Shown: in pieces, positions 1-64,000 of the stretch
Layout: every line of letters starts with the position of its first letter
How positions within the stretch are numbered: position 1 is the first letter of the stretch
Source of the DNA: Marinibacterium sp.
Lineage (GTDB): Bacteria > Pseudomonadota > Alphaproteobacteria > Rhodobacterales > Rhodobacteraceae
Length of the DNA stretch: 64,000 nucleotides
Reading direction: 5' to 3'
Assembly (NCBI GenBank): GCA_017643305.1
Contig: JAEPNQ010000010.1
Location: 1-64,000, forward strand
The notes under the pieces: model-generated
Seen by the model: only the letters and a program-made list of their open reading frames with translations
The model's database searches: none
Told to the model about the DNA's origin: nothing
Position numbers and translations under genes: made by a program

Positions 1-129
1 GTCAACGTTTGGCGAGTCGCACCCCCAGAAAAGCCGTAATCGTTGGTAATCAATCGAAACCAATGATTGTCGATGACGTTCGTGCATATCGACACGGATT
101 TAGCTGATGAGCGTGGCCTTTGATCTTCT

Positions 130-813
130 TCAATGGCGACCGCAACATAATTTGTACTTCCGGTCTGAGCCACATGAACATGGATCGTTCCTTCCCGGGC
201 GGAGAGTAGCCTTGTGGGGCTTGCTAGACCGATTGGCAGGAACCGCTCCAGCCAGTTCCGGGCGAGATTGGTGCAGGATCGTCGCAACACAGTTGGGAAT
301 TAGGTCAGGCGCTTCGAGATCGATTTCGTCGATCTCGTCATCTGTAAACTTGCTATTGCCTGTGTAAATGTCCTGTAGCGCCATCATGAAGATCATCGTG
401 GCTCGAGTTTCGTCATCGGCCAGGTCGAGCAGGTTTTCCCAAGCCTCCGGACGCAAACGCATCGCAAGAGTGAAGCCGTCCACCCAAGGCTCCCAGAGAG
501 TCTCATCACTGTTCGGATCCACCTCGTAGATCGGCTCGATCCAGAGCGATCGGGTCATCGTTCCCGCCACGGAATTGTAATGCTCCATAACGGCGCCGAT
601 CGTTTCTTCCGCCGCCTTTTGATCCGGGAATTGCGCGTCGCCAGTTTCGCCCCACACCTCCGGGAGCCATTCCGACGGTGGAATCATCTCGGGGCAAGCC
701 AGCACGCCAGTCACATACCCGTCGAGTTCGCTCAACGTCATGGGCATGTTATCGACTGGCAGCGCGAACAGGAGTTCGTTCAGCCGATCCAGCCGTTTTT
801 CCTCTTTGGTCAT
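130..813 (-). CDS. YecA/UPF0149-family protein with SEC-C zinc motif
   Basis: The 227-residue product has an N-terminal UPF0149 (YecA-like) fold signature, with SELDGYVTGVLACPEMI near residues 28-44, and ends in a SEC-C metal-binding tail (PGRNDPCSCGSDRKYKLCCG) like that of SecA. The Cys-x-Cys and Cys-Cys-x-x-His pattern is what binds zinc in SEC-C domains. YecA proteins of this length are cytosolic and some associate with ribosomes or SecA. The exact role here is unknown. It stands alone, about 80 bases downstream of the RecD2-like gene on the same strand. The family call is firm, the function is not. Confidence 0.85.
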   Translation of the reverse strand: MTKEEKRLDRLNELLFALPVDNMPMTLSELDGYVTGVLACPEMIPPSEWLPEVWGETGDAQFPDQKAAEETIGAVMEHYNSVAGTMTRSLWIEPIYEVDPNSDETLWEPWVDGFTLAMRLRPEAWENLLDLADDETRATMIFMMALQDIYTGNSKFTDDEIDEIDLEAPDLIPNCVATILHQSRPELAGAVPANRSSKPHKATLRPGRNDPCSCGSDRKYKLCCGRH

Positions 814-889
814 GATCTGCCCTTTCGGTGTGCTGCCGTGATAATCAACGCGCGCATGAGGGTGAAGCCTTGGATAGACGCATCACCAG

Positions 890-3061
890 TCACTCCAGCC
901 ACTCATCCAGCTTCGACCAGCGCCGACGGCCTGAGACATTCTTTACCGCGATTGCCACGGCCTTCTTCTGACCAACCAGCACGACGAGCTTCTTGCCCCG
1001 GGTAACGCCGGTGTAGATCAAGTTGCGCTGCAGCATCGCGTAGTGCTGGGTCATCACGGGGATCACGACGGCGGGGTATTCCGACCCCTGACTCTTGTGG
1101 ATCGTGGCGGCATAGGCTGGAACCAGCGTGTCGAGTTCGCCAAAGAGAAATGTCACAGCGCGACCGTCGAAGTTCACGGCCACCTCGCCGTCATCGAGGT
1201 CGACATCCTCAATCATGCCGATGTCCCCGTTGTAGACGTCCTTGTCGTAATCGTTCTCGATCTGCATGACCTTGTCGCCCGGGGCGAAGGTCCATCCAAA
1301 ACGTTCAACCTTCTTCTCCCCAGCGGGGTTCAGAGCGGCCTGCAGCTCGATGTTGAGGGACCGCGCGCCTACGCCGCCGCGGTTCATCGGGCAGAGGACT
1401 TGGATGTCCTTGATTGGATCGAAGCCAAAACGCTGCGGGATGCGCTTGGCGACCAGCTCAACGATGCGTGGCACGGCTTGCTCCGGCTCCGCGGCCGGGA
1501 CGAAATAGAAGTCCGCCTCCCCATCGGGCTTGCCAAGATCGGGCAACTGCCCCGCATTGATAGCATGCGCCGTGGTGATGATCTTGCTCTGGGCTGCTTG
1601 CCGGAACACCTCGGTAAGCCGCACCACTGGCACTGCGCCTGATCCAATGATGTCGGCCAGAACCTGGCCGGGTCCCACAGATGGAAGCTGATCAATGTCG
1701 CCGACAATGAGCAACGCCGCGGTGCTGGGCACGGCCTTCAGGAGCGACTGCATCAGCAGCACATCGACCATCGAGCTTTCGTCCACGACCAGCAGGTCGC
1801 AGTCGAGTGGATTTTCCTCATTGCGCTTGAAGCCGAAGGCCTTCGGGTCGAATTCCAGCAGCCGGTGGATGGTCTTGGCCTCCATTCCGGTGGCCTCGGT
1901 CATACGCTTGGCCGCGCGACCCGTCGGTGCGCAGAGGAGCAGCTTTACGGCTTTGGCCGCGAGGATGCGCAGGATCGAATTCACGATCGTCGTCTTGCCG
2001 ACGCCGGGTCCGCCAGTGATCACCATGAGCTTCGAGCGCAGTGCCAGCCGGATCGCCTCGGCTTGACTGCCCGCAAGGGTAAGGCCCGTCTTCTGCTCGA
2101 TCCAGGGTAGCGCCCTGTCTGCGTCGATCTCCGGCCAGGGTAGGGCGCCCGCGCGGATGCGCTTTACATGCTCGGAGATACCGCGTTCGGCGCGATAGAG
2201 ACCGGTCAGGAAGATGCAGTCGGTGTCGCCCACGCGATCGGCCGTTACGGTCTCCTCGGCCAGTTCTTCTTCCAGCGCGCTCTCGATGAGCGGGGGAGGG
2301 ACCTCGAGCAGCTTGCCCGCCAGACCGATCAACTCGGCCCGGGGCAAGCCACAATGGCCATCGCCCATCGCCTCGGTCAGCGCGAAGGAAATCCCCGCGC
2401 GCACGCGGATCATCGCGGTCTTCTCGATGCCGAGCTTCTCGGCGATCATGTCCGCGGTGCGGAAGCCGATGCCACGGATGTCCTTGGCCAGCCGATAAGG
2501 GTTCTCGCTCATGACCTGCACAGCATCCGTGCCATAGGTCTTGAAGATCCGCACCGCGCGCGCCGTGCCCACCCCATGCTGGTGCAGGAAGACCATGATC
2601 TCGCGGATCACCTTCTGATCCGCCCACCCGGCCGTGATCTTGGCTGCGCGCATGGGACCGATACCGGTGACTTCGCGCAGCCGTTCAGGCGCGGCTTCGA
2701 TGATGTCGAAGACATCCTTGCCGAAGGCCTTGACCAGCCGCTTGGCATAGACCGGCCCAATCCCGCGGATCATGCCGGAGCCTAGGTATTTCTCGATGCC
2801 GTCGGTCGTCGACGGCGCATGGGTTTTCAAGAAGTGTGCCTTGAACTGCAGGCCATGATTGCGATCGTTTAACCAGACACCAGACGCCGTGATCCACTCG
2901 CCGGCCGATATCATCGCTGCGTGGCCCACGGTGGTCACCAGATCCCGGTGCCCCCGCGCTTTCACCCGAAGCACGCAGAAGCCGTTCTCGGAATTGTGGA
3001 AGGTCACTCGTTCCACAAGACCCGCGAGGACTTCGGTTGTGCTCTCGGCGGGTGGCTTCAT
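890..3061 (-). CDS. recD2: RecD2-type ATP-dependent DNA helicase
   Basis: SF1B 5'-3' DNA helicase of the RecD2/TraA type. It has an N-terminal OB-like region, helix-hairpin-helix repeats (IRGIGPVYAKRLVKAFG, VTGIGPMRAAKI), a Walker A motif (TGGPGVGKTT), a DExx motif (VVDESSMVDV) and a C-terminal UvrD-like motif (AYAATIHKSQGSEYPAVV). I chose the ATG at 3061 because it overlaps the stop of the upstream nuclease gene as ATGA and gives 723 residues, the usual RecD2 length. A start further upstream would run deep into the nuclease gene. It is the third gene of a Fic-nuclease-helicase operon. No RecB or RecC partner is seen. Confidence 0.93.
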   Translation of the reverse strand: MKPPAESTTEVLAGLVERVTFHNSENGFCVLRVKARGHRDLVTTVGHAAMISAGEWITASGVWLNDRNHGLQFKAHFLKTHAPSTTDGIEKYLGSGMIRGIGPVYAKRLVKAFGKDVFDIIEAAPERLREVTGIGPMRAAKITAGWADQKVIREIMVFLHQHGVGTARAVRIFKTYGTDAVQVMSENPYRLAKDIRGIGFRTADMIAEKLGIEKTAMIRVRAGISFALTEAMGDGHCGLPRAELIGLAGKLLEVPPPLIESALEEELAEETVTADRVGDTDCIFLTGLYRAERGISEHVKRIRAGALPWPEIDADRALPWIEQKTGLTLAGSQAEAIRLALRSKLMVITGGPGVGKTTIVNSILRILAAKAVKLLLCAPTGRAAKRMTEATGMEAKTIHRLLEFDPKAFGFKRNEENPLDCDLLVVDESSMVDVLLMQSLLKAVPSTAALLIVGDIDQLPSVGPGQVLADIIGSGAVPVVRLTEVFRQAAQSKIITTAHAINAGQLPDLGKPDGEADFYFVPAAEPEQAVPRIVELVAKRIPQRFGFDPIKDIQVLCPMNRGGVGARSLNIELQAALNPAGEKKVERFGWTFAPGDKVMQIENDYDKDVYNGDIGMIEDVDLDDGEVAVNFDGRAVTFLFGELDTLVPAYAATIHKSQGSEYPAVVIPVMTQHYAMLQRNLIYTGVTRGKKLVVLVGQKKAVAIAVKNVSGRRRWSKLDEWLE

Positions 3062-3540
3062 GGCAGGCGCTGCCCCCGTCGCCAGTTCCATGGCATTAGG
3101 AATTCCCCAGACCAGATATTGCGCCCAGCGCGGCGCGCTTGATCTTCCGCTTCGATGTAATCCCGCGAATACCGCCTGTAGGCAACGGCCCAACCTTCGT
3201 TGACGAGCCAGCGGTTCAGGTCCTGATTGTCTTGGGTGCAGACAGCGATCGCACGATCGTAACGGTCAACATCGCGCACCGCGCAGTTCACCGTACGGCG
3301 ACCAATCCGGTCGGACAGGGCGAGGGCCGCTTGCTGCCCACAACGCCACTCGTCACCGGAATTACGCCGGCAAAGCTGTCTGCTCTCCGGGGCATCAATG
3401 CCGTGTAGCCGGATGCGGACGCCGCGGATTTCAATAGTGTCAGCGTCAATCACGCTTGCGACACCGACAAGCTCATTCGCTGTGACGGGCGCTGCAGAAA
3501 GTAGCAGTGCGAGGGCGGCAAAAATTTTCAGAAGCGGCAT
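3058..3540 (-). CDS. Secreted thermonuclease (SNase)-family protein
   Basis: The 160-residue protein begins with a clear signal peptide (MPLLKIFAALALLLSAAPVTA, cut here to its key features: one K and a Leu/Ala-rich core). The staphylococcal-nuclease core follows: VIDADTIEIRGVRIRLHGID, a downstream Gln-Ala-Ala-Leu helix, and an Arg-Tyr-Asp-Arg strand. The Asp-Arg residues expected of Ca-dependent phosphodiesterases (D36-x-D, R near 44, D near 49) appear kept. It would act in the periplasm or outside the cell on nucleic acids. Its start overlaps the Fic stop (TAATG) and its stop overlaps the RecD2 start (ATGA), so translation is coupled. Confidence 0.85.
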   Translation of the reverse strand: MPLLKIFAALALLLSAAPVTANELVGVASVIDADTIEIRGVRIRLHGIDAPESRQLCRRNSGDEWRCGQQAALALSDRIGRRTVNCAVRDVDRYDRAIAVCTQDNQDLNRWLVNEGWAVAYRRYSRDYIEAEDQARRAGRNIWSGEFLMPWNWRRGQRLP

Positions 3541-4673
3541 TAGACCCTCAACAGGTCCAACAAGGGGTCAAAAGCATAGAGCGCCGCCCGGCGCCCGGCT
3601 GCAGGCTGCAACGTTCTTAGGAGCCCTGCCTCGACAAGCCGTCGGGACAGCAACCGCGCAGAGGTCGCCGGAATGCCTGATCTTTCGACGAACCGATCAT
3701 TGCGAAACACCGGGCTCGCGAATACGAAATCCAGCGCCTGATCGTGAAACTGCGAGTTCAGCACCTCACGGAAGCGCTCGCGCATGTCCACGTGCAGCCT
3801 GAAGATCGCATCAGCTGTCTCGATGTTCACCGTGGCCTGTTCATGCATGGCCTGAAGAAAGAAGATTACCCAGCCGGTCCAGTCTTCCTCAGCTGATACG
3901 GCTCGCATCCGTTCGATATATTCGTCTTTATGGGTCTCGAAGTAGCCTGAGACAAAGAAGTTGGGCTGGCTGAGCACACCTAGTCGCCAGAGCATCAGCG
4001 TGATCAGCATGCGGCCGATCCGGCCATTACCATCTTCGAACGGGTGAAGCGCTTCGAATTCCACATGTGCGAGAGCCGTGCGGATGAGCGGACGCGTCGC
4101 ACTGGTGTTTATGAACTGGACCAAAGCCGCCATCGCAGGTTCAAGCTGCTCTGGGGCAATGGGGACGTAGTAAATCTTTCCGCGGCGCTCATCCCCGATG
4201 TAGTTCTGCTCGATTTTATAGCTCCCAGGGCGCTTTGTAGCGCCACGCCCGGCGGAGAGCAGTTGCTGATGCGCAGACCGGATAAGATGTTCCCCAAGCG
4301 GCATACCTTCAGCAAGGGCATCTTGCGCGCTTCGGAGGGCGCGCGAATAGAGGTAAGTCTCAATGTCGTCGTGGCGGGCATCGCGATAGAGATCCGTGCT
4401 TCCGGAATCTTCCTCTGCTTCCAGGCGATAGAGGTCCTCAATCGTCGAGATCGTGCCCTCCATCCGCGACGAGGTCACCGCGTCCTGGCGGCGCAATGGA
4501 GCGAGGAACAGCTCGCCATTCACCATGCCCGATATCTTGGCGTCATAGCGTGCCAGCGAAGCCGCAGCCTCTTCCAGAGGGCCAAGCAGCCGTTCGTAAT
4601 CCAGTGATTTGGGCGGGAAAGCACCCTTATGGTAGCGCACTGCATCTGCAAGATCGTAGGTTTTGGTGGCCAT
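3540..4673 (-). CDS. Fic family protein (probable AMPylase, class II autoinhibited)
   Basis: The 377-residue Fic protein carries the full catalytic loop HPFEDGNGRIGR at residues 210-221, whose His and Asp/Glu-Asp-Gly-Asn-Gly support AMP transfer to a hydroxyl side chain. An N-terminal inhibitory helix of the [S/T]xxxE[G/N] kind is present (SSRMEG, residues 68-73), which marks class II self-inhibited Fic enzymes. The C-terminal third looks like a winged helix (RSGIPATSARLLSRRLVEAG), common in this class and possibly DNA-binding. It is the first gene of the operon with the nuclease and RecD2. Three copies of a TGCCATCAA element lie upstream and could be an operator. Confidence 0.92.
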   Translation of the reverse strand: MATKTYDLADAVRYHKGAFPPKSLDYERLLGPLEEAAASLARYDAKISGMVNGELFLAPLRRQDAVTSSRMEGTISTIEDLYRLEAEEDSGSTDLYRDARHDDIETYLYSRALRSAQDALAEGMPLGEHLIRSAHQQLLSAGRGATKRPGSYKIEQNYIGDERRGKIYYVPIAPEQLEPAMAALVQFINTSATRPLIRTALAHVEFEALHPFEDGNGRIGRMLITLMLWRLGVLSQPNFFVSGYFETHKDEYIERMRAVSAEEDWTGWVIFFLQAMHEQATVNIETADAIFRLHVDMRERFREVLNSQFHDQALDFVFASPVFRNDRFVERSGIPATSARLLSRRLVEAGLLRTLQPAAGRRAALYAFDPLLDLLRV

Positions 4674-4701
4674 TTTCTAGCTCAAACTGTCGTCAACGCG
4701 G

Positions 4702-4797
4702 TTTGATGGCACCCTAGTCACATCAAGCGCTGTTGACAACGAAATATAGTTGAATATTGCCATCAACGGCTTTTGGCCCTTGTTGGCTGCCATCAAA
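4702..4797. promoter_or_regulatory. Repeated TGCCATCAA elements upstream of the Fic operon
   Basis: Three copies of one element sit in the 273-base gap between fic and the exonuclease gene: TTTGATGGCA at 4702-4711 (inverted), TTGCCATCAA at 4757-4766 and TGCCATCAAA at 4788-4797. Such spaced, partly inverted repeats upstream of a Fic/winged-helix gene suggest an operator, perhaps bound by the Fic protein itself. The regulator is inferred. Only the repeats are seen. Confidence 0.45.
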
Positions 4798-4946
4798 GTG
4801 TCTTGGCGGCACGAAGAAAGGGCAATGAGTTACCAACCAGTTTTCTGACCGGCATAGGCCTGCTGCGACTTTGGAAGGCAATGGTTGTGTCGGCCACGCG
4901 GTGCCTCAAGATGGATTCCCCTCACATTAGGGTGTAGGCATGCATC

Positions 4947-6326
4947 ATGGATTTTGTCTTTTATGATCTGGAAACCACGGGAATATCACCCGAATTCGAC
5001 CAGCCGTTGCAGTTCGCCGCGATCTGGACGAATGAGAATTTCGTGGAAAAGGATAGGGTCGACATCCGTTGTCGGTTGGCTCCCCATATTCTGCCTTCAC
5101 CGCAAGCCTTGGTCGTAACCCGTGTCACTCCTGATCAGTTGACAGACCCAAGCCTTCCGTCGCTGTTTGAGTTCTCGCAGCAGGTGGCCGAGTTCACCGA
5201 ACGATGGGCGCCGGCGATTTGGGTTGGCTACAACACGATGAAGTTCGATGAGGAGGTGCTGCGGCAGACCTTCTACCAGAACCTGTCGCCGAACATTTAC
5301 GCCACGCAGTTCAATGGCAACACGCGCTTTGACATTTTGCCTGCTGTCTATGCCGCTTATGCCCGACACCCGGATCTACTCGTCTGGCCCACCGATGACA
5401 CTGGCCGGCGGAGCTTTAAGCTTGATCGGCTGGCGCCTGCAAACGGTTTCAATGCCCACAACGCGCATGATGCCCTGGGGGATGTCGAGGCGACCATCCA
5501 CATCGCAAGTCTAATCGCAACGCGCAGCCCAGCACTTTGGTCTGAGTTGATCGACAACGCCCACAAGGCACGCGTGCAGGCAAAGCTTGAGAGCTTTCGA
5601 CCTTATGAACTGGTCACACGCTTTGGCGGTGGTGAGCCGCGATCCTATGTGGGCTGTTTCTGCGGATACTCCTACGGCAACAGCGCGCAGGCGGCATTTT
5701 TCGATCTGGATGCTGCGGACCCAACTGAATTCCTCACCGCATCGGATGAAACGATCTTCGAAGCGGTGGACGCTACGCCGAAGATCATCAGGGGTGTGTC
5801 TACGAATAAAGCACCTGCGCTCCTCGAACACACAGCGCCCAGCGCAGAGCATCTGAACCGGGCGGCGGTCATCGCCAACGCGCCTGAGTTTCGTCAGCGT
5901 GTAGGCGCGGCAATGGCCGCTCGCTTCGTCGAAGATCCCGACGCCCCGCCCAAGCCGGTTGAGCGACAAATCTATGGGGAATTCTACTCCAGCGCTGACA
6001 AGCAGCTTTTGCAGGAGTTTCAGCATGCGGCCTGGCCGCGCCGGCAAGAAATTTCTGCAAGCCTTTCAGATCCTCGCCTGCGACAGCTCGGTCGGCGGCT
6101 GGTGGCGTTTTACAGCCCTGAGCTTCTGACAGCGGAGGAGATTGCGCTTTTCAAAGGCTATTTGCGTGATAAGTGGTTGGCGCCTGACGTCCCTGAAACC
6201 GAATGGATGACTTTCGAAAAAGCGGAGGCCGCTTTGGGTGAATTACGTTCTGCTGGTGCTGCTGAGCCTCATGAACTTGAAGCTATTGGCTCATTCTTCA
6301 AGCCAATGCGCAGCTCAATACACTGA
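4947..6326 (+). CDS. sbcB: Exodeoxyribonuclease I (SbcB-like)
   Basis: A 459-residue DEDDh exonuclease that follows E. coli exonuclease I along its whole length. Motif I is DLETTG (D7, E9). Motif II is GYNTMKFDEEVLR and motif III is AHNAHDALGDVEATI with its His and Asp. The SH3-like and C-terminal ExoI regions follow. It would degrade single-stranded DNA 3' to 5' in recombination and mismatch repair. The gene stands alone and is divergent from fic. Exonuclease I is rare in many alphaproteobacteria and is often carried on plasmids or islands, consistent with accessory DNA here. The ribosome-binding site is weak. Confidence 0.9.
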   Translation: MDFVFYDLETTGISPEFDQPLQFAAIWTNENFVEKDRVDIRCRLAPHILPSPQALVVTRVTPDQLTDPSLPSLFEFSQQVAEFTERWAPAIWVGYNTMKFDEEVLRQTFYQNLSPNIYATQFNGNTRFDILPAVYAAYARHPDLLVWPTDDTGRRSFKLDRLAPANGFNAHNAHDALGDVEATIHIASLIATRSPALWSELIDNAHKARVQAKLESFRPYELVTRFGGGEPRSYVGCFCGYSYGNSAQAAFFDLDAADPTEFLTASDETIFEAVDATPKIIRGVSTNKAPALLEHTAPSAEHLNRAAVIANAPEFRQRVGAAMAARFVEDPDAPPKPVERQIYGEFYSSADKQLLQEFQHAAWPRRQEISASLSDPRLRQLGRRLVAFYSPELLTAEEIALFKGYLRDKWLAPDVPETEWMTFEKAEAALGELRSAGAAEPHELEAIGSFFKPMRSSIH

Positions 6327-6364
6327 TCCCTCAATTGCCTTTCGTAACCAGTCTAGCACTTGAT

Positions 6365-6850
6365 TTACTTACGGTCCTCAGGTGCGATTTGGTCTATTCT
6401 GACAGGTATGGGCGTTAGCTGTGGAATGCTGCAAGCAAGATATCGCACCACGTGCTCTGCGGTGGAAAAGGGTAAGCTATCTCCATTCTCATATATATAG
6501 CGACTTCTCCGAAAGATGCCTTCGAGAAGTGCGAGTTCCTCCTTTAGCCTTGGCATCCCGGAGAGGAGATCTTTTTGATGTTCCGGTAAGGCATTTGTAA
6601 ATGAATTCCCCAGTTGGTGACCCGCGCCACGTCCAGAGGTTGGCCGAAGCAGTGCCACTCCATCGCCGAGGTCGGTCGCCGTATCCTGCAAGTGGAGTGC
6701 TTTTAGGTATAGTTCAATTGCGTGACAGCGAAGATTGATTATGGGAATTTCATTGCTTCTATTATTTTTAAGTATTTCAGCGGCGCTGTAAAAGCTCTCA
6801 GCAAGATCAAGGACTTGCAGATTCGGAAGCGCGGTGAATCGCATATGCAA
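6365..6850 (-). CDS. Hypothetical protein, possibly HEPN-like
   Basis: 161 residues, largely helical. The stretch RCHAIELYLKALHL followed by GHQLGNSF and later SRYIYEN recalls the helix order of HEPN domains (a helix with E-L-x-L-K-A, then G-H-x-L). The catalytic Rx4-6H motif of RNase HEPN proteins is not obvious, and no nucleotidyltransferase partner is next to it. I therefore give only a fold-level suggestion. Base composition is lower in GC than the neighbouring genes, which fits horizontal acquisition. Confidence 0.5.
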   Translation of the reverse strand: MHMRFTALPNLQVLDLAESFYSAAEILKNNRSNEIPIINLRCHAIELYLKALHLQDTATDLGDGVALLRPTSGRGAGHQLGNSFTNALPEHQKDLLSGMPRLKEELALLEGIFRRSRYIYENGDSLPFSTAEHVVRYLACSIPQLTPIPVRIDQIAPEDRK

Positions 6851-7008
6851 CCCTTTTCTGTTTCACGATTTTGCGGCTGGATTTGGATATGAAGTGGGAT
6901 TTGTGGCACTAGGTTGAGGTCTGTTCACGCACTGATTTCTAATTGATGATACCGTTTGAGCGAAGCCTCACCAGTCTGCATATGACGCCAAGCCATTGGT
7001 GCAGGCGT

Positions 7009-7143
7009 TCATTTGCCCTTCAAAATGGCAGCAATGATCAGGCCAAAGGGCCCGAGGATCGCTCCCCATAGCGCGCCTTTGCCACCATCGACAAAGAACC
7101 CGATGATGCCGAAGACGATGGCGCCTGCGATGATGAATTCCAT
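7009..7143 (-). CDS. 44-residue glycine-rich membrane peptide
   Basis: This short gene starts [20 protein letters not shown] and ends in AAILKGK. Two hydrophobic helices with GxxxG-like spacing surround a short polar turn (DGGKG). A good ribosome-binding site (AAAGGAAG) lies 7 bases before the ATG. The length, amphipathic glycine pattern and RBS make it a credible gene. The function is unknown. Small glycine-zipper membrane peptides can be toxins, phage-shock sensors or membrane scaffold peptides. It lies between the possible HEPN-like gene and the VasI-like gene. Confidence 0.6.
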
Positions 7144-7220
7144 TATTTCGCTTCCTTTCTTATTGTGCCCGCGCGCTCACGACATCGTCCCATCATGTGG
7201 GCCACGCTGATTTGATGGTT

Positions 7221-8516
7221 CTAATCGCTGGCCTGAATGCCCAATGCCTCAAGCGTCGCGCGGTCAGGCGCCCCAGTGGGTGCTAAGCCGTTCTGTTCCT
7301 GGAAAGCGCGCATCGCGTTGCGCGATCCGTTCCCCCAAACGCCGTCCGGTGTGCCGGCATCAAAGCCACCGGCGTTCAGCATGGTCTGGATGGCACGGTA
7401 GTCGTCGCGGGAGAGGTCAAGCGTTGACCAGCCACATGCGCCAGCGACAGCCTCGATGGCCTCCTTAATGCCGGCAAGGTCAAACTCTGCGTCATAGCGC
7501 CGGCCATTGCCATCGGTCAGCCGGATGAAAAACTCTTCGGCATCGTAGAGGTCGCGCAAGAAGCCTTCGGACGCAGACCCAAAGAGCCCAGCGCCTTTGT
7601 TGTTGGTCAGTTCGTTCCAGCGGGTCGACTGCGCGGGTGCATCGTCGATCCGGTAGTTGATATCGAACGAGTTCCGCCGAATGGCGCTCATCAGAAAATC
7701 GTCTTGAACAAAGACGATGGATGTCTCGCCTTCTCGGCATTGTGCCAGCAGTGCAGTGATCCCGCTGAAGCTGCGCGCATCATAGGCCGAATAGTTGATA
7801 GCCACGACGGACGGGCTGTCATCGATCGCAGCGCGCTCCTCGTCGATCACCCACCAGCCAGAAATCCGATCCCCTTCGTTGTGCGCCTGCTCAAAGGGCG
7901 CGAGGCTGTAATCGATGTCCGGGTGGTCGGGATCCGCCCAGGGCAGGGCAGCGGTCACCTCGTCACCATCTGCGGTGGTCGCGGGCGATGGTGCGTCCTG
8001 GCTTGGCGGCGTCGGAGCTTCCACCTGGGGCGTTACCGGAAACGCGATGCCATAGCGCGCCTGCAAATAGGCCATCTGCAACTGGGCGAGTGTGAGCTTT
8101 TCGGTTTCGACGCGGCTTAGCGCCACCGCTTGTATCAGGCCACCGGCAGATGCGGCCTCGCGTTCAGCCGCTTCGACACGCTGTAATTGGGCGGCCATTT
8201 CGCCAAGAAGCTGCTCTGCACGTTCGGGATCAGGTTCTACGGCTGGCACAGTGACTTCGATGGTCGCGCCTGCGGCTTCGGCCTCTTGCCTGGCCTCAAT
8301 GATCGTGCGCAACAAAAGCAGTGCTTCTCTCCGGTTTTCGGCGAGCATGCGGATCAGCCCACCGTCGTAACGTGCGATCGTGGCATCCACTTCGATGATT
8401 TGACTGTCGATGGCGGCGATCTCTGCATCGAGCGTCGAGCTTTCCTGGGCGATTGTATGCCCAGCGAGGCAGGTGCTGATCAGCAGCGAAGCGGTGAGCG
8501 TGCGCAGTTTCATCAT
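7221..8516 (-). CDS. Periplasmic VasI-like / peptidoglycan-binding protein
   Basis: 431 residues with a signal peptide (cut after HTIAQ), then about 110 residues of Ala/Glu-rich coiled coil and a Pro-rich linker. A central domain resembles the T6SS-associated VasI/TagO family: W-W-V, a cysteine in LLAQCREGETSI, and the closing FDLAGIKEAIEAVAGACGW. A peptidoglycan_binding_1 repeat closes the protein (IQTMLNAGGFDAGTPDGVWG). No other type VI genes are nearby, so a T6SS role is not implied. It probably sits on the cell wall. Start could be either of the two leading methionines. Confidence 0.7.
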   Translation of the reverse strand: MMKLRTLTASLLISTCLAGHTIAQESSTLDAEIAAIDSQIIEVDATIARYDGGLIRMLAENRREALLLLRTIIEARQEAEAAGATIEVTVPAVEPDPERAEQLLGEMAAQLQRVEAAEREAASAGGLIQAVALSRVETEKLTLAQLQMAYLQARYGIAFPVTPQVEAPTPPSQDAPSPATTADGDEVTAALPWADPDHPDIDYSLAPFEQAHNEGDRISGWWVIDEERAAIDDSPSVVAINYSAYDARSFSGITALLAQCREGETSIVFVQDDFLMSAIRRNSFDINYRIDDAPAQSTRWNELTNNKGAGLFGSASEGFLRDLYDAEEFFIRLTDGNGRRYDAEFDLAGIKEAIEAVAGACGWSTLDLSRDDYRAIQTMLNAGGFDAGTPDGVWGNGSRNAMRAFQEQNGLAPTGAPDRATLEALGIQASD

Positions 8517-8542
8517 GTCGAGGGTCCTTTCAGCGAAACGCG

Positions 8543-8986
8543 TTAACCGCGGCCAATGTCGTTCAGGATCGTGTGGCCTCGTTCAGCCATGCAGCGATCC
8601 ACGATCCGGCGAGGGCCGTAAGTCACAAGATCATAGGAATAGTCATTCGCCGCTGCCCCTGCCGCCATGCCGGAAGCTGCGCCGTAGGCTGCGAGTTCGC
8701 CCTGATAATCAGACCCGCTGCCGACAACGGCTCCGGTGATGGCGCCGACCAGAAGCCCTGCCATAATATTCGCGCCCATCTGTTCCTGCTGGCGCTGGCG
8801 ATAGTCGGCCTCGACCTGGACCGCGACCGCACGGCAAGCCTCAAGGTCGCGTTCAAATCGCGGCATGTTTGTGCGCTCTGGATCCACAACAGGACGATAC
8901 TCGGTCAAGGGCTCGAGCTCTGCGCAACCGGCTACGGCCAAGACTGCAATCAGGCCAAAAGCCTGGGTTTTCGTCATAAAATTCAT
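8543..8986 (-). CDS. Glycine-zipper lipoprotein
   Basis: 147 residues with a lipoprotein signal ending in the lipobox AVAGC, so Cys becomes the lipidated first residue of the mature protein. A helical region with YRQRQQEQ precedes a glycine-zipper segment (IMAGLLVGAITGAVVGSGS) of the kind found in outer-membrane SlyB/17 kDa-type lipoproteins. The C-terminus has a Cys-containing RCMAERGH motif. It lies 26 bases upstream of the VasI-like gene on the same strand, so the two may be co-transcribed as envelope proteins. Confidence 0.72.
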   Translation of the reverse strand: MNFMTKTQAFGLIAVLAVAGCAELEPLTEYRPVVDPERTNMPRFERDLEACRAVAVQVEADYRQRQQEQMGANIMAGLLVGAITGAVVGSGSDYQGELAAYGAASGMAAGAAANDYSYDLVTYGPRRIVDRCMAERGHTILNDIGRG

Positions 8987-9069
8987 CCAGCAGCTCCTTT
9001 TCCCTTCCCGAGAGCAGAGCGGGAGGGTTATGCTGGGGAGAGCCCCCAGGTTTGTGATACGTCTAATAA

Positions 9070-9087
9070 CGTGACGGGCTTGTCACG
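9070..9087. promoter_or_regulatory. Palindrome upstream of brxR, candidate BREX operator
   Basis: CGTGAC-GGGCTT-GTCACG is a perfect 6-base inverted repeat with a 6-base spacer, about 100 bases before brxR. A TATAAG hexamer at 9170-9175 could be the -10 element and would put the transcript start almost at the GTG start codon. WYL regulators of BREX are known to bind inverted repeats upstream of their own gene. That this is the site is inference. Confidence 0.4.
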
Positions 9088-9187
9088 AATCGGCACACTG
9101 GCCTGTTAAGGGTCTGTCGGTCCGGTTGGTGAGTCAATCAAAAAACTAGACGCATGTATTCGTGCGACATATAAGTGAGGGCGCAGG

Positions 9188-10042
9188 GTGACTCGCAAGA
9201 AGGGCAAACAGCTGAACTGGGGTGTCGAACGTCGATATGAGTTCATCGAGTTTCGCCTTTTTTGGCAGGGGCGGATAAACCGAGGAGACTTGATGGACGC
9301 GTTTGGGGTTTCGACACAGCAGGCATCGCTGGACCTGAACGCCTACATTGAGCAGGCCAAGCGCAACCTTGTGTATGACAAGAGCCTGCGCACTTATCTG
9401 CGCGGTAAGCACTTCAAGCCCAAATATCTCAAGCCGGACGCTGAGGAGTATTTTGCCCAGCTGCGCGCGGTGGATCAGGGGCTGGTGAGCTCCGAGCAAA
9501 GCTGGATCAGCTTTTTCCCGAGCTTTGGCGCAACGCCGACGCCCGCACGCGGTGTGTCCCCGGAAACCCTGCGCGACGTACTGGCAGCCATCCGCGAGCC
9601 AGCAGCATTACAGGTGACCTATCAGTCCATGTCGCGGCCCGAGCCCAGTGCACGCTGGATTGAGCCACATGCACTGGCCTTTGACGGCTTCCGGTGGCAT
9701 GCCCGGGCGTTCTGTCAGAACGACCAGGTGTTTAAAGACTTCCTGTTGTCTCGGATCGTTGAGGTCGGTGATCAGGGGCCCGTGACCGCTGAGCCCAGCG
9801 CAGATGAGGCATGGCACACAGAAGTTGTTCTAGAAATCGGCCCGCATCCGGACCTGTCTGACAACCAGCGCCGTGCGATCGAGATGGATTATGGCATGGA
9901 GAGCGGCAGGGCCCAGATCGCTGTCCGCCGCGCGCTGTTGTTCTATGCGCTGAAACGTCTTGGCCTGGACACCGACCCGGCGGCGCGCCGCCCCCAGGAC
10001 CAACAGATTGTCCTTCTTAACCGTGACGAGGTCATTGGATGA
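9188..10042 (+). CDS. brxR: BrxR, WYL-domain transcriptional regulator of BREX
   Basis: 284 residues. The N-terminal winged helix-turn-helix (RINRGDLMDAFGVSTQQASL) is followed by a WYL sensor-like domain (VTYQSMSRPEPSARWIEPHA, FDGFRWHARAFC) and a C-terminal WCX-like dimerisation part. This is the architecture of BrxR/CapW repressors that control BREX and other defence operons. The GTG start at 9188 is the only start that keeps the HTH intact. The stop overlaps the brxA start as ATGA, so it is the first gene of the operon and probably represses it. Confidence 0.9.
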   Translation: MTRKKGKQLNWGVERRYEFIEFRLFWQGRINRGDLMDAFGVSTQQASLDLNAYIEQAKRNLVYDKSLRTYLRGKHFKPKYLKPDAEEYFAQLRAVDQGLVSSEQSWISFFPSFGATPTPARGVSPETLRDVLAAIREPAALQVTYQSMSRPEPSARWIEPHALAFDGFRWHARAFCQNDQVFKDFLLSRIVEVGDQGPVTAEPSADEAWHTEVVLEIGPHPDLSDNQRRAIEMDYGMESGRAQIAVRRALLFYALKRLGLDTDPAARRPQDQQIVLLNRDEVIG

Positions 10043-10680
10043 CCATGGCGGCACGGAAAGCAGAGTTAGGGGCAAAGCAGCCCTACAAGATGTCCTTCAC
10101 CTCTGGGGGACTTTTCTTGAACGAATGCATCGATCTCGCAGCGAGCTACCTGGAAACACGAGACTGGGATAAGACGATATCGCAGCTGCAAGCTGATGGT
10201 CTCACATCGTCGCCCAAGCAAAAGTCGAAGCGCCGGATACTCCGGGAACTCGTCAATCGCCTCGAAACGCTGACCGAGGACGAGTTGTGTTTCCTGGTTG
10301 AGCGTGCCGATCGGCAAGATCAGTCTTTACTCATTTGGCTTTCTTTTTGCCGTGCCTACCGGCTGGTCCGCGAGTTCACACTCGAAATCGTGCAAGACCG
10401 GTATCTCGCCTATCAACTGGATTTGTCGACCGACAGCTTCGATTTGTTCTTCGAGCATAAAGCCGAGTGGGATGACACTTTGGCCTCAACCTCTGCCTCC
10501 ACACGCGTTCGCCTCCGGCAAGTCGTGTTCAAGACCATGCGAGAGGTTGGGATTATCTCGGAAGAAAACCGGATCCAGTCGACCTATCTCTCGGCTCAGC
10601 TGCGCGCGCTGATTGAGGCGACCAACCCAACCGATCTGGCCGTGTTCCCGGGTATTGTGATCGAGGGAGGTCTGTCTTGA
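10039..10680 (+). CDS. brxA: BrxA, BREX DUF1819 protein
   Basis: 213 residues of the DUF1819/BrxA family: MSFTSGGLFLNECIDLAASY at the start, a helical middle (RRILRELVNRLETLTEDELC), and TMREVGIISEENRIQ near the end. BrxA is a small DNA-binding component of type I BREX, needed for defence in most tested systems but of uncertain mechanism. It overlaps brxR by 4 bases. An ATG six bases further in is an alternative start. Confidence 0.93.
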   Translation: MTMAARKAELGAKQPYKMSFTSGGLFLNECIDLAASYLETRDWDKTISQLQADGLTSSPKQKSKRRILRELVNRLETLTEDELCFLVERADRQDQSLLIWLSFCRAYRLVREFTLEIVQDRYLAYQLDLSTDSFDLFFEHKAEWDDTLASTSASTRVRLRQVVFKTMREVGIISEENRIQSTYLSAQLRALIEATNPTDLAVFPGIVIEGGLS

Positions 10681-11279
10681 GCTTGCAACTTACACGTAAA
10701 GAACGTGCTGAGCACTTGTATCGGGTCATCACCAGCGAGCGCTTTTTGACCAAGCAAGGCCTGGGCAATGAAGTGCCGTTCTTCATCTGCCCGTTCCCGG
10801 CAGAAGAAGGCCTCACGATGATCGAGGACCGGCTCGACCTAGTCGAGCGCATTGGACATGCGGGCGTCACCGCGCTCGATCTCAGCCTATACGACATTTC
10901 GCTCGGGCTCTTGGAAGAGCGGGGCATCCTTGAGAATGTCCTGGCTGCAGAGCCTGACATGGAAAAATCAGAGCTGCGCGAGCTGCTGCAGGGCGTTCTC
11001 GACGTTCATGAACACTTAATCCCGAAAATTGCGGAAGCGATCGCCGCTCAGCCTCATGACGTGATTTTCCTCTCGGGCGTGGGCGAGGTCTATCCGTACA
11101 TTCGCTCGCACAATGTGCTCAACAACCTACAGAGCACCGCCAAGGATAAGCCAACGGTCCTGTTCTTTCCCGGCAGCTACACCCACTCCACAGCGACGGG
11201 GGGATCCCTCGATCTCTTTGGGTTGCTGCATGACGACAAATATTACCGCGCTTTTAACATTCTGAACTACGAGGTCTGA
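10677..11279 (+). CDS. brxB: BrxB, BREX DUF1788 protein
   Basis: 200 residues of the DUF1788/BrxB family, with VPFFICPFPAEEGLTMIEDR near the N-terminus and the C-terminal strand PTVLFFPGSYTHSTATGGSL. BrxB is an essential BREX component of unknown activity, thought to bridge PglZ or PglX to the complex. The start is TTG, overlapping the brxA stop as TTGA. A strong ribosome-binding site (GGGAGG) about 7 bases upstream supports it. Confidence 0.93.
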   Translation: MSLQLTRKERAEHLYRVITSERFLTKQGLGNEVPFFICPFPAEEGLTMIEDRLDLVERIGHAGVTALDLSLYDISLGLLEERGILENVLAAEPDMEKSELRELLQGVLDVHEHLIPKIAEAIAAQPHDVIFLSGVGEVYPYIRSHNVLNNLQSTAKDKPTVLFFPGSYTHSTATGGSLDLFGLLHDDKYYRAFNILNYEV

Positions 11280-11283
11280 CCCG

Positions 11284-14200
11284 ATGACCACTGCTCTGAG
11301 AAACATTTTCGCCAAGCCTGTCGACCGCCCGATTGATGGCGTGATCAAGGCTGACGATGAAGCGAGCCTGCGCATCGAGCTCGACGAGTACGTCATCACC
11401 GATGAAATAGGCAAACGCCTCGAGACCTTCCTCGATGCGTACAACAACTATGATACCGCCAATGGGGTCTGGATTTCTGGCTTCTTTGGCTCGGGTAAGT
11501 CGCACCTGCTGAAGATGCTCGCCCTTCTCATGGAAAACCGGGAAGTCGACGGCACGCGGGCCTTTGACATTTTTGAGGAAAAGATGACCGATCAGCCCAT
11601 GCTTTTGGGCGCGTTGCGCAAAGCTGTCTCGGTGCCGTCAAAGTCTATCCTCTTCAACATCGACCAGAAGGCGGATGTCATCTCCAAGACCGATGTGGAT
11701 GCGCTGCTTTCGGTGTTCCAGAAGGTCTTTGATGAGGCGTGTGGCTACTATGGCAAGCTGCCCCATATCGCGCAGTTTGAGCGCGACCTTGATGATCGTG
11801 GCCAGCTGGCAGCGTTTAAGGATGCCTATGCGGCCGCTGCCGGCAAGCCTTGGGAGCGCGGCCGTGAACAGGCAGCGCTCGAGCGCAAAAATATCGCCAC
11901 CGCTTTTGCTTCCGTGACAGGCGGCGATCCTGCGGATGCCGCAGACATTCTGGGCCAGTACCGCGCCGACACCCGCGTTTCGATCGAGGACTTTGCCAAC
12001 AAGGTGAAGGCTTGGATTGATAAGCAGGCACCGAAGTTCCGGCTGAACTTCTTCGTGGACGAGGTGGGCCAGTACATCGCCGAAAACGTCAAGCTGATGA
12101 CCAACCTGCAGACGATTGCCGAAAGCCTTAACACGAAGTGCAAAGGCCAGGCCTGGGTCATCGTGACCTCACAGCAGGACATGGAAGCCATCATCGGGGA
12201 CGGGAAGGCGTTTCAGTCGCAGGACTTCTCGAAGATCATGGCGCGCTTCGGTGTGAAGATGCCGCTGAACTCGGCTGATGTGGCTGAGGTCATCCAGCGC
12301 CGCCTTCTGTCCAAGACCGACGAGGGCCAGGTACGGCTTGGCAACCTGCACGACCGCGAAGAGAACAACCTCAAGACCCTGTTTGATTTTACGGACGGGT
12401 CGATCAAGCTGAAGAACTTTGATGGGCGCGCCCATTTCGTCTCGAGCTACCCGTTCCCCCCTTATCAATACATGCTGTTCCAGATGGCGATCACATCGCT
12501 CTCGCAGCACAACGCCTTTGAGGGCAAGCACAGCTCGGTCGGCGAACGCTCGATGCTGGGGGTGTTCCAAGAGGTCGCCAAGAAAATGGCAGACCAGCCC
12601 GTAGGCGGTCTTGCCACCTTTGATCTCATGTTCGAGGGCATCCGCACCGCCCTGAAATCCGCCGTCCAGCAGTCAATCCAGATTGCCGAGAAGGAAATCC
12701 AGGACATCGACCCCTTCGCGGTGCGTGTCCTGAAAGCGCTCTTCCTTGTGAAATACGTCAAGGAGTTCAAGCCGACGGTGCGCAATATCAGCGTGCTGCT
12801 GCTCTCCGAGTTCGACACCGACCAGGTTAAGCAGCGCCGCAAGATCGAGGAGGCGCTGTCCTTCCTTGAGCGCAACACGCTCATTCAGCGCAATGGCGAG
12901 GTCTATGAGTTCCTGACGAACGAAGAGAAAGACGTCGAAGCGGAAATCAAGGCGCTGGATGTCGACCCTTCAGAGCTTTCCAAAGAAATGGAGACGCTGG
13001 CGTTCGATACGATCCTGCGTCACCGCAAGATCAAGCACCTGACCACTGGCAACGAATACAGCTTCAGCCGCAAGCTCGATGACCACCTGTTGGGCCGGGA
13101 GTACGAACTCTCCATCAACGTGATCAGTCCGTTTAACGATGATGTGGCATCACCTGAAGCTGTCCGCATGCGGAACATGAGCCGAGAAGAACTGGCGGTG
13201 GTGTTGCAGCCGGATGTGCGGTTCATCCGCGATTTGACGCTCTTCAAACAGACGGACAAATTCATCCGCCAAGCGCGTGCGGGTTCCCAGCAGCCGGGCC
13301 GTGATCGCATCGTGGCCGAGAAGGGGGATCAAAACAGCCGGCGCTCCAAGGACCTCGAATTGCGCCTGCGTAAGCTCATGGCGGAGGCGCGGATGTTCGT
13401 GCGGGGCGATGAGCTCGACATTGGTGGGGAGGAGCCCCAGGACCGGATCGTGAAAGGCTTCCAGGGCCTTGTTGACAAGGTCTATGTCAACTTGCCGATG
13501 CTGCGAGGCGTAACCTATGCCGAGGCAGACATCCTGAAGGCGGCAACGCCCGAAAGCGGGCTTTTCGGCAATAATGGCGAAGGGCTGACAGAGGCCGAGC
13601 AGGATGTTCTGAACTACGTCCAGTCGCAGGCTCGCAATGGCGTAAAGGTCTCGGTGAAATACCTCACCGAACGCTTTGGTGGCAAACCCTATGGCTGGCC
13701 AACGACGGCAATTCTCTGCTTGGCTGCCAGTCTCTCGGGCAAGGGCAAGCTTGAGGCTCGCTCGGACGGCACTGTGCTTGAGCGTGCAGAACTCGCCAAG
13801 GCGCTGAACAACAGTCATGCCCTGGCCAATATCCTGCTTACCCCGCAGACCGAGTTTACCTCGGCCCAGATCCGGAAGGCGAAAGAACTCTATAAAGAGC
13901 TGTTTGACCTACCCTCGGATGGGACTGACGCGCGGACGATCGGCGCGGAATGGTTGGAGAGCACGCGGACGCTGTCAGAAGATCTGGGTAAGATGCTGGC
14001 CCAGAAAGCGCAGTACCCGTTTGTCGTGGCGCTCGAACCCCTAGCCACGAAAATTGCTGCGATGGTGGGTAAGCCCGCCACTTGGTACATCACTGAGCCC
14101 GCGGCACAGGAGGATGACCTGCTCGACGCCAAGGAAGAAGTCCTCGATAAAATCCGCAGTTTCATGGGCGGCGCCCAGCGCGAAATCTATGACGATGCGC

Positions 14201-14802
14201 GCGAATTCCTGCGGGATCAGGAAGCGAATATCTCTTACGTGGATGCCGCGGCCGGCGAAGCGCTGGCCTTCGCCTTGGCGGATCCTGCCTGCTACAAGGG
14301 CACGGCCATCCAGTCCCTGAAATCCGATCTCTATGGGCTGAAAGACCGCGTAGAGCTGACCGTACTTGAAGAACGCAAAGCCGTGATCGCGGCGGTAGAG
14401 GACTGCGCGGCCAAGGTGACGCAGACCCCAGAGTTCCAGGTGCTGTCGGCAGACGACCAAGCCCACATCAAGCGTAACATCGACAGCCACAAATCGGGGC
14501 TTGATAGCGTGAAGATGATCCCGATTCTGCGCGATCGGGCGAATGGTGCGAAGCTAGACCTGTTGCCGCGCATTTTGGCAGAGGTTGAGCGACTGAACCG
14601 ACCGGTCGTCGATCCGAAACTTGTCCCGCCCGGGCCGCCGCAGCCAGAGCCGCCGCAGACCACTTACGTCAACGCCTCTGAAATCAAGGTGAGCTTCTCC
14701 AAGCCATACCTGACCGAAGAGTCTGACGTCGAACAATACGTCCAAGAAATGAAAAAGACCCTGCTGGAGCAGATCCGCGCGGGCAAGAAGGTGATCGTCT
14801 GA
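11284..14802 (+). CDS. brxC: BrxC, BREX P-loop ATPase (DUF499-like)
   Basis: 1172 residues, the usual BrxC size. The Walker A motif GFFGSGKS lies at about residues 66-73 and a Walker B-like strand NFFVDEVGQYI near residue 255. Long helical regions follow, then a Pro-rich segment (PPGPPQPEPPQ) before the last 50 residues. BrxC is the large AAA-type ATPase of BREX, required for both defence and host methylation. It starts 4 bases after brxB and its stop shares a base with the pglX start (TGATG). Confidence 0.95.
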   Translation: MTTALRNIFAKPVDRPIDGVIKADDEASLRIELDEYVITDEIGKRLETFLDAYNNYDTANGVWISGFFGSGKSHLLKMLALLMENREVDGTRAFDIFEEKMTDQPMLLGALRKAVSVPSKSILFNIDQKADVISKTDVDALLSVFQKVFDEACGYYGKLPHIAQFERDLDDRGQLAAFKDAYAAAAGKPWERGREQAALERKNIATAFASVTGGDPADAADILGQYRADTRVSIEDFANKVKAWIDKQAPKFRLNFFVDEVGQYIAENVKLMTNLQTIAESLNTKCKGQAWVIVTSQQDMEAIIGDGKAFQSQDFSKIMARFGVKMPLNSADVAEVIQRRLLSKTDEGQVRLGNLHDREENNLKTLFDFTDGSIKLKNFDGRAHFVSSYPFPPYQYMLFQMAITSLSQHNAFEGKHSSVGERSMLGVFQEVAKKMADQPVGGLATFDLMFEGIRTALKSAVQQSIQIAEKEIQDIDPFAVRVLKALFLVKYVKEFKPTVRNISVLLLSEFDTDQVKQRRKIEEALSFLERNTLIQRNGEVYEFLTNEEKDVEAEIKALDVDPSELSKEMETLAFDTILRHRKIKHLTTGNEYSFSRKLDDHLLGREYELSINVISPFNDDVASPEAVRMRNMSREELAVVLQPDVRFIRDLTLFKQTDKFIRQARAGSQQPGRDRIVAEKGDQNSRRSKDLELRLRKLMAEARMFVRGDELDIGGEEPQDRIVKGFQGLVDKVYVNLPMLRGVTYAEADILKAATPESGLFGNNGEGLTEAEQDVLNYVQSQARNGVKVSVKYLTERFGGKPYGWPTTAILCLAASLSGKGKLEARSDGTVLERAELAKALNNSHALANILLTPQTEFTSAQIRKAKELYKELFDLPSDGTDARTIGAEWLESTRTLSEDLGKMLAQKAQYPFVVALEPLATKIAAMVGKPATWYITEPAAQEDDLLDAKEEVLDKIRSFMGGAQREIYDDAREFLRDQEANISYVDAAAGEALAFALADPACYKGTAIQSLKSDLYGLKDRVELTVLEERKAVIAAVEDCAAKVTQTPEFQVLSADDQAHIKRNIDSHKSGLDSVKMIPILRDRANGAKLDLLPRILAEVERLNRPVVDPKLVPPGPPQPEPPQTTYVNASEIKVSFSKPYLTEESDVEQYVQEMKKTLLEQIRAGKKVIV

Positions 14803-17800
14803 TGGACACAAACGCGCTGAAGAAATTTGCCCAGGCTGCTCGCAATCTGCTTATCGATCAGGTCCGCTCGAAGCTAGATCTGGTGCTTGATCCTGCCTCG
14901 CCAGCGCGGCGGGAACACCCTCAGGCGATGAAAGAGCTCGACGCCGCGATCGCGCGGGATGGGAGGGCGCAGGTGATCGAGCAGGTGGCCTATACCTGGT
15001 TCAACCGCTTCACAGCGCTCCGTTTCATGGATGTGAATGGCTACACGGCTGTCGGGGTTGTTTCACCGGCCGAGGGTCAGACGCGGCCCGAGATCTTGGC
15101 CGAGGCGATGGCGGGCAACTTGCCCGAGGGCGCGCCGGGCAGCATCGCAGCGCTGCTTGATGGTCGTACACCTTCGTCCGACCCCCAGGGAGAGGCTTAT
15201 CGTCAGCTTTTGGTGCATGCCTGCAACCAGTGGCACGCCCCCATGCCGTTCCTGTTCGAGGAACTGGACGACTACACCGAACTGCTGATGCCCGAGGATC
15301 TGCTGTCGCAGACCTCCATCCTTGCCGAACTGCGCAAGGTCATGACCATCGAGGCCTGTCAGGACGTCGAGATCATCGGCTGGCTCTATCAGTTCTACAT
15401 CTCGGAGAAGAAGGACCTGGTCTTCGCAGGCCTCAAGAAGAACCAGAAGATCACGGCCGAGAACATCCCGGCCGCGACGCAGCTGTTCACCCCGCACTGG
15501 ATCGTCCGCTATCTGGTGGAGAACTCGCTGGGGCGGCTGTGGCTGCTGAACCGGCCCCAAAGCCGTCTGGCCGAGCGGATGGATTACTACATCGCGCCGG
15601 AGGAGCCCGAGACGGATTTCTTGGCGGTAGCCCGCCCCGAAGACATCCGCATCTGCGATCCCGCCGCCGGGTCGGGCCACATGCTGACCTATGCCTTCGA
15701 CCTGCTCTACGCCATCTATGAGGAAGAGGGCTATGACGCGACCGAAATCCCCGCGCTGATCCTGACGCACAACCTGACGGGCGTGGAGATTGACGACCGC
15801 GCGGGAGCGCTGGCAGCCTTTGCGCTGATGATGAAAGCGGCGTCGCGGCTCGGGCGGCGGCGGTTTTTGCGGATGGAGGCAAAGCCCGACATCTGCGTGT
15901 TGCAGAACGTGAGCTTTACGGGCGCCGAGATGCAGGACGTGGCCGCCGTGGTGGGCCAGGATCTGTTCACTGACGAGCTGCGCGAGACCCTGGGCCAGTT
16001 CGAGCAGGCCAAAAACTTCGGCTCGCTGATCGTGCCGGAGCTGCGCGACCCGGCCGAGACGCTGCGGGTGGTCGAGGCGCGGGATTTTGGCGGTGACCTG
16101 CTGCTGAAAGAGGTGCAGGAGCGTGTCATCGCCGTGCTGCGCATGGCCGAGGCGCTGTCGCCGAAGTATCATGTGGTGGTGGCCAACCCGCCCTACATGG
16201 GCAGCAAGGGCATGAACGGGAAGCTCGCGGATTTCATCAAGGGTACCTACCCACTGGCTTGTGCCGACTTAATGACGTGCTTCATGGAAAAAGCGGATTC
16301 CATGACCTTGCACAACGGGTACTGGTCCATGATTAATCTTCCTTCGTGGATGTTCATTCAATCTTTCGCCAAACTCCGTCAGCGGCTGTTGGGAGAAGTT
16401 CAATTCCTATCCTTAATCCATCTAGGCAGAGGCGTTTTTGGTGCGGATTTTGGTGCGGTAGCTTTTTCCATGCGAAAACCCAAAAGAAAGGAAGTTGCTC
16501 CAATCTGGAAGGGAATTTATCGCAGGCTGTTCGAGAAATCTTCAATTGTTCGCGATGCTGAAGAAATTGAGAGGTTATTTTTTGATGCCAACTATGGGCA
16601 TTTTGAAGTAGAGCAATCCCGATTTCAAAGTATCCCCGATGCCCCGATATCTTACTGGGCGCCAGAAGCGGTCTTTGAGTGCTTTAGAGGCGATGAGGTT
16701 TCAGACTATCTTGATGTGTGCGCCGGTCTCACGACTGGCGACACCGAGCGCTTCCTTAGGCAATGGCATGAAGTCGAGACCTCAAAATTCTCAAAGGGCT
16801 TGGATCGTGTTCCCGACACTTCAACTTTCATTCCTTATGATAAAGGAGGTTCGTTTCGGAAGTGGTATGGAAACAATGAGTATTCTCTGTGGTATTGCGA
16901 GCCCGCATTTTCCGAAATGAAGGCAAAGAAGGGTCACCGACCAGACGGTTTAGAAAGATTTTTTCGCCCAAGTATTACGTGGTCAAAAATCACAATATCG
17001 TCGTTCAGTGCCAGATACAGCCCTGAAAGCAACGGTTTCGATGCAACCTCAAGCTCTGCATTTGGCTCGAAAGAAGACATAGAGAAGGTCATACTGCTTC
17101 TTAACTCTGCGCTTGGAAACTACATTTTGAATTTGCTGAATTCGACGATGGTTTATCTACCGAGGGATATAAAACACTTCCCAATTAGCAATGCAGTTTG
17201 GCAATCTCAATTTGATTTTTCTAAGAAGTTTGGCGCGCTGGTGGGAATGACAAAATCCGACTGGGACGCCTACGAGACCTCTTGGGACTTCACCACCCTT
17301 CCGCTGCTCTCACCCGACCACCGCGCCGATACGCTGGAGGCCACCTATACCTGCCTGCGCGCCCATTGGCAGGGTATGACGGACGAGATGCAGCGGCTGG
17401 AGGAAGAGAACAACCGCATTTTCGTCGACGCCTACGGCCTGCAAGACGAGCTGACCCCCGAGGTCCCGATCGAGGAAATCACCCTCACCTGCAACCCTGC
17501 CTATCGCTATGGCGTGAAGGGCTCCGAGGACGACCGCGAAACCCGCCTGCGCGCCGACACCATGGCCGAGTTCCTCAGCTATGCCGTGGGCTGCATGTTC
17601 GGGCGCTACAGCCTCGACGCGCCGGGCCTGATCCTCGCCAACCAAGGCGAGCGGTTGGAGGATTACCTCGCCGGTATTCCCAAGCCGAGCTTCATGCCGG
17701 ACGAAGACAACGTCATCCCCGTGCTGGACGGTGACTGGTTCCCCGACGACATCACCGAACGCTTCCGCCTGTTCCTGCGCGTGACCTTCGGCGAGGCGCA

Positions 17801-18287
17801 TTTCCGGGAGAACCTGCGCTATGTCGAGGAGGCCCTCGGCAAGGACATCCGCAAGTATTTCACCAAGGATTTCTACTCCGACCATGTAAAGCGCTACAAG
17901 AAGCGCCCGATCTACTGGATGTTCTCGAGCCCCAAGGGCACGTTCAACGCCCTGATCTACATGCACCGCTACCGGCCCGACACCGTCTCGGTGCTGCTGA
18001 ACGACTATCTGCGCGAGTTCATCAGCAAGCTTGAGGGCGAACGTGGGCGTCTGGAGAAGCTGTCCGATGACCCAAGCGCCAGCCAGGGCCAGCGTACCAA
18101 GGCGCTGAAGGACATGGCCGTCATCGCCAAGCAGATCGACGAGCTGAACGAGTGGGAACGCGATGTCGTCTTCCCGCTGGCGCAGGCCAAGATCGAGATC
18201 GACCTCGATGACGGGGTAAAGGCGAACTATCCGAAATTCGGCGAAGCGCTGAAGAAGATTCCTGGGCTGGAGGCGAAGGATGACTGA
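14802..18287 (+). CDS. pglX: PglX, BREX adenine-specific DNA methyltransferase
   Basis: 1161 residues. The SAM-binding motif I is CDPAAGSGHMLTYAF (D286) and the catalytic motif IV is NPPY (residues 462-465), as in gamma-type N6-adenine methyltransferases. PglX methylates the BREX site in the host genome and, through its specificity domain, sets which phage DNA is recognised. From about 16.25 to 17.27 kb, after NPPY, the DNA is clearly AT-richer than the flanks, although the reading frame stays open. This region would include the target-recognition domain. It overlaps pglZ by 8 bases. Confidence 0.96.
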   Translation: MDTNALKKFAQAARNLLIDQVRSKLDLVLDPASPARREHPQAMKELDAAIARDGRAQVIEQVAYTWFNRFTALRFMDVNGYTAVGVVSPAEGQTRPEILAEAMAGNLPEGAPGSIAALLDGRTPSSDPQGEAYRQLLVHACNQWHAPMPFLFEELDDYTELLMPEDLLSQTSILAELRKVMTIEACQDVEIIGWLYQFYISEKKDLVFAGLKKNQKITAENIPAATQLFTPHWIVRYLVENSLGRLWLLNRPQSRLAERMDYYIAPEEPETDFLAVARPEDIRICDPAAGSGHMLTYAFDLLYAIYEEEGYDATEIPALILTHNLTGVEIDDRAGALAAFALMMKAASRLGRRRFLRMEAKPDICVLQNVSFTGAEMQDVAAVVGQDLFTDELRETLGQFEQAKNFGSLIVPELRDPAETLRVVEARDFGGDLLLKEVQERVIAVLRMAEALSPKYHVVVANPPYMGSKGMNGKLADFIKGTYPLACADLMTCFMEKADSMTLHNGYWSMINLPSWMFIQSFAKLRQRLLGEVQFLSLIHLGRGVFGADFGAVAFSMRKPKRKEVAPIWKGIYRRLFEKSSIVRDAEEIERLFFDANYGHFEVEQSRFQSIPDAPISYWAPEAVFECFRGDEVSDYLDVCAGLTTGDTERFLRQWHEVETSKFSKGLDRVPDTSTFIPYDKGGSFRKWYGNNEYSLWYCEPAFSEMKAKKGHRPDGLERFFRPSITWSKITISSFSARYSPESNGFDATSSSAFGSKEDIEKVILLLNSALGNYILNLLNSTMVYLPRDIKHFPISNAVWQSQFDFSKKFGALVGMTKSDWDAYETSWDFTTLPLLSPDHRADTLEATYTCLRAHWQGMTDEMQRLEEENNRIFVDAYGLQDELTPEVPIEEITLTCNPAYRYGVKGSEDDRETRLRADTMAEFLSYAVGCMFGRYSLDAPGLILANQGERLEDYLAGIPKPSFMPDEDNVIPVLDGDWFPDDITERFRLFLRVTFGEAHFRENLRYVEEALGKDIRKYFTKDFYSDHVKRYKKRPIYWMFSSPKGTFNALIYMHRYRPDTVSVLLNDYLREFISKLEGERGRLEKLSDDPSASQGQRTKALKDMAVIAKQIDELNEWERDVVFPLAQAKIEIDLDDGVKANYPKFGEALKKIPGLEAKDD

Positions 18288-20781
18288 CCGGATCACCGCC
18301 AGCCTGGAACGCCTCTTTGACGAGAATCGCATCGTCTTCTGGTATGACGCCGCACGCGACATGCGGGGGGAGTTCGATGCCGTCGATCTGGCTGGGGTGA
18401 CGAAGGTGGAGATCGCGAACAACCAGTTCGGGTTAAAGCACCGGATGCTGCGGCAGGAGCCGAAAACGAAGTTTTTGGTGTTCCATGATGGGCCAGAGCC
18501 TGGGAATGCGGCGAACTGGCTGCTGGATCTGCAATTGGCAACGGCGGTGTTCAAGGCGGATCAAGCTGGGATCTGGTTGGGTGAGTTGGGCCTGCCGCCA
18601 CAGTTCGAAAGCGTCGTGCGCGATCACATGGAGTTTTACCGCTCCAAAGCGCGTGTGGCTGAGCTGAAACGCCTTTTGCATGCTGCAGACACGCAGTCCC
18701 AGGTGCGGCTGCGCATGCTGGCCGTCTGTGTCGGCGCAGAAGGGGGGCTTGATACAATTGTTGAGGCTCTCATGGGCGAATTAGCCGAGGGCCGCGACGA
18801 TGCCATGCGGCTGATCGAGCGGTCTGGTCTGACCGAGGTGTTCTGGAAGCAGGTCGGCAATGCCTATGGCTACCAGCCCGGCCAGCCCGATCTTGAGGAT
18901 TTCGCGATCGCACTTTTTCAGTCGGCTTATCTGCGGGCGCTGGGCGAAGATGGCAAGCTGAACGCTGAGGCACTTCTGGTGTTCCGGCGCTGGAAGAACA
19001 ACCGCCACTGGGAACAGGCGTTTGAGACGCTTGCTGCACGCTATCAGGGCTTGCTGAAAATCCCAGAGGATTTGTCGAAGCGTGACTTCCGTACGGTCAT
19101 GGCCGTCGACCATTTTGAGGAAATCGACCGCCACATCATCCGGCAGTTGGTGCATGCGATGTCGACCCAAACCGTCAGCGCATCTGAGGTGCTGAAATGG
19201 GTGCGCGAGCGCCGCCAGAGCCATTGGTATGGGACCTACGAGGATATCTATCAGGCGATCGGCTTTGCCACTGAATTCCAGCAGGCGCTTGCCGAGGCTA
19301 ATCTCGGGATGACGAGCCCTGCCGAAGGGGTGAAGCGCTATGTCAGCAGCTGGTACAAGCTCGACCAGCTCTATCGCAAATTCATCTACCATATGCAGCG
19401 CAGTGGTCATGCATCGCTGCTCTCGGAACTCTACGAGGCGGTGGAGAACCGGTATACTAATAGCTTCCTCTTGAAGCTGAATGACGCCTGGCAGGATCAG
19501 GTTGCTGGACTGAGCGACTGGACAATCCCCGGATACGCTCGCCAGAGCGCCTTCTACGTCGAACAGGCCGCAGAGTTCCGCCGTCGAGATCAGAAGGTCG
19601 TGGTCATTGTCTCGGATGCCCTGCGCTTCGAGGTGGCCGAGGAATGCCTGCGTCGGATCCGAGCACTGAACCGGTTTGATGCGGAGCTGAAGCCCATGAT
19701 TAGCGCGCTACCCAGCTATACACAGCTCGGGATGGCGGCACTTTTGCCGAACCGGGAACTCTCTTTCGCATCTGACGGCGGCGGATCGGTACTTTCGGGG
19801 GACGAGAGCACTCAGGGCCTTGCCGCGCGCGAGAAGCTTTTGGCAACAGGACGTGTAGGCGACCGCGCGAAGGCTCTGTCCGCACGCGATGTGCTCGATA
19901 TGCGGGTCGATGAGGGCAAAGAGCTCTTCCGCGACAATGACGTGGTTTACATCTATCACAACCTGATCGATGCGATTGGCGACAAGCTGCAGACTGAAGA
20001 TCAGCTGCCCAAGGCGGCAGAAGACGCGATTGAAGAACTCACCAAGCTTGTTCGGAAGCTGACGTCGGCGAATTTCTCAAACATCCTTATCACGGCAGAT
20101 CACGGTTTCCTTTACCAGCACCGATCGCTTGATGAGAGCGACTTCGCTGTTGCTGATCCCAAGGGCGATGAAATCCTGCTTCGTAATCGGCGCTTCGTTA
20201 TAGGTCGAGGCCTCGAAGAAACCGCGGGCATGAAGAAGTTCAGCTCAGCCAATCTTGGCTTGGCGGGTGACCTCGATGTCCTGATCCCAAACTCGATAAA
20301 CCGCCTGCGCGTCAAAGGGGCGGGGAGCCGGTATGTGCACGGCGGCGCGTCGCTGCAGGAAATCGTCGTCCCGGTCATCCGTGTCGGCAAGCAGCGCGAA
20401 GCGGATGTGAACCAGGTCGAAGTGCAGATCATTGTGTCGGGCCGCAGCCAGATCACGTCTGGGCAAACGGCAGTCATTTTTTACCAAGCGCAACCGGTCT
20501 CCGAGAAGATGCAGGCGCGCGAGCTGGTCGCAGGGATCTACGCTGCTGATGAAACGCTGATTTCAGACGAGCATGTCCTGCAGTTCGATTTTACCTCCGA
20601 GAACGCCCGTGAGCGCGAAATGCCCCGGAAGTTCCTGCTGTCGCGTGAGGCGGACAAATTCAATAACCAAGACGTATTCCTGAAACTGCGCGAGCGGGTG
20701 GGTAAGACAAGCCACTATCAGGACTACACAAGCCATCGCTTCCAGTTGAAACGTGGCATCACAACAGATTTTGACTTTTGA
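18280..20781 (+). CDS. pglZ: PglZ, BREX alkaline-phosphatase-superfamily protein
   Basis: 833 residues. The alkaline-phosphatase-fold core shows metal-binding segments VVVIVSDALRFEVAEE (D446) and ITADHGFLYQHRS (D607, H608). The N-terminal half is the helical PglZ-specific region. PglZ proteins bind metal and have been reported to act as phosphodiesterases. They are essential for BREX. The stop TGA at 20779 overlaps the ribosome-binding site of brxL. Confidence 0.95.
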   Translation: MTDRITASLERLFDENRIVFWYDAARDMRGEFDAVDLAGVTKVEIANNQFGLKHRMLRQEPKTKFLVFHDGPEPGNAANWLLDLQLATAVFKADQAGIWLGELGLPPQFESVVRDHMEFYRSKARVAELKRLLHAADTQSQVRLRMLAVCVGAEGGLDTIVEALMGELAEGRDDAMRLIERSGLTEVFWKQVGNAYGYQPGQPDLEDFAIALFQSAYLRALGEDGKLNAEALLVFRRWKNNRHWEQAFETLAARYQGLLKIPEDLSKRDFRTVMAVDHFEEIDRHIIRQLVHAMSTQTVSASEVLKWVRERRQSHWYGTYEDIYQAIGFATEFQQALAEANLGMTSPAEGVKRYVSSWYKLDQLYRKFIYHMQRSGHASLLSELYEAVENRYTNSFLLKLNDAWQDQVAGLSDWTIPGYARQSAFYVEQAAEFRRRDQKVVVIVSDALRFEVAEECLRRIRALNRFDAELKPMISALPSYTQLGMAALLPNRELSFASDGGGSVLSGDESTQGLAAREKLLATGRVGDRAKALSARDVLDMRVDEGKELFRDNDVVYIYHNLIDAIGDKLQTEDQLPKAAEDAIEELTKLVRKLTSANFSNILITADHGFLYQHRSLDESDFAVADPKGDEILLRNRRFVIGRGLEETAGMKKFSSANLGLAGDLDVLIPNSINRLRVKGAGSRYVHGGASLQEIVVPVIRVGKQREADVNQVEVQIIVSGRSQITSGQTAVIFYQAQPVSEKMQARELVAGIYAADETLISDEHVLQFDFTSENAREREMPRKFLLSREADKFNNQDVFLKLRERVGKTSHYQDYTSHRFQLKRGITTDFDF

Positions 20782-20792
20782 GGAGCGGGCCC

Positions 20793-22901
20793 ATGAGTGA
20801 TCTCGACGCCAGGATCAATGAACATTTCGCGGGCTTTGTTGTACGCAAGGACCTGGTGAAGGCGGTCAAGGGCAACGCGATCGTTCCGACCTATGTGCTC
20901 GAGTATCTCTTGGGTCAGTATTGCGCCACCGACGACGAGGCATCGATCGCGACTGGCATCGAGACCGTCAAAGAAATCCTGCGCAAGCATTATGTCCACC
21001 GCAGCGAAGCGGGGCTCATCCAGTCAACGATCAAGGAAAAGGGCCGCTACAAGGTCATTGACCAGATCAGCGTGTCGTTGAACGAGAAGACCGACAGCTA
21101 TGAGGCCACCTTTGACAATCTCGGCATCAAGAAGGTTGCAGTCGACAGCGGCACAATTAAAGCGCACCCGAAGCTGCTCGTGACGGGCGTCTGGTGCATC
21201 GCGGATGTTCAGTATGAGTATTCCGAGGATGCGCGCACTTCTCCTTGGATCTTGGAGACCATCAAACCCATCCAGATCGCCAAGGTCGACTATGAGGGCT
21301 ACCGAGAGGCGCGGAGCAACTTTGGCACGGACGATTGGATCGATCTACTGATGCAGAGCATCGGGTTCAACCCGGAGGCCTTTGGGCGTCGGGCGAAGCT
21401 CTTGCAGCTGATGCGCCTGATCCCCTTCGTGGAACGGAACTATAACATCATCGAGCTTGGCCCCAAGGGGACGGGCAAGTCGCACATCTATTCGGAGTTT
21501 TCGCCGCATGGTCAGCTGATTTCGGGTGGCGAGGTGACGATCCCGAAGCTCTTCGTGAACAACTCGAACGGGCGCATTGGCCTTGTCGGCTACTGGGATG
21601 TCGTGGCCTTTGATGAATTCGCCGGTCGAGAGAAGACAGCGAACAAGGCGCTGGTCGACATCATGAAAAACTATATGGCCAACAAGACCTTCTCCCGGGG
21701 GGTGAACCCGATGGGGGCCGAGGCCAGTTTCGCGTTTGTGGGCAACACCGACCACAACGTGCCCTTCATGCTGAAAAACAGCGACCTATTTGAAGCCCTG
21801 CCGCCGCAGTTCCATGACTCGGCCTTCATCGACCGCCTGCATGCCTATCTGCCCGGCTGGGAAATCGACGTGATCCGCGGCGAGATGTTCACAAAGGGAT
21901 ATGGCTTCATCGTCGACTACCTAGCCGAGATCCTGCGCCACCTGCGCCAAGAAGATTTCTCGCACCGGCCTGATCAGCATTTCAAAATCAGCGAGAAGAT
22001 TTCGACACGGGATCGGGACGCGATCTACAAGACGATGTCTGGCCTGCTGAAGCTGATCTTCCCGAATGGCGGCGAGACGGCCGAGGATGTCGAAGAACTG
22101 CTGCGCCTAGCCATGGAGAGCCGCAAGCGCGTCAAAGATCAGTTGGCCCGTATCGACAGCACCTATCCCGAGGTCGATTTCCACTACCTTGGCACGGACG
22201 GAACCAAGCGCCGTGTGACCACGGTCGAGGAGGAAGAATACCCGCAGTTCTATCACCTCAAGCCTGCGCTGGATCCCAAGGAGCAGGAACAGTCAGAGAC
22301 GTCAGCTGGTGCTGGTGAGCCCGCGTCTGCCGGTAACGAAGAGACATCGACGTCAGGGCCCGCTTCCGAGGCTGGGCGCCCGATCAAAGCAGAGGCAAAG
22401 CCCGTTCTCGAAGAAGGCCATCATGTCTTCACCGAGGATCGCAAAGGGATCAGCTACGAACGGCTCTTCGGTCCTTACATCGAAGGCGCCTCAAAGATCA
22501 TCGTGACAGACCCCTATGTCCGATACTTCTATCAAATCCGAAACATGATGGAATTCGTTGAAATGGTTATCCGGCGGAAATCGCCTGAGGACCAGGTCAG
22601 CGTTCACCTCGTCACAGGGCCAGACGATGGCAATGTCGGCAAACAGCGCGAGCTGCTGGATTCTATCGTGGACGCCTGTGTTGGCTCGGGCGTTGAATTC
22701 ACATGGGCTTTCGATGGCACAGGAACAGCGCACGCGCGCGACATCGTCACCGATACTGGCTGGAAGATCGTGCTGGATCGCGGTCTCGATATTTTCCAGG
22801 CGCCGATCAAGAAGGACGGGTTTTCGCTCAGTGATCGGTTGCAGGAGCACCGCATCATCAAGGGCTTTTATGTGACCTACGTTCGCGCTGAGCAGGGGTA
22901 A
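20793..22901 (+). CDS. brxL: BrxL, BREX AAA+ protein with MIT_C-like C-terminus
   Basis: 702 residues. I chose the ATG at 20793, behind a GAGGAG ribosome-binding site. The N-terminal part (HFAGFVVRKDLVKAVKG) and AAA+ core (GPKGTGKS near residue 223, FDEFAG Walker B) match type I BrxL, the DNA-binding ring protein required for defence. A low-complexity Ala/Ser/Glu linker at about residues 498-535 leads to a C-terminal domain with SYERLFGPYI, TDPYVRYFYQ, and later an Arg-Asp...Gly-Trp...Arg-Gly-Leu-Asp pattern. That is how I remember the C-terminal PLD-like domain of MITD1. A Lon-type Ser-Lys dyad is not seen. Confidence 0.92.
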   Translation: MSDLDARINEHFAGFVVRKDLVKAVKGNAIVPTYVLEYLLGQYCATDDEASIATGIETVKEILRKHYVHRSEAGLIQSTIKEKGRYKVIDQISVSLNEKTDSYEATFDNLGIKKVAVDSGTIKAHPKLLVTGVWCIADVQYEYSEDARTSPWILETIKPIQIAKVDYEGYREARSNFGTDDWIDLLMQSIGFNPEAFGRRAKLLQLMRLIPFVERNYNIIELGPKGTGKSHIYSEFSPHGQLISGGEVTIPKLFVNNSNGRIGLVGYWDVVAFDEFAGREKTANKALVDIMKNYMANKTFSRGVNPMGAEASFAFVGNTDHNVPFMLKNSDLFEALPPQFHDSAFIDRLHAYLPGWEIDVIRGEMFTKGYGFIVDYLAEILRHLRQEDFSHRPDQHFKISEKISTRDRDAIYKTMSGLLKLIFPNGGETAEDVEELLRLAMESRKRVKDQLARIDSTYPEVDFHYLGTDGTKRRVTTVEEEEYPQFYHLKPALDPKEQEQSETSAGAGEPASAGNEETSTSGPASEAGRPIKAEAKPVLEEGHHVFTEDRKGISYERLFGPYIEGASKIIVTDPYVRYFYQIRNMMEFVEMVIRRKSPEDQVSVHLVTGPDDGNVGKQRELLDSIVDACVGSGVEFTWAFDGTGTAHARDIVTDTGWKIVLDRGLDIFQAPIKKDGFSLSDRLQEHRIIKGFYVTYVRAEQG

Positions 22902-22906
22902 GACGC

Positions 22907-24061
22907 ATGTTCCGCATCGATAAAGACGACAACTCGATCAAGCCACTCAAGGCCCGCAGCTTTTCCGAATTGGGGTTTAAGGAGCGTCAGCACCTGCAGG
23001 AGTGGATCGCCAAGTATCCATCCTGTCTGGGTGAGGACCTGTTGATCATCCAGAAGGAATTCGCTGGCTTTTCCGACACGCAGGAGCGTCTCGACCTTCT
23101 TGCTCTGGATAAGAAGGGCCGTTTGGTCATCATTGAGAATAAGCTTGATGACACCGGCAAGGACGTCACGTGGCAGGCCATGAAATACGCGTCCTACTGC
23201 GCGAGCCTTAAGACCGAAAGCATCTGTGGCATCTATCAGGATCACCTAACAAAGACAGGGCAGCCCGGCGCGGCCAGTGAGCTGATTGCGGATTTTCTGG
23301 AAGTGGCTGATCTGTCGGAGGTTACGCTCAATCGCGGCGTGTCGCAACGGATCATGCTGATTGCTGCGAATTTCCGGAAAGAGGTGACCTCGACCGTTCT
23401 ATGGTTGATGAACTTCAAGCTGCAGGTTCAGTGCTTCAAGGTCACGCCGTGGGCGATGGCTGACGATCTCTTCCTGAACGTTGAGCAGATCATCCCTGTG
23501 AAGGATACACAGGACTTCGTGATTGGCCTGGCAGACAAGGCCCAGGACGAAGTGCAAACCTCTTCCGCGGAGGCCGCACGCAATACCATTCGTCGTGAGT
23601 TCTGGGGCGAAGTGATCCGCGTCATGCAGACGAAGTCGCGCCTCTACGACAATATTTCCGCCGGAGTCGCCAATTGGATCGGCGCTGGGTCTGGCATGCG
23701 TGGCGTTGGCTTCAATTTCGCCGCGGCGGGCAAGTATGGGCGCGCGGAGATTTATATCGATCGGGGCGAGCAGGCCGAGAACAAGTATGTCTTCGATCAG
23801 CTGCTCGCCCAGCGCGAAGCCCTTGAGGCGGCGTTTGGTGGGCCGCTGGTATGGGAGCGCCTCGATCATCGACGTGCGTGTCGGATCAAATGCGAGACCG
23901 AAGCCGATATGTTCGAGCGTGAGGACTGGCCGCGCATGATAGAGTTCATGACGGATGCGATGGTGCGAATTGAAAAGGCATTTCGCGATCCGCTGCAGAA
24001 ATTGAATGCCGATGTCCGATCACGCACGTTCGAGCCGGAGGCTGGTGGGGACGGTTCGTGA
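22907..24061 (+). CDS. DUF4268 protein with PD-(D/E)XK nuclease core
   Basis: 384 residues. The N-terminal domain shows a PD-(D/E)XK pattern: D63 in ERLDLLALD, E77 and K79 in LVIIENKLD, then WQAMKYASYC, as in NucS/RecB-like nucleases. The C-terminal half fits DUF4268 (TIRREFWGEVIRVMQTK, then MRGVGFNFAAAGKYGRAEIY). It lies five bases after brxL and its stop overlaps the next gene (GTGA), so it belongs to the BREX transcript. I infer a DNA-targeting accessory nuclease of the BREX locus. Activity is not shown by the sequence alone. Confidence 0.8.
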   Translation: MFRIDKDDNSIKPLKARSFSELGFKERQHLQEWIAKYPSCLGEDLLIIQKEFAGFSDTQERLDLLALDKKGRLVIIENKLDDTGKDVTWQAMKYASYCASLKTESICGIYQDHLTKTGQPGAASELIADFLEVADLSEVTLNRGVSQRIMLIAANFRKEVTSTVLWLMNFKLQVQCFKVTPWAMADDLFLNVEQIIPVKDTQDFVIGLADKAQDEVQTSSAEAARNTIRREFWGEVIRVMQTKSRLYDNISAGVANWIGAGSGMRGVGFNFAAAGKYGRAEIYIDRGEQAENKYVFDQLLAQREALEAAFGGPLVWERLDHRRACRIKCETEADMFEREDWPRMIEFMTDAMVRIEKAFRDPLQKLNADVRSRTFEPEAGGDGS

Positions 24062-24588
24062 TTGGTCTTGGCAAAAAAGACGAAGACGGCAAGCAGGTCC
24101 GGATCGAACATCGGGGGAAGTACACGCGCGCTTCTCGGACAGGCGGTGTGGCGGTTCGGGCTGAAGAGAAGGTGGGCCCGCTAAACTTGACGGCCAACTC
24201 GTCGAAGGGCCTGCGGGCGTCCACCCGGGTTGCCAACGGCACACGCGTTGCGCTGCAGAACGGAAGGTTTCAGCTGATCGGTCGTTGGCGGGCAGGTCCG
24301 CTTGGCTTCAATTTGTCGAAGACGGGTGTCAGTGCGTCTGTGAAGAACAAGGCAGGAACTTTCAACTTCCTGGAGCCCCAGTACTCGTCGTTCAAGTTTG
24401 CCGGCGTACAGCTGCGCGGCAAGAAGGCAGCCCAGCTGCAGGTCATCTATATGCTGATCACCGCAGCCGTGGTCTTGCTGGCCTTTATGGCACGTGCGGC
24501 AATTTATCTTTTGTGGCTCTTGGCCCTGCCGATCTTATTCGTGTGGGATCTGCTGGTTGGATTTGTGCAGGGGGTGCGCGATGCGTAG
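24058..24588 (+). CDS. Membrane protein, DUF4236-like soluble part
   Basis: 176 residues, GTG start overlapping the upstream stop as GTGA. The first 120 residues are beta-rich with repeated Val/Gly strands. The motif GPLGFNLSKTGVSASVKN recalls DUF4236 domains. Two adjacent hydrophobic segments follow (about residues 127-170: VIYMLITAAVVLLAFMA, then LLWLLALPILFVWDLLVGF). It is likely an inner-membrane protein with a cytosolic N-terminus. Function unknown. Its position suggests a BREX accessory gene. Confidence 0.65.
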   Translation: MIGLGKKDEDGKQVRIEHRGKYTRASRTGGVAVRAEEKVGPLNLTANSSKGLRASTRVANGTRVALQNGRFQLIGRWRAGPLGFNLSKTGVSASVKNKAGTFNFLEPQYSSFKFAGVQLRGKKAAQLQVIYMLITAAVVLLAFMARAAIYLLWLLALPILFVWDLLVGFVQGVRDA

Positions 24589-25141
24589 CTGGGCTCTCCG
24601 GTTTCTCCGCCACTCATACCCCGCTTTGCTCTGCGTCGCCATGATGGTCCAGCCCGTCCAAGCAGACCCAATGGTCGACTTCATCATCGAGCAGTTCCAG
24701 GAACAGTGTGATGCTGAACAGGCGAATTTCCGCGGGATTGACGACGATCTTGATGCGCCGCTGCAGGGCGTCTTGAGCCTATCCGAGGACGCCATTTACG
24801 ACATTGCGCTGACACCAGACGGTGTCACGGGCACGGTTCTCTACAACGAGTTTCACTGCACCAATATCGGATACGGCTGGTGCGGCTCTGGCGGCTGCGG
24901 ATTCCATCTGATCGTGGACGGGGTCGCCTTTTTCCGCCGGAGTGGATTTCGTCCGTTCTCAGTGCTGCAAGGGGAGAAATCATTTGTTCTGATCCCCATC
25001 CATGGGAGCGGTTGTGTCACAAGTGACGGGAACAGCGGGGCTGGCGTAGATCCGTGCTATGTGGTGGCAACCTGGGATGCCGACGCGGCGACCTTCAGAA
25101 GCAAAGACGGCGAAATTGATCTCAGCCCTATAAATCCGTGA
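24581..25141 (+). CDS. Secreted hypothetical protein at the end of the BREX operon
   Basis: 186 residues from the ATG at 24581, which lies inside the last codons of the membrane-protein gene. A signal peptide (RFLRHSYPALLCVAMMVQPV, cut after VQADP) is followed by a small domain with six or more cysteines (FHCTNIGYGWCGSGGCGF, GSGCVTS, DPCYVV), probably disulphide-bonded in the periplasm. No family recognised. The overlap implies co-translation with the membrane protein. Starting 87 bases further upstream would bury the signal peptide, so I reject that. Confidence 0.65.
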   Translation: MRSWALRFLRHSYPALLCVAMMVQPVQADPMVDFIIEQFQEQCDAEQANFRGIDDDLDAPLQGVLSLSEDAIYDIALTPDGVTGTVLYNEFHCTNIGYGWCGSGGCGFHLIVDGVAFFRRSGFRPFSVLQGEKSFVLIPIHGSGCVTSDGNSGAGVDPCYVVATWDADAATFRSKDGEIDLSPINP

Positions 25142-25193
25142 GGGGTTGCGCTGAAACCTGTTGGCGCAAAGCGGGGCAAACGTTGGAGATGGT

Positions 25194-25274
25194 ATGAAAG
25201 GAGCGCTGCAGTTCTGCGTTTGGTTTGTTATCGCGTTCTTCGCGGTGCATGGTTTCATCGATCTGGTCTTTTGA
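25194..25274 (+). CDS. Possible 26-residue membrane peptide
   Basis: A short reading frame, MKGALQFCVWFVIAFFAVHG followed by FIDLVF, forms a single hydrophobic helix. GGAG precedes the ATG by a few bases. Its end overlaps the 3' end of the convergent radical SAM gene. It could be a tiny membrane protein or the chance product of a GC-rich junction. I keep it at low confidence. Confidence 0.3.
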   Translation: MKGALQFCVWFVIAFFAVHGFIDLVF

Positions 25275-26481
25275 TCTCGCGCACCACCATCCCCGTCAAA
25301 TGCCATAAGGCCGCCATCATGATCCCCATATTGAACGCAAACTCGTTGGCGCAGGACTGCTTGAAGAAGTCCCCCTCGAGGAACATGCAGGACCCCTTGC
25401 AAAGCTGAACGACGGGACAGGACATGCACTCGTCCCGGAAGGCAAAATGCGTCGCGGTATCGAGCGCGATGGCGTCGAAGTCGGCGACATGACCGATCTT
25501 GTGCGCCCCCTTCGCACCGGTGTTTTGACAAGTCATGGCATTGCCGCGCAGGTCGACGGCGATGGCGTCGGGGCTGTCCATGCCGCATTTCTGGCCTAGG
25601 GCCTCAATGGGCCGCTGACGCTGGATCGAGGCATAGAACTCGTCGATCCGCTCACCGAGGCCAAAAGCGTTCGGGTCCTCAACCAGAACTTCGAAGATCG
25701 AGCGCGTCAGGCTGTTCAACTCCGCGGACTCGAACCGCCCGGTCCCGATGGCGGTCGCGGCGTCATAGACATTCACGACGCCCTCGAGCCCGACGAAGAT
25801 GTCCGGTCCGACCTTTTCAGCGAACCAGGCCTTAAGGGCCCGAAGGTCGTGATTCTGGCGCGTCAGCACCGCATTGAACCCGGTCTTTTCGGGACGCTCG
25901 GCCAACAGGGTTTGGATCCAGTGGCTCTTGTCAGGATCGTCGAACGGATCCGGCCCGCGCAGATGCTGACCCGGCCCATCATGCGAGATGGTTATGGCGA
26001 TGTCGTGGGCGGCAATGAAGTCGATCCTTTCTCGATTGAAGAGCGAACCATTCGTGATGATCGAAAAGCCGGCACTCGGGAACCGCGCGGCCAGCGCAGG
26101 GATCAGCCGCTTGATTTTGGCCCAGTAAAGAAATGGTTCGCCGCCCCAGAGCTCGATCTTTTCCGGGGCTTGCGCGATCCAACCGTCAAGCTCAGTCAGG
26201 AAGTGCTCCACATCGGCCAGCTTCGAAACTGTCGCGTCAGCGATCTGGAAGGCCTGGCTGCAATAGCTGCAGGCGTAGTTGCACGAGAGCCCGAGTTGGA
26301 TTTTCAGCACGCGCGGCGCGCGGGATTTGCCAAGCGGTTTGTCTTTGGCCACGCGCGGCACTGGCGCAAATATCCCCGGTTCGACCGGCAGCGGCAGCCC
26401 CTCGCATTCGGAGGTGTGGGGGTTGTAGCTCACGTGGTGGCGGCTGCCGTCACGCGCTTCCAGGGTCAGATCGAACCACAT
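25255..26481 (-). CDS. Radical SAM/SPASM peptide-maturase-like enzyme
   Basis: 408 residues. The radical SAM cluster motif is CNYACSYC (C67, C71, C74), followed by the GGEP motif at 113-116. The C-terminal SPASM domain fits the seven-cysteine rule exactly: C299-x13-G-x4-C318, then C352-x2-C355-x5-C361-x3-C365, then C377. Such enzymes hold two extra [4Fe-4S] clusters and install cross-links or other changes in ribosomal peptides, or activate sulfatases. No sulfatase is near. It is the last gene of the phage late operon, overlapping the 2OG oxygenase gene as ATGA, two genes after the Cys-rich peptide. I infer that this peptide or a tail protein is the substrate. Confidence 0.9.
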   Translation of the reverse strand: MWFDLTLEARDGSRHHVSYNPHTSECEGLPLPVEPGIFAPVPRVAKDKPLGKSRAPRVLKIQLGLSCNYACSYCSQAFQIADATVSKLADVEHFLTELDGWIAQAPEKIELWGGEPFLYWAKIKRLIPALAARFPSAGFSIITNGSLFNRERIDFIAAHDIAITISHDGPGQHLRGPDPFDDPDKSHWIQTLLAERPEKTGFNAVLTRQNHDLRALKAWFAEKVGPDIFVGLEGVVNVYDAATAIGTGRFESAELNSLTRSIFEVLVEDPNAFGLGERIDEFYASIQRQRPIEALGQKCGMDSPDAIAVDLRGNAMTCQNTGAKGAHKIGHVADFDAIALDTATHFAFRDECMSCPVVQLCKGSCMFLEGDFFKQSCANEFAFNMGIMMAALWHLTGMVVREIKRPDR

Positions 26482-27113
26482 CAGTCAAACAGCCTTTCGT
26501 CGATTGCGGTGGGCAGGGTGACGCGGAAGTTCGCGACGACCTGCACATGCGGCACTCTTCCCTCGTAGGGGTGCTGGTTGTGGGGAATATGAGAGGGGAA
26601 GAAGACCGAGAGCCCCGGCCGCGGGTTGACTGAATAGCCGTGACGGCTCTCATGGGGCAGTCGCCCCTCATCGAAGTACCGCGACGGATCCTCGATCACG
26701 AAGCGCGGGGTGCCAACACTGTTCACCGGCTGGCCCGCCCCACTGCCGGTCAGGAAGTGGACGCAGGTCAGGTCGCCCTCGCGGCTGTCCTTGTGGGTTG
26801 AGATGAAGCCACCAGGCTCAATGACGAGGGCACGGTTTTCGCAATGATCGGAGTCGAGATATCGAGCCCAGGGGCCGAGGACGGCACGCGCGCAAGCAAA
26901 GAGATGGGCCTTCAGCGCTTGACCGGCTTCGCTCCGCTCAAGAATGCCACGCACCCGGCGTTTGGCAGCGCTCAGCTGACTGGCGCCGCCATCTCCGCCA
27001 ACCGCTGCCATGGCCTCATCCGCGAGCTGGCGATTGACCTCCCAGTCCACCGGAGCCTCAAAAAAACTGACATGGGTGGGCCAGAGCGCAAGGTTTGTCT
27101 GCTGCACTTCCAT
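26481..27113 (-). CDS. 2OG-Fe(II) oxygenase, second copy
   Basis: 210 residues from the ATG at 27113, two bases after the stop of the Cys-rich peptide gene. The jelly-roll iron site is visible: H107-x-D109 in FISTHKDSREGD and distal H178 in PSHIPHNQHPYEG, with basic residues R186 and R197 as candidates for 2-oxoglutarate binding. The layout (H..., GTPRFVIEDPSRYF, PGLSVFFPSHIPH) fits prolyl/aspartyl-hydroxylase-like phage oxygenases. It would hydroxylate a protein or peptide. It is placed between the Cys-rich peptide and the radical SAM gene. Confidence 0.85.
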   Translation of the reverse strand: MEVQQTNLALWPTHVSFFEAPVDWEVNRQLADEAMAAVGGDGGASQLSAAKRRVRGILERSEAGQALKAHLFACARAVLGPWARYLDSDHCENRALVIEPGGFISTHKDSREGDLTCVHFLTGSGAGQPVNSVGTPRFVIEDPSRYFDEGRLPHESRHGYSVNPRPGLSVFFPSHIPHNQHPYEGRVPHVQVVANFRVTLPTAIDERLFD

Positions 27114-27115
27114 CG

Positions 27116-27409
27116 TCAGCACCGGCAGGCGCAGTTGCAATTGAAGTAAGCACGGTTTGCCGTAACGGAAACTGCCCCTGTGATTCCACCTCCCGAGAGG
27201 CTGGCGACATAACAATTGGCTGTGCAATTGCAGTTGCCGCCTCCGCTGCCGCTGACGGCTGTAAAAGGCGATCCCGTTGAGGGAGTGCCGTTAGCGACAG
27301 TGACGGCGGTGATGTCACCGGTGCCAATCGCTGGCTTGTTGGCGATACGAGACCAATCCACAAAGCCGCTGTCGTCGATCACGATCGTTGTTCCGACCTT
27401 ATAGGCCAT
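27116..27409 (-). CDS. 97-residue tail-fibre-like peptide with Cys-rich C-terminus
   Basis: The ATG at 27409 follows a perfect ribosome-binding site (AAGGAGG, 6 bases before). Residues 1-50 look like a phage fibre adaptor: IVIDDSGFVDWSRIANKPAI is the familiar D-W-[ST]-R-I-x-x-K-P phrase. A Gly/Ser linker leads to NCNCTANC (C60, C62, C66), a GGGITGAV turn, and the terminal YFNCNCACRC (C91, C93, C95, C97). Seven cysteines lie in the last 38 residues and the last residue is Cys. It overlaps the upstream oxygenase gene by 11 bases. I infer a substrate for the flanking enzymes, with the fibre part acting as leader or anchor. Metal binding is the main alternative. Confidence 0.8.
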   Translation of the reverse strand: MAYKVGTTIVIDDSGFVDWSRIANKPAIGTGDITAVTVANGTPSTGSPFTAVSGSGGGNCNCTANCYVASLSGGGITGAVSVTANRAYFNCNCACRC

Positions 27410-28142
27410 GGCTGCCTCCTTGCGCCTGATGGGCCAGGATCTCGGAGAGACCGGCCGTGCAGTGGGAATTAGGGAGATCGAGGGAGCATAGGACCGGAAT
27501 ACACATCCGTTCCTCGCCATCGAAATAGGTGCTGTCGTGGGGCACATGCCCTTCAAAGACCAGCATCGAGCCCGTGCGCGGCTCGACCGCATACCAGCCG
27601 CCGACATAGGCGTCCGGGTTGTTGCAAGGCCAGAGCCGCTTGCCGACATTGGCTGGATCATAAAACCGCACCGCCCCGCGATGGAGCGAGGTCTCGGGGC
27701 AATCCACGTCCAATACAACACGCGGGTAATAGGTGCAGACGATGTCGGTCTGGACATGGGTGTGGGTGTTGATGCCGACGTTTTCCCGTGCGGCACGCCG
27801 CTGCCAGAACGTGTCCGACATCATGGCGATCTCGCCGGTATGATCATATCCGTAAGCCAACTGCAGGTATTCCCGCACGGCTGCCGCCACCATCTGCGCC
27901 AGAACGGCGATAGCAGGGTCCCGCCGATCCATCAGGAAGTTGTGGCGCAGATGCCCAAGATGGTTGGTCTGATCGCCCACATTGCGCCCGTCGCCCGCAT
28001 CTCGAATACGGTTCGCCACCGCATCCTCAGCCGCCAACGCGTGCAAGCGGTCATTGAAGCCCTCAGGCATCTCCCAGTGCTTGTGCATGACGAAGGCGGG
28101 GTAGATTAGCTGCAACTCAGTCGTGGTCGCGATCTCCATCAC
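27399..28142 (-). CDS. 2OG-Fe(II) oxygenase, first copy
   Basis: 247 residues in the same broad family as the 210-residue neighbour, close to the phage proteins annotated as 2OG-Fe(II) oxygenase (TIGR02466 type). Conserved stretches are NTHTHVQTDIVCTYY (H127, H129), AVRFYDPAN, and SMLVFEGHVPHDSTYFDGEER with distal H202. The first iron ligands read H-x-H-x-Q rather than a plain H-x-D, so the exact metal triad is uncertain. The start overlaps the upstream gene stop as ATGA. Phage oxygenases of this type are often found beside tail-fibre genes, where a role in modifying structural proteins is suspected. Confidence 0.82.
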   Translation of the reverse strand: MMEIATTTELQLIYPAFVMHKHWEMPEGFNDRLHALAAEDAVANRIRDAGDGRNVGDQTNHLGHLRHNFLMDRRDPAIAVLAQMVAAAVREYLQLAYGYDHTGEIAMMSDTFWQRRAARENVGINTHTHVQTDIVCTYYPRVVLDVDCPETSLHRGAVRFYDPANVGKRLWPCNNPDAYVGGWYAVEPRTGSMLVFEGHVPHDSTYFDGEERMCIPVLCSLDLPNSHCTAGLSEILAHQAQGGSHGL

Positions 28143-29046
28143 ACCACCTCTAGGATGATCTTGCCGATCGCGGTGTAGTGCTCGGTGTTGATCTTGACCG
28201 CGATCTGGTCGCCGGTGCTGAGTCCCAGCGCCTCAATGGCAAAACTGCCAACCCCGCTCGCATTTGTCGTCAGCCGCCGCTTCGGCAGATAGCCGGCGTC
28301 ACTGTCGAGTTTCAGTGCAAGCGCGTGTGCGCAGGGCGCGCCATCGCCATTCCAGCGGAGTGCGATGGGCACCTCGGCCCGCCCGCCCGCGGGAACCGAG
28401 AGCACCGCCGGGTCACTTGCCACAGCGTGGAAGTAGAATTGCTTGAACCACTGCCCGTCATTCGGGATCGTCGCGTCATCGACCCGGCCAGCAACGGTGG
28501 TGCCGTTCAGCAGGATCGGGTCCTGATCGCAAAGGATCTCGATCCGGGCCGAGGACAGCGGCCCCTTGATCGGCATGAAGATCACCAGCGCATTCGAGGC
28601 CTGCATGCGCGCACGGTGGCGAAACGACAGGTCGACCTTCTCGCGCGCCGATTGGGCGAAACGATTGCGCCAGGGCTGCGGAAACCCTGCATTGTCGGTC
28701 ATGATGTCGATCAGAGCGTGATCGGTGATTTCATCGTGACCGCGCATCCCGCCCGGGAAGACGTAGGAGCGCCCCTTGTAGATCCCGCCATGCGGGCAGC
28801 CCGGCAGGTCCGGAACGAAGATCCCGTTGCCACGCATATCAACGAAGCCAGCGCCCCGGTCCTGGTCAAAGGGCGTGGCGAGTTCTTCTGAGAGCTCTGC
28901 CCATTCCATGGCACCAACACTATTGCGTAGGCCCTCGCCAGCCCCGCAGCGCGCAAAGACGGCAAGCCCGGCGTAGGTGTCCTGGACATCGACGGCGTAA
29001 TGCAGCGGCGTGCCCGTGTTGTAGATGACATGCAGTCCGGTCTCGA

Positions 29047-29050
<4 letters not shown>
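28139..29050 (-). CDS. Phage appendage protein of unknown family
   Basis: 303 residues with no family I recognise. The N-terminal half has [19 protein letters not shown] and [20 protein letters not shown]. The last 130 residues look like two beta-sandwich (Ig-like) domains ([20 protein letters not shown], then [18 protein letters not shown]). It is translationally coupled to the collagen-like fibre gene upstream and the oxygenase downstream (4-base overlaps on both sides). It is probably a tail or receptor-binding component, and a second possible substrate of the oxygenases. Confidence 0.6.
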
Positions 29051-30225
<1,175 letters not shown>

Positions 30226-30227
30226 GA

Positions 30228-31211
30228 TCAGAAGGTCCCACCGTCAAGGGTGATCCCGTTGATCGACCCACCGGTAATCGCGACATTGCTGGAGGCTTGC
30301 GTGGCCATGGACCCCAGCCCGAGGTTCGAGCGCGCCGTCGCCTTGTTCGGTATATCCGACAGGTTCGATGCTGCGGAAAGCTTGCCAGCTAGCGCATTGG
30401 TCACGGTCGTTGCGAAGTTGGGATCATCGCCGAGGGCTGCGGCCAATTCGTTCAGCGTGTCCATTGCACCTGGAGCGGCATCAATTAGCGCACCGATGGC
30501 GGCGGCGACAAAAGCTGTGGTCGCGATCTGCGTCGTGTTTGTGCCGGCCGTTGCAGTGGGGGCCGTCGGCGATCCTGTCAGTGCAGGCGATGCAAGAGGC
30601 GCCTTTGCATCCAGCGCCGTCTGGAGCCCCGTGATTTGCGCGATCGAATGGCTGTGGCTGGAGGGCGTAAAGCTCGTGGGTTTGCCGGTAATCCCGGCCC
30701 AAGGTGCGGCATCGGCAACCTCTGCGGCATCCACCTTGCCATCGTTGTCCGTGTCATAGGTGGATTTTGCCATGTCGCCCGCGCCAAAGCCGGCAATGGC
30801 GTCATTTACGAAGGCCGTTGTTGCAATCTGTGTTGAGTTCGTGCCCGTGACCGCCGTCGGTGCCGTGGGCGATCCCGTGAAGCTTGGCGACGCCAAGGGT
30901 GCTTTCGTCGACAGCAGACCGTCGACCTGCGACTTGCGAACAAGATCGGTCCCGCTGCTGGCATCTTGTCCAGATTTTGGCACGAGAGAGAAGGTTTTGG
31001 CACCACCAACTGTCTGCGTGCCCACCAGCGCCAGAAAGCCGCCACTCCCGGCTATGGGGACGATGGAGGTTGCATTGCCGCTGCCGTCGTCGCCCTTGCC
31101 GACATAGACCGTGTTGTCGACCTCGTTGTGGGCAAGCTCGCCGGATTTCAGTGCTGCGGGCGCACCCGCCACGCCGGAGACGCGGCGTTTGAGCTGGATC
31201 GTATTGGCCAT
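30228..31211 (-). CDS. Phage tail fibre protein with repeated segments
   Basis: 327 residues beginning [20 protein letters not shown], a common fibre N-terminus, with [14 protein letters not shown] next. Two internal repeats share [15 protein letters not shown] and [10 protein letters not shown] (about residues 105-140 and 205-240), as in long side-fibre proteins of tailed phages. It ends [10 protein letters not shown]. It is likely trimeric and part of the host-binding apparatus. Its ATG shares one base with the stop of the upstream small gene. Confidence 0.85.
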
Positions 31212-31417
31212 CAGAAAAATCCTCCATTGATGGGGGCGTCGGTGGGCAGGATCGTGATGCCCGGATCACCTTGATCGCCTTTGTCGCCTTGTGGGCCTGT
31301 AGCCCCCTGCGGTCCTGGCTGGCCGCCAAGCCGAATACGGAATGGCCCGTTTACAACGCGCACCTTGATCGGCGCGGTGATGGTGACCGGGCCTGTTTGC
31401 GGAACCGCTTCGCTCAT
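31211..31417 (-). CDS. Small collagen-like fibre accessory protein
   Basis: 68 residues. A short beta-strand part (VTITAPIKVRVVNGPFRIRL) is followed by a mini collagen block ([19 protein letters not shown]) and the tail DAPINGGFF. The Gly-X-Y run suggests that it forms a short triple helix, possibly joining the fibres. It overlaps the upstream gene by 4 bases. Confidence 0.65.
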   Translation of the reverse strand: MSEAVPQTGPVTITAPIKVRVVNGPFRIRLGGQPGPQGATGPQGDKGDQGDPGITILPTDAPINGGFF

Positions 31418-31767
31418 GGGCTTAGCCCTCGCGTCACCGGCAGCATCACGGGGATTTCAAGAAAGAAACCCAAGTGCAGGCCTGGCTCGAGATCGGTGCG
31501 CACCAAATCCAGCACCACGCGGCCGGGCGTGAGCGCTGCGGTTTGGGTTGGTGTCAACGACAGTTCCAACACAGTGTCGGTGATGTGCTCTATCCCGCCG
31601 TCAGCGCTGGACAGCTCTGCAAGCAGCGTCGGATCACTCGGTTTGAGGCGTAGATGGCCGGCATAGCTCGCGCCTTCGACAAAAACCGGTGCCTCCGCCT
31701 CAATCTGCAGCCGCCAGGCGTAGCCAATGAGGATGGCCGGGCCTTCGCTCAAAGTGGCCACCGTCAT
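31414..31767 (-). CDS. Phage hypothetical protein in fibre module
   Basis: 117 residues from the ATG at 31767, which overlaps the Rz1-like gene stop as ATGA. A GTG nine bases upstream is less likely. Predicted beta strands (GHLRLKPSDPTLLAELSSAD, VVLDLVRTDLEPG, GFFLEIPVMLPVTRG) resemble small baseplate or fibre-attachment domains. No family recognised. Confidence 0.6.
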   Translation of the reverse strand: MTVATLSEGPAILIGYAWRLQIEAEAPVFVEGASYAGHLRLKPSDPTLLAELSSADGGIEHITDTVLELSLTPTQTAALTPGRVVLDLVRTDLEPGLHLGFFLEIPVMLPVTRGLSP

Positions 31768-31967
31768 GGCTGCCACCCGCAGAGCCGCGCGCCGACTTCG
31801 TTATGGGCAACGATCTGGGCCAGAGTGTCATCGCTCAGCAGGTCCTGGCGCGAGGAGCGAATAGGCTCGGCCCAATCGCAATCGTCCCGCAAACCTCGCG
31901 GGTCAATCGCGCATCCAGCGGTCAGCCCGACGCTCAAGATCGGTACGATCAGTGTTTTGAAGGTCAT
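31764..31967 (-). CDS. Rz1-like spanin lipoprotein
   Basis: 67 residues from the ATG at 31967. The signal peptide ends in the lipobox LTAGC, and a short mature part has CDWAEPIRSSRQDLLSDDTL and a C-terminal Cys-Gly-Trp. The gene begins inside the i-spanin gene in another frame, the nested arrangement typical of Rz/Rz1 pairs. It would sit in the outer membrane and join with the Rz-like protein to fuse the membranes at lysis. Confidence 0.72.
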   Translation of the reverse strand: MTFKTLIVPILSVGLTAGCAIDPRGLRDDCDWAEPIRSSRQDLLSDDTLAQIVAHNEVGARLCGWQP

Positions 31968-32160
31968 GACGGATGTCCTTGGACGTTTGCAGCGCGCGAA
32001 CGCGGGCATCAGCGCGGCGGATGGCGAGGTCGGCCTCTGCGGCAAGCCGGCCCCGGCGGATCAGGAGCCAGATGGCGATGCCCATGGCCGCAACAATCGC
32101 GCCCCAATAGACAAAGCGTCGGCCAAGGCCGGAGAGCAGCGTGGTCAGGATGGCACTCAT
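31903..32160 (-). CDS. Rz-like inner-membrane spanin
   Basis: 85 residues: an N-terminal transmembrane helix (VYWGAIVAAMGIAIWLLI), then a charged coiled coil (RRGRLAAEADLAIRRADARV) reaching the C-terminus. This is the shape of an i-spanin. It follows the endolysin and its small neighbour, overlaps the next gene up by 4 bases and contains the start of the Rz1-like gene. Confidence 0.7.
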   Translation of the reverse strand: MSAILTTLLSGLGRRFVYWGAIVAAMGIAIWLLIRRGRLAAEADLAIRRADARVRALQTSKDIRHDLQNTDRTDLERRADRWMRD

Positions 32161-32375
32161 GCGGGCGCCCCCAGTGAGAGGGCGACGCAGCGTGTGTCGA
32201 GTAGCAGTACGGTTTGCCCGCGCGCATCGGCGCCGGCCCGCAGGTGATCATGCGTACGGACCGCGGCATCCTCGCAGTCGGTGAAGTGTGCGTAGCGGCT
32301 TTGGTTGATGCTGCTGGCGCAGACAGGCAGGTCATCCCCTGCAAGACAGGAGACGACAATCAAGACCCAGGTCAT
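32157..32375 (-). CDS. Small phage protein between endolysin and spanins
   Basis: 72 residues from the ATG at 32375, which overlaps the endolysin stop as ATGA. It has a hydrophobic N-terminus (MTWVLIVVSCLAG) and several cysteines (VCASS, DCEDAA, DTRC). It may be exported. It belongs to the lysis cassette by position. No family recognised. Confidence 0.55.
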   Translation of the reverse strand: MTWVLIVVSCLAGDDLPVCASSINQSRYAHFTDCEDAAVRTHDHLRAGADARGQTVLLLDTRCVALSLGAPA

Positions 32376-33304
32376 GGCGTTTTCCCCGTGCGGTGATCGT
32401 CGATCCGGGCCGCCTTTGCGCGCAGCGCATATAGAATGACGCCGATGAACACTGCCGCGCCGATCCATGGCAGGACATTGGAAAGCCAGCTTTCCAGCCC
32501 GATCAAGGTGAACACGCGTCCGGCCATGTCTCGAGCCTGTTCGGCCTCCAAGAGTGCAGGTGCGATCTGACTGCCGATCGAGCCTGCTGCGCCAATGACA
32601 CCGAGACCGATCTGTGCATTGGATGCTGTTACGATCCTGCTTTCTGCAGGCGCGCCAGATGCCCTTTCCGGTGCGATTTCGCGAGGAGCGGCAGTTTCCA
32701 GCGCCTCGGTCAGCGCCACATCGATGATCGGCACGAGGGCAAGGTCGTTGTCGTTTCGGAAGGCCAAGATCGCAGCGCGCGTTCTTGGGCCCATGGCCCC
32801 ATCAATCTGACCCACTTCGTGATAGCCGAGGTCTTTCAGCCGTCGCTGGACCGCCGCCACCGAGAGCGTCACGGCAGGCGCAACATCGCCCGCGCGCCGT
32901 ATGCCAAGAAGCTTTGAGACCGGATAGCGCTTTACGTTAACGGCGTCGTCTTGATTGCCGCCGAGCCCCCAAACCCAAGCGCCCTCAATCCGATCGATAA
33001 AGAACACATGGCCCTGCCAGCTGGAGGAGCCGCGGGGGATCACGCCGATGTCGCCCCGCTGGGCGTCGGCAACCTCCACCGGCACACCCCAGTCGAGATA
33101 AGAGCGCGCGGTCAGCTTACGGGTCGAGCGGATCCCGGCCCTCTCGAGGCAGTGCCCGACGAATGCAGCGCACCAGGCCACAGAGTCATGTTCAACCCAG
33201 TCGTGACCGACCGAGGCGTACATCTCCATGATGATGGGATTGTCGGCGGGGCCCGGGCCCTCGGTCGTGCCGATGTAGCTGCGGGCGATGTCAAACGGCG
33301 TCAT
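32372..33304 (-). CDS. Endolysin, TIGR02594/CHAP-like, with PG-binding and TM end
   Basis: 310 residues. The N-terminal peptidase shows the catalytic Cys in VAWCAAFVGHC (C45) and His in WQGHVFFID (H99), as in TIGR02594 cell-wall amidases/peptidases. A peptidoglycan-binding repeat follows at about 150-195 (RRLKDLGYHEVGQIDGAMGP). The C-terminus carries a hydrophobic helix (VLPWIGAAVFIGVILYALRA, about 275-295) and a charged tail. That is unusual for a soluble endolysin and suggests membrane tethering until lysis. Confidence 0.82.
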   Translation of the reverse strand: MTPFDIARSYIGTTEGPGPADNPIIMEMYASVGHDWVEHDSVAWCAAFVGHCLERAGIRSTRKLTARSYLDWGVPVEVADAQRGDIGVIPRGSSSWQGHVFFIDRIEGAWVWGLGGNQDDAVNVKRYPVSKLLGIRRAGDVAPAVTLSVAAVQRRLKDLGYHEVGQIDGAMGPRTRAAILAFRNDNDLALVPIIDVALTEALETAAPREIAPERASGAPAESRIVTASNAQIGLGVIGAAGSIGSQIAPALLEAEQARDMAGRVFTLIGLESWLSNVLPWIGAAVFIGVILYALRAKAARIDDHRTGKTP

Positions 33305-33379
33305 GGTTGTCTCCCATGCAATGCAAAACGCCGCCCCAGATGGGGCGGCGTGTGTGATTTCAGCGACGTGGTGGACGGG

Positions 33380-33691
33380 TTATTTCTTGCGGCAGAGCCA
33401 GGCGGCCAGCAGAGCTTCCGCCCCACGAGGGCCAAGGTATGCGAGCGTGGCCACAAACCCGGTCGAGACCGGTTGCGAGAGGCCGATATAGCGTGCCGCT
33501 GCCTCCCCGATCAGCGCCATGCCGACGGCGACGGGGATTTCCCAGAGGAGTTCCTTACCGAAGAAGCGGCGATTGCCGAGCTTCACCTCGCCCGAATGCC
33601 ACATGAGCCGTCCCGTAAAGGCGCCGATCAGCGTGGTAACTGCGCCTCCGAAGAAGGAGTTGATCATGTCGATGAACCCACCATCATTCAT
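33380..33691 (-). CDS. Phage holin (LydA-like)
   Basis: 103 residues with three hydrophobic segments (FFGGAVTTLIGAFTG, IPVAVGMALIGEAA, GFVATLAYLGPRGAEALLAA) and a short basic tail (CRKK), which fits class III LydA-type holins. It sits directly upstream of the endolysin gene and its start overlaps the stop of the S74 protein gene. It would form the lethal lesions that release or activate the endolysin. Confidence 0.75.
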   Translation of the reverse strand: MNDGGFIDMINSFFGGAVTTLIGAFTGRLMWHSGEVKLGNRRFFGKELLWEIPVAVGMALIGEAAARYIGLSQPVSTGFVATLAYLGPRGAEALLAAWLCRKK

Positions 33692-34344
33692 GGGCGTGCC
33701 TCCTCAAGCGCCGCCACCCGGGCGGCCAGTTCCTTGACGGCCTCGATGAGGAGACCGGTGATATTGCCGTAAGCGACCGAGAGCTGACCCGCCTCGTTGT
33801 CACGGACCACCTCGGGTAAGACCGGCTCCACTTCTTGGGCGATGACGCCGATCTGGCGGCTTCCATCCATGGTGAAGCGCACGCCACGCAAGGCGCTGAC
33901 CAATGTCAGAGCGTCAGCGATTGTCTCAATCTCCGACTTCAACCGCGCATCTGACGAGGAGACAAAGTTCGGAGCCGTCACCACGCCGGTGAAGGTTGCG
34001 CCGGACAGCGCCGCTTTGGCCGCAATCGCTGCGTCATAATCGGCGGCGGATTTCGTGGCCATGGTCCCGAGCCCGAGGTTGGTGCGTGCCACGGCGGTGT
34101 TCGCGAGCCCGGCCAGATTACCCGCTGCATCCAAGAGCGCATCCCAGCCCGTGTTCGTGGCATTCCGGCGGCGCAGTACAGGCGGTGAGACCGACGTATC
34201 AACCCAGAGCATGCCCGCCATCGTCGCCGTCGGCGCGGAGGCCCCGGCACTCGTCGATTGCAGCGCAGCGATCACCTCATTGATCCGCGCGCGCACGGCG
34301 GCGCCCGCGTCGTTCGCGATCGTAAAACTCGCTGTCTGCGCCAT
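33688..34344 (-). CDS. Short tail protein with S74 chaperone domain
   Basis: 218 residues. The N-terminus has a fibre-like motif (AGMLWVDTSVSPPVLRRRN). The last 90 residues are a peptidase S74 chaperone (SSDARLKSEIETIADAL, IGVIAQEVEPVLPEVV, YGNITGLLIEAVKELA). They are closely similar to the end of the collagen-like fibre. It should trimerise and self-cleave. It follows the J-like gene with a one-base overlap. Confidence 0.82.
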   Translation of the reverse strand: MAQTASFTIANDAGAAVRARINEVIAALQSTSAGASAPTATMAGMLWVDTSVSPPVLRRRNATNTGWDALLDAAGNLAGLANTAVARTNLGLGTMATKSAADYDAAIAAKAALSGATFTGVVTAPNFVSSSDARLKSEIETIADALTLVSALRGVRFTMDGSRQIGVIAQEVEPVLPEVVRDNEAGQLSVAYGNITGLLIEAVKELAARVAALEEARP

Positions 34345-36890
34345 TAGGCTACCTCGTCGGCGTAAAGCCGCAATTGACTGACGATGGGCGTGTAGGACGC
34401 ATCCTTCGTCGTGAGATGCGCCCGCGCTTCCACCGCGCGGGCTTCGATTTCGTGGTTGTCGAGGCGGCCCCAGGGACCCCAGTTCGGCGATGCGGCCGGA
34501 TCGTCATCGGTTTCGCGAATCTCGAAGAGCACGTCGATTTCTGCTCCAGCCGATCCGTCAAAGTCGGCCCATGTGTCCATCAAGGCCGTACGCGCGTCGA
34601 TCCGGTCATTCAGTGCGAGCGCCGCCACGCCGATTTCGGATCGGAGGCGGACACGTTTCACCGCACCGAGATCGAGACCGGTGGCGAAAGCGTATTCGCC
34701 GTCCATTGCCGTCACTTGGGTTACGCCATTCGTGGTCGCGGTGGCGAGTGTCAGGTTCGCACCCGTGACCTGCAGCCCGGATTTTGGGCCGATAAAACCA
34801 GGATCGGCTTGCAGAAAGTCCAAGGTCGAGAAGGCCAGCACTTGCGCGCCCTTGGTCGAGACCCGGGTTTCAGGGCCAGCACGGCCGCCGCTGTCTTCAG
34901 CCCGGACCAGATAGGTGCCAGGTTTCAGCGGCACGACGGCGATGGCCTCGCCGCCCGAGACCCGGTCCATCGAATAGCTGTCGGCCCAGGTGGCCGTCGC
35001 TTCCTTCGAGTGCCGGATTACGATATTGCCGCCGACCCGCACGTCAGGATCGGCAGAGCGCGTCCATTTGAGGATCGCAAGCCCACCCGCCGTTTGCAGC
35101 GTCACATTCTCAAGTTGGGCCGGAGGCGCGGTGAGCCCGAGGATTTCGGCCGCGGTCTCCTGCCAGGGCGAAGAAACGCCCAGAACCGAGATCGCTTTGA
35201 CGCGGAAAGCCCAAGCTCCCGGCGCGATGTCGCGGATTTCAAGCGCAGTGCCGTCGGTGCGGCCATAGTCGATCCAGTCAGCCGCGCCAGCCAGTTTGCC
35301 TTGTAGCTGATAGGCCGCAACAAAACCTGAAGGTGCGGCTTCCCAAGCGACCTTGGCCAGAACCTTCAGTCCGCCCCCATCCCGCGTGATGTAGAGGTCC
35401 TCGGTGACCTGCGGAGCCCCTGGTGCCGGGATGTCATAGGCGTTGGGCAAGGCTGTTCGCGGGGCGGCAGCGTAGATCTGCTGCTCGGATGCCGACCAGT
35501 CATAGACTAGGGGTGAGGTCTCGCGCAGAACGAGCTCTGGCAGCAGGAGCGCGCCATCGCCCGAGGCGGTCAGGTCAAGGCTCACCCCGTGCACCTCGAA
35601 GGGCTTCGCGGCAAAGCCCCAGCGCGCATAGGATAGTGTCACCACATCGCCGACGGTCGCGGCCCAAGCCGAAAGCTTGCCCGACAGCCGCACCGTCATC
35701 TGACGCCGCGCGCGCTCGAGTTCGATCTTCGCAAGCCGCTGCGCCATGGCAGCCGAGATCGTAAAGGGCAGCGAGATGTCGCGCCATTTCCGCTCACCGC
35801 CGTCCTCAGTCAGGTAAACATCCGAGGCATAAGCCGGGAAGTCATCCGGCTGCCAATCGTTCTCGGGGCTGACGAACTGCCCGCGCACCCCGTTGAAGTT
35901 CGACGACATTGTCACGCGCGTGGCGAGCGTCAGCCCACCCTCGCGGACATGGTCCGAGGTCAGCGCGACGTCCGGCGCACGCCAGGCACCAGCATGAATG
36001 CGCCAGGACCCGCCCGAGAAGGCGCAGCGACCGGCGAAGGACGAGAGCAGTCCCTCGATGATCGTCTTAGGGACCTCCGAAAGCGTAATCACCCCGTTGC
36101 AGGCATAGCGCGGCTCGGACCCACCACCTGCAAGCGGAACGGTCTCGTCACAGATGTTGGCGGCCTCAACGAGGGACATCTCGTCAATCCCGTCGGGCTG
36201 GCCGATGCGCGCGCCGATGCCCCAGGTCGGGTTGGCCATATAGTCAGCAAGGCAAAGTGCGGGGTTTTCTGAGTAGCCTGCGGTTTGGGTGCGAGGGTCC
36301 CAGATGTCGTCCTTCCCTTCAATATCCACCGTAATGTTCGGGATGCCCCCCGGAAAGGCGTCCTGGTCATAGGTCAGACGTAGCCGAATGGCCGCACAGC
36401 CCCGCAGCCGATGGTTTTCGGTCCATTTGTCGGGCAGCGCTGCCTTGAGACCCGCGAAGGCGGTCTGGTTTGCAGCACCCAGTTTCTTTTCGACGAGGAC
36501 CTTTCCGCCCCAACGGCCTTGGGCAAAGCCATCAGCATCGAGGGCCATCTCGCCTTCGAAGTAGATCGCTCCAACGGATTTCACCCGATGCGTGGCCAGC
36601 ACGATCACCAGATCGAGGTATTTGTTGTCCGATCCTGAGGAGTGCAGGAACACGATGACCCCGCCCTTGCGGGTACGACCATAGACGAGATCGCGCGGCA
36701 CGACGGGCTCGCGGATCGTGACCGTCCGCGGCTGCATCGTGGTCTGCGGTTTGGGCATCAGGGCCTGCGCCGCGTAGGACAGCAGAAGCGTGCCGCCGAT
36801 CCGCAGAAGGGCCGCACCAATGCCGCCTGCAGCCAATACGCCGCTGATCGCCCCCGCGAACGCGGTGACGGCTGTCACGATGAAGGGCAT
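34344..36890 (-). CDS. Tail tip / host specificity protein J-like
   Basis: 848 residues. It begins with an Ala/Gly-rich hydrophobic segment (GAISGVLAAGGIGAALLRIG), then REPVVPRDLVYGRTRKGGVI, the start of the J/TipJ-like tail hub domain, and a region with LADYMANPTWGIGAR typical of J. Fibronectin-like beta domains follow from about residue 480 (APGAWAFRVKAISVLGVSSP). It forms the distal tail tip and recognises the host. The gene order after it (S74 protein, lysis, fibres) is typical of GTA-like siphophages. Confidence 0.9.
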   Translation of the reverse strand: MPFIVTAVTAFAGAISGVLAAGGIGAALLRIGGTLLLSYAAQALMPKPQTTMQPRTVTIREPVVPRDLVYGRTRKGGVIVFLHSSGSDNKYLDLVIVLATHRVKSVGAIYFEGEMALDADGFAQGRWGGKVLVEKKLGAANQTAFAGLKAALPDKWTENHRLRGCAAIRLRLTYDQDAFPGGIPNITVDIEGKDDIWDPRTQTAGYSENPALCLADYMANPTWGIGARIGQPDGIDEMSLVEAANICDETVPLAGGGSEPRYACNGVITLSEVPKTIIEGLLSSFAGRCAFSGGSWRIHAGAWRAPDVALTSDHVREGGLTLATRVTMSSNFNGVRGQFVSPENDWQPDDFPAYASDVYLTEDGGERKWRDISLPFTISAAMAQRLAKIELERARRQMTVRLSGKLSAWAATVGDVVTLSYARWGFAAKPFEVHGVSLDLTASGDGALLLPELVLRETSPLVYDWSASEQQIYAAAPRTALPNAYDIPAPGAPQVTEDLYITRDGGGLKVLAKVAWEAAPSGFVAAYQLQGKLAGAADWIDYGRTDGTALEIRDIAPGAWAFRVKAISVLGVSSPWQETAAEILGLTAPPAQLENVTLQTAGGLAILKWTRSADPDVRVGGNIVIRHSKEATATWADSYSMDRVSGGEAIAVVPLKPGTYLVRAEDSGGRAGPETRVSTKGAQVLAFSTLDFLQADPGFIGPKSGLQVTGANLTLATATTNGVTQVTAMDGEYAFATGLDLGAVKRVRLRSEIGVAALALNDRIDARTALMDTWADFDGSAGAEIDVLFEIRETDDDPAASPNWGPWGRLDNHEIEARAVEARAHLTTKDASYTPIVSQLRLYADEVA

Positions 36891-36905
36891 GGAGTGGATC
36901 CGTAT

Positions 36906-37319
36906 TCAGATAGGCCAGGCAAGCCGGCAAGAGGTGAGCGGCACGGTCACGAGGCCCTCCGGCGCTATCCCAACCGCCGAGGCTCCAGTGCAGATGCCGA
37001 AGCCAAGACCGGTGTCGGCCAGAACGATGTCGCCGCGTTGAGCGAGAAGGACAGACGGGCGTGGTTCGCCCAAAAGGGAGCGCCCCATTTCTTCGAGCGA
37101 GGCCCAGCCCAGACGACGCATCACGCGCTGCCCGCCAAGCGCAGTGGTGTAACGACCGCGCCAGAGGGCAGCGATATCCTCACCGCCGGTCAGGATCATG
37201 CGCACCTCGAAGGCAAAGGTCGGACAATCGTTGACGCTCCAGACGAAAGGCTTAGCCCGTGCCGTATCGATGGCTGCGGCGAGAAGGCGTTCCCAGTGGT
37301 CAACGCGAGGGAGCATCAT
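36906..37319 (-). CDS. Tail-tip NlpC/P60-like protein (DUF6950 type)
   Basis: 137 residues. FVWSVNDCPTFAFEV supplies the candidate catalytic Cys. LLAQRGDIVLADTGLGFGIC is the usual second block of DUF6950/NlpC-P60-like tail proteins, but the His expected in papain-like enzymes is replaced by GICTG, so activity is doubtful. The position equals that of the GTA cell-wall peptidase gene, between the hub genes and J. Confidence 0.75.
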   Translation of the reverse strand: MMLPRVDHWERLLAAAIDTARAKPFVWSVNDCPTFAFEVRMILTGGEDIAALWRGRYTTALGGQRVMRRLGWASLEEMGRSLLGEPRPSVLLAQRGDIVLADTGLGFGICTGASAVGIAPEGLVTVPLTSCRLAWPI

Positions 37320-37876
37320 CCGCGCCCCCAGGTGATTTCGCGATCCTGGATCGCGGTCACATATTCAAATCCAAGATCGCCCGGGAACAAGACCTGCTGG
37401 CTTTCATGGGTGTAGCGCCAGGTCCGCGCCACGGTCAGGTCGATGAGACGGCTCTCATAGCTTATGGTGATCGTGCAGGTATCCGCGTCGTCCTTGATTT
37501 CCGGAACATCGAGCCGGCCTGAGAAAGCCTGAACCGGATCGGCGATGATGCTGCCATCCTCGGCCAAAAGCCCAAGCCAGATACGACCGGGCAAACCCTG
37601 ACGCGCTTCCTCGATCGCCATCTGCACGAGGTCCAGCGGCACGCCGGAAAGCGACACAGCCGTGCCGCCGGCCACGACCTCACCGGTTTCCTCAAGCGAG
37701 CCGAGGCCCAAGAGTGACCCAGCTCCAGCCCAGCTTTGGCCGTTCCAGCTGACTTCTCCCAGACCTGACCAGATCCGAACCCAGCCCGTCGCAAACTGGC
37801 CCTCGAAGAAGATGACCGGCCTGAGACTTTGGTCAGCCAGCGCAGTTGCGAAGGCGACGGTAAGATCACGGCTCAT
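37316..37876 (-). CDS. Tail hub protein (DUF2163-like position)
   Basis: 186 residues, beta-rich, with PVIFFEGQFATGWVRIWSGL at the start and TITISYESRLIDLTVARTWR near the end. The second phrase is typical of phage hub proteins that carry the fibre tip. It holds the place of the RcGTA hub gene (DUF2163 family) between the distal tail protein and the NlpC/P60-like gene. Overlaps the latter by 4 bases. Confidence 0.72.
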   Translation of the reverse strand: MSRDLTVAFATALADQSLRPVIFFEGQFATGWVRIWSGLGEVSWNGQSWAGAGSLLGLGSLEETGEVVAGGTAVSLSGVPLDLVQMAIEEARQGLPGRIWLGLLAEDGSIIADPVQAFSGRLDVPEIKDDADTCTITISYESRLIDLTVARTWRYTHESQQVLFPGDLGFEYVTAIQDREITWGRG

Positions 37877-37892
37877 CGAAGGGCCTCGCTGG

Positions 37893-38480
37893 TTAAAGGG
37901 CTTCGCGGGCGGAGATCGTGAAGCGATGCTGATCCGCCCGACCGATGACCGAGGGGACCGGGGCCGTTAGCCGCAACAGGACCGACGGCGCATCAAGGCC
38001 AAGGAGCGTCCCTACCGGCACGGAAGCCCGAAGCGGTGGCACGAAGGCGAGCGTCGCCTCGCTGCCCACGGGCGTCACATCGGCAATCAGCTGATAGAAC
38101 CGCGTGGTGGCATCCGAGCCCAGCTGGAAGAAATCCCCCGCGCGAAGGCCAAGTCCCCAACCAGCCGTGCGCAAGGTGGAGGCTCCCGCAGCTTGCACCT
38201 CGGTCACGTAAGGATTGCCCGCCGCCACCGGCACCTCGATCGACGGATCGGGGAAGAGGAAACGGCCCCGCAATCCACCAAGGGCGGTGAAGAAGGTCGA
38301 GAGCCGCCGAGCCTTCGCCCCTTGGGTCACCGCCATCTCGATCTGGTATTCCCACCAAGAGGCACCCCAGTCCTGGATCTGGGACGTGCCGGTGAATGGC
38401 GAACGCGCCTCGGCGACCGACGTGACCAGCCTCCGCTCGAGCGAGGACACGTGCGTCAGCGGCAAGACAGGAATGGCCAT
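37893..38480 (-). CDS. Distal tail protein-like
   Basis: 195 residues. GASWWEYQIEMAVTQGAKAR and FFTALGGLRGRFLFPDPS resemble the galectin-like core of distal tail proteins (Dit, or DUF2460 in GTAs), which cap the tail tube and carry the hub. It sits directly after the tape measure gene, as expected. Confidence 0.68.
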   Translation of the reverse strand: MAIPVLPLTHVSSLERRLVTSVAEARSPFTGTSQIQDWGASWWEYQIEMAVTQGAKARRLSTFFTALGGLRGRFLFPDPSIEVPVAAGNPYVTEVQAAGASTLRTAGWGLGLRAGDFFQLGSDATTRFYQLIADVTPVGSEATLAFVPPLRASVPVGTLLGLDAPSVLLRLTAPVPSVIGRADQHRFTISAREAL

Positions 38481-38481
38481 C

Positions 38482-40920
38482 TCAGATCACCTGACCCCGG
38501 CGTCGGCCATCGGCCACGCCTTCCTTGGCAATGCGGGCGATTTCCGGAATGGCAGCCCGCAGCCGCGCATCGATCTGCTCGGCCACGCCCATTTGCGCCC
38601 CGCGTGCGTCGATGTTCACGGTCACGCCCGAACCAGTATTGCCTTGTCCGTACTCAGCCGCCTCGCGCCGGTTCAGCACCCGTTCCCCGCGCTGCAGGAT
38701 CGTTGGGACCTCGTCGGGGCGGAGACCAGCCCAACCGCCGGAATGCATCCTCGGCGCCCCCGCGAAGGCAATTGCCGGCACCGAGCGGCTATGTCCGGAC
38801 AGTCCGACAATACCGCCCGCATGCGAGACAGCCGCCGCAACGGACCCGCCGCCAAAGATGCCAGAGAGCGCCGAGGCGATGGGCCCCAGCACAGCGCGCT
38901 TGAAGGACAGAACCGCGAGGTCTGCCAGGATCGAGCGCACGAGGCCCTTGAAGTCAAACTTGCCCGTTTCAACAAAACTCCGGAACGCGCTTTCCGCACC
39001 GCTGAAGGCTCCGGTCAGGGTTTCGCCGAGGCCTTTGCCCCAGTTCAGCGCATCCGTGGCATAAGCCTGAAGAGACTCCGACACTGCACGCCAGCCGGTA
39101 GCGATCCGATCTCCGGCACTTCCTGCCGCGCCACCAGCTCGCCCCATGGCGTCCGATAGCCGATCTGCAGAGGCTGTGGCCTCATCCAGCGCCGCGGCGC
39201 CTTCTTCACCCGTACCCGCGATGGCATCGCGAAGCGCGCCCCAGGAGATGAGCGGCGCCGTCGCGCCATTCGCAAGGTCTGTGGCGGCGCGTCGGTAAAT
39301 ATTGGCTGTTTCCAGTGCATCCGCTGCAATGCCATCCAGCCCAAGGTCGGGAACAGAGAGTGGGTTATCCTCGAAGGCTCGCCGAAACGCCTCTGCCGCA
39401 GCCGTCCCGGCATCGGCTGAGGCGCCAGCAAAAGGATTAGCAATGTCGCCGAGGCTGATCTCTCCGATCTGACCGAAGGTGGTCTCGATCCCGACCGCTG
39501 CCAGGGCATCCCGAATGCGCCCCGTGAAGGCATCAATTCGTCGAATTGCGCCGTTCAGCATGGCCTCGATCCCGTCGAGCATGCGGTTGGCCGCCGAGAA
39601 GACCAAATCGCCGATCACATCCGGCAGACGCGACCAGATCTCGCGCACGGCCAGAAGTGCGCCCTCGAACGTATTGGCGGTCGTGTTGCCAAAGGCGACC
39701 ACACTCTCGATGGCCCCAGCCATGCCGGTCGCAGCATCCGCTTTGAGATCATAAAACATGGCCGTCGCACGAGACCCGGCCGCGTTGGCCCCCATTTTGA
39801 TCCGTTCCCAGACCTCAACAGCGACATCTTTCAAGAGCCGCATGGCCTCACCGAAGCCGCCTGCGCCGGAGGCGAGCCGCGTGAACCAATAGACCAGTTC
39901 CCCTGCGCCGACGATGAGGGCACCGATGCCGGTCCGGATAAGCGCACCTTTCAGAACCACAAGTGTGGTGGCGAGCCCACGAACAGAGAGAGCCGCGGCG
40001 GCCATGGCGGCCACCCAGCGTCCGGCGAGGAAGGTGGCAAAGGTCCCGGCGTAGATGGCCAGTCGATCAAGGTTGGCCAGGACCGCGTCAAAAGCCAAGC
40101 TGATCGGGCTTGTGAAAGACGCCAACGCGACAAAGGCAGTCGCGGCGGCTTCCAAAGTTGGCGCCAGCGCCACCGCGATCCGATTGCGCACGCCGGTGAA
40201 GACTTGCCCAATGCTGACGAGCGCCAATTCGGATCGACGCATCGCGGCGATGGCGTCCGCGTCCAGCACCGCACCAAGCGCCTGCGCCTGTGCTCCAAGC
40301 CGGGTCATCTCCGCGCCGCCGTTTTGCAAGAGCGGGATCAGCCGCGTGGCGTCGGACGCCATGGCCTCGAGATAGAAGGTCATCTCCTGTTGGCTGACGC
40401 CCGCGCGCTCGAGGCTGTCGACATAGAGTTGCAGGGCTTCCGGCCCCGAGAGCCGGGCAAACTGGTCCGCCGTGACGCTCACGCGGGGCGCAATATTCTC
40501 GAAGAAATCCGCCATCGGGCCGCCGCCGGTCTGCAGGAAATCCCCCACACGGTCATTCACGTCCTTCAGGATATCGGCGAGCTTTTCTTGTTCGATGCCG
40601 ACGGTGGCCGAGGCCGCGGACCAGCGCTGGAAGACCTCCGGGGTGGCATTGGCCACCTGAGAAAGCTGGCCGATTTCATTAGTAGCTGCCACGGTCGAGC
40701 GGGTCATCGATACGACGGCAGCAGCAAGGGCCGTGGCTGCAGCAGTTGCCGCGATCCGGGCCCGGCGCGCAAAGGCCGCCATACGGGCATTGGCTTGGTC
40801 CATCTCGCGCGAGAGACGCCCCAAGCCACGGCTACCCGCCTCGCCGACGCCTTCCAACTCGGCGCGCACTTGTCGGCCGCCCGTCGCGGAGAGCCGGACG
40901 GAAACGCGCTTTTCTGCCAT
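38482..40920 (-). CDS. Tape measure protein
   Basis: 812 residues from the ATG at 40920 (GAGGAA lies about 8 bases before). A GTG 24 bases upstream has no better signal. The protein is Ala-rich with helical repeats (LSREMDQANARMAAFARRA), hydrophobic segments between about 290 and 350 (FATFLAGRWVAAMAAAALSV), and a conserved tape-measure C-terminus (GLVRSILADLAVLSFKRAVL, then GGSVAAAVSHAGGIVGLSG). It sets tail length and is ejected with the DNA. Confidence 0.92.
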   Translation of the reverse strand: MAEKRVSVRLSATGGRQVRAELEGVGEAGSRGLGRLSREMDQANARMAAFARRARIAATAAATALAAAVVSMTRSTVAATNEIGQLSQVANATPEVFQRWSAASATVGIEQEKLADILKDVNDRVGDFLQTGGGPMADFFENIAPRVSVTADQFARLSGPEALQLYVDSLERAGVSQQEMTFYLEAMASDATRLIPLLQNGGAEMTRLGAQAQALGAVLDADAIAAMRRSELALVSIGQVFTGVRNRIAVALAPTLEAAATAFVALASFTSPISLAFDAVLANLDRLAIYAGTFATFLAGRWVAAMAAAALSVRGLATTLVVLKGALIRTGIGALIVGAGELVYWFTRLASGAGGFGEAMRLLKDVAVEVWERIKMGANAAGSRATAMFYDLKADAATGMAGAIESVVAFGNTTANTFEGALLAVREIWSRLPDVIGDLVFSAANRMLDGIEAMLNGAIRRIDAFTGRIRDALAAVGIETTFGQIGEISLGDIANPFAGASADAGTAAAEAFRRAFEDNPLSVPDLGLDGIAADALETANIYRRAATDLANGATAPLISWGALRDAIAGTGEEGAAALDEATASADRLSDAMGRAGGAAGSAGDRIATGWRAVSESLQAYATDALNWGKGLGETLTGAFSGAESAFRSFVETGKFDFKGLVRSILADLAVLSFKRAVLGPIASALSGIFGGGSVAAAVSHAGGIVGLSGHSRSVPAIAFAGAPRMHSGGWAGLRPDEVPTILQRGERVLNRREAAEYGQGNTGSGVTVNIDARGAQMGVAEQIDARLRAAIPEIARIAKEGVADGRRRGQVI

Positions 40921-40968
40921 CGGAACAGTTCCTCGGTAGGTCACACCTCGTTCCCAATGGAAACGAGG

Positions 40969-41307
40969 TCAGGTCAGGCCTGATCCGGCCTGAAGGTGTT
41001 CATTGATCTTGCGCACCATCACCGCCTCGATGGGCGGCAGGAGTTCCGCGAGGATGAGGGGTGAAAGCCCGAGGGCCGCCCCGAGTTGCAGCGCCGCGGT
41101 CATGTCCCAACCGAGAAAAGAACCGCCGCTCATTCCACCCGCCACCCGGACCTGACCGCCGAGGCGTTGGACAAGATCCCAGACCTGCCAGCCTTCAAGG
41201 GTCAGCGGTTTATTCAAATTGCGTGGGCATTCTGCGCAAACAGAGGGGCATGCGGCGCAATACTCACCGCCCCCGCCGAACTCCCAGTCGGCGAGAGCGG
41301 TTAGGCG
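40969..41307 (-). CDS. Tail assembly chaperone C-terminal extension (-1 frame)
   Basis: This 112-residue frame has no ATG or good start. It is open from the slippery heptamer at 41307-41313 and reads RLTALADWEFGGGGEYCAAC, then a second CxxC pair (VCAECP), then LTLEGWQVWDLVQRLGGQ. The four cysteines (CAAC...CAEC) suggest a zinc-binding site. Made only by -1 frameshifting, it would produce a 233-residue fusion with the upstream gene, as in the lambda G-GT system. A TTG at 41217 could start an 82-residue product but lacks a ribosome-binding site. Confidence 0.75.
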   Translation of the reverse strand, partial: RLTALADWEFGGGGEYCAACPSVCAECPRNLNKPLTLEGWQVWDLVQRLGGQVRVAGGMSGGSFLGWDMTAALQLGAALGLSPLILAELLPPIEAVMVRKINEHLQAGSGLT

Positions 41308-41669
41308 TTTTTTTCCGCGTCCAGGATGAGCGCGCCCGCGATGTATTTCGTCTGAAAGGCCTCAAAGATCGGCCAAAGCTCCAGCAGGGCGTCGATGCCC
41401 TCGGGCGTCAGCGTCAGTGGCTCGCCGTCCTCGTCGCCGACGCCGTCCCAATCTTTCACGACAATGCGGGCGACGGCTTTGGCAACGATGCGGGCGAGGT
41501 CGTCGTTGGAATGGGCTGCATCGATTGCTGCATCCTCCGTGGCCGCGGTGATCGTTGGATCGCTCCGCGCGGCCAACATAATGGCGGTGGTTAGCGGTTC
41601 CACCAGCAGGCGGACACCATGCCCCAAGTCGAGCCAGCGGGGTTCATTCGACAGGTTCAGGCGGAGCAT
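41301..41669 (-). CDS. Tail assembly chaperone (G-like)
   Basis: 122 residues, acidic and helical, with GHGVRLLVEPLTTAIMLAAR and LTPEGIDALLELWPIFEAFQ. The position between tail tube and tape measure is that of the G/GT tail assembly chaperone. It ends DAEKNA. The last codons before the stop form A-AAA-AAC, a canonical -1 frameshift heptamer in the right register. It shares a base with the tail tube gene stop. Confidence 0.8.
   Translation of the reverse strand: MLRLNLSNEPRWLDLGHGVRLLVEPLTTAIMLAARSDPTITAATEDAAIDAAHSNDDLARIVAKAVARIVVKDWDGVGDEDGEPLTLTPEGIDALLELWPIFEAFQTKYIAGALILDAEKNA
41307..41313 (-). other. -1 ribosomal frameshift slippery heptamer A AAA AAC
   Basis: Read on the minus strand, the end of the G-like gene is GAC GCG GAA AAA AAC GCC TAA. 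The heptamer A-AAA-AAC fits X-XXY-YYZ with the zero frame, and only six bases separate it from the stop. After a one-base slip the next codons stay open for 112 residues. Such sites are known in tail chaperone genes of many siphophages. Confidence 0.8.
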
Positions 41670-42610
41670 CAGTAAACCTCGCGGTCATTGGTGAGCGTGA
41701 CGGTGCACATCCGGCCCAATACCGGGTCGCTGGCGGCCTGCCAGTCGAAGGTGGCCTGCACGCCTTGCGGGCCCGAAATCTCGATCCGGGGACGCGGCAG
41801 GTAGACAGCGTGGGCTGTCAGCGTCAGGCTCTCGCCGGTTGCCAGCGTGTAGGAGAACTCAAGCTCGCAGGCCTCGCCGTTGATCGCCTGTTGCACCAGC
41901 GTCTGATCAGCGAAGCGGACAACGACATTGCCGGTCAGGGCCGCAATGGACGGGTCTGCGCCATCGATCTTGCCGTCGGCCCGGATCGTCTCGATGCGGT
42001 CGAGGTTGTTGGCATAGGTCAGGTCGGCAGAGACGACGTTCCCGATGTTCGCCCCATTCCGGGTGATCGCTCCGTTGAAATGCCCGAAGCGCTTCAGCGC
42101 GATATTGGCGGGTGTCCCTACCGCACTGGTCGTGGCGATGGCCTCGCCTTGCGCGACGATGCTGGCCGTTGCCGTCAGCAGCCCGGAGCGCGCCATCTGC
42201 CAGTTGAGGCTGTCGATCATGCATCCAGAATACATGGCAAAGCGCGGCACTTCTGGCATGCCTGTCTCGACTGAAAAGCTCGGCAGCGCCCAGTTCCCGG
42301 AGCGGAACTCGTGCGTGTAGGGCGCCTCCGCGCCGGTGGTCGTGGGCGCGCCAAAAGCGGCCTTCAGCCAGAAGCCGAAGGCCTCGGCATCGATCGGGAT
42401 CACCACGTCGCCATCCGCCGTCACCGCATCCTTGATCGGCGCCTGCGGATCGCGGCCGTAACCCAGCAGTTCCGAGGTCTGCAGCGGTTGCTCTGCCCCC
42501 AGCGTCGTGCTGGCGAAGGGCATCTTGGTGTAGCCGCTCGCAGGCGGCGTGCCGTATGTTGTCTCGAACGCCAGCGCCATTTGCGCCCGCGCGCCTTGGG
42601 CTCGTGCCAT
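41669..42610 (-). CDS. Major tail tube protein
   Basis: 313 residues from the ATG at 42610 (MARAQGARAQMALAFETTYG), the typical start of this tail-tube family. The two blocks PFASTTLGAEQPLQTSELLG and IPIDAEAFGFWLKAAFGAP are standard. A beta-rich C-terminal domain (VYLPRPRIEISGPQGVQATF) may be a surface Ig-like domain. A longer start 42 bases upstream would add a non-conserved MTRWADETNSRRDT. Confidence 0.88.
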   Translation of the reverse strand: MARAQGARAQMALAFETTYGTPPASGYTKMPFASTTLGAEQPLQTSELLGYGRDPQAPIKDAVTADGDVVIPIDAEAFGFWLKAAFGAPTTTGAEAPYTHEFRSGNWALPSFSVETGMPEVPRFAMYSGCMIDSLNWQMARSGLLTATASIVAQGEAIATTSAVGTPANIALKRFGHFNGAITRNGANIGNVVSADLTYANNLDRIETIRADGKIDGADPSIAALTGNVVVRFADQTLVQQAINGEACELEFSYTLATGESLTLTAHAVYLPRPRIEISGPQGVQATFDWQAASDPVLGRMCTVTLTNDREVY

Positions 42611-42635
42611 GGTGTCTCTCCTTGAATTGGTCTCG

Positions 42636-43061
42636 TCAGCCCAGCGCGTCACTGGTCGCGTAGTGAAGGGTGATCGGAATGATCCCGGCTTTCAGAGAGG
42701 CGGCCCCCTCGACCGGTAGATCGACAGGCTCAGCGGCCTCCGGTTCAACCCAGTCGCACAACCCCCGCAAAGTCCGGTCGGCGGCGATAACTGAGCCGAT
42801 CTGAGTGACAAGTGCGTCGAAAAGGGTGTCCCTATCCGTTGCTGATTGCACGATCATCTCGAGTTCTACGCGATGCTGGAAATGATAGGTCAGCGGCGAC
42901 AAGGTCACGCCTGGGTCTCCCGGGATGCCGTCGCGTAGGATCATGAGACCTGTGGGCGGGATGCGTTCCGGCAGAACTTCTCCGCGTAGAACCGGCACAT
43001 GCGGGATCGTCCTGAGCAGGTCCGCCAGGGCGGTAAGGATGGTTTCGCGGGTGGTGGGCAT
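42636..43061 (-). CDS. Tail terminator / minor tail protein (gpU-like position)
   Basis: 141 residues from the ATG at 43061 (MPTTRETILTALADLLRTIP), the form in which phage homologues usually begin. ATG at 43091 and GTG at 43094 would add up to 11 residues. It has FQHRVELEMIVQSATDRDTL and ends in HYATSDALG. Size, position just before the tail tube and the fold pattern match tail completion proteins. The start lies close to the antisense tRNA cluster. Confidence 0.7.
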   Translation of the reverse strand: MPTTRETILTALADLLRTIPHVPVLRGEVLPERIPPTGLMILRDGIPGDPGVTLSPLTYHFQHRVELEMIVQSATDRDTLFDALVTQIGSVIAADRTLRGLCDWVEPEAAEPVDLPVEGAASLKAGIIPITLHYATSDALG

Positions 43062-43104
43062 GTGGTTGTTTTCTGCCTTGAATTCCGCCATCACAGCGAT
43101 CGGC

Positions 43105-43180
43105 GGGCCTGTAGCTCAGCGGTTAGAGCAGGGCGCTCATAACGCCTTGGTCGCAGGTTCGAATCCTGCCGGGCCTACCA
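43105..43180 (+). tRNA. tRNA-Ile (CAU anticodon, lysidine type)
   Basis: The 76-base cloverleaf is complete: acceptor GGGCCTG pairs with CGGGCCT (two G-U pairs), the D arm is AGCTCAGCGGTTAGAGC, the anticodon loop is CTCATAA, the T arm is GCAGG-TTCGAAT-CCTGC, and CCA is encoded. The loop CTCATAA and body fit the minor tRNA-Ile whose CAU is modified to lysidine and reads AUA, rather than tRNA-Met. Confidence 0.88.
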
Positions 43181-43182
43181 CC

Positions 43183-43267
43183 GCCCCCTTGGCGGAATCG
43201 GTAGACGCCAGGGACTTAAAATCCCTTGCCTTCGGGCGTGCCGGTTCGAGTCCGGCAGGGGGCACCA
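43183..43267 (+). tRNA. tRNA-Leu (UAA)
   Basis: The 85-base class II tRNA has acceptor GCCCCCT / AGGGGGC, anticodon loop CTTAAAA (UAA), a variable arm (TGCCTTCGGGCGT) and T arm CCGG-TTCGAGT-CCGG, with CCA encoded. It reads UUA, the rarest leucine codon in GC-rich bacteria. It begins two bases after the tRNA-Ile. Confidence 0.92.
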
Positions 43268-43270
43268 AAA

Positions 43271-43360
43271 GGAAGTGTGGCCGAGTGGTTTAAGGCTCTG
43301 GTCTTGAAAACCAGCGTAGGTGAGAGCCTACCGTGGGTTCGAATCCCACCGCTTCCGCCA
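43271..43360 (+). tRNA. tRNA-Ser (UGA)
   Basis: The 90-base class II tRNA has acceptor GGAAGTG, anticodon stem-loop CTGGT-CTTGAAA-ACCAG (UGA), a long variable arm (CGTAGGTGAGAGCCTACCG) and T arm GTGGG-TTCGAAT-CCCAC, and ends GCCA with CCA encoded. It reads UCA. It lies three bases after the tRNA-Leu and six before the next phage gene on the opposite strand. Confidence 0.92.
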
Positions 43361-43366
43361 GCCCTT

Positions 43367-43999
43367 TCATGACGCCCGTGCATCGAGCCAATTCGCCACG
43401 ATCAGCCCCGGTATCGCTGCCTGCGCCCGTTCGGCGTCCCGCGCCAGCGACAGCCGTTTGGCGAGTTTCACCTGGGGCACCAAGAGGAAAATCGGCACAG
43501 TGCTTTGTCCACGCCCGGTCTTGGATCGAGAGGCCACGCCCAGCCCACGGCTGTTCAGCCGTCCGTCGGCCACGAGCAGGCTTGGACCGCCCCGCCGATA
43601 GACAAAGCGCAGACGCAGACCGCGCCGCCTTTCCCATTCGCCGGGCGTGAGCGCCTTGCCGCGCGTGCCTTTGCCGGCCGCAGGCGTTGGGATGGCAAGC
43701 CAGAACCCGTCCTTCGACCGGATCAAGGGTCCGGTGTCATGCGCCCCGATGATCTGGGGTGCGTTGGACCAAATGAGCGCGGCCGCTTCCAGGCTTTCCC
43801 CCGCCGCCGGAAAGGTCTTAAACCTGATCGTGTTGGCAAGCCGCTGACCGAGGCGGGCGCGCATGATCTGGGCGCGCCAGTCGGATTTGAGACCAGCGCC
43901 CGCAACGCGCATTGCCGTGGTCACGGCCTTTTCGCCAACGAGAAATTCGGCGCGCATCACGTTGACGATGTCGCCGGTCAAGGAGAGGTCGAGTTTCAC
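43367..43999 (-). CDS. Minor tail / head-tail protein (gpZ-like, DUF6441)
   Basis: 210 residues: AVTTAMRVAGAGLKSDWRAQ near the start, WSNAPQIIGAHDTGPLIRSK and a C-terminal FLLVPQVKLAKRLSLARDAE. This is the phage DUF6441 pattern, in the place of lambda gene Z. Its stop is six bases from the tRNA-Ser gene that runs towards it. It overlaps the preceding head-tail gene by 4 bases. Confidence 0.75.
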   Translation of the reverse strand: MKLDLSLTGDIVNVMRAEFLVGEKAVTTAMRVAGAGLKSDWRAQIMRARLGQRLANTIRFKTFPAAGESLEAAALIWSNAPQIIGAHDTGPLIRSKDGFWLAIPTPAAGKGTRGKALTPGEWERRRGLRLRFVYRRGGPSLLVADGRLNSRGLGVASRSKTGRGQSTVPIFLLVPQVKLAKRLSLARDAERAQAAIPGLIVANWLDARAS

Positions 44000-44307
44000 G
44001 CGGGCGTCGCCTCGACGGTCCAGATCAGCCTCTCGCGATCGCGGATCGGCTCGCCTTGGATGAGGAAGGTTTCGTCACCGATGAGGATCTGATCATCGGG
44101 GCGGGGCGCGGGGAGCTCCGAGACGCGCACATCAAAGCGCATGGTCTCTGAGACCAGACGTGCTGCCCCAAACGTGGTCACATCATCATTACGCCGCATG
44201 ATGATGCGGATGCGGGTGAACTGCCCTTCGCTGTCACGATACCAGGCCTCATGGGCGAGGTTCGGATCAGCGAAGAGCAGATCGAGGGCCACGGCAAAGG
44301 CCGTCAT
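43996..44307 (-). CDS. Head-tail joining protein (gpFII-like)
   Basis: 103 residues with AVALDLLFADPNLAHEAWYR at the N-terminus, LVSETMRFDVRVSELPAPRP in the middle and DQILIGDETFLIQGEPIRD near the end, a small beta-barrel pattern shared with lambda gpFII-type joining proteins. The position between capsid and gpZ-like genes agrees. Confidence 0.75.
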   Translation of the reverse strand: MTAFAVALDLLFADPNLAHEAWYRDSEGQFTRIRIIMRRNDDVTTFGAARLVSETMRFDVRVSELPAPRPDDQILIGDETFLIQGEPIRDRERLIWTVEATPA

Positions 44308-44319
44308 GTCTCAGCGGCC

Positions 44320-45342
44320 TCAGTTCGAGCTGAAGATCCGGATGGCCAGCCGCGGGCGCTTGTTGACCGGCAGGATCGAGGCCTCGGTCATCAGGTCGAT
44401 CCAGCGGCCTTTGGCGTCCATCATCTGCCGCGCGTAAAGCGGCAGACCCACGGTGTTGGCCGTCTCGAGCAAGTTGGCCGGCCCGCCATAGGTGGTGAAG
44501 GTGTCGAAGGTCCCGAGCGGAAAGGCGATCCCCTCGCCCGCAGGGATCAGGCGTTCCGAGGTGCCATTCGAGAGGGTGACCGAGCCGTTGTATTCCTCAA
44601 AGAGGATGCCCGCGAAGGGGAAGGCGCGGCGCATGTCCTCGCGGAGCGGTTGGCCGCCCGTGGCCGAGAAGAACTTGTAGGCTTCTTCGGTCTTGGGGTG
44701 GCTGATTAGCTTGTCGAAGAACTCCGAGCTCACCAGCGCATGGGCCGTTGTCATGGTCTCGCCGAGAAGGTTGTCCTCGATCCCGCGCAGGACAGTTCGG
44801 ACCTTGCCCTGCACATTCGTTCCGGCCGTACCGAAGACGAAGTCGACCGAGATCTGCTCGAGACCGAATTCCGTGAAGTAGTTGTAGAGGGTCGTGCCCG
44901 CGCCGTCCTTCACGATGCCGCGCAGCGCGTTCATCTCCATGTATTCGCGGGTCTGGGCATGCTTGCGGCGCATCAGCGTCAGCTTGCGGTTCATCACCTC
45001 GACCAGCGGGTCAGCCGCATCCGACAGGCCCAGCGCGGGCATGCCCTGGATATCGGCCGGCAGGATGACATCGTCATGCGGGATCCAGGGCAGGGCGAAG
45101 CTGCGCATCGAGCGCTGCTCGCGGGTGCCGACGGTTGCGGGCGCACCCAGCGGGACCGAGGGCAGGAGGCTGAGGACGCCTTCGCGCTGTTCGATGACAA
45201 TGGAACGTTGCGTGACGCCTTCAAAGCGGAAGAGGCCGATCTGGCCGAGGCGGGTGTAGAGATTGGGCAGGATGTTGATGGCCTGCGTCATCTCGGCGAG
45301 CGAATAGCCGCCCGCGTCAAACGGGTTGCGCGTGATGGTCAT
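44320..45342 (-). CDS. Major capsid protein (gpE family)
   Basis: 340 residues, the size of lambda gpE. Typical blocks are PNLYTRLGQIGLFRFEGVTQ, VIEQREGVLSLLPSVPLGAP and, near the end, LPLYARQMMDAKGRWIDLMT. It forms the HK97-fold shell. Upstream lie the decoration protein and protease/scaffold genes, as in lambda. Confidence 0.93.
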   Translation of the reverse strand: MTITRNPFDAGGYSLAEMTQAINILPNLYTRLGQIGLFRFEGVTQRSIVIEQREGVLSLLPSVPLGAPATVGTREQRSMRSFALPWIPHDDVILPADIQGMPALGLSDAADPLVEVMNRKLTLMRRKHAQTREYMEMNALRGIVKDGAGTTLYNYFTEFGLEQISVDFVFGTAGTNVQGKVRTVLRGIEDNLLGETMTTAHALVSSEFFDKLISHPKTEEAYKFFSATGGQPLREDMRRAFPFAGILFEEYNGSVTLSNGTSERLIPAGEGIAFPLGTFDTFTTYGGPANLLETANTVGLPLYARQMMDAKGRWIDLMTEASILPVNKRPRLAIRIFSSN

Positions 45343-45408
45343 GGGAAACTCCGGGGAATATGGGGTGACGCGCTAAAGCACGACGGGAAGAACGGGTGAT
45401 GCGCCGGA

Positions 45409-45795
45409 TCAGGCGGCGTCGCGCGGGATGATGCCGAGCGCGATCAACTGAGCGTGCTTGGCCGCCGTCTTGGCTGCGTCATCGACGCTGGCGTCGAACA
45501 CGAGTGCGGCTTTTGAGACGATGGCGGGGCCACGCAAGACGACGATGCCGGTTGCATCAGCCGCTGTCGCGTCGACGTCGTAAAGCAAGACAGCGGCCGC
45601 GTTTTGTGCGCCATCACTGCCGGCAGCCGTGCTGAGTTTCATCTTGCCACTTGCGGTGATGCGGCCAAGCACAGCGCCGACGGGGTAGCTGGTGCCAGCC
45701 AGCAGCGTGACGGTCTCGCGGGTGAAGTTGGGGTTCAGCTCGTATTTGAGGACATCGCCCATGGTGGGCGGTTGGGTCAGCACGGACATGGGCAA
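45409..45795 (-). CDS. Head decoration protein (gpD-like)
   Basis: 128 residues. The phrase NFTRETVTLLAGTSYPVGAV and the closing IALGIIPRDAA fit the gpD decoration family, which trimerises on the capsid surface after expansion. The 66-base gap to the capsid gene shows no other reading frame. The second codon pair offers an alternative ATG six bases in. Confidence 0.85.
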   Translation of the reverse strand: MPMSVLTQPPTMGDVLKYELNPNFTRETVTLLAGTSYPVGAVLGRITASGKMKLSTAAGSDGAQNAAAVLLYDVDATAADATGIVVLRGPAIVSKAALVFDASVDDAAKTAAKHAQLIALGIIPRDAA

Positions 45796-45884
45796 TCTCC
45801 GAAGATGTGAGGGTCAAAAAGAAATCCCCCGCCGGGGAGGAACGGCGGGGTATCAGGTGGGCGGCAGGTCGTGGAGAGAACGGT

Positions 45885-46346
45885 TCAGCCCCTACTGCCC
45901 GCCGAGGCAGCCTTCTTCGCGGCAGCCACAATCGGGCTTTCCACGGATTTGGGGAGAACAGGCGAGGGTGGGGCCGCTACGATGTCGCGGGCATCAGCGG
46001 CTGCTGAGGCGCGTTGAAGGACCAGTTTGCGGAGGGCTTCCGGGGCCGTACCATCGCGAAGTGCTTTCGCGGCATCAATCGCGATTCCGAGCCGGCCCGC
46101 TTGCGCCGCGATCTCAGCGATCTCTGCTGCCGCCTCGCGAAGCTGAACTGAGAGTTCCGCCAGATTTCTTGGTGGCGCGGCCGCCGGGGCGGGCAAAGGC
46201 GCCACAGCTGCGACGGTCGCGGGGTCTTCTTCCTGCATGCTTTGTGCCGCGTCCTGCTGATTTTGTTCAGTCGCGCTCTCCAGCGCGGCGTCCTCGGCAT
46301 CGCCGATTTCCGTATTCGCCTCAGGGGCATCTGTTCTGGCGCTCAT
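45885..46346 (-). CDS. Nested scaffold protein (Nu3-like), internal start
   Basis: The in-frame ATG at 46346 (MSARTDAPEANTEIGDAEDA) follows AAAGGAGG, one of the strongest ribosome-binding sites in the window, 5 bases upstream. It yields a 153-residue protein made only of the acidic, Ala/Gln-rich helical scaffold, as in lambda C/Nu3. Seen: the site and the frame. Inferred: that it is used. Confidence 0.75.
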   Translation of the reverse strand: MSARTDAPEANTEIGDAEDAALESATEQNQQDAAQSMQEEDPATVAAVAPLPAPAAAPPRNLAELSVQLREAAAEIAEIAAQAGRLGIAIDAAKALRDGTAPEALRKLVLQRASAAADARDIVAAPPSPVLPKSVESPIVAAAKKAASAGSRG

Positions 46347-47306
46347 GGCGGCCTCCTTTGCTCGGGGGTGACTGGCGCGGGGTAGCCGCGCGGTAGGTGA
46401 CGGGGCAGACAGGCTTTCGCGAAAGCGGGCAAAGCCACGGGGGAGGTCGATCACCTCATCGGCCAAGCCAGCGCTGACCGCATCGACCCCGCGATAGGTC
46501 GCGGCTTCGGTCGCTAGCGCCGCATCTTGGTTCAGACGGTCAGCACGGCCTGCAGCAACAGTTTCCGCGAAGAGGAACCGCAGCACATCGATCTCGCGCT
46601 GGATGTCGTCCCGCACGCTCTCTGGCAGCGGCTCGTAGGGATTGCCATCGACCTTGTGCTGGCCGGAATGGATCAGCGTGACCCGTACACCGTCTTGATC
46701 AAGCTGGCCGCTCAGATCGGCATGCATAACCACAACCCCAATACTGCCCACGGCGCCGGTGCGCGGCAGAAGGATGCGGTCGGCCTGGGAGGCCAGCGCA
46801 TAGCCTGCAGAGAATGCATGTTCGGCAACGAAAGCCCAAACGGGCTTGTTACGACGAAGCGCGCGGATCTGATCAGCCAGGTCGAAGACGCCTGCTACCT
46901 CGCCTCCGAAGCTATCGATCTCGAGCGCCACCGCGCGCACAGACGGATCGCGCGCTGCTGCATCGATCTGTGCGGCTATTCCCTCGTAGCTGGTCTGGCC
47001 GGAGGACTGTCCGATCCAGCCCCCGCGATGGATCAGCACGCCCGCGATCTCGATCACCGCGATGCCATCGACGATCGGGTAGGGGGCGTCGCCATGGTGC
47101 TGCAGGCGTTGAGTGAGGTTTCCACTTAAGATGCTGGCGCGTGCAGGGAGAACAGTTTTGCCCTCTGGTGTGTCGACGCCATCAGCCAGTTCGACCTGCC
47201 GTCCCAGGATGCGCGGCCCGAGGCCGGATAGAAACGCAATGGCCTTGGACGGTTCGACCAGCAGCGGCGTGTTGAACGCGCGAGCGGCAATGCGGGCATG
47301 GAGCAT
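45885..47306 (-). CDS. S49-family prohead protease with scaffold domain (gpC-like)
   Basis: 473 residues. The N-terminal 290 are a ClpP-fold S49 peptidase: ALEIDSFGGEVAGVFDLADQ, catalytic Ser in AEHAFSAGYALASQ (S166), and a Lys in SGQHKVDGNPYEPL. The last 150 residues are an Ala/Glu/Gln-rich helical scaffold. This matches lambda gpC, which shares its C-terminus with the scaffold Nu3. A nested start makes the scaffold alone (next entry). Confidence 0.9.
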   Translation of the reverse strand: MLHARIAARAFNTPLLVEPSKAIAFLSGLGPRILGRQVELADGVDTPEGKTVLPARASILSGNLTQRLQHHGDAPYPIVDGIAVIEIAGVLIHRGGWIGQSSGQTSYEGIAAQIDAAARDPSVRAVALEIDSFGGEVAGVFDLADQIRALRRNKPVWAFVAEHAFSAGYALASQADRILLPRTGAVGSIGVVVMHADLSGQLDQDGVRVTLIHSGQHKVDGNPYEPLPESVRDDIQREIDVLRFLFAETVAAGRADRLNQDAALATEAATYRGVDAVSAGLADEVIDLPRGFARFRESLSAPSPTARLPRASHPRAKEAAMSARTDAPEANTEIGDAEDAALESATEQNQQDAAQSMQEEDPATVAAVAPLPAPAAAPPRNLAELSVQLREAAAEIAEIAAQAGRLGIAIDAAKALRDGTAPEALRKLVLQRASAAADARDIVAAPPSPVLPKSVESPIVAAAKKAASAGSRG

Positions 47307-48802
47307 TAGGCTTGGTCCTCGTCAGGGCGTGGGCGGTCTTCCGCGTCATAGGTCTCATTGTTTGGCTCGGCCCTATCTTCCTCGGTCGGTACAGCCTGCA
47401 CACCCTGCGCGGGCGATCCAGGCCGGCGGAAATCAAGGCCTAGCGCACGTTCGCGTTCCCTCTCTGCGGCAATCTCCCGGTCCACTTGCTCAGCGTCATA
47501 GCCCCGCTCTGCGATGGCTTGGGTGCGGGATTTGAGCCCCGCTTCGATCTGTGCGATTTCGGCATTGGCGTCTTTCAGCGGATCGACCCAGTCCCATTTC
47601 GTGGGGAGCCAATCGGCCGCCAGCATGCGCAGACGATCGGCCTCATAGCCGGGCAAGGGCAGCGCTCCGGAGAGCACCGCTAGGTCCAGCCAGCGCGCGT
47701 AGACCGGTCGGCAGAGCTGATAGACCATCACTGAGTGCTGCCATGCCGAAACCCGACGGCGGAACTCGATCAGTGCCAGGCGTGAGTTTGAGAAGTTCCC
47801 TTTCACCATGTCATTGGCGAGGTAGGGATAGGGGATCCCGAGCGCAGCCGAGATCTGCAGCAACGTCCTATACTGGAACGGCTCATAGGTCGCGCCGCTG
47901 TCGGCAGGCTGGCCGACGGTCACGTCCTCGCCGGGATCCAGCCGCACGATCTGGCCTGGGCTGATCTCAACGCCCACGGGCATCTCCTCGTCGTCCAAGG
48001 GGGCGAGCGGGTTCTCCGGGGCAGGTGATGTGACGAACATCGCATACATCGCCGCGACCTTTTTGCGATCGAGCTCAGCATCGTCGTATTGATCGAGCAG
48101 GAAGAGCTTCACGATCGCCGGGGCCAGTTTCGACACACCGCGCAGCTGCCCACCCTCGACTGGGTCGATGACGTGGATGACCTCACTGGCGGGAACGCGC
48201 ACGATTTCTCCTGAGAGCCCGGGATCGGTGCTGTCACCCGGGTGACGCCGGAAGAAGTGATAGGCAACACGCCGCCCGATCCGGTCGAACTCGATCCCCT
48301 GGCGGATGGCATTGCCGTTGCGCGCTACGCCCGTTTCATGGAGCGGCAGCATTTCCGAGGGCAGCATCTGGAGTTGTAGCGGCACCGTTAGCCCATCTTC
48401 GACCCGCCGTGGGCGGATCCGAATAAAAACCTCACCGGCCAGAAACACCTCGCGCGCGGCCCGGCGCTGAAGCCCGTAGAAATCCGTCAGCCCTTCGGCG
48501 TCGGCCTCATCGGTCCAGGCGAGCCAGAGCCGCTGCAGCTCTTCCTTCCGCGCGGCATCGGCGAGCTTTGAGATCGGTTTGATCCCGTCGCCAACCGTGT
48601 TGGCTGCCCAGCTTTCGACCGCATTCACGGCATAGCCATTGTTGCGCACGAGCCAGCGGGCACGGGCGGTGATGTCAGGACCAGATGCCGTAATCAGCGC
48701 ATTCACATGAGCCCTTGTGGCCTGGAACCCGCGCAGCCGCCGATGTTGCTGTCCTGCATCAAACCCGCCGATGAAGGCGCCGAGGCGCTGCCGCCAGTTC
48801 AT
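47306..48802 (-). CDS. Portal protein (gpB family)
   Basis: 498 residues of the lambda portal family: VRNNGYAVNAVESWAANTVG near the start, EVFLAGEVFIRIRPRRVEDG, VIHVIDPVEGGQLRGVSKLA, and YQYRT-type region FQYRTLLQISAALGIPYPYL. The acidic C-terminus (EEDRAEPNNETYDAEDRPRP) is disordered. It forms the dodecameric DNA entry ring. Shares one base with the S49 gene start. Confidence 0.93.
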   Translation of the reverse strand: MNWRQRLGAFIGGFDAGQQHRRLRGFQATRAHVNALITASGPDITARARWLVRNNGYAVNAVESWAANTVGDGIKPISKLADAARKEELQRLWLAWTDEADAEGLTDFYGLQRRAAREVFLAGEVFIRIRPRRVEDGLTVPLQLQMLPSEMLPLHETGVARNGNAIRQGIEFDRIGRRVAYHFFRRHPGDSTDPGLSGEIVRVPASEVIHVIDPVEGGQLRGVSKLAPAIVKLFLLDQYDDAELDRKKVAAMYAMFVTSPAPENPLAPLDDEEMPVGVEISPGQIVRLDPGEDVTVGQPADSGATYEPFQYRTLLQISAALGIPYPYLANDMVKGNFSNSRLALIEFRRRVSAWQHSVMVYQLCRPVYARWLDLAVLSGALPLPGYEADRLRMLAADWLPTKWDWVDPLKDANAEIAQIEAGLKSRTQAIAERGYDAEQVDREIAAERERERALGLDFRRPGSPAQGVQAVPTEEDRAEPNNETYDAEDRPRPDEDQA

Positions 48803-49011
48803 CAGAGGTCTTTCACAGCAAAGGTGCGTAGCACACGCCCAGCGCCGCGTTCGAGTTTCGCAATGCGCCGTTCGACATCGCCTATGGCAGCGGCGAGCTC
48901 AGCATCCGTGCCATAATTTACGGTCTTGCCGTTATAGCTGACAGACCGCGTGCCGCTGTAGCGCGCGGCCAAGAGCGCGCTGTGGCGGAGTTTCAGCTCG
49001 TCGAGGGTCAT
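48802..49011 (-). CDS. Head-tail connector (gpW-like)
   Basis: 69 residues: MTLDELKLRHSALLAARYSG, a strand pair VSYNGKTVNYGT, and the helix DAELAAAIGDVERRIAKLER. This is the alpha-beta-alpha gpW pattern of proteins that join the portal to the head completion ring. Located between terminase and portal, as in lambda. Confidence 0.85.
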   Translation of the reverse strand: MTLDELKLRHSALLAARYSGTRSVSYNGKTVNYGTDAELAAAIGDVERRIAKLERGAGRVLRTFAVKDL

Positions 49012-49014
49012 TCG

Positions 49015-51042
49015 TCATTCCATGTATTTAGGCGTGCTGATCTTCCAGCCACGCCGCCGGGGCGTTGTAATCCGCCCCGCCTGAGGTTCGGTCGGTTTCT
49101 CGGTCTCAGCGTTCTGGGTCGCGGGTACCGTTTCCACGCCGGCCTGTTTCTCCAACTGCCGCCACATCCGTTCATCAAAGCGGTCGGCGCCAAGGATCCA
49201 AGCCGCGGCCCGGGCATAGACCCGGGTGTCGAGCGCCTCGTTCCGCTCGCGCATCTTCTGCCATTCCTGCCGGGCATAGCCTCGCCGGTCGCGGATCGTC
49301 ACGAGCTGCTCAGCCACGAGCTGCTTAAGCCATTCGCTATCCGCCCAGTCGGGCAGGTGGATCGTGCCCGCCGGTATCGGCTCCTCTGGCTCGGACGGCC
49401 GCTCTAGCCGCAGATACCGATAGGTCTCTGCCTTGAAGGTGGCCGTGGCCACGGTCCAGAGCCGCGCCCCACGCTTTAGTTTCCGACCATTGACGGTCGC
49501 ATCGACAAAGGTTGGCCCCGACACGGGCGTCGCGCGGTTGAACCCCTCCAAACCTTTCACAGGTGCCACCTGCGATATCCCCTGCGGCCGCGCCCAGGCG
49601 TAGACGGCAGAGGTTTCATACCCAGTATCGATGGCCAGCTTGGCAAGCGGCATCACCGCGCCGTTCTCATGCACCCAAGTCTGGCCAAGCAGCTCCGTTA
49701 ACGCCTGCCAGCAGGCAGGATCTCCAGGCCCGCCCGGAATGACGATGTGGTCAACCAGCCAACTCTCGAGGCCGCGGCCCCAAGCCCAGACATCGACCTC
49801 GATGCGGTCCTTTTGCACGTCGGCTCCGGCGGTGAGGAACAGCCCGCCGAGGGGGATCTGCGCAGCATATGCCTCACGCCGATCCGCAAGCCGCTGCCAT
49901 TCCGGCGCATCGCCGCTTTCAACCCAGGTCTCGCCCAGAAGCGTGTTCCGAGCCGCGCGCAGCATCTCATCCGAGCCCTGCGCTGCGAGCCAGTCCCGTG
50001 CGATCTGCTCCCAGCTCTTCCACCCGATCGGCGAATAAAGCGCCGAGAGGTGGAAGCCGATCGCGTTCGGATCTGCGCTGGTCGCGGTGGCCCTCCATTC
50101 ACCACGCTCGAGCATCTGCGTCTTGTGGTGCTCGGCGATGGGACGCTCGCAGTCCGCGCAGTGATATGCGGCCGTTTCCGGTTTTCCCTTCGCCCAGCGC
50201 AGGCGCTCGAACTGCAGCCACTGCATATGGCCGCAATGCGGACACGGCACAAAATACCGCCGCTGATCGCTCGCCTCGAACTCTCGTTCAATACGCGACA
50301 GCCCCCGAATGGTCGGTGTCGAGACCATGAACACCTTGCGCCGATGCGCAAAGGTGGTGGTTCGTGCTTCAGCCAAGCTGACCGGATCGCCTTCTTCGTC
50401 TGCCGAAGCTGGGTAGGCGTCGACCTCGTCCAGAAACACGTAGCGCGCAGGCATCGACCGCAGGCCCGTGGCCGAGTTCGCACCGGTCAGAACCAGAATG
50501 CCGCCGGGGAACTCCTTCGACAGCATCGAATTGCCGGCATCGCGAGAGTGCGCGGGCTGCACGCGCTCCTTCAGCGCCGGGCTATCCTCGATCAGAGGGT
50601 CGATCCGCCCGCGCGATGTGCGCTTGGCCATCTCCACGGTGGGCAGCACCGCCAGCATGGGGCCGGGCGCATGGTGGATGACAAAGCCGATCCAGTTGTT
50701 GCCAGCCTCCGTTGCGCCGACCTGTGCGGCCTTCATGAAGCTGATCCGCTGCGCCGGGTGGTTGGGCGACAGCGCATCCATGATGGCCCGCAGATAGGGC
50801 GTGCGGGCCGTTCGGTATTGCCCCGGTTCTGCCGATGCCCGCGAGGAGAGCTTGCGATGTTTGTCTGCCCATTCCGACACTGTCAGGTCCGGGTCGGGCC
50901 GCATCCCTCGGCGCCAGGCGCGCAGGATATCCTCGGCGCCGTCAAAGGCGAGATCGAGGCCCGCGGTCAGATCAGATGTGTTCTCCTCATCATTCAAGCG
51001 AGACCCTGAGGTCGGCCAGGGCGTCGAGCTGCTCTCGGACAT
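49015..51042 (-). CDS. Terminase large subunit (gpA family)
   Basis: 675 residues. The ATPase domain shows FMKAAQVGATEAGNN (Walker A-like) and ARYVFLDEVDAYP (Walker B). A zinc-finger-like pair (CPHCGH, YHCADCERP) is at about 270-310, and the nuclease half contains TAGADVQKDRIEVDVWAWGR. It cuts and packages DNA with the small subunit. The gpA type usually makes cohesive ends, so a cos site is expected nearby. It overlaps terS by about 50 bases. Confidence 0.94.
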   Translation of the reverse strand: MSESSSTPWPTSGSRLNDEENTSDLTAGLDLAFDGAEDILRAWRRGMRPDPDLTVSEWADKHRKLSSRASAEPGQYRTARTPYLRAIMDALSPNHPAQRISFMKAAQVGATEAGNNWIGFVIHHAPGPMLAVLPTVEMAKRTSRGRIDPLIEDSPALKERVQPAHSRDAGNSMLSKEFPGGILVLTGANSATGLRSMPARYVFLDEVDAYPASADEEGDPVSLAEARTTTFAHRRKVFMVSTPTIRGLSRIEREFEASDQRRYFVPCPHCGHMQWLQFERLRWAKGKPETAAYHCADCERPIAEHHKTQMLERGEWRATATSADPNAIGFHLSALYSPIGWKSWEQIARDWLAAQGSDEMLRAARNTLLGETWVESGDAPEWQRLADRREAYAAQIPLGGLFLTAGADVQKDRIEVDVWAWGRGLESWLVDHIVIPGGPGDPACWQALTELLGQTWVHENGAVMPLAKLAIDTGYETSAVYAWARPQGISQVAPVKGLEGFNRATPVSGPTFVDATVNGRKLKRGARLWTVATATFKAETYRYLRLERPSEPEEPIPAGTIHLPDWADSEWLKQLVAEQLVTIRDRRGYARQEWQKMRERNEALDTRVYARAAAWILGADRFDERMWRQLEKQAGVETVPATQNAETEKPTEPQAGRITTPRRRGWKISTPKYME

Positions 51043-51550
51043 GGGTTTCCAACACCCTCTGCAAGATCGCAGTCTCGATCGTCACCGCCTTGCCGGATGC
51101 CTTCTCCATGTCTGCGGACAATTGTGCGGCCATGAGGGCCGCCACGCGGGTGGGCCAGGTGACCCAAAGATCCCGCTCCTGACGGGCCAGACGAAACACC
51201 AAGGTCTCGGCCCGTGCGCGATCCACCAACACGCCCTTCTTCTTCTGGATCGACAGCTGCCGTTCCTGAGCCTGGTAGACCGTTAGCGCGGTGCGCGCCT
51301 TGATATAAGACGTGCTGTCGCCAGGGCCTGAGACTGCAGGCGCAGGCCCTTCACTTGCGACACTGATGCCACCGCGTGAACGCATCTGTTGATCCGGATC
51401 GGTCGCTGAACCGCGCCGCGCATCGGACGCCACCGCATTGATGGACCCGTCTGCAAAAAGCACCAGCCGACCGGTCTTGCGCGCCTTCTGAACAGCCCCG
51501 CGGGAGATCCCGGCATGCTCGGCATAGGCGCGTTCTGACATACCTTCCAT
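50990..51550 (-). CDS. Terminase small subunit (Nu1-like)
   Basis: 186 residues. The N-terminal helix-turn-helix (SERAYAEHAGISRGAVQKAR) recognises cos DNA in this family. The helical C-terminal half (RLARQERDLWVTWPTRVAAL) binds the large subunit. It is the first gene of the leftward late operon. A second ATG at 51541 has its GGAAGG too close, so I keep the first. Confidence 0.85.
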   Translation of the reverse strand: MEGMSERAYAEHAGISRGAVQKARKTGRLVLFADGSINAVASDARRGSATDPDQQMRSRGGISVASEGPAPAVSGPGDSTSYIKARTALTVYQAQERQLSIQKKKGVLVDRARAETLVFRLARQERDLWVTWPTRVAALMAAQLSADMEKASGKAVTIETAILQRVLETHVREQLDALADLRVSLE

Positions 51551-51671
51551 GGCGTTTATAATTCCGTCAATATATTGAAAATAAACAGAAAAATCTGCAT
51601 ATTTGAGTTGATTACACTTCCGCTTGGAGCGATTCTCACATCAAGCAAATTGCCTGATTGGAGAAATCGAA
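51551..51671. promoter_or_regulatory. Divergent AT-rich promoter region upstream of terminase
   Basis: This 121-base gap separates the leftward late operon from the rightward small genes. It is AT-rich and holds two short palindromes: CAATATATTG at 51568-51577 and CAGA-AAAA-TCTG at 51586-51597. A TATAAA hexamer lies on the minus strand close to the terS start. It is likely to hold divergent promoters. No consensus -35 was clear. Confidence 0.4.
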
Positions 51672-51854
51672 ATGACCCTAGCCGCTCGCTACAACGCAGA
51701 AGCCAAACGCCTGATGCCGCACATGGCAGACGATCTCGCGGTTGACCCCGCGATCGACAACGCTGGCCACATCGACGAGATCGTGTTCCGCCGCAGCGAA
51801 TACCTGGGCGGCATGGCGGCGGTCCTCCTCGCGCTGCTTGAAAAGCAGAAGTGA
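51672..51854 (+). CDS. Small phage protein, 60 residues
   Basis: Starts MTLAARYNAEAKRLMPHMAD and contains GHIDEIVFRRSEYLGGMAAV. It is helical and acidic. TGGAGAAA precedes the ATG. It is the first of five rightward genes of the early-gene type between terminase and methyltransferase. Family not recognised. Confidence 0.6.
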   Translation: MTLAARYNAEAKRLMPHMADDLAVDPAIDNAGHIDEIVFRRSEYLGGMAAVLLALLEKQK

Positions 51855-51864
51855 GGGCGATCGC

Positions 51865-52140
51865 ATGAGCACCCGCGCACAGATCGCCATCCAGACCGGG
51901 CCCGAAGAATGGGCCCATGTTTACATCCATTACGATGGCTACCCCGAGCACATGCTTCCCGCACTAGCCGCGTGGGCGCCTGAGGACATCCTTGCCGCAA
52001 GGGAAATCCGGCAAGTCAGTGCCGAGGCGCTGGATTGTTTCAACCCGCCTCGGCCGCCCCGGTTCCTCTCGCGGCCGACCTGCGAACTGTCCCATCTCTA
52101 TGTCTGGCAGGACGAGGCATGGGTCGATGCGACGGATTGA
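51865..52140 (+). CDS. Small phage protein, 91 residues
   Basis: The ATG at 51865 lies 10 bases after the previous stop. MSTRAQIAIQTGPEEWAHVY is followed by HYDGYPEHMLPALAAWAPED, the R-[AS]-x-I...Y-x-H-x-D-G-Y-P phrase found in small phage and plasmid proteins of unknown function. It ends VWQDEAWVDATD. Confidence 0.65.
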   Translation: MSTRAQIAIQTGPEEWAHVYIHYDGYPEHMLPALAAWAPEDILAAREIRQVSAEALDCFNPPRPPRFLSRPTCELSHLYVWQDEAWVDATD

Positions 52141-52251
52141 GAGCAGTGATCAGATAGCAATTATAGTACTCTGAATTTGCTACGTTAATCGGCTCTTCAG
52201 AGCGATTGTGATTGCACCAAAACGATGCAACTCACCTGAAAGGCCCACGCC

Positions 52252-52593
52252 ATGACCACCTCCACCCTGATCGCCAACTTCCGCGCCGCCGCTGACGAGA
52301 TCGAAGCACGCCTCGCGCCCAGCTCCTGCGCCATGATCGCCTCGCACAACTGGATTGTTATCGACGACTTCGGACCCCTGACCTTCACGCTGACGCCTGA
52401 GGGCAAGAAACACCGCGCCACCTGCACGGGCCATGGCAGCGCCCACAAGGTCAACCGCTTCACGAAGGCAGATGCAGCGCATCTCGCCCAAGCCTGCAAC
52501 GCCCGTGCAGCCTTCTGGGCCGACGCCGCACGCGAAGAGGCCGCAACCCTGCGCAGCCACATCGCCACGCTCGAAGCTCTCAGCGCTGCCTGA
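52252..52593 (+). CDS. Small phage protein, 113 residues
   Basis: Starts MTTSTLIANFRAAADEIEAR. A beta-hairpin (WIVIDDFGPLTFTLTPEGKK) and a helical end (HIATLEALSAA) are visible. The 111-base gap before it is AT-rich and may hold a promoter. Function unknown. Confidence 0.6.
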   Translation: MTTSTLIANFRAAADEIEARLAPSSCAMIASHNWIVIDDFGPLTFTLTPEGKKHRATCTGHGSAHKVNRFTKADAAHLAQACNARAAFWADAAREEAATLRSHIATLEALSAA

Positions 52594-52648
52594 GTCCCAA
52601 GTGGCGGGGCGAAGCGCCCCGCCCGCGCCCCTGACAAGGACCTCCGCC

Positions 52649-53050
52649 ATGACCACACACCCCATCCCGCCCAGCCGCAATGAGGATTACGGCTTCTTTC
52701 GCACCCTGACCGTCTGCCCTCAGCGCGACCGCCGCAGCTCGGAGGTCTGGAGCCTTGTCTCGCGCCTGATCGCCGAAGCCATCCACGCCGACAGCGAAGA
52801 CGAGATGAGCGGTATCCGTGATTTCCTCGACAGCCGCATGGGTCGGCATTTCGCCGACGATGTCGTCGGCAACATGACCAGCTGCGGCATTGGACTCGAG
52901 GCTGCTATCGGCTCCGCGATCCGCCGCTGGCAGGGCTGGCGCATCGACCGCCAGACTGAGCGCGAGCACGGCATCCCCGCGGGGCTGGCTTATCTGACTG
53001 GCTGGGTGCAGCACTTCGCCGTCACGGCCGCGATGGAAGATGCCAACTAA
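52649..53050 (+). CDS. Small phage protein, 133 residues
   Basis: From the ATG at 52649 (AAGGA lies upstream), MTTHPIPPSRNEDYGFFRTL continues to a helical domain with FLDSRMGRHFADDVVGNMTS and TGWVQHFAVTAAMEDAN. A longer frame open to 52433 overlaps the previous gene and is not favoured. Proteins with R-x-G-R-H-F-A-D-x-V appear among plasmid and phage hypothetical genes. No role known to me. Confidence 0.6.
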   Translation: MTTHPIPPSRNEDYGFFRTLTVCPQRDRRSSEVWSLVSRLIAEAIHADSEDEMSGIRDFLDSRMGRHFADDVVGNMTSCGIGLEAAIGSAIRRWQGWRIDRQTEREHGIPAGLAYLTGWVQHFAVTAAMEDAN

Positions 53051-53085
53051 CCTGCTTCCCGAAACATTTTAAATAGGAGCAAACG

Positions 53086-53655
53086 ATGCCCAAACTCACC
53101 GATACACAAACCATTATTCTCACCCGCGCCGCATCTCGCCCTGGCAATTTGGCCATGCCTCTGCCCGACGGGCTGGCTGGCGCTGCGGCCAAGATGACCG
53201 TCACCAAGATGATCGAGCGCGGCTGGCTTGAAGAGGTCGATGCCAATCTCCGGCGTCATGAACCGCTCTGGCGTGAGACCGGCGATGGTCATGGCACGAC
53301 CTTGATTGCAACTGAGGCCGGACTTGATGCTATCGGCATTGACCCGGTAGTCGCGAGCACTGTCAGTAATATCCGTAAGGCTCGACCGGCGGCTAAATCT
53401 ACAGAAGTGCCCGCAGACGCAAGCGCAGGCCCTAAGCTGGTCTCTATCCGGCAAGGTACCAAGCAGGCCCTGTTGATCGAAATGCTGCAGCGCCCCGAAG
53501 GTGCCTCGATCACCGAGATTGTTGAGGCGACATCTTGGCAAGCACATACGGCGAGAGGTGCAATCTCTGGTTCGCTCAAGAAGAAGCTTGGCCTACCAAT
53601 CATGTCCGAGAAACACCCCGAGCGCGGCACTGTTTACAAATTGGACGCGGCCTGA
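53086..53655 (+). CDS. DUF3489 domain protein
   Basis: 189 residues. The N-terminal part (MPKLTDTQTIILTRAASRPG, MTVTKMIERGWLEEV) and C-terminal winged-helix-like block (QALLIEMLQRPEGASITEIV, AHTARGAISGSLKKKLGLPI) match DUF3489, a small family of putative DNA-binding proteins common in alphaproteobacterial phages. GGAG lies 9 bases before the ATG. Last of the rightward set, converging on the methyltransferase pair. Confidence 0.8.
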   Translation: MPKLTDTQTIILTRAASRPGNLAMPLPDGLAGAAAKMTVTKMIERGWLEEVDANLRRHEPLWRETGDGHGTTLIATEAGLDAIGIDPVVASTVSNIRKARPAAKSTEVPADASAGPKLVSIRQGTKQALLIEMLQRPEGASITEIVEATSWQAHTARGAISGSLKKKLGLPIMSEKHPERGTVYKLDAA

Positions 53656-53664
53656 GCCCGCCAA

Positions 53665-53874
53665 TCATCGCCAGTGCTCGAATAGTCGGCGCAGCGCATA
53701 GCTGCGCAGAAGCGAGATTATCACGAATATCGCGCCGATCGCGAGGTTGTCGTTCAGGCTTACTTTCAACCCGAACCACGGAAACACCACGATCTGCGTC
53801 AGCACCGCCAGCGCATAGCCCACCACGACATTGGTGATCGCTTCGATCAGCGATTGGCGCCGCGACTGCATCAA
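53665..53874 (-). CDS. DUF7220-like small membrane protein
   Basis: 69 residues with two hydrophobic helices (TNVVVGYALAVLTQIVVFPW, LAIGAIFVIISLLRSYALRR). This is the pattern of the phage DUF7220 membrane proteins. The start overlaps the methyltransferase stop as ATGA. Role unknown. Confidence 0.7.
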   Translation of the reverse strand: MMQSRRQSLIEAITNVVVGYALAVLTQIVVFPWFGLKVSLNDNLAIGAIFVIISLLRSYALRRLFEHWR

Positions 53875-55133
53875 GCGGCCAACCTCTTGGATTTGAGTGC
53901 CGCAAAACTCTCCCCGCTGTCTGCCAAAACTGCCTCTTCGCCGGTGAAGGCTTGCCAGCGTTCGATGGCGACATCGACGTAAACCGGGTTCAGCTCAACC
54001 CCGTAGCAAATGCGCCCGCTGGTTTCCGCCGCGATGAGCGTGGTGCCAGATCCCATGAACGGCTCATAGACCGCTTGGCCGGGGCTGGAGTTGTTTAGGA
54101 TCGGGCGGCGCATGCATTCGACCGGTTTTTGCGTGCCGTGTACGGTTTCGGCATCTTGGTCCTTGTTCGCGATTGGCCAGAGCGTGGTCTGTTTGCGATC
54201 ACCGGCCCAGTGGCCCCTGCCTTTAGCGCGCACGGCATACCAGCAGGGCTCATGCTGCCAGTGGTAATCGCCGCGGCTGAGCACCAGCCTGTCCTTTGCC
54301 CAGATGATCTGGGAGCGGATGGCGAAGCCCGCGGCGATCAGGCTGTCGGCCACAGTGGATGCATGAAGCGCGCCATGCCAAATATAGGCCACATCACCGG
54401 GAAAGAGGGACCAGGCCTCGCGCCAGTCTGCGCGGTCGTCATTCAGCACCTTGCCGGTGCGCTTGGTTTTCGCGGCACCCGCGTGGTTGCGCCATGACGG
54501 ATCGTATTCGACGCCATAGGGTGGGTCAGTCACCATGAGGAGCGGTTTTACGCTGCCGAGGAGCCGCCCAACCACATCGGCGCTGGTGCTGTCACCGCAG
54601 ATCAGCCGATGCGATCCAAGCTGCCAAAGGTCGCCTGCCACCGACACCGGGTTAACCGGCGGCTCCGGGATATCATCCTCGCCCTCAACGGCTCCATCGT
54701 CGCTCACTGTCTCTGGATCCTGCAGCAGGGCATCCAGATCCTCATCCGAGAAGCCCAGCAGATCGAGGTCGAAGTCTTCCGCCAAGAGCCCTGCGATCTC
54801 GTCGCGCAGCATCGCCTCGTCCCATTCGCCAAGCTCGGTCAGCTTGTTATCGGCAATGCGATAGGCGCGCCGTTCCGCTTCATCGAGATGGCCAAGCCGG
54901 ATGACAGGGGCCTCGGTCAGGCCCAGCGCGCCGGCTGCCAGCACGCGCCCATGGCCCGCAATCAACTCGCCGTCGTCAGCGACCAAGCATGGTACGGTCC
55001 ATCCGAACTTCGCCATGCTGGCCGCAATCTTCGCAACCTGGGCCTCGCCATGGATCTTCGCGTTCTTGGCATAAGGGCGCAGCTTCTCGATCGGCCAGAG
55101 CTCGATCTGGCGCGGCGCAAAGACAAGATCCAT
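53871..55133 (-). CDS. ParB-like domain fused to DNA methyltransferase
   Basis: 420 residues. Residues 1-120 are a ParB/Srx-like domain (WPIEKLRPYAKNAKIHGEAQ, GELIAGHGRVLAAGALGL). An acidic linker leads to a beta-class methyltransferase, with catalytic DPPYGVEY at about 200 ahead of the SAM motif EPFMGSGTTLIAAETSG at about 360. It would methylate adenine N6 or cytosine N4 in phage DNA, which may guard against host restriction. No cognate nuclease is adjacent. The target site cannot be read from the sequence. Confidence 0.92.
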   Translation of the reverse strand: MDLVFAPRQIELWPIEKLRPYAKNAKIHGEAQVAKIAASMAKFGWTVPCLVADDGELIAGHGRVLAAGALGLTEAPVIRLGHLDEAERRAYRIADNKLTELGEWDEAMLRDEIAGLLAEDFDLDLLGFSDEDLDALLQDPETVSDDGAVEGEDDIPEPPVNPVSVAGDLWQLGSHRLICGDSTSADVVGRLLGSVKPLLMVTDPPYGVEYDPSWRNHAGAAKTKRTGKVLNDDRADWREAWSLFPGDVAYIWHGALHASTVADSLIAAGFAIRSQIIWAKDRLVLSRGDYHWQHEPCWYAVRAKGRGHWAGDRKQTTLWPIANKDQDAETVHGTQKPVECMRRPILNNSSPGQAVYEPFMGSGTTLIAAETSGRICYGVELNPVYVDVAIERWQAFTGEEAVLADSGESFAALKSKRLAA

Positions 55134-55560
55134 GGGGCAGGACGCTCACTGGCTGCAGGCAAGGCATGCTGAAGGCAGCTCCAAATGCATGGGCGTGTCA
55201 GCGATCGCGGTGCCGGAAAAACAAAAGCGCCCACGAGGGTCTCCTCTGGGCGCAAATCTTCGATGGTTCGTTGGTAGGTCAAGGGGGCTAGAAATGTCAA
55301 TCCGTTTTCTGTTTTGAATCAACGGCTTCTTATGGTGGTGGGGTGGATTCCAACAAAAGGTGGCTTCCTGGATTCCTCGATGGAATCCACTTGCACGGAC
55401 GCAGAAAAGCATAACCCATTGATAATGAGTCAAGTTTTGGCGCGTTGCCCGCGTGCTGGCTTCCAGGTGGATTCCCCGGTGAAAAGGCCAGACGCTAGAA
55501 AAGTTCTGGGCTGAGTACGCCCGTATACGCAAAAGCCCGGGGAGGAACCATGGGAGGGGG
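55134..55560. repeat. 427-base gap with TGGATTCC repeat cluster
   Basis: No convincing gene. The open frames here have no family features or ribosome-binding site. The gap holds four copies of TGGATTCC: 55343-55351 (GTGGATTCC), 55369-55376, 55382-55390 (inverted) and 55467-55475. The first and third form a 10-base perfect inverted repeat (GTGGATTCCA at 55343-55352, TGGAATCCAC at 55381-55390). An operator cluster or hairpin RNA is possible. A GAGGGGG-TCAGG-CCCCCTC hairpin at 55554-55572 closes the higA gene and may terminate it. Confidence 0.45.
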
Positions 55561-55950
55561 TCAGGCCCCCTCGCCGTTGGCCTCGAGGTGATAGGGTGCG
55601 ATCAGCGAGGCCGCTGGGATTTTCCAGCTGGAGTTGATCCTCTGGATCATGCGCAAGGTCAACGGCCGCTTGCGATGCATGATCTCGGAAGCGCGTGGCT
55701 TGCCGCCAACCAGCTCGGCCAAATCACTTTGCTTCTTCTTTTTGATGTCCATGAAGACCTTGAGCGTCTCGATAGGATCGAGCGCTTCGATGGGGTATTC
55801 ACGGTTCTCGTAGGCTTCGATGAGATCGGTCAGGATGTCGAAGCGATCGGCTTCTTCCGTTCCAGGCGCAGGCGGTGCATCGAAGTATTGTTCGATTTCC
55901 GCAAGCGCCCAATCCAGATCTTCATCGGTTCGAATGGCGCGGAGTTCCAT
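55561..55950 (-). CDS. higA: HigA-type antitoxin
   Basis: 129 residues. An acidic N-terminal half (DDLIEAYENREYPIE region) precedes an XRE helix-turn-helix (KKKKQSDLAELVGGKPRASE, IMHRKRPLTLRMIQRINSSW). It follows the toxin gene by 19 bases, the toxin-first order typical of higBA. HigA neutralises HigB and represses the promoter through the palindromes upstream of higB. Confidence 0.85.
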   Translation of the reverse strand: MELRAIRTDEDLDWALAEIEQYFDAPPAPGTEEADRFDILTDLIEAYENREYPIEALDPIETLKVFMDIKKKKQSDLAELVGGKPRASEIMHRKRPLTLRMIQRINSSWKIPAASLIAPYHLEANGEGA

Positions 55951-55969
55951 TTGTTTCTTCCTGGTTTAC

Positions 55970-56269
55970 TTAGATCTTGGTTACGTCGATCTTGTCATAT
56001 TCTGCGTGGGTACCCACGAACTTGATCATCACACGGTAATACGGGCCGTACACAACGCGGGCGACCAGCCGAAACTTATTGCCGCCGATGTCGAACACGA
56101 TCCTGCTGTCGCCAACGAAGTCCACCGAACTACCAAACATGTCCTTCACGTCCTGCGGGCGCTCCCATTGGGCCCGCTCGACCTCAGCGTACCAGAACAA
56201 CAGCGGGGCTTTTGCCGCCGCATGCTTGGTCCAGTACTCCACAAGTGTTCGTCTCGACAGGATTCGCAT
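55970..56269 (-). CDS. higB: HigB-type mRNA interferase toxin
   Basis: 99 residues. MRILSRRTLVEYWTKHAAAK, a Trp-Tyr-containing helix, then the RelE-fold strands SRIVFDIGGNKFRLVARVVY and the closing FVGTHAEYDKID. This is the HigB (HigB_toxin) family, which cleaves mRNA on the ribosome. The His and Tyr of THAEYDKI are in place. Lower GC than its surroundings. Two operator-like palindromes lie just upstream. Confidence 0.9.
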   Translation of the reverse strand: MRILSRRTLVEYWTKHAAAKAPLLFWYAEVERAQWERPQDVKDMFGSSVDFVGDSRIVFDIGGNKFRLVARVVYGPYYRVMIKFVGTHAEYDKIDVTKI

Positions 56270-56282
56270 GCTACCTCATCGT

Positions 56283-56335
56283 GTTCCCTATATGGGAACC
56301 TCCCTTCATATGTTACCAATTTGGGAACTTGTCAA
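56283..56335 (-). promoter_or_regulatory. higBA promoter and two operator palindromes
   Basis: GTTCCC-TATAT-GGGAAC (56283-56299, perfect) and GTTACC-AATTT-GGGAAC (56312-56328, one mismatch) lie 29 bases apart, about three helical turns. On the minus strand TTGACA (56335-56330) is followed 17 bases later by CATATG, a fair -35/-10 pair that the second palindrome fills. This is the layout expected for HigA autorepression. Binding is inferred. Confidence 0.7.
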
Positions 56336-56545
56336 GGGCAGGCTGAACTAACACTCGGGCGTTCGCTAGGTATCAAACCTGTTATCTTCAACCTATCACA
56401 ACAACACGCCCGCCTGAAGCCCGTCGCTAAGCCCTGCCCAGCTCCGCGTATTAATCGCTGTAGGCCTCCCGAACTGAGGCGGGTAGGTTGCCGAGCCTTG
56501 GGTCATCATGAACACCACGAGAAGCGGCGCGTTTGGGATCAAAAC

Positions 56546-59500
56546 TCACCCGCGCGCACGAAACACCAGCTCTGGCAATATTGTCTCCCATTCGTCGCGC
56601 TTGATATAGGTTTGAAATCGTTCGTCATTGTCGGTTTTGCGCCAGCGCACGATGGCCCCGACTCTGCCTGACACAAGGGTCGTGTTGTCGGGCGGCGCCC
56701 AGTTTCCGGCCATGCGGCCCACGAGCTTGCAGTTTCGGTCAAGGATCAGCCATTTTCCTTCTTGCTGTTCAATCGTTACCGGATCATCGACGTTTGCCGA
56801 GGCGATGGCGCTATGGGTCCTGTTCGCGTCGGGCAGGCGGCCTGCATAAGAAAGATCGACCGATGCCATATCTGGTACCTGATATTGATCAGGCTCAGGT
56901 AGATCGCGCCGCCGTAGCATTTCGACCTTGCGCAGCATCTCGCATTCGCTGTCGGCTTCTACAAAGGCATGTGCGCCACTGGTTACTACGGCAAGGCTAT
57001 GGCGCGCGCGTGTCATAGCAACGTAGAACAGCCGGCGCGGCGCTTCGCCATCTTCGCCCTTGGAGAGCGCCTTCCAGCCGCCGTTAAGGATCACCACATG
57101 ATCGAATTCAAGCCCTTTAGAGCGATGCGCGGTTAGCAGCAAAAGCCCCCGCTGCGCGCTACGAACATCTTGTGCCCATTCCGCGAGCCATTCGATCACA
57201 TCAGGCACCGGAATGGTCTTATTGCCCAGTTCCCGCGCAAGGTCTGCAATGCCCTCTGCGATCAGATCAACCCAACGGTTTGGAGGTTGCTCATTCAGTA
57301 CCTTGAGGATGTCCTGAATGGTCAGCATTGCCGTCGGGTTTCGTCGCAACCCCGCTACAAGGCGCTGCATTTCGCGTAGGCGCCAAACGCTTGGTAACTT
57401 CTCATTGGCCATCTCGACGGGCAGGCCGAGCTTTTCGGAATAGGCCCGGACGGGGCCAAGCCTTCGCCAATCTCGCGAGATGATCGCACAGCGTGCCCAG
57501 CTAAACCCCGGATCGAGCCGAGAGAGGCGCACCAACTCATCTACAGCGGCCACTGCTTGCGCGGTGTCATCCGCTGCGACATCGAGAAACTGCACGCGCC
57601 CCTGACCAACCGGGTCGTGAACTGACATTACGCCTCCGCCGGGGTCAAGGCTGCGCATTTTGTCTACCGTGATGGCATTTCCGGCTTTCATACGACCCCG
57701 CGCAGGTTCGATCACCTGATTTGCCGCATCAATGATGTGACGCGTTGAACGGTAGTTTTCGATCAGGAACTTAGGCTTCGCGCGGTAATCTTCTTCGAAT
57801 CGACGGATGAACGAAATTGACGCCCCTGCGAAGGCGTAAATGTTCTGGTCATCGTCCCCCACGGCGAAAAGGCTCAATCGTTGGTCGGGGTCTTCGAGCG
57901 ATCGGCCAGCAACGGCAGCAATCAGCGCATATTCTTCTGGTCCGATATCTTGATATTCATCCACCAAGATCCAGCGATATCCCTGTATGAGCGCTTCGCG
58001 CTGCGCCTCTGCTTCTGAGCGGCTCAACCCCTCGCCGTTGATCTGGCGCACTGCCTCCATCACAATGCCTTCGAAATCGCGCGTCTCATTTGCCACGCCC
58101 GCAAAACTCGCCCCCACCAATCGCATCGCCAATGCATGACAAGTTGAAACGGTCACACGCGAAGCATCTTCGCCCACAAGATGGCGAAGACGTGCGCGGA
58201 TTTCGGCGGCGGCATGGCGGTTGTATGTCAGCACCAGAATGCCTCGCGGATCTTCGCGCTTCACACGCAATAGGTAGGCGATGCGATGCACCAAAACGCG
58301 TGTCTTGCCTGAACCAGGTCCAGCGAGCACCAGCACGTTGGTCTCCTCGCGTTCATCAGCAACGATCTCTTGCTGCACCGGGTTGCCTAGATCCTCGACA
58401 ATCTGCTTCCACGCCTTGCCAGTCGTCTGGCGGCGAAGTTCGGCTCCACGCCCTGGCATCCAGCGCTGCAAAAAGCGAGCCTGATCGAGCGCAAAATACT
58501 CCTCCGACAGCCGCACCGCCTCATCGATCCGGTCGAGACCCTTTTCGGCATAAGCGGCCATCACATGCGTCTGGAGGGTTTGCTCACGGTAATGGTCCTC
58601 AAGCGGCAGGAAGTCCTTCTTTGAGAAGCCCGCGCGACCAGGATTCAGGTAAATCGTCATAGCTGATCGGAACACTGTCAGCCCTTTACCAAGCGTCAGC
58701 ACCTGCTGCTCATGAAGCCACAAGAGCGCACGTTCCATGAGCTTGGTCATGTCTTTTACGCCAGTGGATTTGAGAAACGCATCCCCGCCCAGCGCGGCCA
58801 ACATGTCGCCGATGGTTGTGTGCAGCTGCACATCTTTGCCGCGAGCTCCAGCAGGGGCAGTGGAAATCAAAAAATCGAGTAGTTTTTCTGCAGCCGCCCA
58901 GCGCACCGCTGCTGTTTGTTCCACCACTCGCCAGGACCTTTGCAGCACCACCTCAAGCGTTTTGGCTGAGAGTTTGCGCAGACGAATGTTGCCCATTCCA
59001 CCATCGCTGTCGCGACCGTCCCTCTCGATGCTGCGCAAAAGACGATCGAGTATATGTGGGCTCGCATCCTCGTGCCCTTCGCTGCGCAAGACCTGGCTTG
59101 CCGAGGCAAGATCAAGTGGGGAACCATCGCCCACGCCCGCCTCAGGAGCTAGTTCGCGCATTCGTGCTACAAGCGCCTTTTCCAACCGCATTGCGCGGCT
59201 CATGCGCTGGCGCGAATGGTTTTCAACACCAATATGCACCGAAACCGTGATGGCGATATCGTTGCGTGCAATCCCTAGGGTTTCGAGGTCAGCCATCGCC
59301 TTGCTCAGCTCGCGGTGCGATAGCCCGCTGATGCCGGTCAACTCGTCAGTTGAAATGCCTTGATCGGGGGCCGTGTTCATTACATGGCTTACAATGCTCA
59401 AAAGCTGCTCGCGCCGCGCTTGCGTGATGTCGGCGGCCCGAAGGCGGGTTTCGGCTTCGGCGAGCGTTCGCACCAAAAGCGACGCGGGAAACACCTGAAC

Positions 59501-61681
59501 CCGGTTTTCTTCACGCGAAACGAGTGCGGCTTCCTCGAGCCAAGAGACCGCAGTCTTTACCCGCGTGTCGTCGGTGGCGCTGTCGCGGATGAACTCTCGG
59601 TCCTTTTCCTCGCGCACAATCTCGCCGGGCGTTGCTACCACCTTGCCGCTGTTGCGGGTGTGCTCGTCGATGCGGCGGAGTGCCTTGAGAATGGCGCCGA
59701 TCTCGTGGCGCTCAAGCCGCGAACGCGCGGTGAGGGTGAATTGCCGCTCCACATCGTCGGAGAGGTATAGCAATACGCAGTCGGCAGGAGCGCGGTCGCG
59801 CCCGGCTCGGCCCGCCTCTTGCAGGTAGTTTTCCAACGATCCGGGAATATCAGCGTGAACCACAAGCCGAATATCGGGCTTGTCAATGCCCATGCCGAAC
59901 GCGTTGGTGGCTGCAATCACCCGCAGATCGCCCACGCGGAAGCGCTCTTGCACCGACTGCTTGTCGTCGGCGGTTAGACCTGCGTGGAAATGCTCGGCAG
60001 CAAGTCCTTGGTCCTTCAGAAAATCAGCGACGCGCTCGGTCTCTTTGCGGGTGGCACAATAGACAACGGCGCCTGATTTTCCTTCGGCAGGCAAATGATT
60101 GGAAATCACCGTCAGCAGATCTCCGAGCTTACTTTCTTTCCCTGTCGCCAAAACCGAAAAGGTCAGGTTTGTTCGCGTTGCGCCGCCGTCAAACAGCTCG
60201 AGATTTACGCCTAGGCGTTCGTGAAAAAGCTCCGTGATGTCGCGCACCACCTCGGGTTTTGCGGTGGCAGTTAGGCATAGCACTGGCGCGGGGGCCACAT
60301 CGCCCGAAAATTCGCGGATGAAACGCCCGATGTAGCGATAATCAGGGCGAAAATCGTGCCCCCATTTTGACACGCAGTGCGCCTCGTCCAGCACCCATAG
60401 GCCGACCTCGCGCTGCGCTAAAACCGAACGCACCGAAACACTGCGTAGTTGCTCGGGCGAAATCAGCAAAATTGCGGCCTGACCCAGCCGTACCCTGTCA
60501 AGCGCATCTTGCCGTTCTGGCATCGAGAGCATTCCGTTGATGGTCACGGAGGACGAGATCCCAACGCGTTCCATCCCCTGCACCTGGTCCGCCATCAGTG
60601 CCACCAGCGGCGAAATCACTACCGTTAGTGCCCCTGTCTTATCGTAAAGGCTTAGTGCCGGCACCTGATAGCAAACCGATTTGCCCGTGCCGGTGGGCAG
60701 GATTCCCAATACGTTAACGTGGCGCATGGCTTCAGAAACGATGACTTCTTGCAATGGGCGGCCCATGCTGTCGGCGGGCTGCGGGCGGAAGCCTTCAAAG
60801 CCAAACCATTTTTTCAGCGCACCGATCGGATTGTTCATTTCGGCGCACCACCCACACGTGCTCTCGCCGCAGGTGGTGTCGCGTAGTTCGCGCACGAGCA
60901 AGGCGGCTTGTGGGAACGCTGCCCGAACCCAAGGCGGCATAACAGATTCGCCACCCGAGACCGAAATCCATGAGAGTGCATAGGCCAGAGGCCAACCCAT
61001 TTGCGGATCTGACAACTGGTCAAGAACTTGCCCCACCTGTGTGCTACAGGCTTTGCCTGCAAGGAGAGACCTGATCGCGGCCAGCGCTTCGCGGCGCTCC
61101 GGCTGAGGTGCCTTGCGGATCTCGCAGAACACAGCGTCAAAGCCTTCCGCGCGGTCCATACGCGTGGCCAAGTAGTGATAGGCAGTTAGCGTTTCAGGTG
61201 ACTGCGCCGCAAGATCCGTCAGCGCCTTGATCTGGTTGCCCAACACCTCAAAAACGAGCCGTGCATCCAGCTCGGGGTCGTTCACATGCCCCGCCTGCAA
61301 GCGCCCGTCATGGTAATGTTTGACGAGGTGGTGATAGGGGTTGCGTGGAAAGGCCAGCGGATTGAGCCAGAGCGTATCAATGGGCGCGGCTAGTTTTTCG
61401 GCCAACCTTGGACGAGCGGCCAGAAGATGCTCGATATCGTGGCGTAGTATATTGTGGCCGATAATATGTGAGGTTTTCAAAACGGCTTTTTCGAGAGAGT
61501 CGAGCCCCTGCAGGATATTACCTTTTGAAGACACAACCGCTGGGCCGTTTCCAAACCCCACCACGGCCATATCGAAAATTTCGGCGGTCTTTGGATTCAC
61601 TTCGAGATCAACCGACAAGCACCGCTCAAGCAGGGGTGTCTTGTCGTCGCGTCTAGATCTCATGAAGTTGAGGAATGCCAT
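56546..61681 (-). CDS. Exonuclease-RecQ-UvrD triple fusion helicase
   Basis: 1711 residues from the ATG at 61681. A TTG 60 bases upstream is less likely. Three enzymes are joined. A DEDD 3'-5' exonuclease has DLEVNP (D25, E27), GHNILRHDIEHL and HVNDPELDARLVFEVL. A RecQ helicase has Walker A LPTGTGKSVCYQ near residue 327, VLDEAHCVSKWGHDFRPDYR, and QEAGRAGRDRAPADC. A UvrD/Rep SF1A helicase has LAGPGSGKTRVLVHR near 1120, WILVDEYQDIGPEEY, TAHRSKGLEFDHVV, and YVAMTRARHSL near the end. All three active sites look intact. Opposite polarities (RecQ and UvrD 3'-5') are coupled to a nuclease. It stands alone between HigBA and the replication genes. A role in repair or anti-phage defence is possible. 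Confidence 0.88.
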   Translation of the reverse strand: MAFLNFMRSRRDDKTPLLERCLSVDLEVNPKTAEIFDMAVVGFGNGPAVVSSKGNILQGLDSLEKAVLKTSHIIGHNILRHDIEHLLAARPRLAEKLAAPIDTLWLNPLAFPRNPYHHLVKHYHDGRLQAGHVNDPELDARLVFEVLGNQIKALTDLAAQSPETLTAYHYLATRMDRAEGFDAVFCEIRKAPQPERREALAAIRSLLAGKACSTQVGQVLDQLSDPQMGWPLAYALSWISVSGGESVMPPWVRAAFPQAALLVRELRDTTCGESTCGWCAEMNNPIGALKKWFGFEGFRPQPADSMGRPLQEVIVSEAMRHVNVLGILPTGTGKSVCYQVPALSLYDKTGALTVVISPLVALMADQVQGMERVGISSSVTINGMLSMPERQDALDRVRLGQAAILLISPEQLRSVSVRSVLAQREVGLWVLDEAHCVSKWGHDFRPDYRYIGRFIREFSGDVAPAPVLCLTATAKPEVVRDITELFHERLGVNLELFDGGATRTNLTFSVLATGKESKLGDLLTVISNHLPAEGKSGAVVYCATRKETERVADFLKDQGLAAEHFHAGLTADDKQSVQERFRVGDLRVIAATNAFGMGIDKPDIRLVVHADIPGSLENYLQEAGRAGRDRAPADCVLLYLSDDVERQFTLTARSRLERHEIGAILKALRRIDEHTRNSGKVVATPGEIVREEKDREFIRDSATDDTRVKTAVSWLEEAALVSREENRVQVFPASLLVRTLAEAETRLRAADITQARREQLLSIVSHVMNTAPDQGISTDELTGISGLSHRELSKAMADLETLGIARNDIAITVSVHIGVENHSRQRMSRAMRLEKALVARMRELAPEAGVGDGSPLDLASASQVLRSEGHEDASPHILDRLLRSIERDGRDSDGGMGNIRLRKLSAKTLEVVLQRSWRVVEQTAAVRWAAAEKLLDFLISTAPAGARGKDVQLHTTIGDMLAALGGDAFLKSTGVKDMTKLMERALLWLHEQQVLTLGKGLTVFRSAMTIYLNPGRAGFSKKDFLPLEDHYREQTLQTHVMAAYAEKGLDRIDEAVRLSEEYFALDQARFLQRWMPGRGAELRRQTTGKAWKQIVEDLGNPVQQEIVADEREETNVLVLAGPGSGKTRVLVHRIAYLLRVKREDPRGILVLTYNRHAAAEIRARLRHLVGEDASRVTVSTCHALAMRLVGASFAGVANETRDFEGIVMEAVRQINGEGLSRSEAEAQREALIQGYRWILVDEYQDIGPEEYALIAAVAGRSLEDPDQRLSLFAVGDDDQNIYAFAGASISFIRRFEEDYRAKPKFLIENYRSTRHIIDAANQVIEPARGRMKAGNAITVDKMRSLDPGGGVMSVHDPVGQGRVQFLDVAADDTAQAVAAVDELVRLSRLDPGFSWARCAIISRDWRRLGPVRAYSEKLGLPVEMANEKLPSVWRLREMQRLVAGLRRNPTAMLTIQDILKVLNEQPPNRWVDLIAEGIADLARELGNKTIPVPDVIEWLAEWAQDVRSAQRGLLLLTAHRSKGLEFDHVVILNGGWKALSKGEDGEAPRRLFYVAMTRARHSLAVVTSGAHAFVEADSECEMLRKVEMLRRRDLPEPDQYQVPDMASVDLSYAGRLPDANRTHSAIASANVDDPVTIEQQEGKWLILDRNCKLVGRMAGNWAPPDNTTLVSGRVGAIVRWRKTDNDERFQTYIKRDEWETILPELVFRARG

Positions 61682-61870
61682 TAAGCCCGATGGAATTGTA
61701 ATTCGTTGATTAAGCCTAGTGTGGCCCTTTGGACACCGCAAGTGATCAAGTATGAAGCGGGAAGCCTAAGGCTGCGAAAAGACGCAGTATCCCAACGCGG
61801 TAGCGAGGCGGGCGCGCCCCCCTTTCCTGGCGATCCCGCCTAACCGATTATGACGCTTTAGGCTGCCCTT

Positions 61871-62542
61871 TCACCGCACCCATGGCCTCTCTCTCGGCAT
61901 CACCTTCGTCACCTCCAACTCGTGCAATAAACTGCCCGCCTGCAACCCCTCGCGCACCCAACCCAGGGCCTGCCACCATTCCCCATACGCCCGACGCGCT
62001 CCCTCAATCTGCCGGGCATCCGGCCGAAACATTACAGGACAGGCCCGCACCTCCACGGTCCGCCACTTGCCGCGCGACAGCACACGCTCGGTGCCCACCA
62101 CCACGGTCGTTGCATGATCACCGTGTCTATTGCGCTTCATTTCCACAGGGACACAGCGCGGCACAGCCCCTGGCATCCAGTCCGGCGTCAGCCCAGCGCG
62201 GGCGAGCTCAGCCACGCGAATTGCCATCCGCTTGCCGCCGAGGTTGTCGGGCATCCCAGCCACGGTGGCAGCAATAACTTCGGCGTCTTCGTGGGTGTAG
62301 GTGCCCATCTTGTACTGACCCCCGTCAATTTTGCAGCCTAGCGCTGCCCGCTGCATGAGGATGTATTCCAGACCGAAGCCAAACCCCTGGCTTCGCTCTG
62401 GGTCGGGCGGCTCGGGTAGCTCCAGCTGTGCATGCTCAACGCGAAACGCCCACTCCAGCGCTTGCTGCACGGACATGACGCGCTTCGGTCGCCCATGACC
62501 GGTGCGCGGGGAGTGGATGTGAAGATTGCGATCGTGTTTCAC
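61871..62542 (-). CDS. Phage hypothetical protein downstream of the initiator
   Basis: 223 residues: a basic N-terminus (HIHSPRTGHGRPKRVMSVQQ), then a helical domain with QGFGFGLEYILMQRAALGCK, and a beta-rich end (GDHATTVVVGTERVLSRGKW, VEVRACPVMFRPDARQI). Family not recognised. Its start overlaps the stop of the initiator gene (ATGA), so it probably belongs to the replication operon. Confidence 0.6.
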   Translation of the reverse strand: MKHDRNLHIHSPRTGHGRPKRVMSVQQALEWAFRVEHAQLELPEPPDPERSQGFGFGLEYILMQRAALGCKIDGGQYKMGTYTHEDAEVIAATVAGMPDNLGGKRMAIRVAELARAGLTPDWMPGAVPRCVPVEMKRNRHGDHATTVVVGTERVLSRGKWRTVEVRACPVMFRPDARQIEGARRAYGEWWQALGWVREGLQAGSLLHELEVTKVMPRERPWVR

Positions 62543-63549
62543 CGGATACCTCGTTCACGCAGACGCTCGACCGTCACAAGGCCCCGGGCCAGCATGGCAT
62601 CGCGCATTGAGTTGGAAATCGCACTGACAGGCAGATAGCGATCGGAGTTGACCATCTCGGCGTAGAAGACAGGAAGGTCGGTCACTGGCCGGCTTTCAGA
62701 CTGTGCAGAACTGCGGGCTTTGCGCCGCCCTCGGGACTTTTCGTCCGCTTTGCGCTGGGCGGCGCGCTGCATGATGCGATCCAAGCCCTTGGGGCCATCT
62801 GGCGGCTCGGGGTGTTCTTGGCGGGAAGCTTCCGCAGCTTCGAGGATTTCCGCCTCGGTCAGCCCGAGGTCCGTTTGCCAGCGCCGAACATGCTCTCGGG
62901 GCGGCCAACCCTGCCACCAGCCAGGGAGAGGCCCGTCAGGGGCAAAGCCTAGCGCTGCCAACAGTGATCCGAAAAACTCTTCATCGACGATTTCGCGCGC
63001 TTGCGCGTCCTCCTCCTCCTTTACTGGTTTACTTACTGGTTCTCTTACAAGGTTACTGTCCGGATTTCGGACACGGGAATCGGCATTTTCCGGACACGGG
63101 TCGGGGTCAAAATCGGACACGGCTCCGTGTGTGGATTTCGGACACAGGTGCGGGTTATCCACAGAGTTATCCTCAGAAATGGCTGTGATTTCCGAATCCT
63201 CAGCTTCGCCTGTGTGGGTCGCATCGAAGCCGTGTCCGGTTTCCGGACCCGGGACCGCACGATCTTGGGTAAAGCCCGGCTCGAAGGCCAAGATGTAGCG
63301 GGTGGGCATCTGTCGCATGGTGCCTGGATTCAGCCGCTGTATGCGGCGGATCAGCCCAGCGCTCTCGAGCAGCGTCAGGTGGTCATTCAGCGTTGATCGG
63401 CTGATCTCGCAATCATGGGCGAGCTGCTCTTGGGATGGAAAACAGCCGAAGTCCGGGTTGAACCGGTCGCAGAGATGCCAGAGGACGATTTTGGTGGTGG
63501 GCTTGAGCCCACGCTGCTGAATGGCCCAGTTGGTTGCAGCATGGCTCAT
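62539..63549 (-). CDS. Phage replication initiator, lambda O-like, with HTH
   Basis: 336 residues. The N-terminal winged helix (LKPTTKIVLWHLCDRFNPDF, PSQEQLAHDCEISRSTLNDH, LLESAGLIRRIQR) is of the helix_turn_helix_36 type found in phage O-like initiators. Residues 100-165 are a polar, low-complexity linker. The C-terminal half (GWPPREHVRRWQTDLGLTEA, LDRIMQRAAQRKADEKSRGR) is helical and basic. The linker DNA contains iterons and DnaA boxes, as in lambda gene O. It overlaps the VRR-NUC gene upstream (ATGA). Confidence 0.75.
   Translation of the reverse strand: MSHAATNWAIQQRGLKPTTKIVLWHLCDRFNPDFGCFPSQEQLAHDCEISRSTLNDHLTLLESAGLIRRIQRLNPGTMRQMPTRYILAFEPGFTQDRAVPGPETGHGFDATHTGEAEDSEITAISEDNSVDNPHLCPKSTHGAVSDFDPDPCPENADSRVRNPDSNLVREPVSKPVKEEEDAQAREIVDEEFFGSLLAALGFAPDGPLPGWWQGWPPREHVRRWQTDLGLTEAEILEAAEASRQEHPEPPDGPKGLDRIMQRAAQRKADEKSRGRRKARSSAQSESRPVTDLPVFYAEMVNSDRYLPVSAISNSMRDAMLARGLVTVERLRERGIR
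63020..63239. other. Probable replication origin inside the initiator gene
   Basis: Four direct copies of TCGGACACRG (core CGGACAC) occur at 63065-63077, 63087-63100, 63112-63122 and 63135-63148. An inverted copy (CCGTGTCCGG) lies at 63230-63239. A consensus DnaA box TTATCCACA is at 63155-63163 and a one-mismatch box TTATCCTCA at 63167-63175. An AT-richer stretch with TTACTGGT repeats lies at 63020-63060. Iterons plus DnaA boxes plus an AT-rich block inside an O-like gene is the lambda origin layout. Confidence 0.65.
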
Positions 63550-63941
63550 GGCGCAGCCCTCCCAGTTGGAGAGGCCACACGCGTTGTAAACCCGTGGTCT
63601 GCCAAGGCGCCCAGCGCGTCATCGAGCGAGCGCACCAGGGCCCAGCCAAAGCCCTGGGCCAGTACCGCGTCGCGAAACGCCTCCTGCGCTGGGCTCAGTC
63701 GCCCTTTGAGGGATTTCAGCTCGAGGAACAGGACTTTACCGTCACACAGAATGATCAGGTCGGCAAAGCCGGGATGTACCCCCATGCCAACGAGGATCGC
63801 CTGGCGCTTGGCGCCCCGTGGGCCGGCCTCGGTCACCTCATTGGCGCAGTGATGGATGATGGTGCCCTTGGGTAGGGCAAAGCGCAGCGCGGTCACGACT
63901 GCGCGCTGCAGATCCGCTTCTGGAGTTCCGCGTCGCTTCAT
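63546..63941 (-). CDS. VRR-NUC domain nuclease
   Basis: 131 residues of the VRR-NUC (PD-(D/E)XK) family: E8 in TPEADLQRAVV, D61 in GMGVHPGFADLIIL, and E74-x-K76 in LFLELKSLKGRLSPAQ. Phage versions of this small nuclease are thought to resolve branched DNA in replication or recombination. Translationally coupled on both sides (ATGA overlaps). Confidence 0.88.
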   Translation of the reverse strand: MKRRGTPEADLQRAVVTALRFALPKGTIIHHCANEVTEAGPRGAKRQAILVGMGVHPGFADLIILCDGKVLFLELKSLKGRLSPAQEAFRDAVLAQGFGWALVRSLDDALGALADHGFTTRVASPTGRAAP

Positions 63942-64000
63942 GAGCGGCCCTCCCGATCTGGTGCAGGCAGCCGCCCAGGCGTTTTGGCATCGAGCACGAC
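63938..64000 (-). CDS. 3' end of an upstream phage gene, cut by the window edge
   Basis: The frame reading ...LDAKTPGRLPAPDREGRS and stop (TGA at 63940-63938) overlaps the VRR-NUC start as ATGA, the same coupling used by the following genes. Only 20 residues are visible, so the product cannot be named. Confidence 0.4.
   Translation of the reverse strand, partial: VVLDAKTPGRLPAPDREGRS

What the first reader, a model, noticed from the sequence alone, without database searches (positions are those of the whole stretch)
25255..28142. Candidate phage peptide-maturation system: radical SAM/SPASM plus two 2OG-Fe(II) oxygenases around a Cys-rich tail peptide
Four genes at the end of the late operon are coupled by overlaps or a two-base gap: oxygenase, 97-residue peptide with seven C-terminal cysteines, oxygenase, radical SAM enzyme with a complete seven-Cys SPASM signature. 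SPASM enzymes are best known for modifying ribosomal peptides, and phage 2OG oxygenases are often found near fibre genes. Their joint placement around one small fibre-like protein suggests that the phage matures a structural appendage by RiPP-like chemistry (cross-links and hydroxylations). I know of no described system of this composition. The substrate assignment is inference.
Basis: partly seen in the sequence, partly recalled or inferred. Interest (0 to 1): 0.92.

Follow-up and report, generated by a model that had tools for sequence, protein, structure and literature searches.

The report
Phage tail-tip radical modification module
Many phages carry a radical enzyme next to a fibre-like protein that ends in a chain of alternating asparagines and cysteines, which suggests that these viruses chemically modify the tip of their tail.

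Summary
At the end of a siphovirus prophage's tail operon lie, in order, a 303-aa all-beta protein, a 2OG-type oxygenase, a 97-aa protein ending NCNCACRC, a second oxygenase and a radical SAM/SPASM enzyme with all 3+7 cluster cysteines.

Comparative genomics makes the enzyme–substrate link strong. An IMG/VR scan for NCNCNCxC, blind to the enzyme, gave 66 ORFs with the tract at the C-terminus: 52 have a radical SAM gene within 2.9 kb downstream on the same strand; the other 14 hold 2.4 kb or less of downstream DNA. Conversely, 147 of 186 non-redundant enzyme loci have such a tail within 5 kb, on varied scaffolds. Two isolated Achromobacter phages have it too, with Hint sequence right after the tract.

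Tail and N-terminus are the conserved parts of an otherwise variable protein. Asn dominates the first spacers and relaxes at the last, consistent with overlapping N-x-x-C thioethers (NxxcA precedent); that chemistry is inferred. The oxygenases are optional: 58 of 147 loci show none by my HMMs.

Ten full-text searches showed me no description of such a virion-protein maturation system.

The parts
25255..26481 (-). Radical SAM/SPASM enzyme, 408 aa (phrog_1802 family; called rSAM1 here)
   Evidence: 3+7 cluster Cys invariant in 26/26 aligned; AlphaFold model pLDDT 91, best match CteB 5wgg Z 23.3
26481..27113 (-). Oxygenase B (2OG-Fe(II)-like), 210 aa from ATG 27113
   Evidence: phrog_81 E 2.4e-5; HxD/E...H...R kept in 8 of 8 aligned
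27116..27409 (-). 97-aa protein, inferred short fibre/tip protein: conserved N-terminus, variable middle, Cys tail
   Evidence: 25 relatives compared
27119..27142 (-). Codons of the C-terminal tail NCNCACRC, the inferred site of modification
   Evidence: conserved; regular partner of rSAM1
27399..28142 (-). Oxygenase A (2OG-FeII_Oxy_5 / TIGR02466-like, below cut-offs), 247 aa
   Evidence: invariant H127, H129, H202, R212 in 8 of 8 aligned
28139..29050 (-). g5: 303-aa all-beta protein with C-terminal Ig-like domain, often between tail protein and rSAM in relatives
   Evidence: model pLDDT 91.7; near full-length matches only to phage proteins without a named function; g5 HMM in 105 of 147 tail loci
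29047..30225 (-). Collagen-like tail fibre with S74 chaperone domain (neighbour; possible other substrate of the oxygenases)
   Evidence: Collagen E 1.4e-24, Peptidase_S74 E 9.1e-15
30228..31211 (-). Tail-fibre-like protein (neighbour)
   Evidence: PHROG tail fibre families

Best explanation
This is a tail-tip maturation module. The phage makes a short fibre/tip protein that ends in an alternating (Asn/Ala/Asp)-Cys tract, and encodes a dedicated radical SAM/SPASM maturase that modifies the cysteine tract after translation, giving a covalently rigidified tip for host contact or membrane approach. Most likely chemistry (inferred, about 0.4 on its own): thioether bonds from Cys sulphur to the beta-carbon of an Asn/Asp three residues upstream. 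The repeat (NC)n is a ladder of overlapping N-x-x-C motifs, and an Asn20-Cys23 C-beta thioether is known in NxxcA. In other phages a Hint domain, and perhaps the unclassified KI[IV]C domain, follows the tract and might release it as a new C-terminus. The oxygenases are accessory and lineage-specific; they may hydroxylate the same protein or the neighbouring collagen-like fibre. Shown by computation: the gene pair, its conservation, the enzyme's intact cluster motifs, conservation of the tail. Inferred: that the protein is in the virion, that the tail is the substrate, the bond type, the role in adsorption.
For: Enzyme-blind scan: 52 of 66 ORFs with C-terminal NCNCNCxC have a radical SAM gene downstream on the same strand, all within 2,878 bases (the nearest is full-length rSAM1 over 250 bits in 41; the rest are fragments, rSAM2 or weaker matches); the 14 others hold 2,430 bases or less downstream; of 39 loci without an in-frame ORF 1 has one on either strand (Fisher p 1e-15 on 52/66 v 1/39, relatedness ignored). 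Enzyme-first: 147 of 186 non-redundant rSAM1 loci have a CxCxC tail ORF within 5 kb on the same strand; opposite-strand control 7/78 and 5/77 against 58/78 and 56/77. 145 scaffolds fall into 26 clusters (30% identity, 50% coverage). In 122 of 147 the longest tract is within 18 residues of the C-terminus; Hint-like sequence follows it in 9 (8 by pattern plus L293 by eye) and a KI[IV]C domain in 8. Six of ten tail proteins tested hit PHROG tail-fibre families. Spacers: Asn 135, 129 and 104 of 147 at positions 1, 2, 3 and 52 of 147 at the last; all 28 Arg are in the last spacer. Best structural match is CteB, a Cys-thioether maturase (Z 23.3), then ChlB 22.8 and anSME 21.1. Two groups of rSAM1 relatives lie in RiPP-like clusters. 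NxxcA and PapB precedents: PMC8326336, PMC9413430 (passages).
Against: No product, mass shift or virion proteome was seen. Ala fills 20% of spacers, so not every Cys can have an Asn/Asp partner at i-3. Sequence score to every curated maturase listed is far below cut-off (best PapB 63.5 v 340 bits). Of 39 loci without a tail, 16 hold under 4.5 kb upstream; of the other 23 entries 15 stay without a tail after inspection, so the enzyme family is not confined to this substrate. g5 or another protein could be the true substrate in some loci. Four of ten tail proteins tested have no tail-fibre PHROG, nor does the window protein. The gap-aware codon count is weaker than the ungapped one (v 73). No N-terminal RRE was recognised.
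Confidence: 0.7

Rival explanations
1. Metal-tip: the CxC repeat is a beta-strand whose cysteines face the axis of a fibre trimer and bind iron or zinc, as HxH repeats do in known spikes and needles (recalled). The radical SAM enzyme acts on something else.
For: Strict alternation puts all Cys on one face of a strand; Cys are the constant residues of the tract.
Against: Does not explain the tight coupling to a radical SAM enzyme with intact cluster motifs, nor the Asn-first spacer asymmetry. A few loci have other spacings (YCSYCTCACSDCSC in L240/L245).
Confidence: 0.12
2. anSME-like chemistry: the enzyme oxidises tail cysteines to formylglycine aldehydes that bond to amines on the host surface.
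For: anSME is among the closest folds (Z 21.1); JWF's copy was deposited as anaerobic sulfatase-maturating enzyme.
Against: Thioether maturase CteB scores higher, though only by about 2 Z units; the tail contains no CxPxR/CxAxR sulfatase motif (motif recalled); Asn preference unexplained.
Confidence: 0.1
3. Epimerisation: the enzyme flips alternate residues to D, making a D/L helix-like tip, as PoyD does at every second residue (PMC8326336, passages).
For: Alternating pattern with Asn at one register; PoyD works in a 1,3 pattern.
Against: Cys, not Asn, is constant; closest folds are thioether and anSME enzymes, EpeE only Z 13.4.
Confidence: 0.08
4. The peptide is a diffusible RiPP (a prophage bacteriocin), not a virion part.
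For: Relatives of the enzyme sit by YcaO and ABC/C39 genes; the window protein itself has no tail-family hit.
Against: In relatives the same tail ends proteins of up to 616 aa, 6 of 10 tested with tail-fibre PHROG hits; no exporter or C39-type peptidase among the seven operon proteins scanned, apart from the S74 chaperone domain of the collagen-like fibre.
Confidence: 0.05

Closest known systems
Ranthipeptide maturases (CteB/SCIFF, PapB/freyrasin, NxxcB/NxxcA)
   Same: SPASM radical SAM fold (CteB Z 23.3) beside a Cys-rich partner; N-x-x-C motif present
   Different: Inferred substrate is the C-terminal tail of a fibre-like protein, with no protease or exporter beside it; sequence far below family cut-offs
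Anaerobic sulfatase maturase (anSME)
   Same: Seven-Cys SPASM, Cys-directed chemistry, structural match Z 21.1
   Different: No sulfatase found in the operon proteins scanned; multi-Cys repeat
phrog_1802 radical SAM proteins, e.g. Achromobacter phage JWF gp30
   Same: Same family (E 1.6e-51); JWF gp28 carries NCNCDCNCNCSC with a Hint match starting at its last Cys
   Different: Annotated only as radical SAM or sulfatase maturase; no g5, oxyA or oxyB relative seen in the JWF stretch; Hint domain present
Radical SAM gene cassettes in the 'HRC' region of pelagimyophages (PMC7029224, passages; HRC taken by me as host-recognition cluster)
   Same: Radical SAM genes reported as added cassettes in a variable region near tail fibres
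   Different: The passages describe no substrate, Cys tail or mechanism; not shown here to be the same family
2OG-Fe(II) oxygenases of cyanophages (PMC3037559, passages)
   Same: Phage-encoded oxygenases, often several per genome
   Different: In the passages seen, discussed with nitrogen/2OG metabolism, not as fibre modification

Membership tests
Radical SAM / SPASM | CX3CX2C cluster motif | tested here: met
   C67, C71, C74 invariant in 26/26
Radical SAM / SPASM | Seven-Cys SPASM signature | tested here: met
   C299, C318, C352, C355, C361, C365, C377 invariant in 26/26; TIGR04085 28.4 v 27 bits
Ranthipeptide/sactipeptide maturases | Score above a curated maturase model | tested here: not met
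   best PapB 63.5 v 340, Nif11 59 v 518.7; best 25 of 54 families shown
Ranthipeptide/sactipeptide maturases | N-terminal RRE domain | tested here: inconclusive
   only about 50 residues with short strands precede the core; the model still aligns with CteB from residue 1
Ranthipeptide/sactipeptide maturases | Thioether in the product | not testable with these tools
   needs mass spectrometry
RiPP biosynthetic cluster | Dedicated protease/exporter with the precursor | tested here: not met
   none among the seven operon proteins scanned except an S74 chaperone domain in the collagen-like fibre; chromosomal relatives do have C39/ABC
RiPP biosynthetic cluster | Leader removed, core released | not testable with these tools
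   no cleavage data; tract within 18 residues of the encoded C-terminus in 122 of 147
2OG-Fe(II) oxygenases (oxyB) | HxD/E...H...R | tested here: met
   H107, D109 (E in L107), H178 and H181, R197 in 8 of 8
2OG-Fe(II) oxygenases (oxyA) | HxD/E...H...R | tested here: inconclusive
   HTH (H127, H129), H202, R212 invariant in 8 of 8; Pfam 24.3 v 27 bits
Anaerobic sulfatase maturase | Sulfatase substrate nearby | tested here: not met
   no sulfatase among the seven operon proteins scanned

The most novel reading that the evidence does not exclude
A widespread class of tailed phages builds the tip of its tail by radical chemistry: SPASM enzymes convert the (Asn-Cys)n C-terminus of fibre proteins into a ladder of overlapping N-x-x-C C-beta thioethers, a covalent needle or adhesin. 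Hint domains, oxygenases and second radical SAM enzymes are lineage-specific add-ons. It would be the first viral structural protein that I know of matured by a radical SAM enzyme.
Probability: 0.35. Interest if true: 0.96.

Novelty: categorically new. Interest (0 to 1): 0.9.

Why it matters
In papers whose passages I saw, radical SAM genes of phages are listed as auxiliary or iron-sulphur metabolism. Here a large family of them is tied to a fibre-like protein by a tight two-way association. If the tail is modified, tailed phages have a covalent chemistry for a part likely to touch the host, which bears on how tips recognise or pierce envelopes, and supplies maturases that act on protein C-termini without a separate precursor peptide. 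The test is simple: two genes co-expressed in E. coli and one intact mass.

Tried and rejected
Rejected: a purely auxiliary-metabolism reading of the enzyme (it does not explain); that the two oxygenases are essential; that g5 alone is the substrate (no g5 hit in JWF, which has a different 240-aa protein). A known domain for the KI[IV]C stretch: no Pfam or NCBIfam hit in the two proteins tested. Single-linkage scaffold clustering at E 1e-4 merged scaffolds into 8 clusters and was replaced by a coverage-filtered one. g5 in PDB gave only Ig-like partial matches. In one search PqqE (6c8v) came at Z 12.1; QhpD and PapB are not in the 50 rows shown, which shows nothing.

rSAM1 counts use an HMM from nine sequences, over 250 bits and 300 aa or longer; shorter fragments were dropped. 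Oxygenase and g5 counts come from small HMMs and are lower bounds. In some searches a radical SAM gene was recognised by HMM or by CX3CX2C plus GGEP/GGDP. The 186 set is clustered by shared 6-mers, not by a tree. Fisher values ignore relatedness. The ungapped codon count was checked with a gap-aware alignment and came out weaker; both are given.

Papers: ten searches answered. Searches found nothing; listings were partial (20 of 23; 15 of 113; 10 of 197). No title or abstract start that I saw described a radical SAM enzyme acting on a virion protein. Nine papers were looked into by passages only. Most subscription papers and all preprints are outside the library.
Full report
WHAT IS THERE. The window is part of a 4.28-Mb genome in 164 contigs; the closest named rSAM1 relatives are in Rhodobacterales such as Thalassovita. 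It holds a siphovirus-type prophage: terminase, portal, protease, capsid, tape measure, J-like central fibre, then fibre genes, all on the minus strand. The last genes are g5 (29050-28139), oxygenase A (28142-27399), the 97-aa protein (27409-27116), oxygenase B (27113-26481) and rSAM1 (26481-25255). That the 97-aa protein is a fibre is inferred from its place and its relatives: it has no significant family hit itself.

CLOSE RELATIVES. rSAM1 found 39 loci in IMG/VR. In 26 of them (L002-L025, L038, L039) the order g5-oxyA-peptide-oxyB-rSAM1 is the same; one (L040) holds only the end of rSAM1; the other 12 are distant. In 25 compared peptides the first 30 residues and the tail are conserved while the middle varies in length and sequence. 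The NCNCTANC-type cysteines of the middle are missing in several, but CxCxCRC at the end is in all 25. Raw N/S codon differences: ungapped 0.33 in the last 8 codons, 4.19 and 2.23 in the blocks before; gap-aware 0.49 in the last 10 columns, 0.79 in the last 8, 1.66 and 2.09 upstream, 0.54 in the first 30. The tail is thus under constraint about as strong as the N-terminus.

THE TAIL PREDICTS THE ENZYME. 39 have no in-frame ORF of 45 aa or more; 15 have the tract more than 12 residues from the C-terminus (3 with, 12 without a radical SAM gene on the same strand; 7 of the 12 are a short KNCNCNCHC/ENCNCNCHC protein family, and 2 of the 12 hold 4 kb or more downstream); 66 have it at the C-terminus. 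Of these 66, 52 have a radical SAM gene on the same strand, in all 52 downstream and within 2,878 bases; the nearest is full-length rSAM1 in 41, and a fragment, rSAM2 or weaker match in 11. The other 14 hold at most 2,430 bases downstream. Of the 39 without an ORF, one has the gene on any strand (L091).

THE ENZYME PREDICTS THE TAIL. Scans with the rSAM1 alignment gave 80 loci each in GTDB genomes and IMG/VR. On the same strand within 5 kb a strict xCxCxC motif occurs in 58 of 78 and 56 of 77 loci with a full rSAM1 ORF, and in 34 of 34 and 45 of 46 of the loci; on the opposite strand in 7, 5, 2 and 7. After removing near-duplicates, 147 of 186 have a tail ORF (135 upstream, 12 downstream). Of the 39 without, 16 hold under 4.5 kb upstream. 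The other 23 entries (most of their loci printed, others seen only): L240 and L245 (four entries) end YCSYCTCACSDCSC; L326 ends CACNC; L206 has what looks like a frame-broken fibre; L292 is cut at the edge; L179 looks degraded. The remaining 15: L187-L190 and L197 have a 766-813-aa ORF directly upstream that is YcaO by Pfam in the two tested (L188, L189); L191 groups with them on the tree but shows no such ORF there; L231 and L248 lie by ABC exporters (with C39 and HlyD in L231); L250, L263, L269, L285, L297, L324 and L329 have no explanation.

MANY SCAFFOLDS, ONE TAIL. The parts before the tract fall into 26 clusters at 30% identity and 50% coverage, 38 at 70% coverage (145 scaffolds). Of ten tail proteins scanned, six hit PHROG tail-fibre families, one only an unknown family, three none. 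The last CxC run holds 3 to 10 Cys, its spacers are Asn 57%, Ala 20%, Asp 13%, Arg 5%. In the longest run Asn is at 135, 129, 104 of 147 at spacers 1-3 and 52 of 147 at the last, where all 28 Arg lie. Over 76 distinct tails Asn is at 28 of 76 last and 210 of 359 earlier spacers (Fisher p 0.0009, relatedness ignored). A link from Asn(i) to Cys(i+3) would leave the last spacer free, which fits; other explanations are possible.

PROCESSING DOMAINS. In 122 of 147 the longest tract is within 18 residues of the C-terminus; Hint-like sequence follows directly in 8 counted by pattern and in L293 by eye; a KI[IV]C domain in 8 by eye. In Achromobacter phage JWF gp28 the tract is residues 297-308 and the Hint match (PF05203 E 3e-12) runs from 308, the last Cys; rSAM gp30 is two genes on. 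Phage 2-1 has the same arrangement by eye. These (three records) are the only ones where one place covers 80% of the window's rSAM1 among 50,697 phage records; tblastn with two distant members found the same three.

THE ENZYME. All 3+7 cluster Cys are invariant in 26 of 26. The model (pLDDT 91.1, pTM 0.89) matches CteB 5wgg (Z 23.3, 353 aligned), ChlB 9gmc (22.8), anSME 4k38 (21.1), TigE (18.8), SuiB (15.3), EpeE (13.4). On a tree of 73 rows (60 of the rSAM1 set, 52 of them drawn at random with a quota, plus 13 rSAM2) tail-bearing enzymes span the rSAM1 side, and the YcaO group and the exporter group sit in two different supported parts of it. This suggests movement between RiPP-like clusters and phages; the direction is not shown. 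rSAM2 accompanies rSAM1 in 7 of 147 loci.

ACCESSORIES. g5 HMM in 105 of 147, any oxygenase HMM in 89 of 147 (58 none, 51 one, 38 two or more). g5 models well (pLDDT 91.7); its best viral matches are uncharacterised phage proteins (top TM 0.85), with only Ig-like partial matches in the PDB.

MECHANISM. Shown: pairing, conservation of the tail, intact cluster motifs. Inferred: the protein is a virion part, the tail is the substrate, Cys is attacked or linked. I favour C-beta thioethers because the repeat is a ladder of N-x-x-C, the bond joins Asn20 and Cys23 in NxxcA and Cys-Asp pairs in freyrasin (PMC8326336, passages), PapB tolerates Cys-Xn-Asp with n 0-6 (PMC9413430, passages), and CteB is the nearest fold. 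Formylglycine, epimerisation and metal binding are kept as rivals. A covalent tip for host contact is a guess from position.

KNOWN OR NEW. Phage radical SAM genes are known (phrog_1802; PMC7029224 reports radical SAM cassettes in a variable region near tail fibres of pelagimyophages, PMC5332604 twelve radical SAM genes in one marine T4-like genome; passages), but nothing I saw in the answered searches names a virion protein as their substrate. The enzyme is a member of a known superfamily; the system, a dedicated radical maturase for viral tail tips, is not a kind I know.

Noticed in passing
window 11284-24061: BREX-type defence genes (BrxC, Eco57I-like methylase, PglZ, BrxL) lie beside the rSAM end of the prophage.
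   Followed up: partly
L187-L190, L197 (Ramlibacter, Variovorax, a gammaproteobacterium); L191: rSAM1 with a YcaO-nitroreductase fusion upstream (Pfam-tested in L188, L189) and a small ORF shared by some (e.g. L189:5768-5977, L190:5711-5926): a possible unstudied RiPP family.
   Followed up: partly
L231, L248 (Sulfuritalea, Sulfuricella): rSAM1 beside ABC exporters (C39 peptidase and HlyD in L231).
   Followed up: partly
L067, L075, L082, L124: Other poly-NC proteins ending e.g. SQCNCNCNCDC or TACNCNCNCNC; in L067, L075 and L082 beside weakly matching, apparently different radical SAM genes.
   Followed up: no
L037:3333-4394, L081, L278, L288, L295, L307, L310, L314, L319: Unclassified KI[IV]C-starting domain directly after the Cys tract; no Pfam or NCBIfam hit in the two tested, L037 and L081.
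   Followed up: partly
L061-L063, L068, L079, L110, L166: Short KNCNCNCHC-type proteins without a radical SAM gene in the held DNA: perhaps an unrelated metal-binding family.
   Followed up: no
L181-L183, L222 (Thalassobacter stenotrophicus); L179, L180 (Thalassobius vesicularis): Several rSAM1 copies in one genome; L179 looks degraded.
   Followed up: no
window 56546-61741: 1731-aa ORF with DEAD/Helicase_C and UvrD helicase domains in one frame in the prophage.
   Followed up: no
L263, L269: rSAM1 relatives in viral contigs without a Cys tail; L263 lies beside a flavin-halogenase-like ORF (named by recall from its sequence).
   Followed up: no

Follow-up and report, generated by a model that had tools for sequence, protein, structure and literature searches.

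The Replication Module and Its Predicted Initiator

The DNA analyzed here, called the window in the following, is the whole stretch of 64,000 nucleotides and constitutes contig 13 of a draft genome of 4.28 Mb. It carries a replication module composed of a predicted initiator gene and two conserved neighbors. Since a tyrosine-integrase-like ORF, recognized by reading the sequence, is located just past the window end (L106 1907-3304), the module is regarded as the early region of a prophage. Its genes and the parts of the encoded initiator are as follows:

61871..62542, (-), phrog_9306 gene, conserved downstream neighbor, phage-family match
62539..63549, (-), initiator gene, 336 aa; N-terminal winged helix, disordered linker and helical C-terminal domains in the AlphaFold model
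63016..63237, (-), disordered linker, residues 105-178, coinciding with the putative origin DNA; residues 105-169 mostly with pLDDT <50
63271..63549, (-), winged-helix DNA-binding domain, residues 1-93, pLDDT mostly >90
63379..63402, (-), recognition-helix residues 50-57, S-R-S-T-L-N-D-H (helix 51-63 in the AlphaFold model), with R51 and D56 as predicted specificity positions
63546..63941, (-), VRR-NUC-type nuclease gene, conserved upstream neighbor; Pfam match below the cut-off and phage-family match

The VRR-NUC-type gene adjoins the initiator in 158 of 207 eligible loci, and the phrog_9306 gene was found in 174 of 273. The latter represents the nearest conserved partner of the initiator and is a candidate for a loader or a late regulator. 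A 1731-residue ORF with RecQ-family and UvrD/GajB-like helicase parts (56546-61741, (-)) has a methyltransferase gene on one side and the replication module on the other; it may be a prophage-borne defence gene. Two small genes at 55561-56269 (-) match PADLOC PD-Lambda-2_B (1.8e-32) and PD-Lambda-2_A (3.4e-32), respectively.

In a Pfam profile search, the initiator matches PF13730 (HTH_36) with an E-value of 6.8e-15 and 55.1 bits (cut-off 25), and its best phage-family match is phrog_345, replication initiation O-like (1.7e-22). By profile match, it is thus assigned to the winged-helix HTH_36, phage O-like replication initiators. The N-terminal domain resembles the initiator structures 4pt7 (Z 9.4) and 4pql (Z 9.1) in a structural comparison with VIA-align, in which SlyA and MepR were matched too. 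This resemblance to RepA_N initiators is one of fold only, as a RepA_N domain is absent from the Pfam matches up to E 0.1. The RP-C N-terminal domain (PF03428) scored 14.0 bits (E 0.044), below its cut-off of 24.4. The C-terminal part comprises two helical portions in the AlphaFold model; a Foldseek search with it returned no match below E 3.9, and structural comparison gave weak similarities to DnaD (Z 6.6) and lambda P (Z 4.3).

An Iteron Array and an AT-Rich Element in the Linker-Coding Region

A preliminary description of this DNA had proposed an origin in the linker-coding part of the initiator gene, with four direct copies and one inverted copy of CGGACAC next to an AT-rich block. All five copies are present, at 63068, 63091, 63114, and 63139 on the (+) strand and at 63232 on the (-) strand, and the array indeed falls into the region that encodes the disordered residues 105-178. 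The following elements were delimited:

63020..63056, (+), putative AT-rich duplex-unwinding element with three GGTT 12/13-mers (GGTT at 63026, 63038, and 63051)
63056..63076, (+), iteron 1, dyad with one mismatch, CTGTCCGGATTTCGGACACGG, directly adjoining the unwinding element
63090..63099, (+), iteron 2, half-site CCGGACACGG
63113..63122, (+), iteron 3, half-site TCGGACACGG
63127..63147, (+), iteron 4, degenerate dyad, ending in TCGGACACAG
63155..63163, (+), perfect DnaA box TTATCCACA, not conserved in the family
63167..63175, (+), near DnaA box TTATCCTCA
63230..63252, strand (.), iteron 5, inverted or dyad site with one mismatch, CCGTGTCCGGTTTCCGGACCCGG

As the dyad of iteron 5 extends to 63252, the putative origin block reaches approximately this position. 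Thus, iterons are located inside the initiator coding sequence and an AT-rich element beside them, as in the origin-in-initiator replicons of the lambda O and RepA_N type.

The direct copies of CGGACAC are spaced by 23, 23, and 25 bp, and hence successive copies fall into different codon frames. All three frames are used, such that different peptides spell one DNA word, and a repeat at the protein level offers no explanation for the array. To estimate chance occurrence, synonymous codons were shuffled in 20,000 trials while protein and codon usage were kept. At least five copies of CGGACAC were reached in 1 of the 20,000 shuffles, and at least four on one strand in 6 of 20,000. An exact DnaA box by itself arises in 4.4% of the shuffles and is weak evidence when taken alone.

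A stability profile confirmed the AT-rich block: of all 40-bp segments of the gene, the one starting at 63019 has the lowest stability, and it ranks in the top 0.15% of the window. Across relatives, the consensus of the unwinding element is GGTTYNCTTACARGGTTAGT, and codon usage within it departs strongly from that of the same genes elsewhere. Val is encoded by GTA in 564 of 566 cases (118 of 3737 elsewhere), a figure inflated by one Val codon that falls within the search anchor, and Arg by AGA or AGG in 354 of 390 (615 of 8526 elsewhere). Outside the anchor the wobble base is fixed anyway, with A in 283/284 and 278/284, whereas a second-codon-position base within the element varies freely (Leu or Pro). 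The constraint therefore acts on the DNA of the element. A scan of 390 Rhodobacterales genomes returned its motif at 62 sites in 46 of them, compared to approximately 5 for the reversed pattern.

Conservation among Relatives

Relatives of the initiator were gathered from whole genomes, viral contigs, and phage records, and belong mostly to Rhodobacteraceae prophages. The set comprises 305 distinct proteins with a readable recognition helix, and iterons were assigned by a strict finder. In 295 of them, at least three direct iterons are located inside the own gene; the remaining ten carry two. The iterons are usually 23 bp apart and lie beside a near-invariant melting element, and in most relatives iterons 1-3 are found at exactly +11, +34, and +57 from it. 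Iteron 1 has a left half-site that retains 4-5 of its 5 bases in 269 of 278 relatives, and iterons 2 and 3 are mostly half-sites. Along this line, the comparison among relatives called for in the preliminary description came out in its favor: array, 23-bp spacing, and AT-rich element are kept in nearly all of approximately 300 relatives.

When the array pattern was searched as DNA only, 94 of 119 matches fell into ORFs with the recognition-helix signature of the family; the other 25 include family members whose helix was missed by the pattern, as well as truncated contigs. In the complete genomes of two isolated phages, the iteron 9-mer is confined to the initiator-gene cluster (3 of 3 sites in RcKemmy, 4 of 4 in LagS-V1). 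Cumulative GC skew of these two genomes has its extremes at the record ends and does not locate the origin. A distant member (L312; MSIEAINWVFDL..., helix SRKSIYR) with the iteron GGTGACACGG suggests the same layout beyond the family.

The perfect and the near-perfect DnaA box had likewise been described as parts of the origin. Both exist in the window, but they do not hold as a defining element: an exact box is found in 9 of the 305 relatives, where approximately 1 is expected, several of these nine being near-identical to the window, and 97% of the family lack one. The conservation expected for a DnaA-dependent origin was therefore not found. RcKemmy has a DnaA box beside its iterons. Because exact boxes occur in just these nine relatives, the boxes of the window are real elements that would be accessory or incidental.

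In polylysogens, initiators of the same class were paired in 13 of 42 cases (13.8 expected, P 0.48). Sharing of an iteron class is not avoided and thus gives no sign of a plasmid-like incompatibility sorting.

Covariation of the Recognition Helix and the Iterons

The iterons of the relatives co-vary with the recognition helix of the protein encoded by the same gene. We number the iteron bases b1-b10 (CCGGACACGG) and denote the helix as S-x2-x3-x4-L-N-x7, where x2 is residue 51 and x7 is residue 56. In 284 non-redundant proteins, Arg at x2 goes along with C at b6 (223) and any other residue with G (61); at x7, Arg is coupled to G at b2 (43), all other residues to C or T (241). Both rules hold in 284 of 284 proteins with zero exceptions. 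When all N-domain columns are ranked by their power to predict an iteron base, residue 51 comes first for b6 (uncertainty coefficient 1.00), residue 56 for both b2 and b3, and residue 52 for b4. A third rule, which relates Ser-Thr or Ser-Ala at x3x4 to C at b2, has 24 exceptions in 241, mostly Ser-Ser followed by Asp or Glu. Base 8 is associated with the wing residue 80, but this link is confounded with a single clade, and we make no claim from it. Rare iteron classes are the best tests of a finer code, e.g., the locus L135 (G250:C1), whose helix SRSSINR is accompanied by the iteron TGACACACGG with C at base 4.

Shared ancestry was taken into account with a tree constructed without the recognition helix, which has few strongly supported branches. 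The two main traits change 6 and 9 times on this tree, and every independent pair is concordant. On supported branches there are 3 and 4 such pairs, too few alone for significance; on all branches there are 6 and 9 (sign test approximately 0.03 and 0.004, respectively). In pairs whose identity outside the helix is approximately 75-78%, a different helix is accompanied by a different iteron. Further loci fit the code in 17 of 17 cases, which is a consistency check rather than an independent test, as several of them apparently were already in the set.

Recognition of guanine by arginine is standard chemistry. Presumably, G at b2 is read directly and C at b6 via its partner G. Type specificity of the lambdoid O proteins provides a precedent for matching between initiator and iterons. 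The covariation of helix and iterons is the best evidence that each protein would bind its own iterons and lends strong indirect support to this view. A causal two-position code, where residue 51 sets b6 and residue 56 sets b2, is the probable basis of the pattern.

Comparison with Known Origins

The layout of an origin inside the initiator gene is already known from lambda O, pSK41 RepA_N, and repABC repC. In lambda and Shiga-toxin phages, the central part of gene O holds ori, which consists of imperfect inverted-repeat iterons with an AT-rich tract next to them (PMC7466680). The analogy to lambda, drawn in the preliminary description, remains useful as a working analogy: the initiator gene itself contains the AT-rich tract and the iterons to which the initiator binds, binding being predicted in our case. 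In contrast to lambda, iteron sequence and spacing are different, the first site is a dyad and sites 2 and 3 are half-sites, and a conserved motif of GGTT 12/13-mers forms the putative melting element. Furthermore, no lambda P-like loader was seen beside the initiator, where phrog_9306 is the downstream neighbor.

The N-terminal winged helix of RepA_N from the staphylococcal plasmid pSK41 binds four boxes in the center of its own gene, and the ori encodes the linker (PMC5703833). Here, the predicted fold is similar to the solved initiator structures 4pt7 and 4pql; pSK41, however, is a plasmid of Gram-positive hosts, whereas our element is a prophage with an HTH_36 rather than a RepA_N domain. 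Rep of the chimeric RepA_N plasmid pPR9 has an N-terminal pfam13730 (HTH_36) domain, and its rep region replicates autonomously (PMC5703833). Although pPR9 is a staphylococcal plasmid, compared here at the level of the domain, it provides an example of replication driven by an initiator with an HTH_36 domain at its head. The alphaproteobacterial repABC plasmids have their oriV in an A+T-rich stretch in the center of repC, and the repC origin studied showed neither iterons nor DnaA boxes (PMC3155836). They share with our locus the alphaproteobacterial background and an A+T-rich stretch in the initiator gene, and our initiator has a weak RP-C profile match (E 0.044).

Geminiviruses are plant viruses with single-stranded DNA; their Reps are unrelated initiators of the rolling-circle type, and their origin is not known to lie inside the Rep gene. 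To the extent that replication specificity determinants of geminivirus Rep are matched to its iterons (PMC2974675), the system parallels the matching of initiator and iterons in our family.

Interpretation and Alternative Explanations

Array, frame usage, conservation, and covariation are observed or strongly supported. On the grounds of sequence and model comparisons, we conclude that the linker-coding part of the initiator gene very probably harbors the origin of a Rhodobacteraceae prophage, for which we propose the following mechanism. The N-terminal winged helix of the initiator would bind the five iterons and read their bases through Arg51 and residue 56 of the recognition helix, a step that is strongly supported by the covariation. 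Once assembled on the dyad that flanks the AT-rich 12/13-mers, the initiator may then melt the unwinding element. Subsequently, the weakly DnaD-like C-terminal domains would recruit the host helicase or primase; we propose recruitment from the host because no loader gene was seen beside the initiator, and the role of the C-terminal part is a guess. DnaA may assist in the lineage of the window, presumably without being a general requirement, since the boxes are absent in relatives.

Alternatively, the sites could represent an operator cluster, the protein being mainly a regulator of the transcription of its own gene, and replication starting elsewhere. The winged helix is MarR-like, dyads and half-sites resemble operators, and binding for this purpose would yield the same covariation. 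However, the sites are found at approximately 300-490 bp within the coding region, next to a melting element that is conserved as DNA in spite of the codon usage. The protein, moreover, falls into phage replication-initiator families, and a Rep headed by the same Pfam domain supports autonomous plasmid replication in pPR9 (PMC5703833). We thus consider a mainly regulatory role improbable.

Even less probable is an origin driven primarily by host DnaA at the two boxes, with the phage protein in a secondary role. The perfect and the near-perfect box are only 12 bp apart, and exact boxes exceed the expected number among relatives; this excess, however, includes several near-identical relatives of the window, and 97% of relatives keep iterons and melting element without a box. 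Finally, the view that the repeats simply result from a linker peptide rich in Pro and Gly and carry no DNA signal, which could draw on recurring linker peptides such as CPxxGHG and RVRNxDTN, is refuted by the frame and shuffle tests, as one DNA word yields three different peptides in three frames and the array is almost never reproduced by synonymous shuffles; besides, the linker is predicted to be disordered and the iteron bases track a recognition helix that is far off in the protein.

Implications

With the probable origin placed inside the initiator gene, it can be annotated for a large group of Rhodobacteraceae prophages and for isolated R. capsulatus phages, in which the initiator has so far been annotated merely as a helix-turn-helix protein. 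The new part is the residue-to-base code between initiator and iterons; no description of the origin of this prophage family or of such a rule was found in the open-access papers searched. If the code is causal, swapping residues 51 and 56 would switch the class of origin that is fired by the initiator, and the family would constitute a natural catalogue of winged-helix DNA specificity. Its natural variation supplies matched pairs of recognition helix and DNA site, each gene carrying both reader and target, and therefore origin specificity and winged-helix DNA recognition become testable by small swaps.
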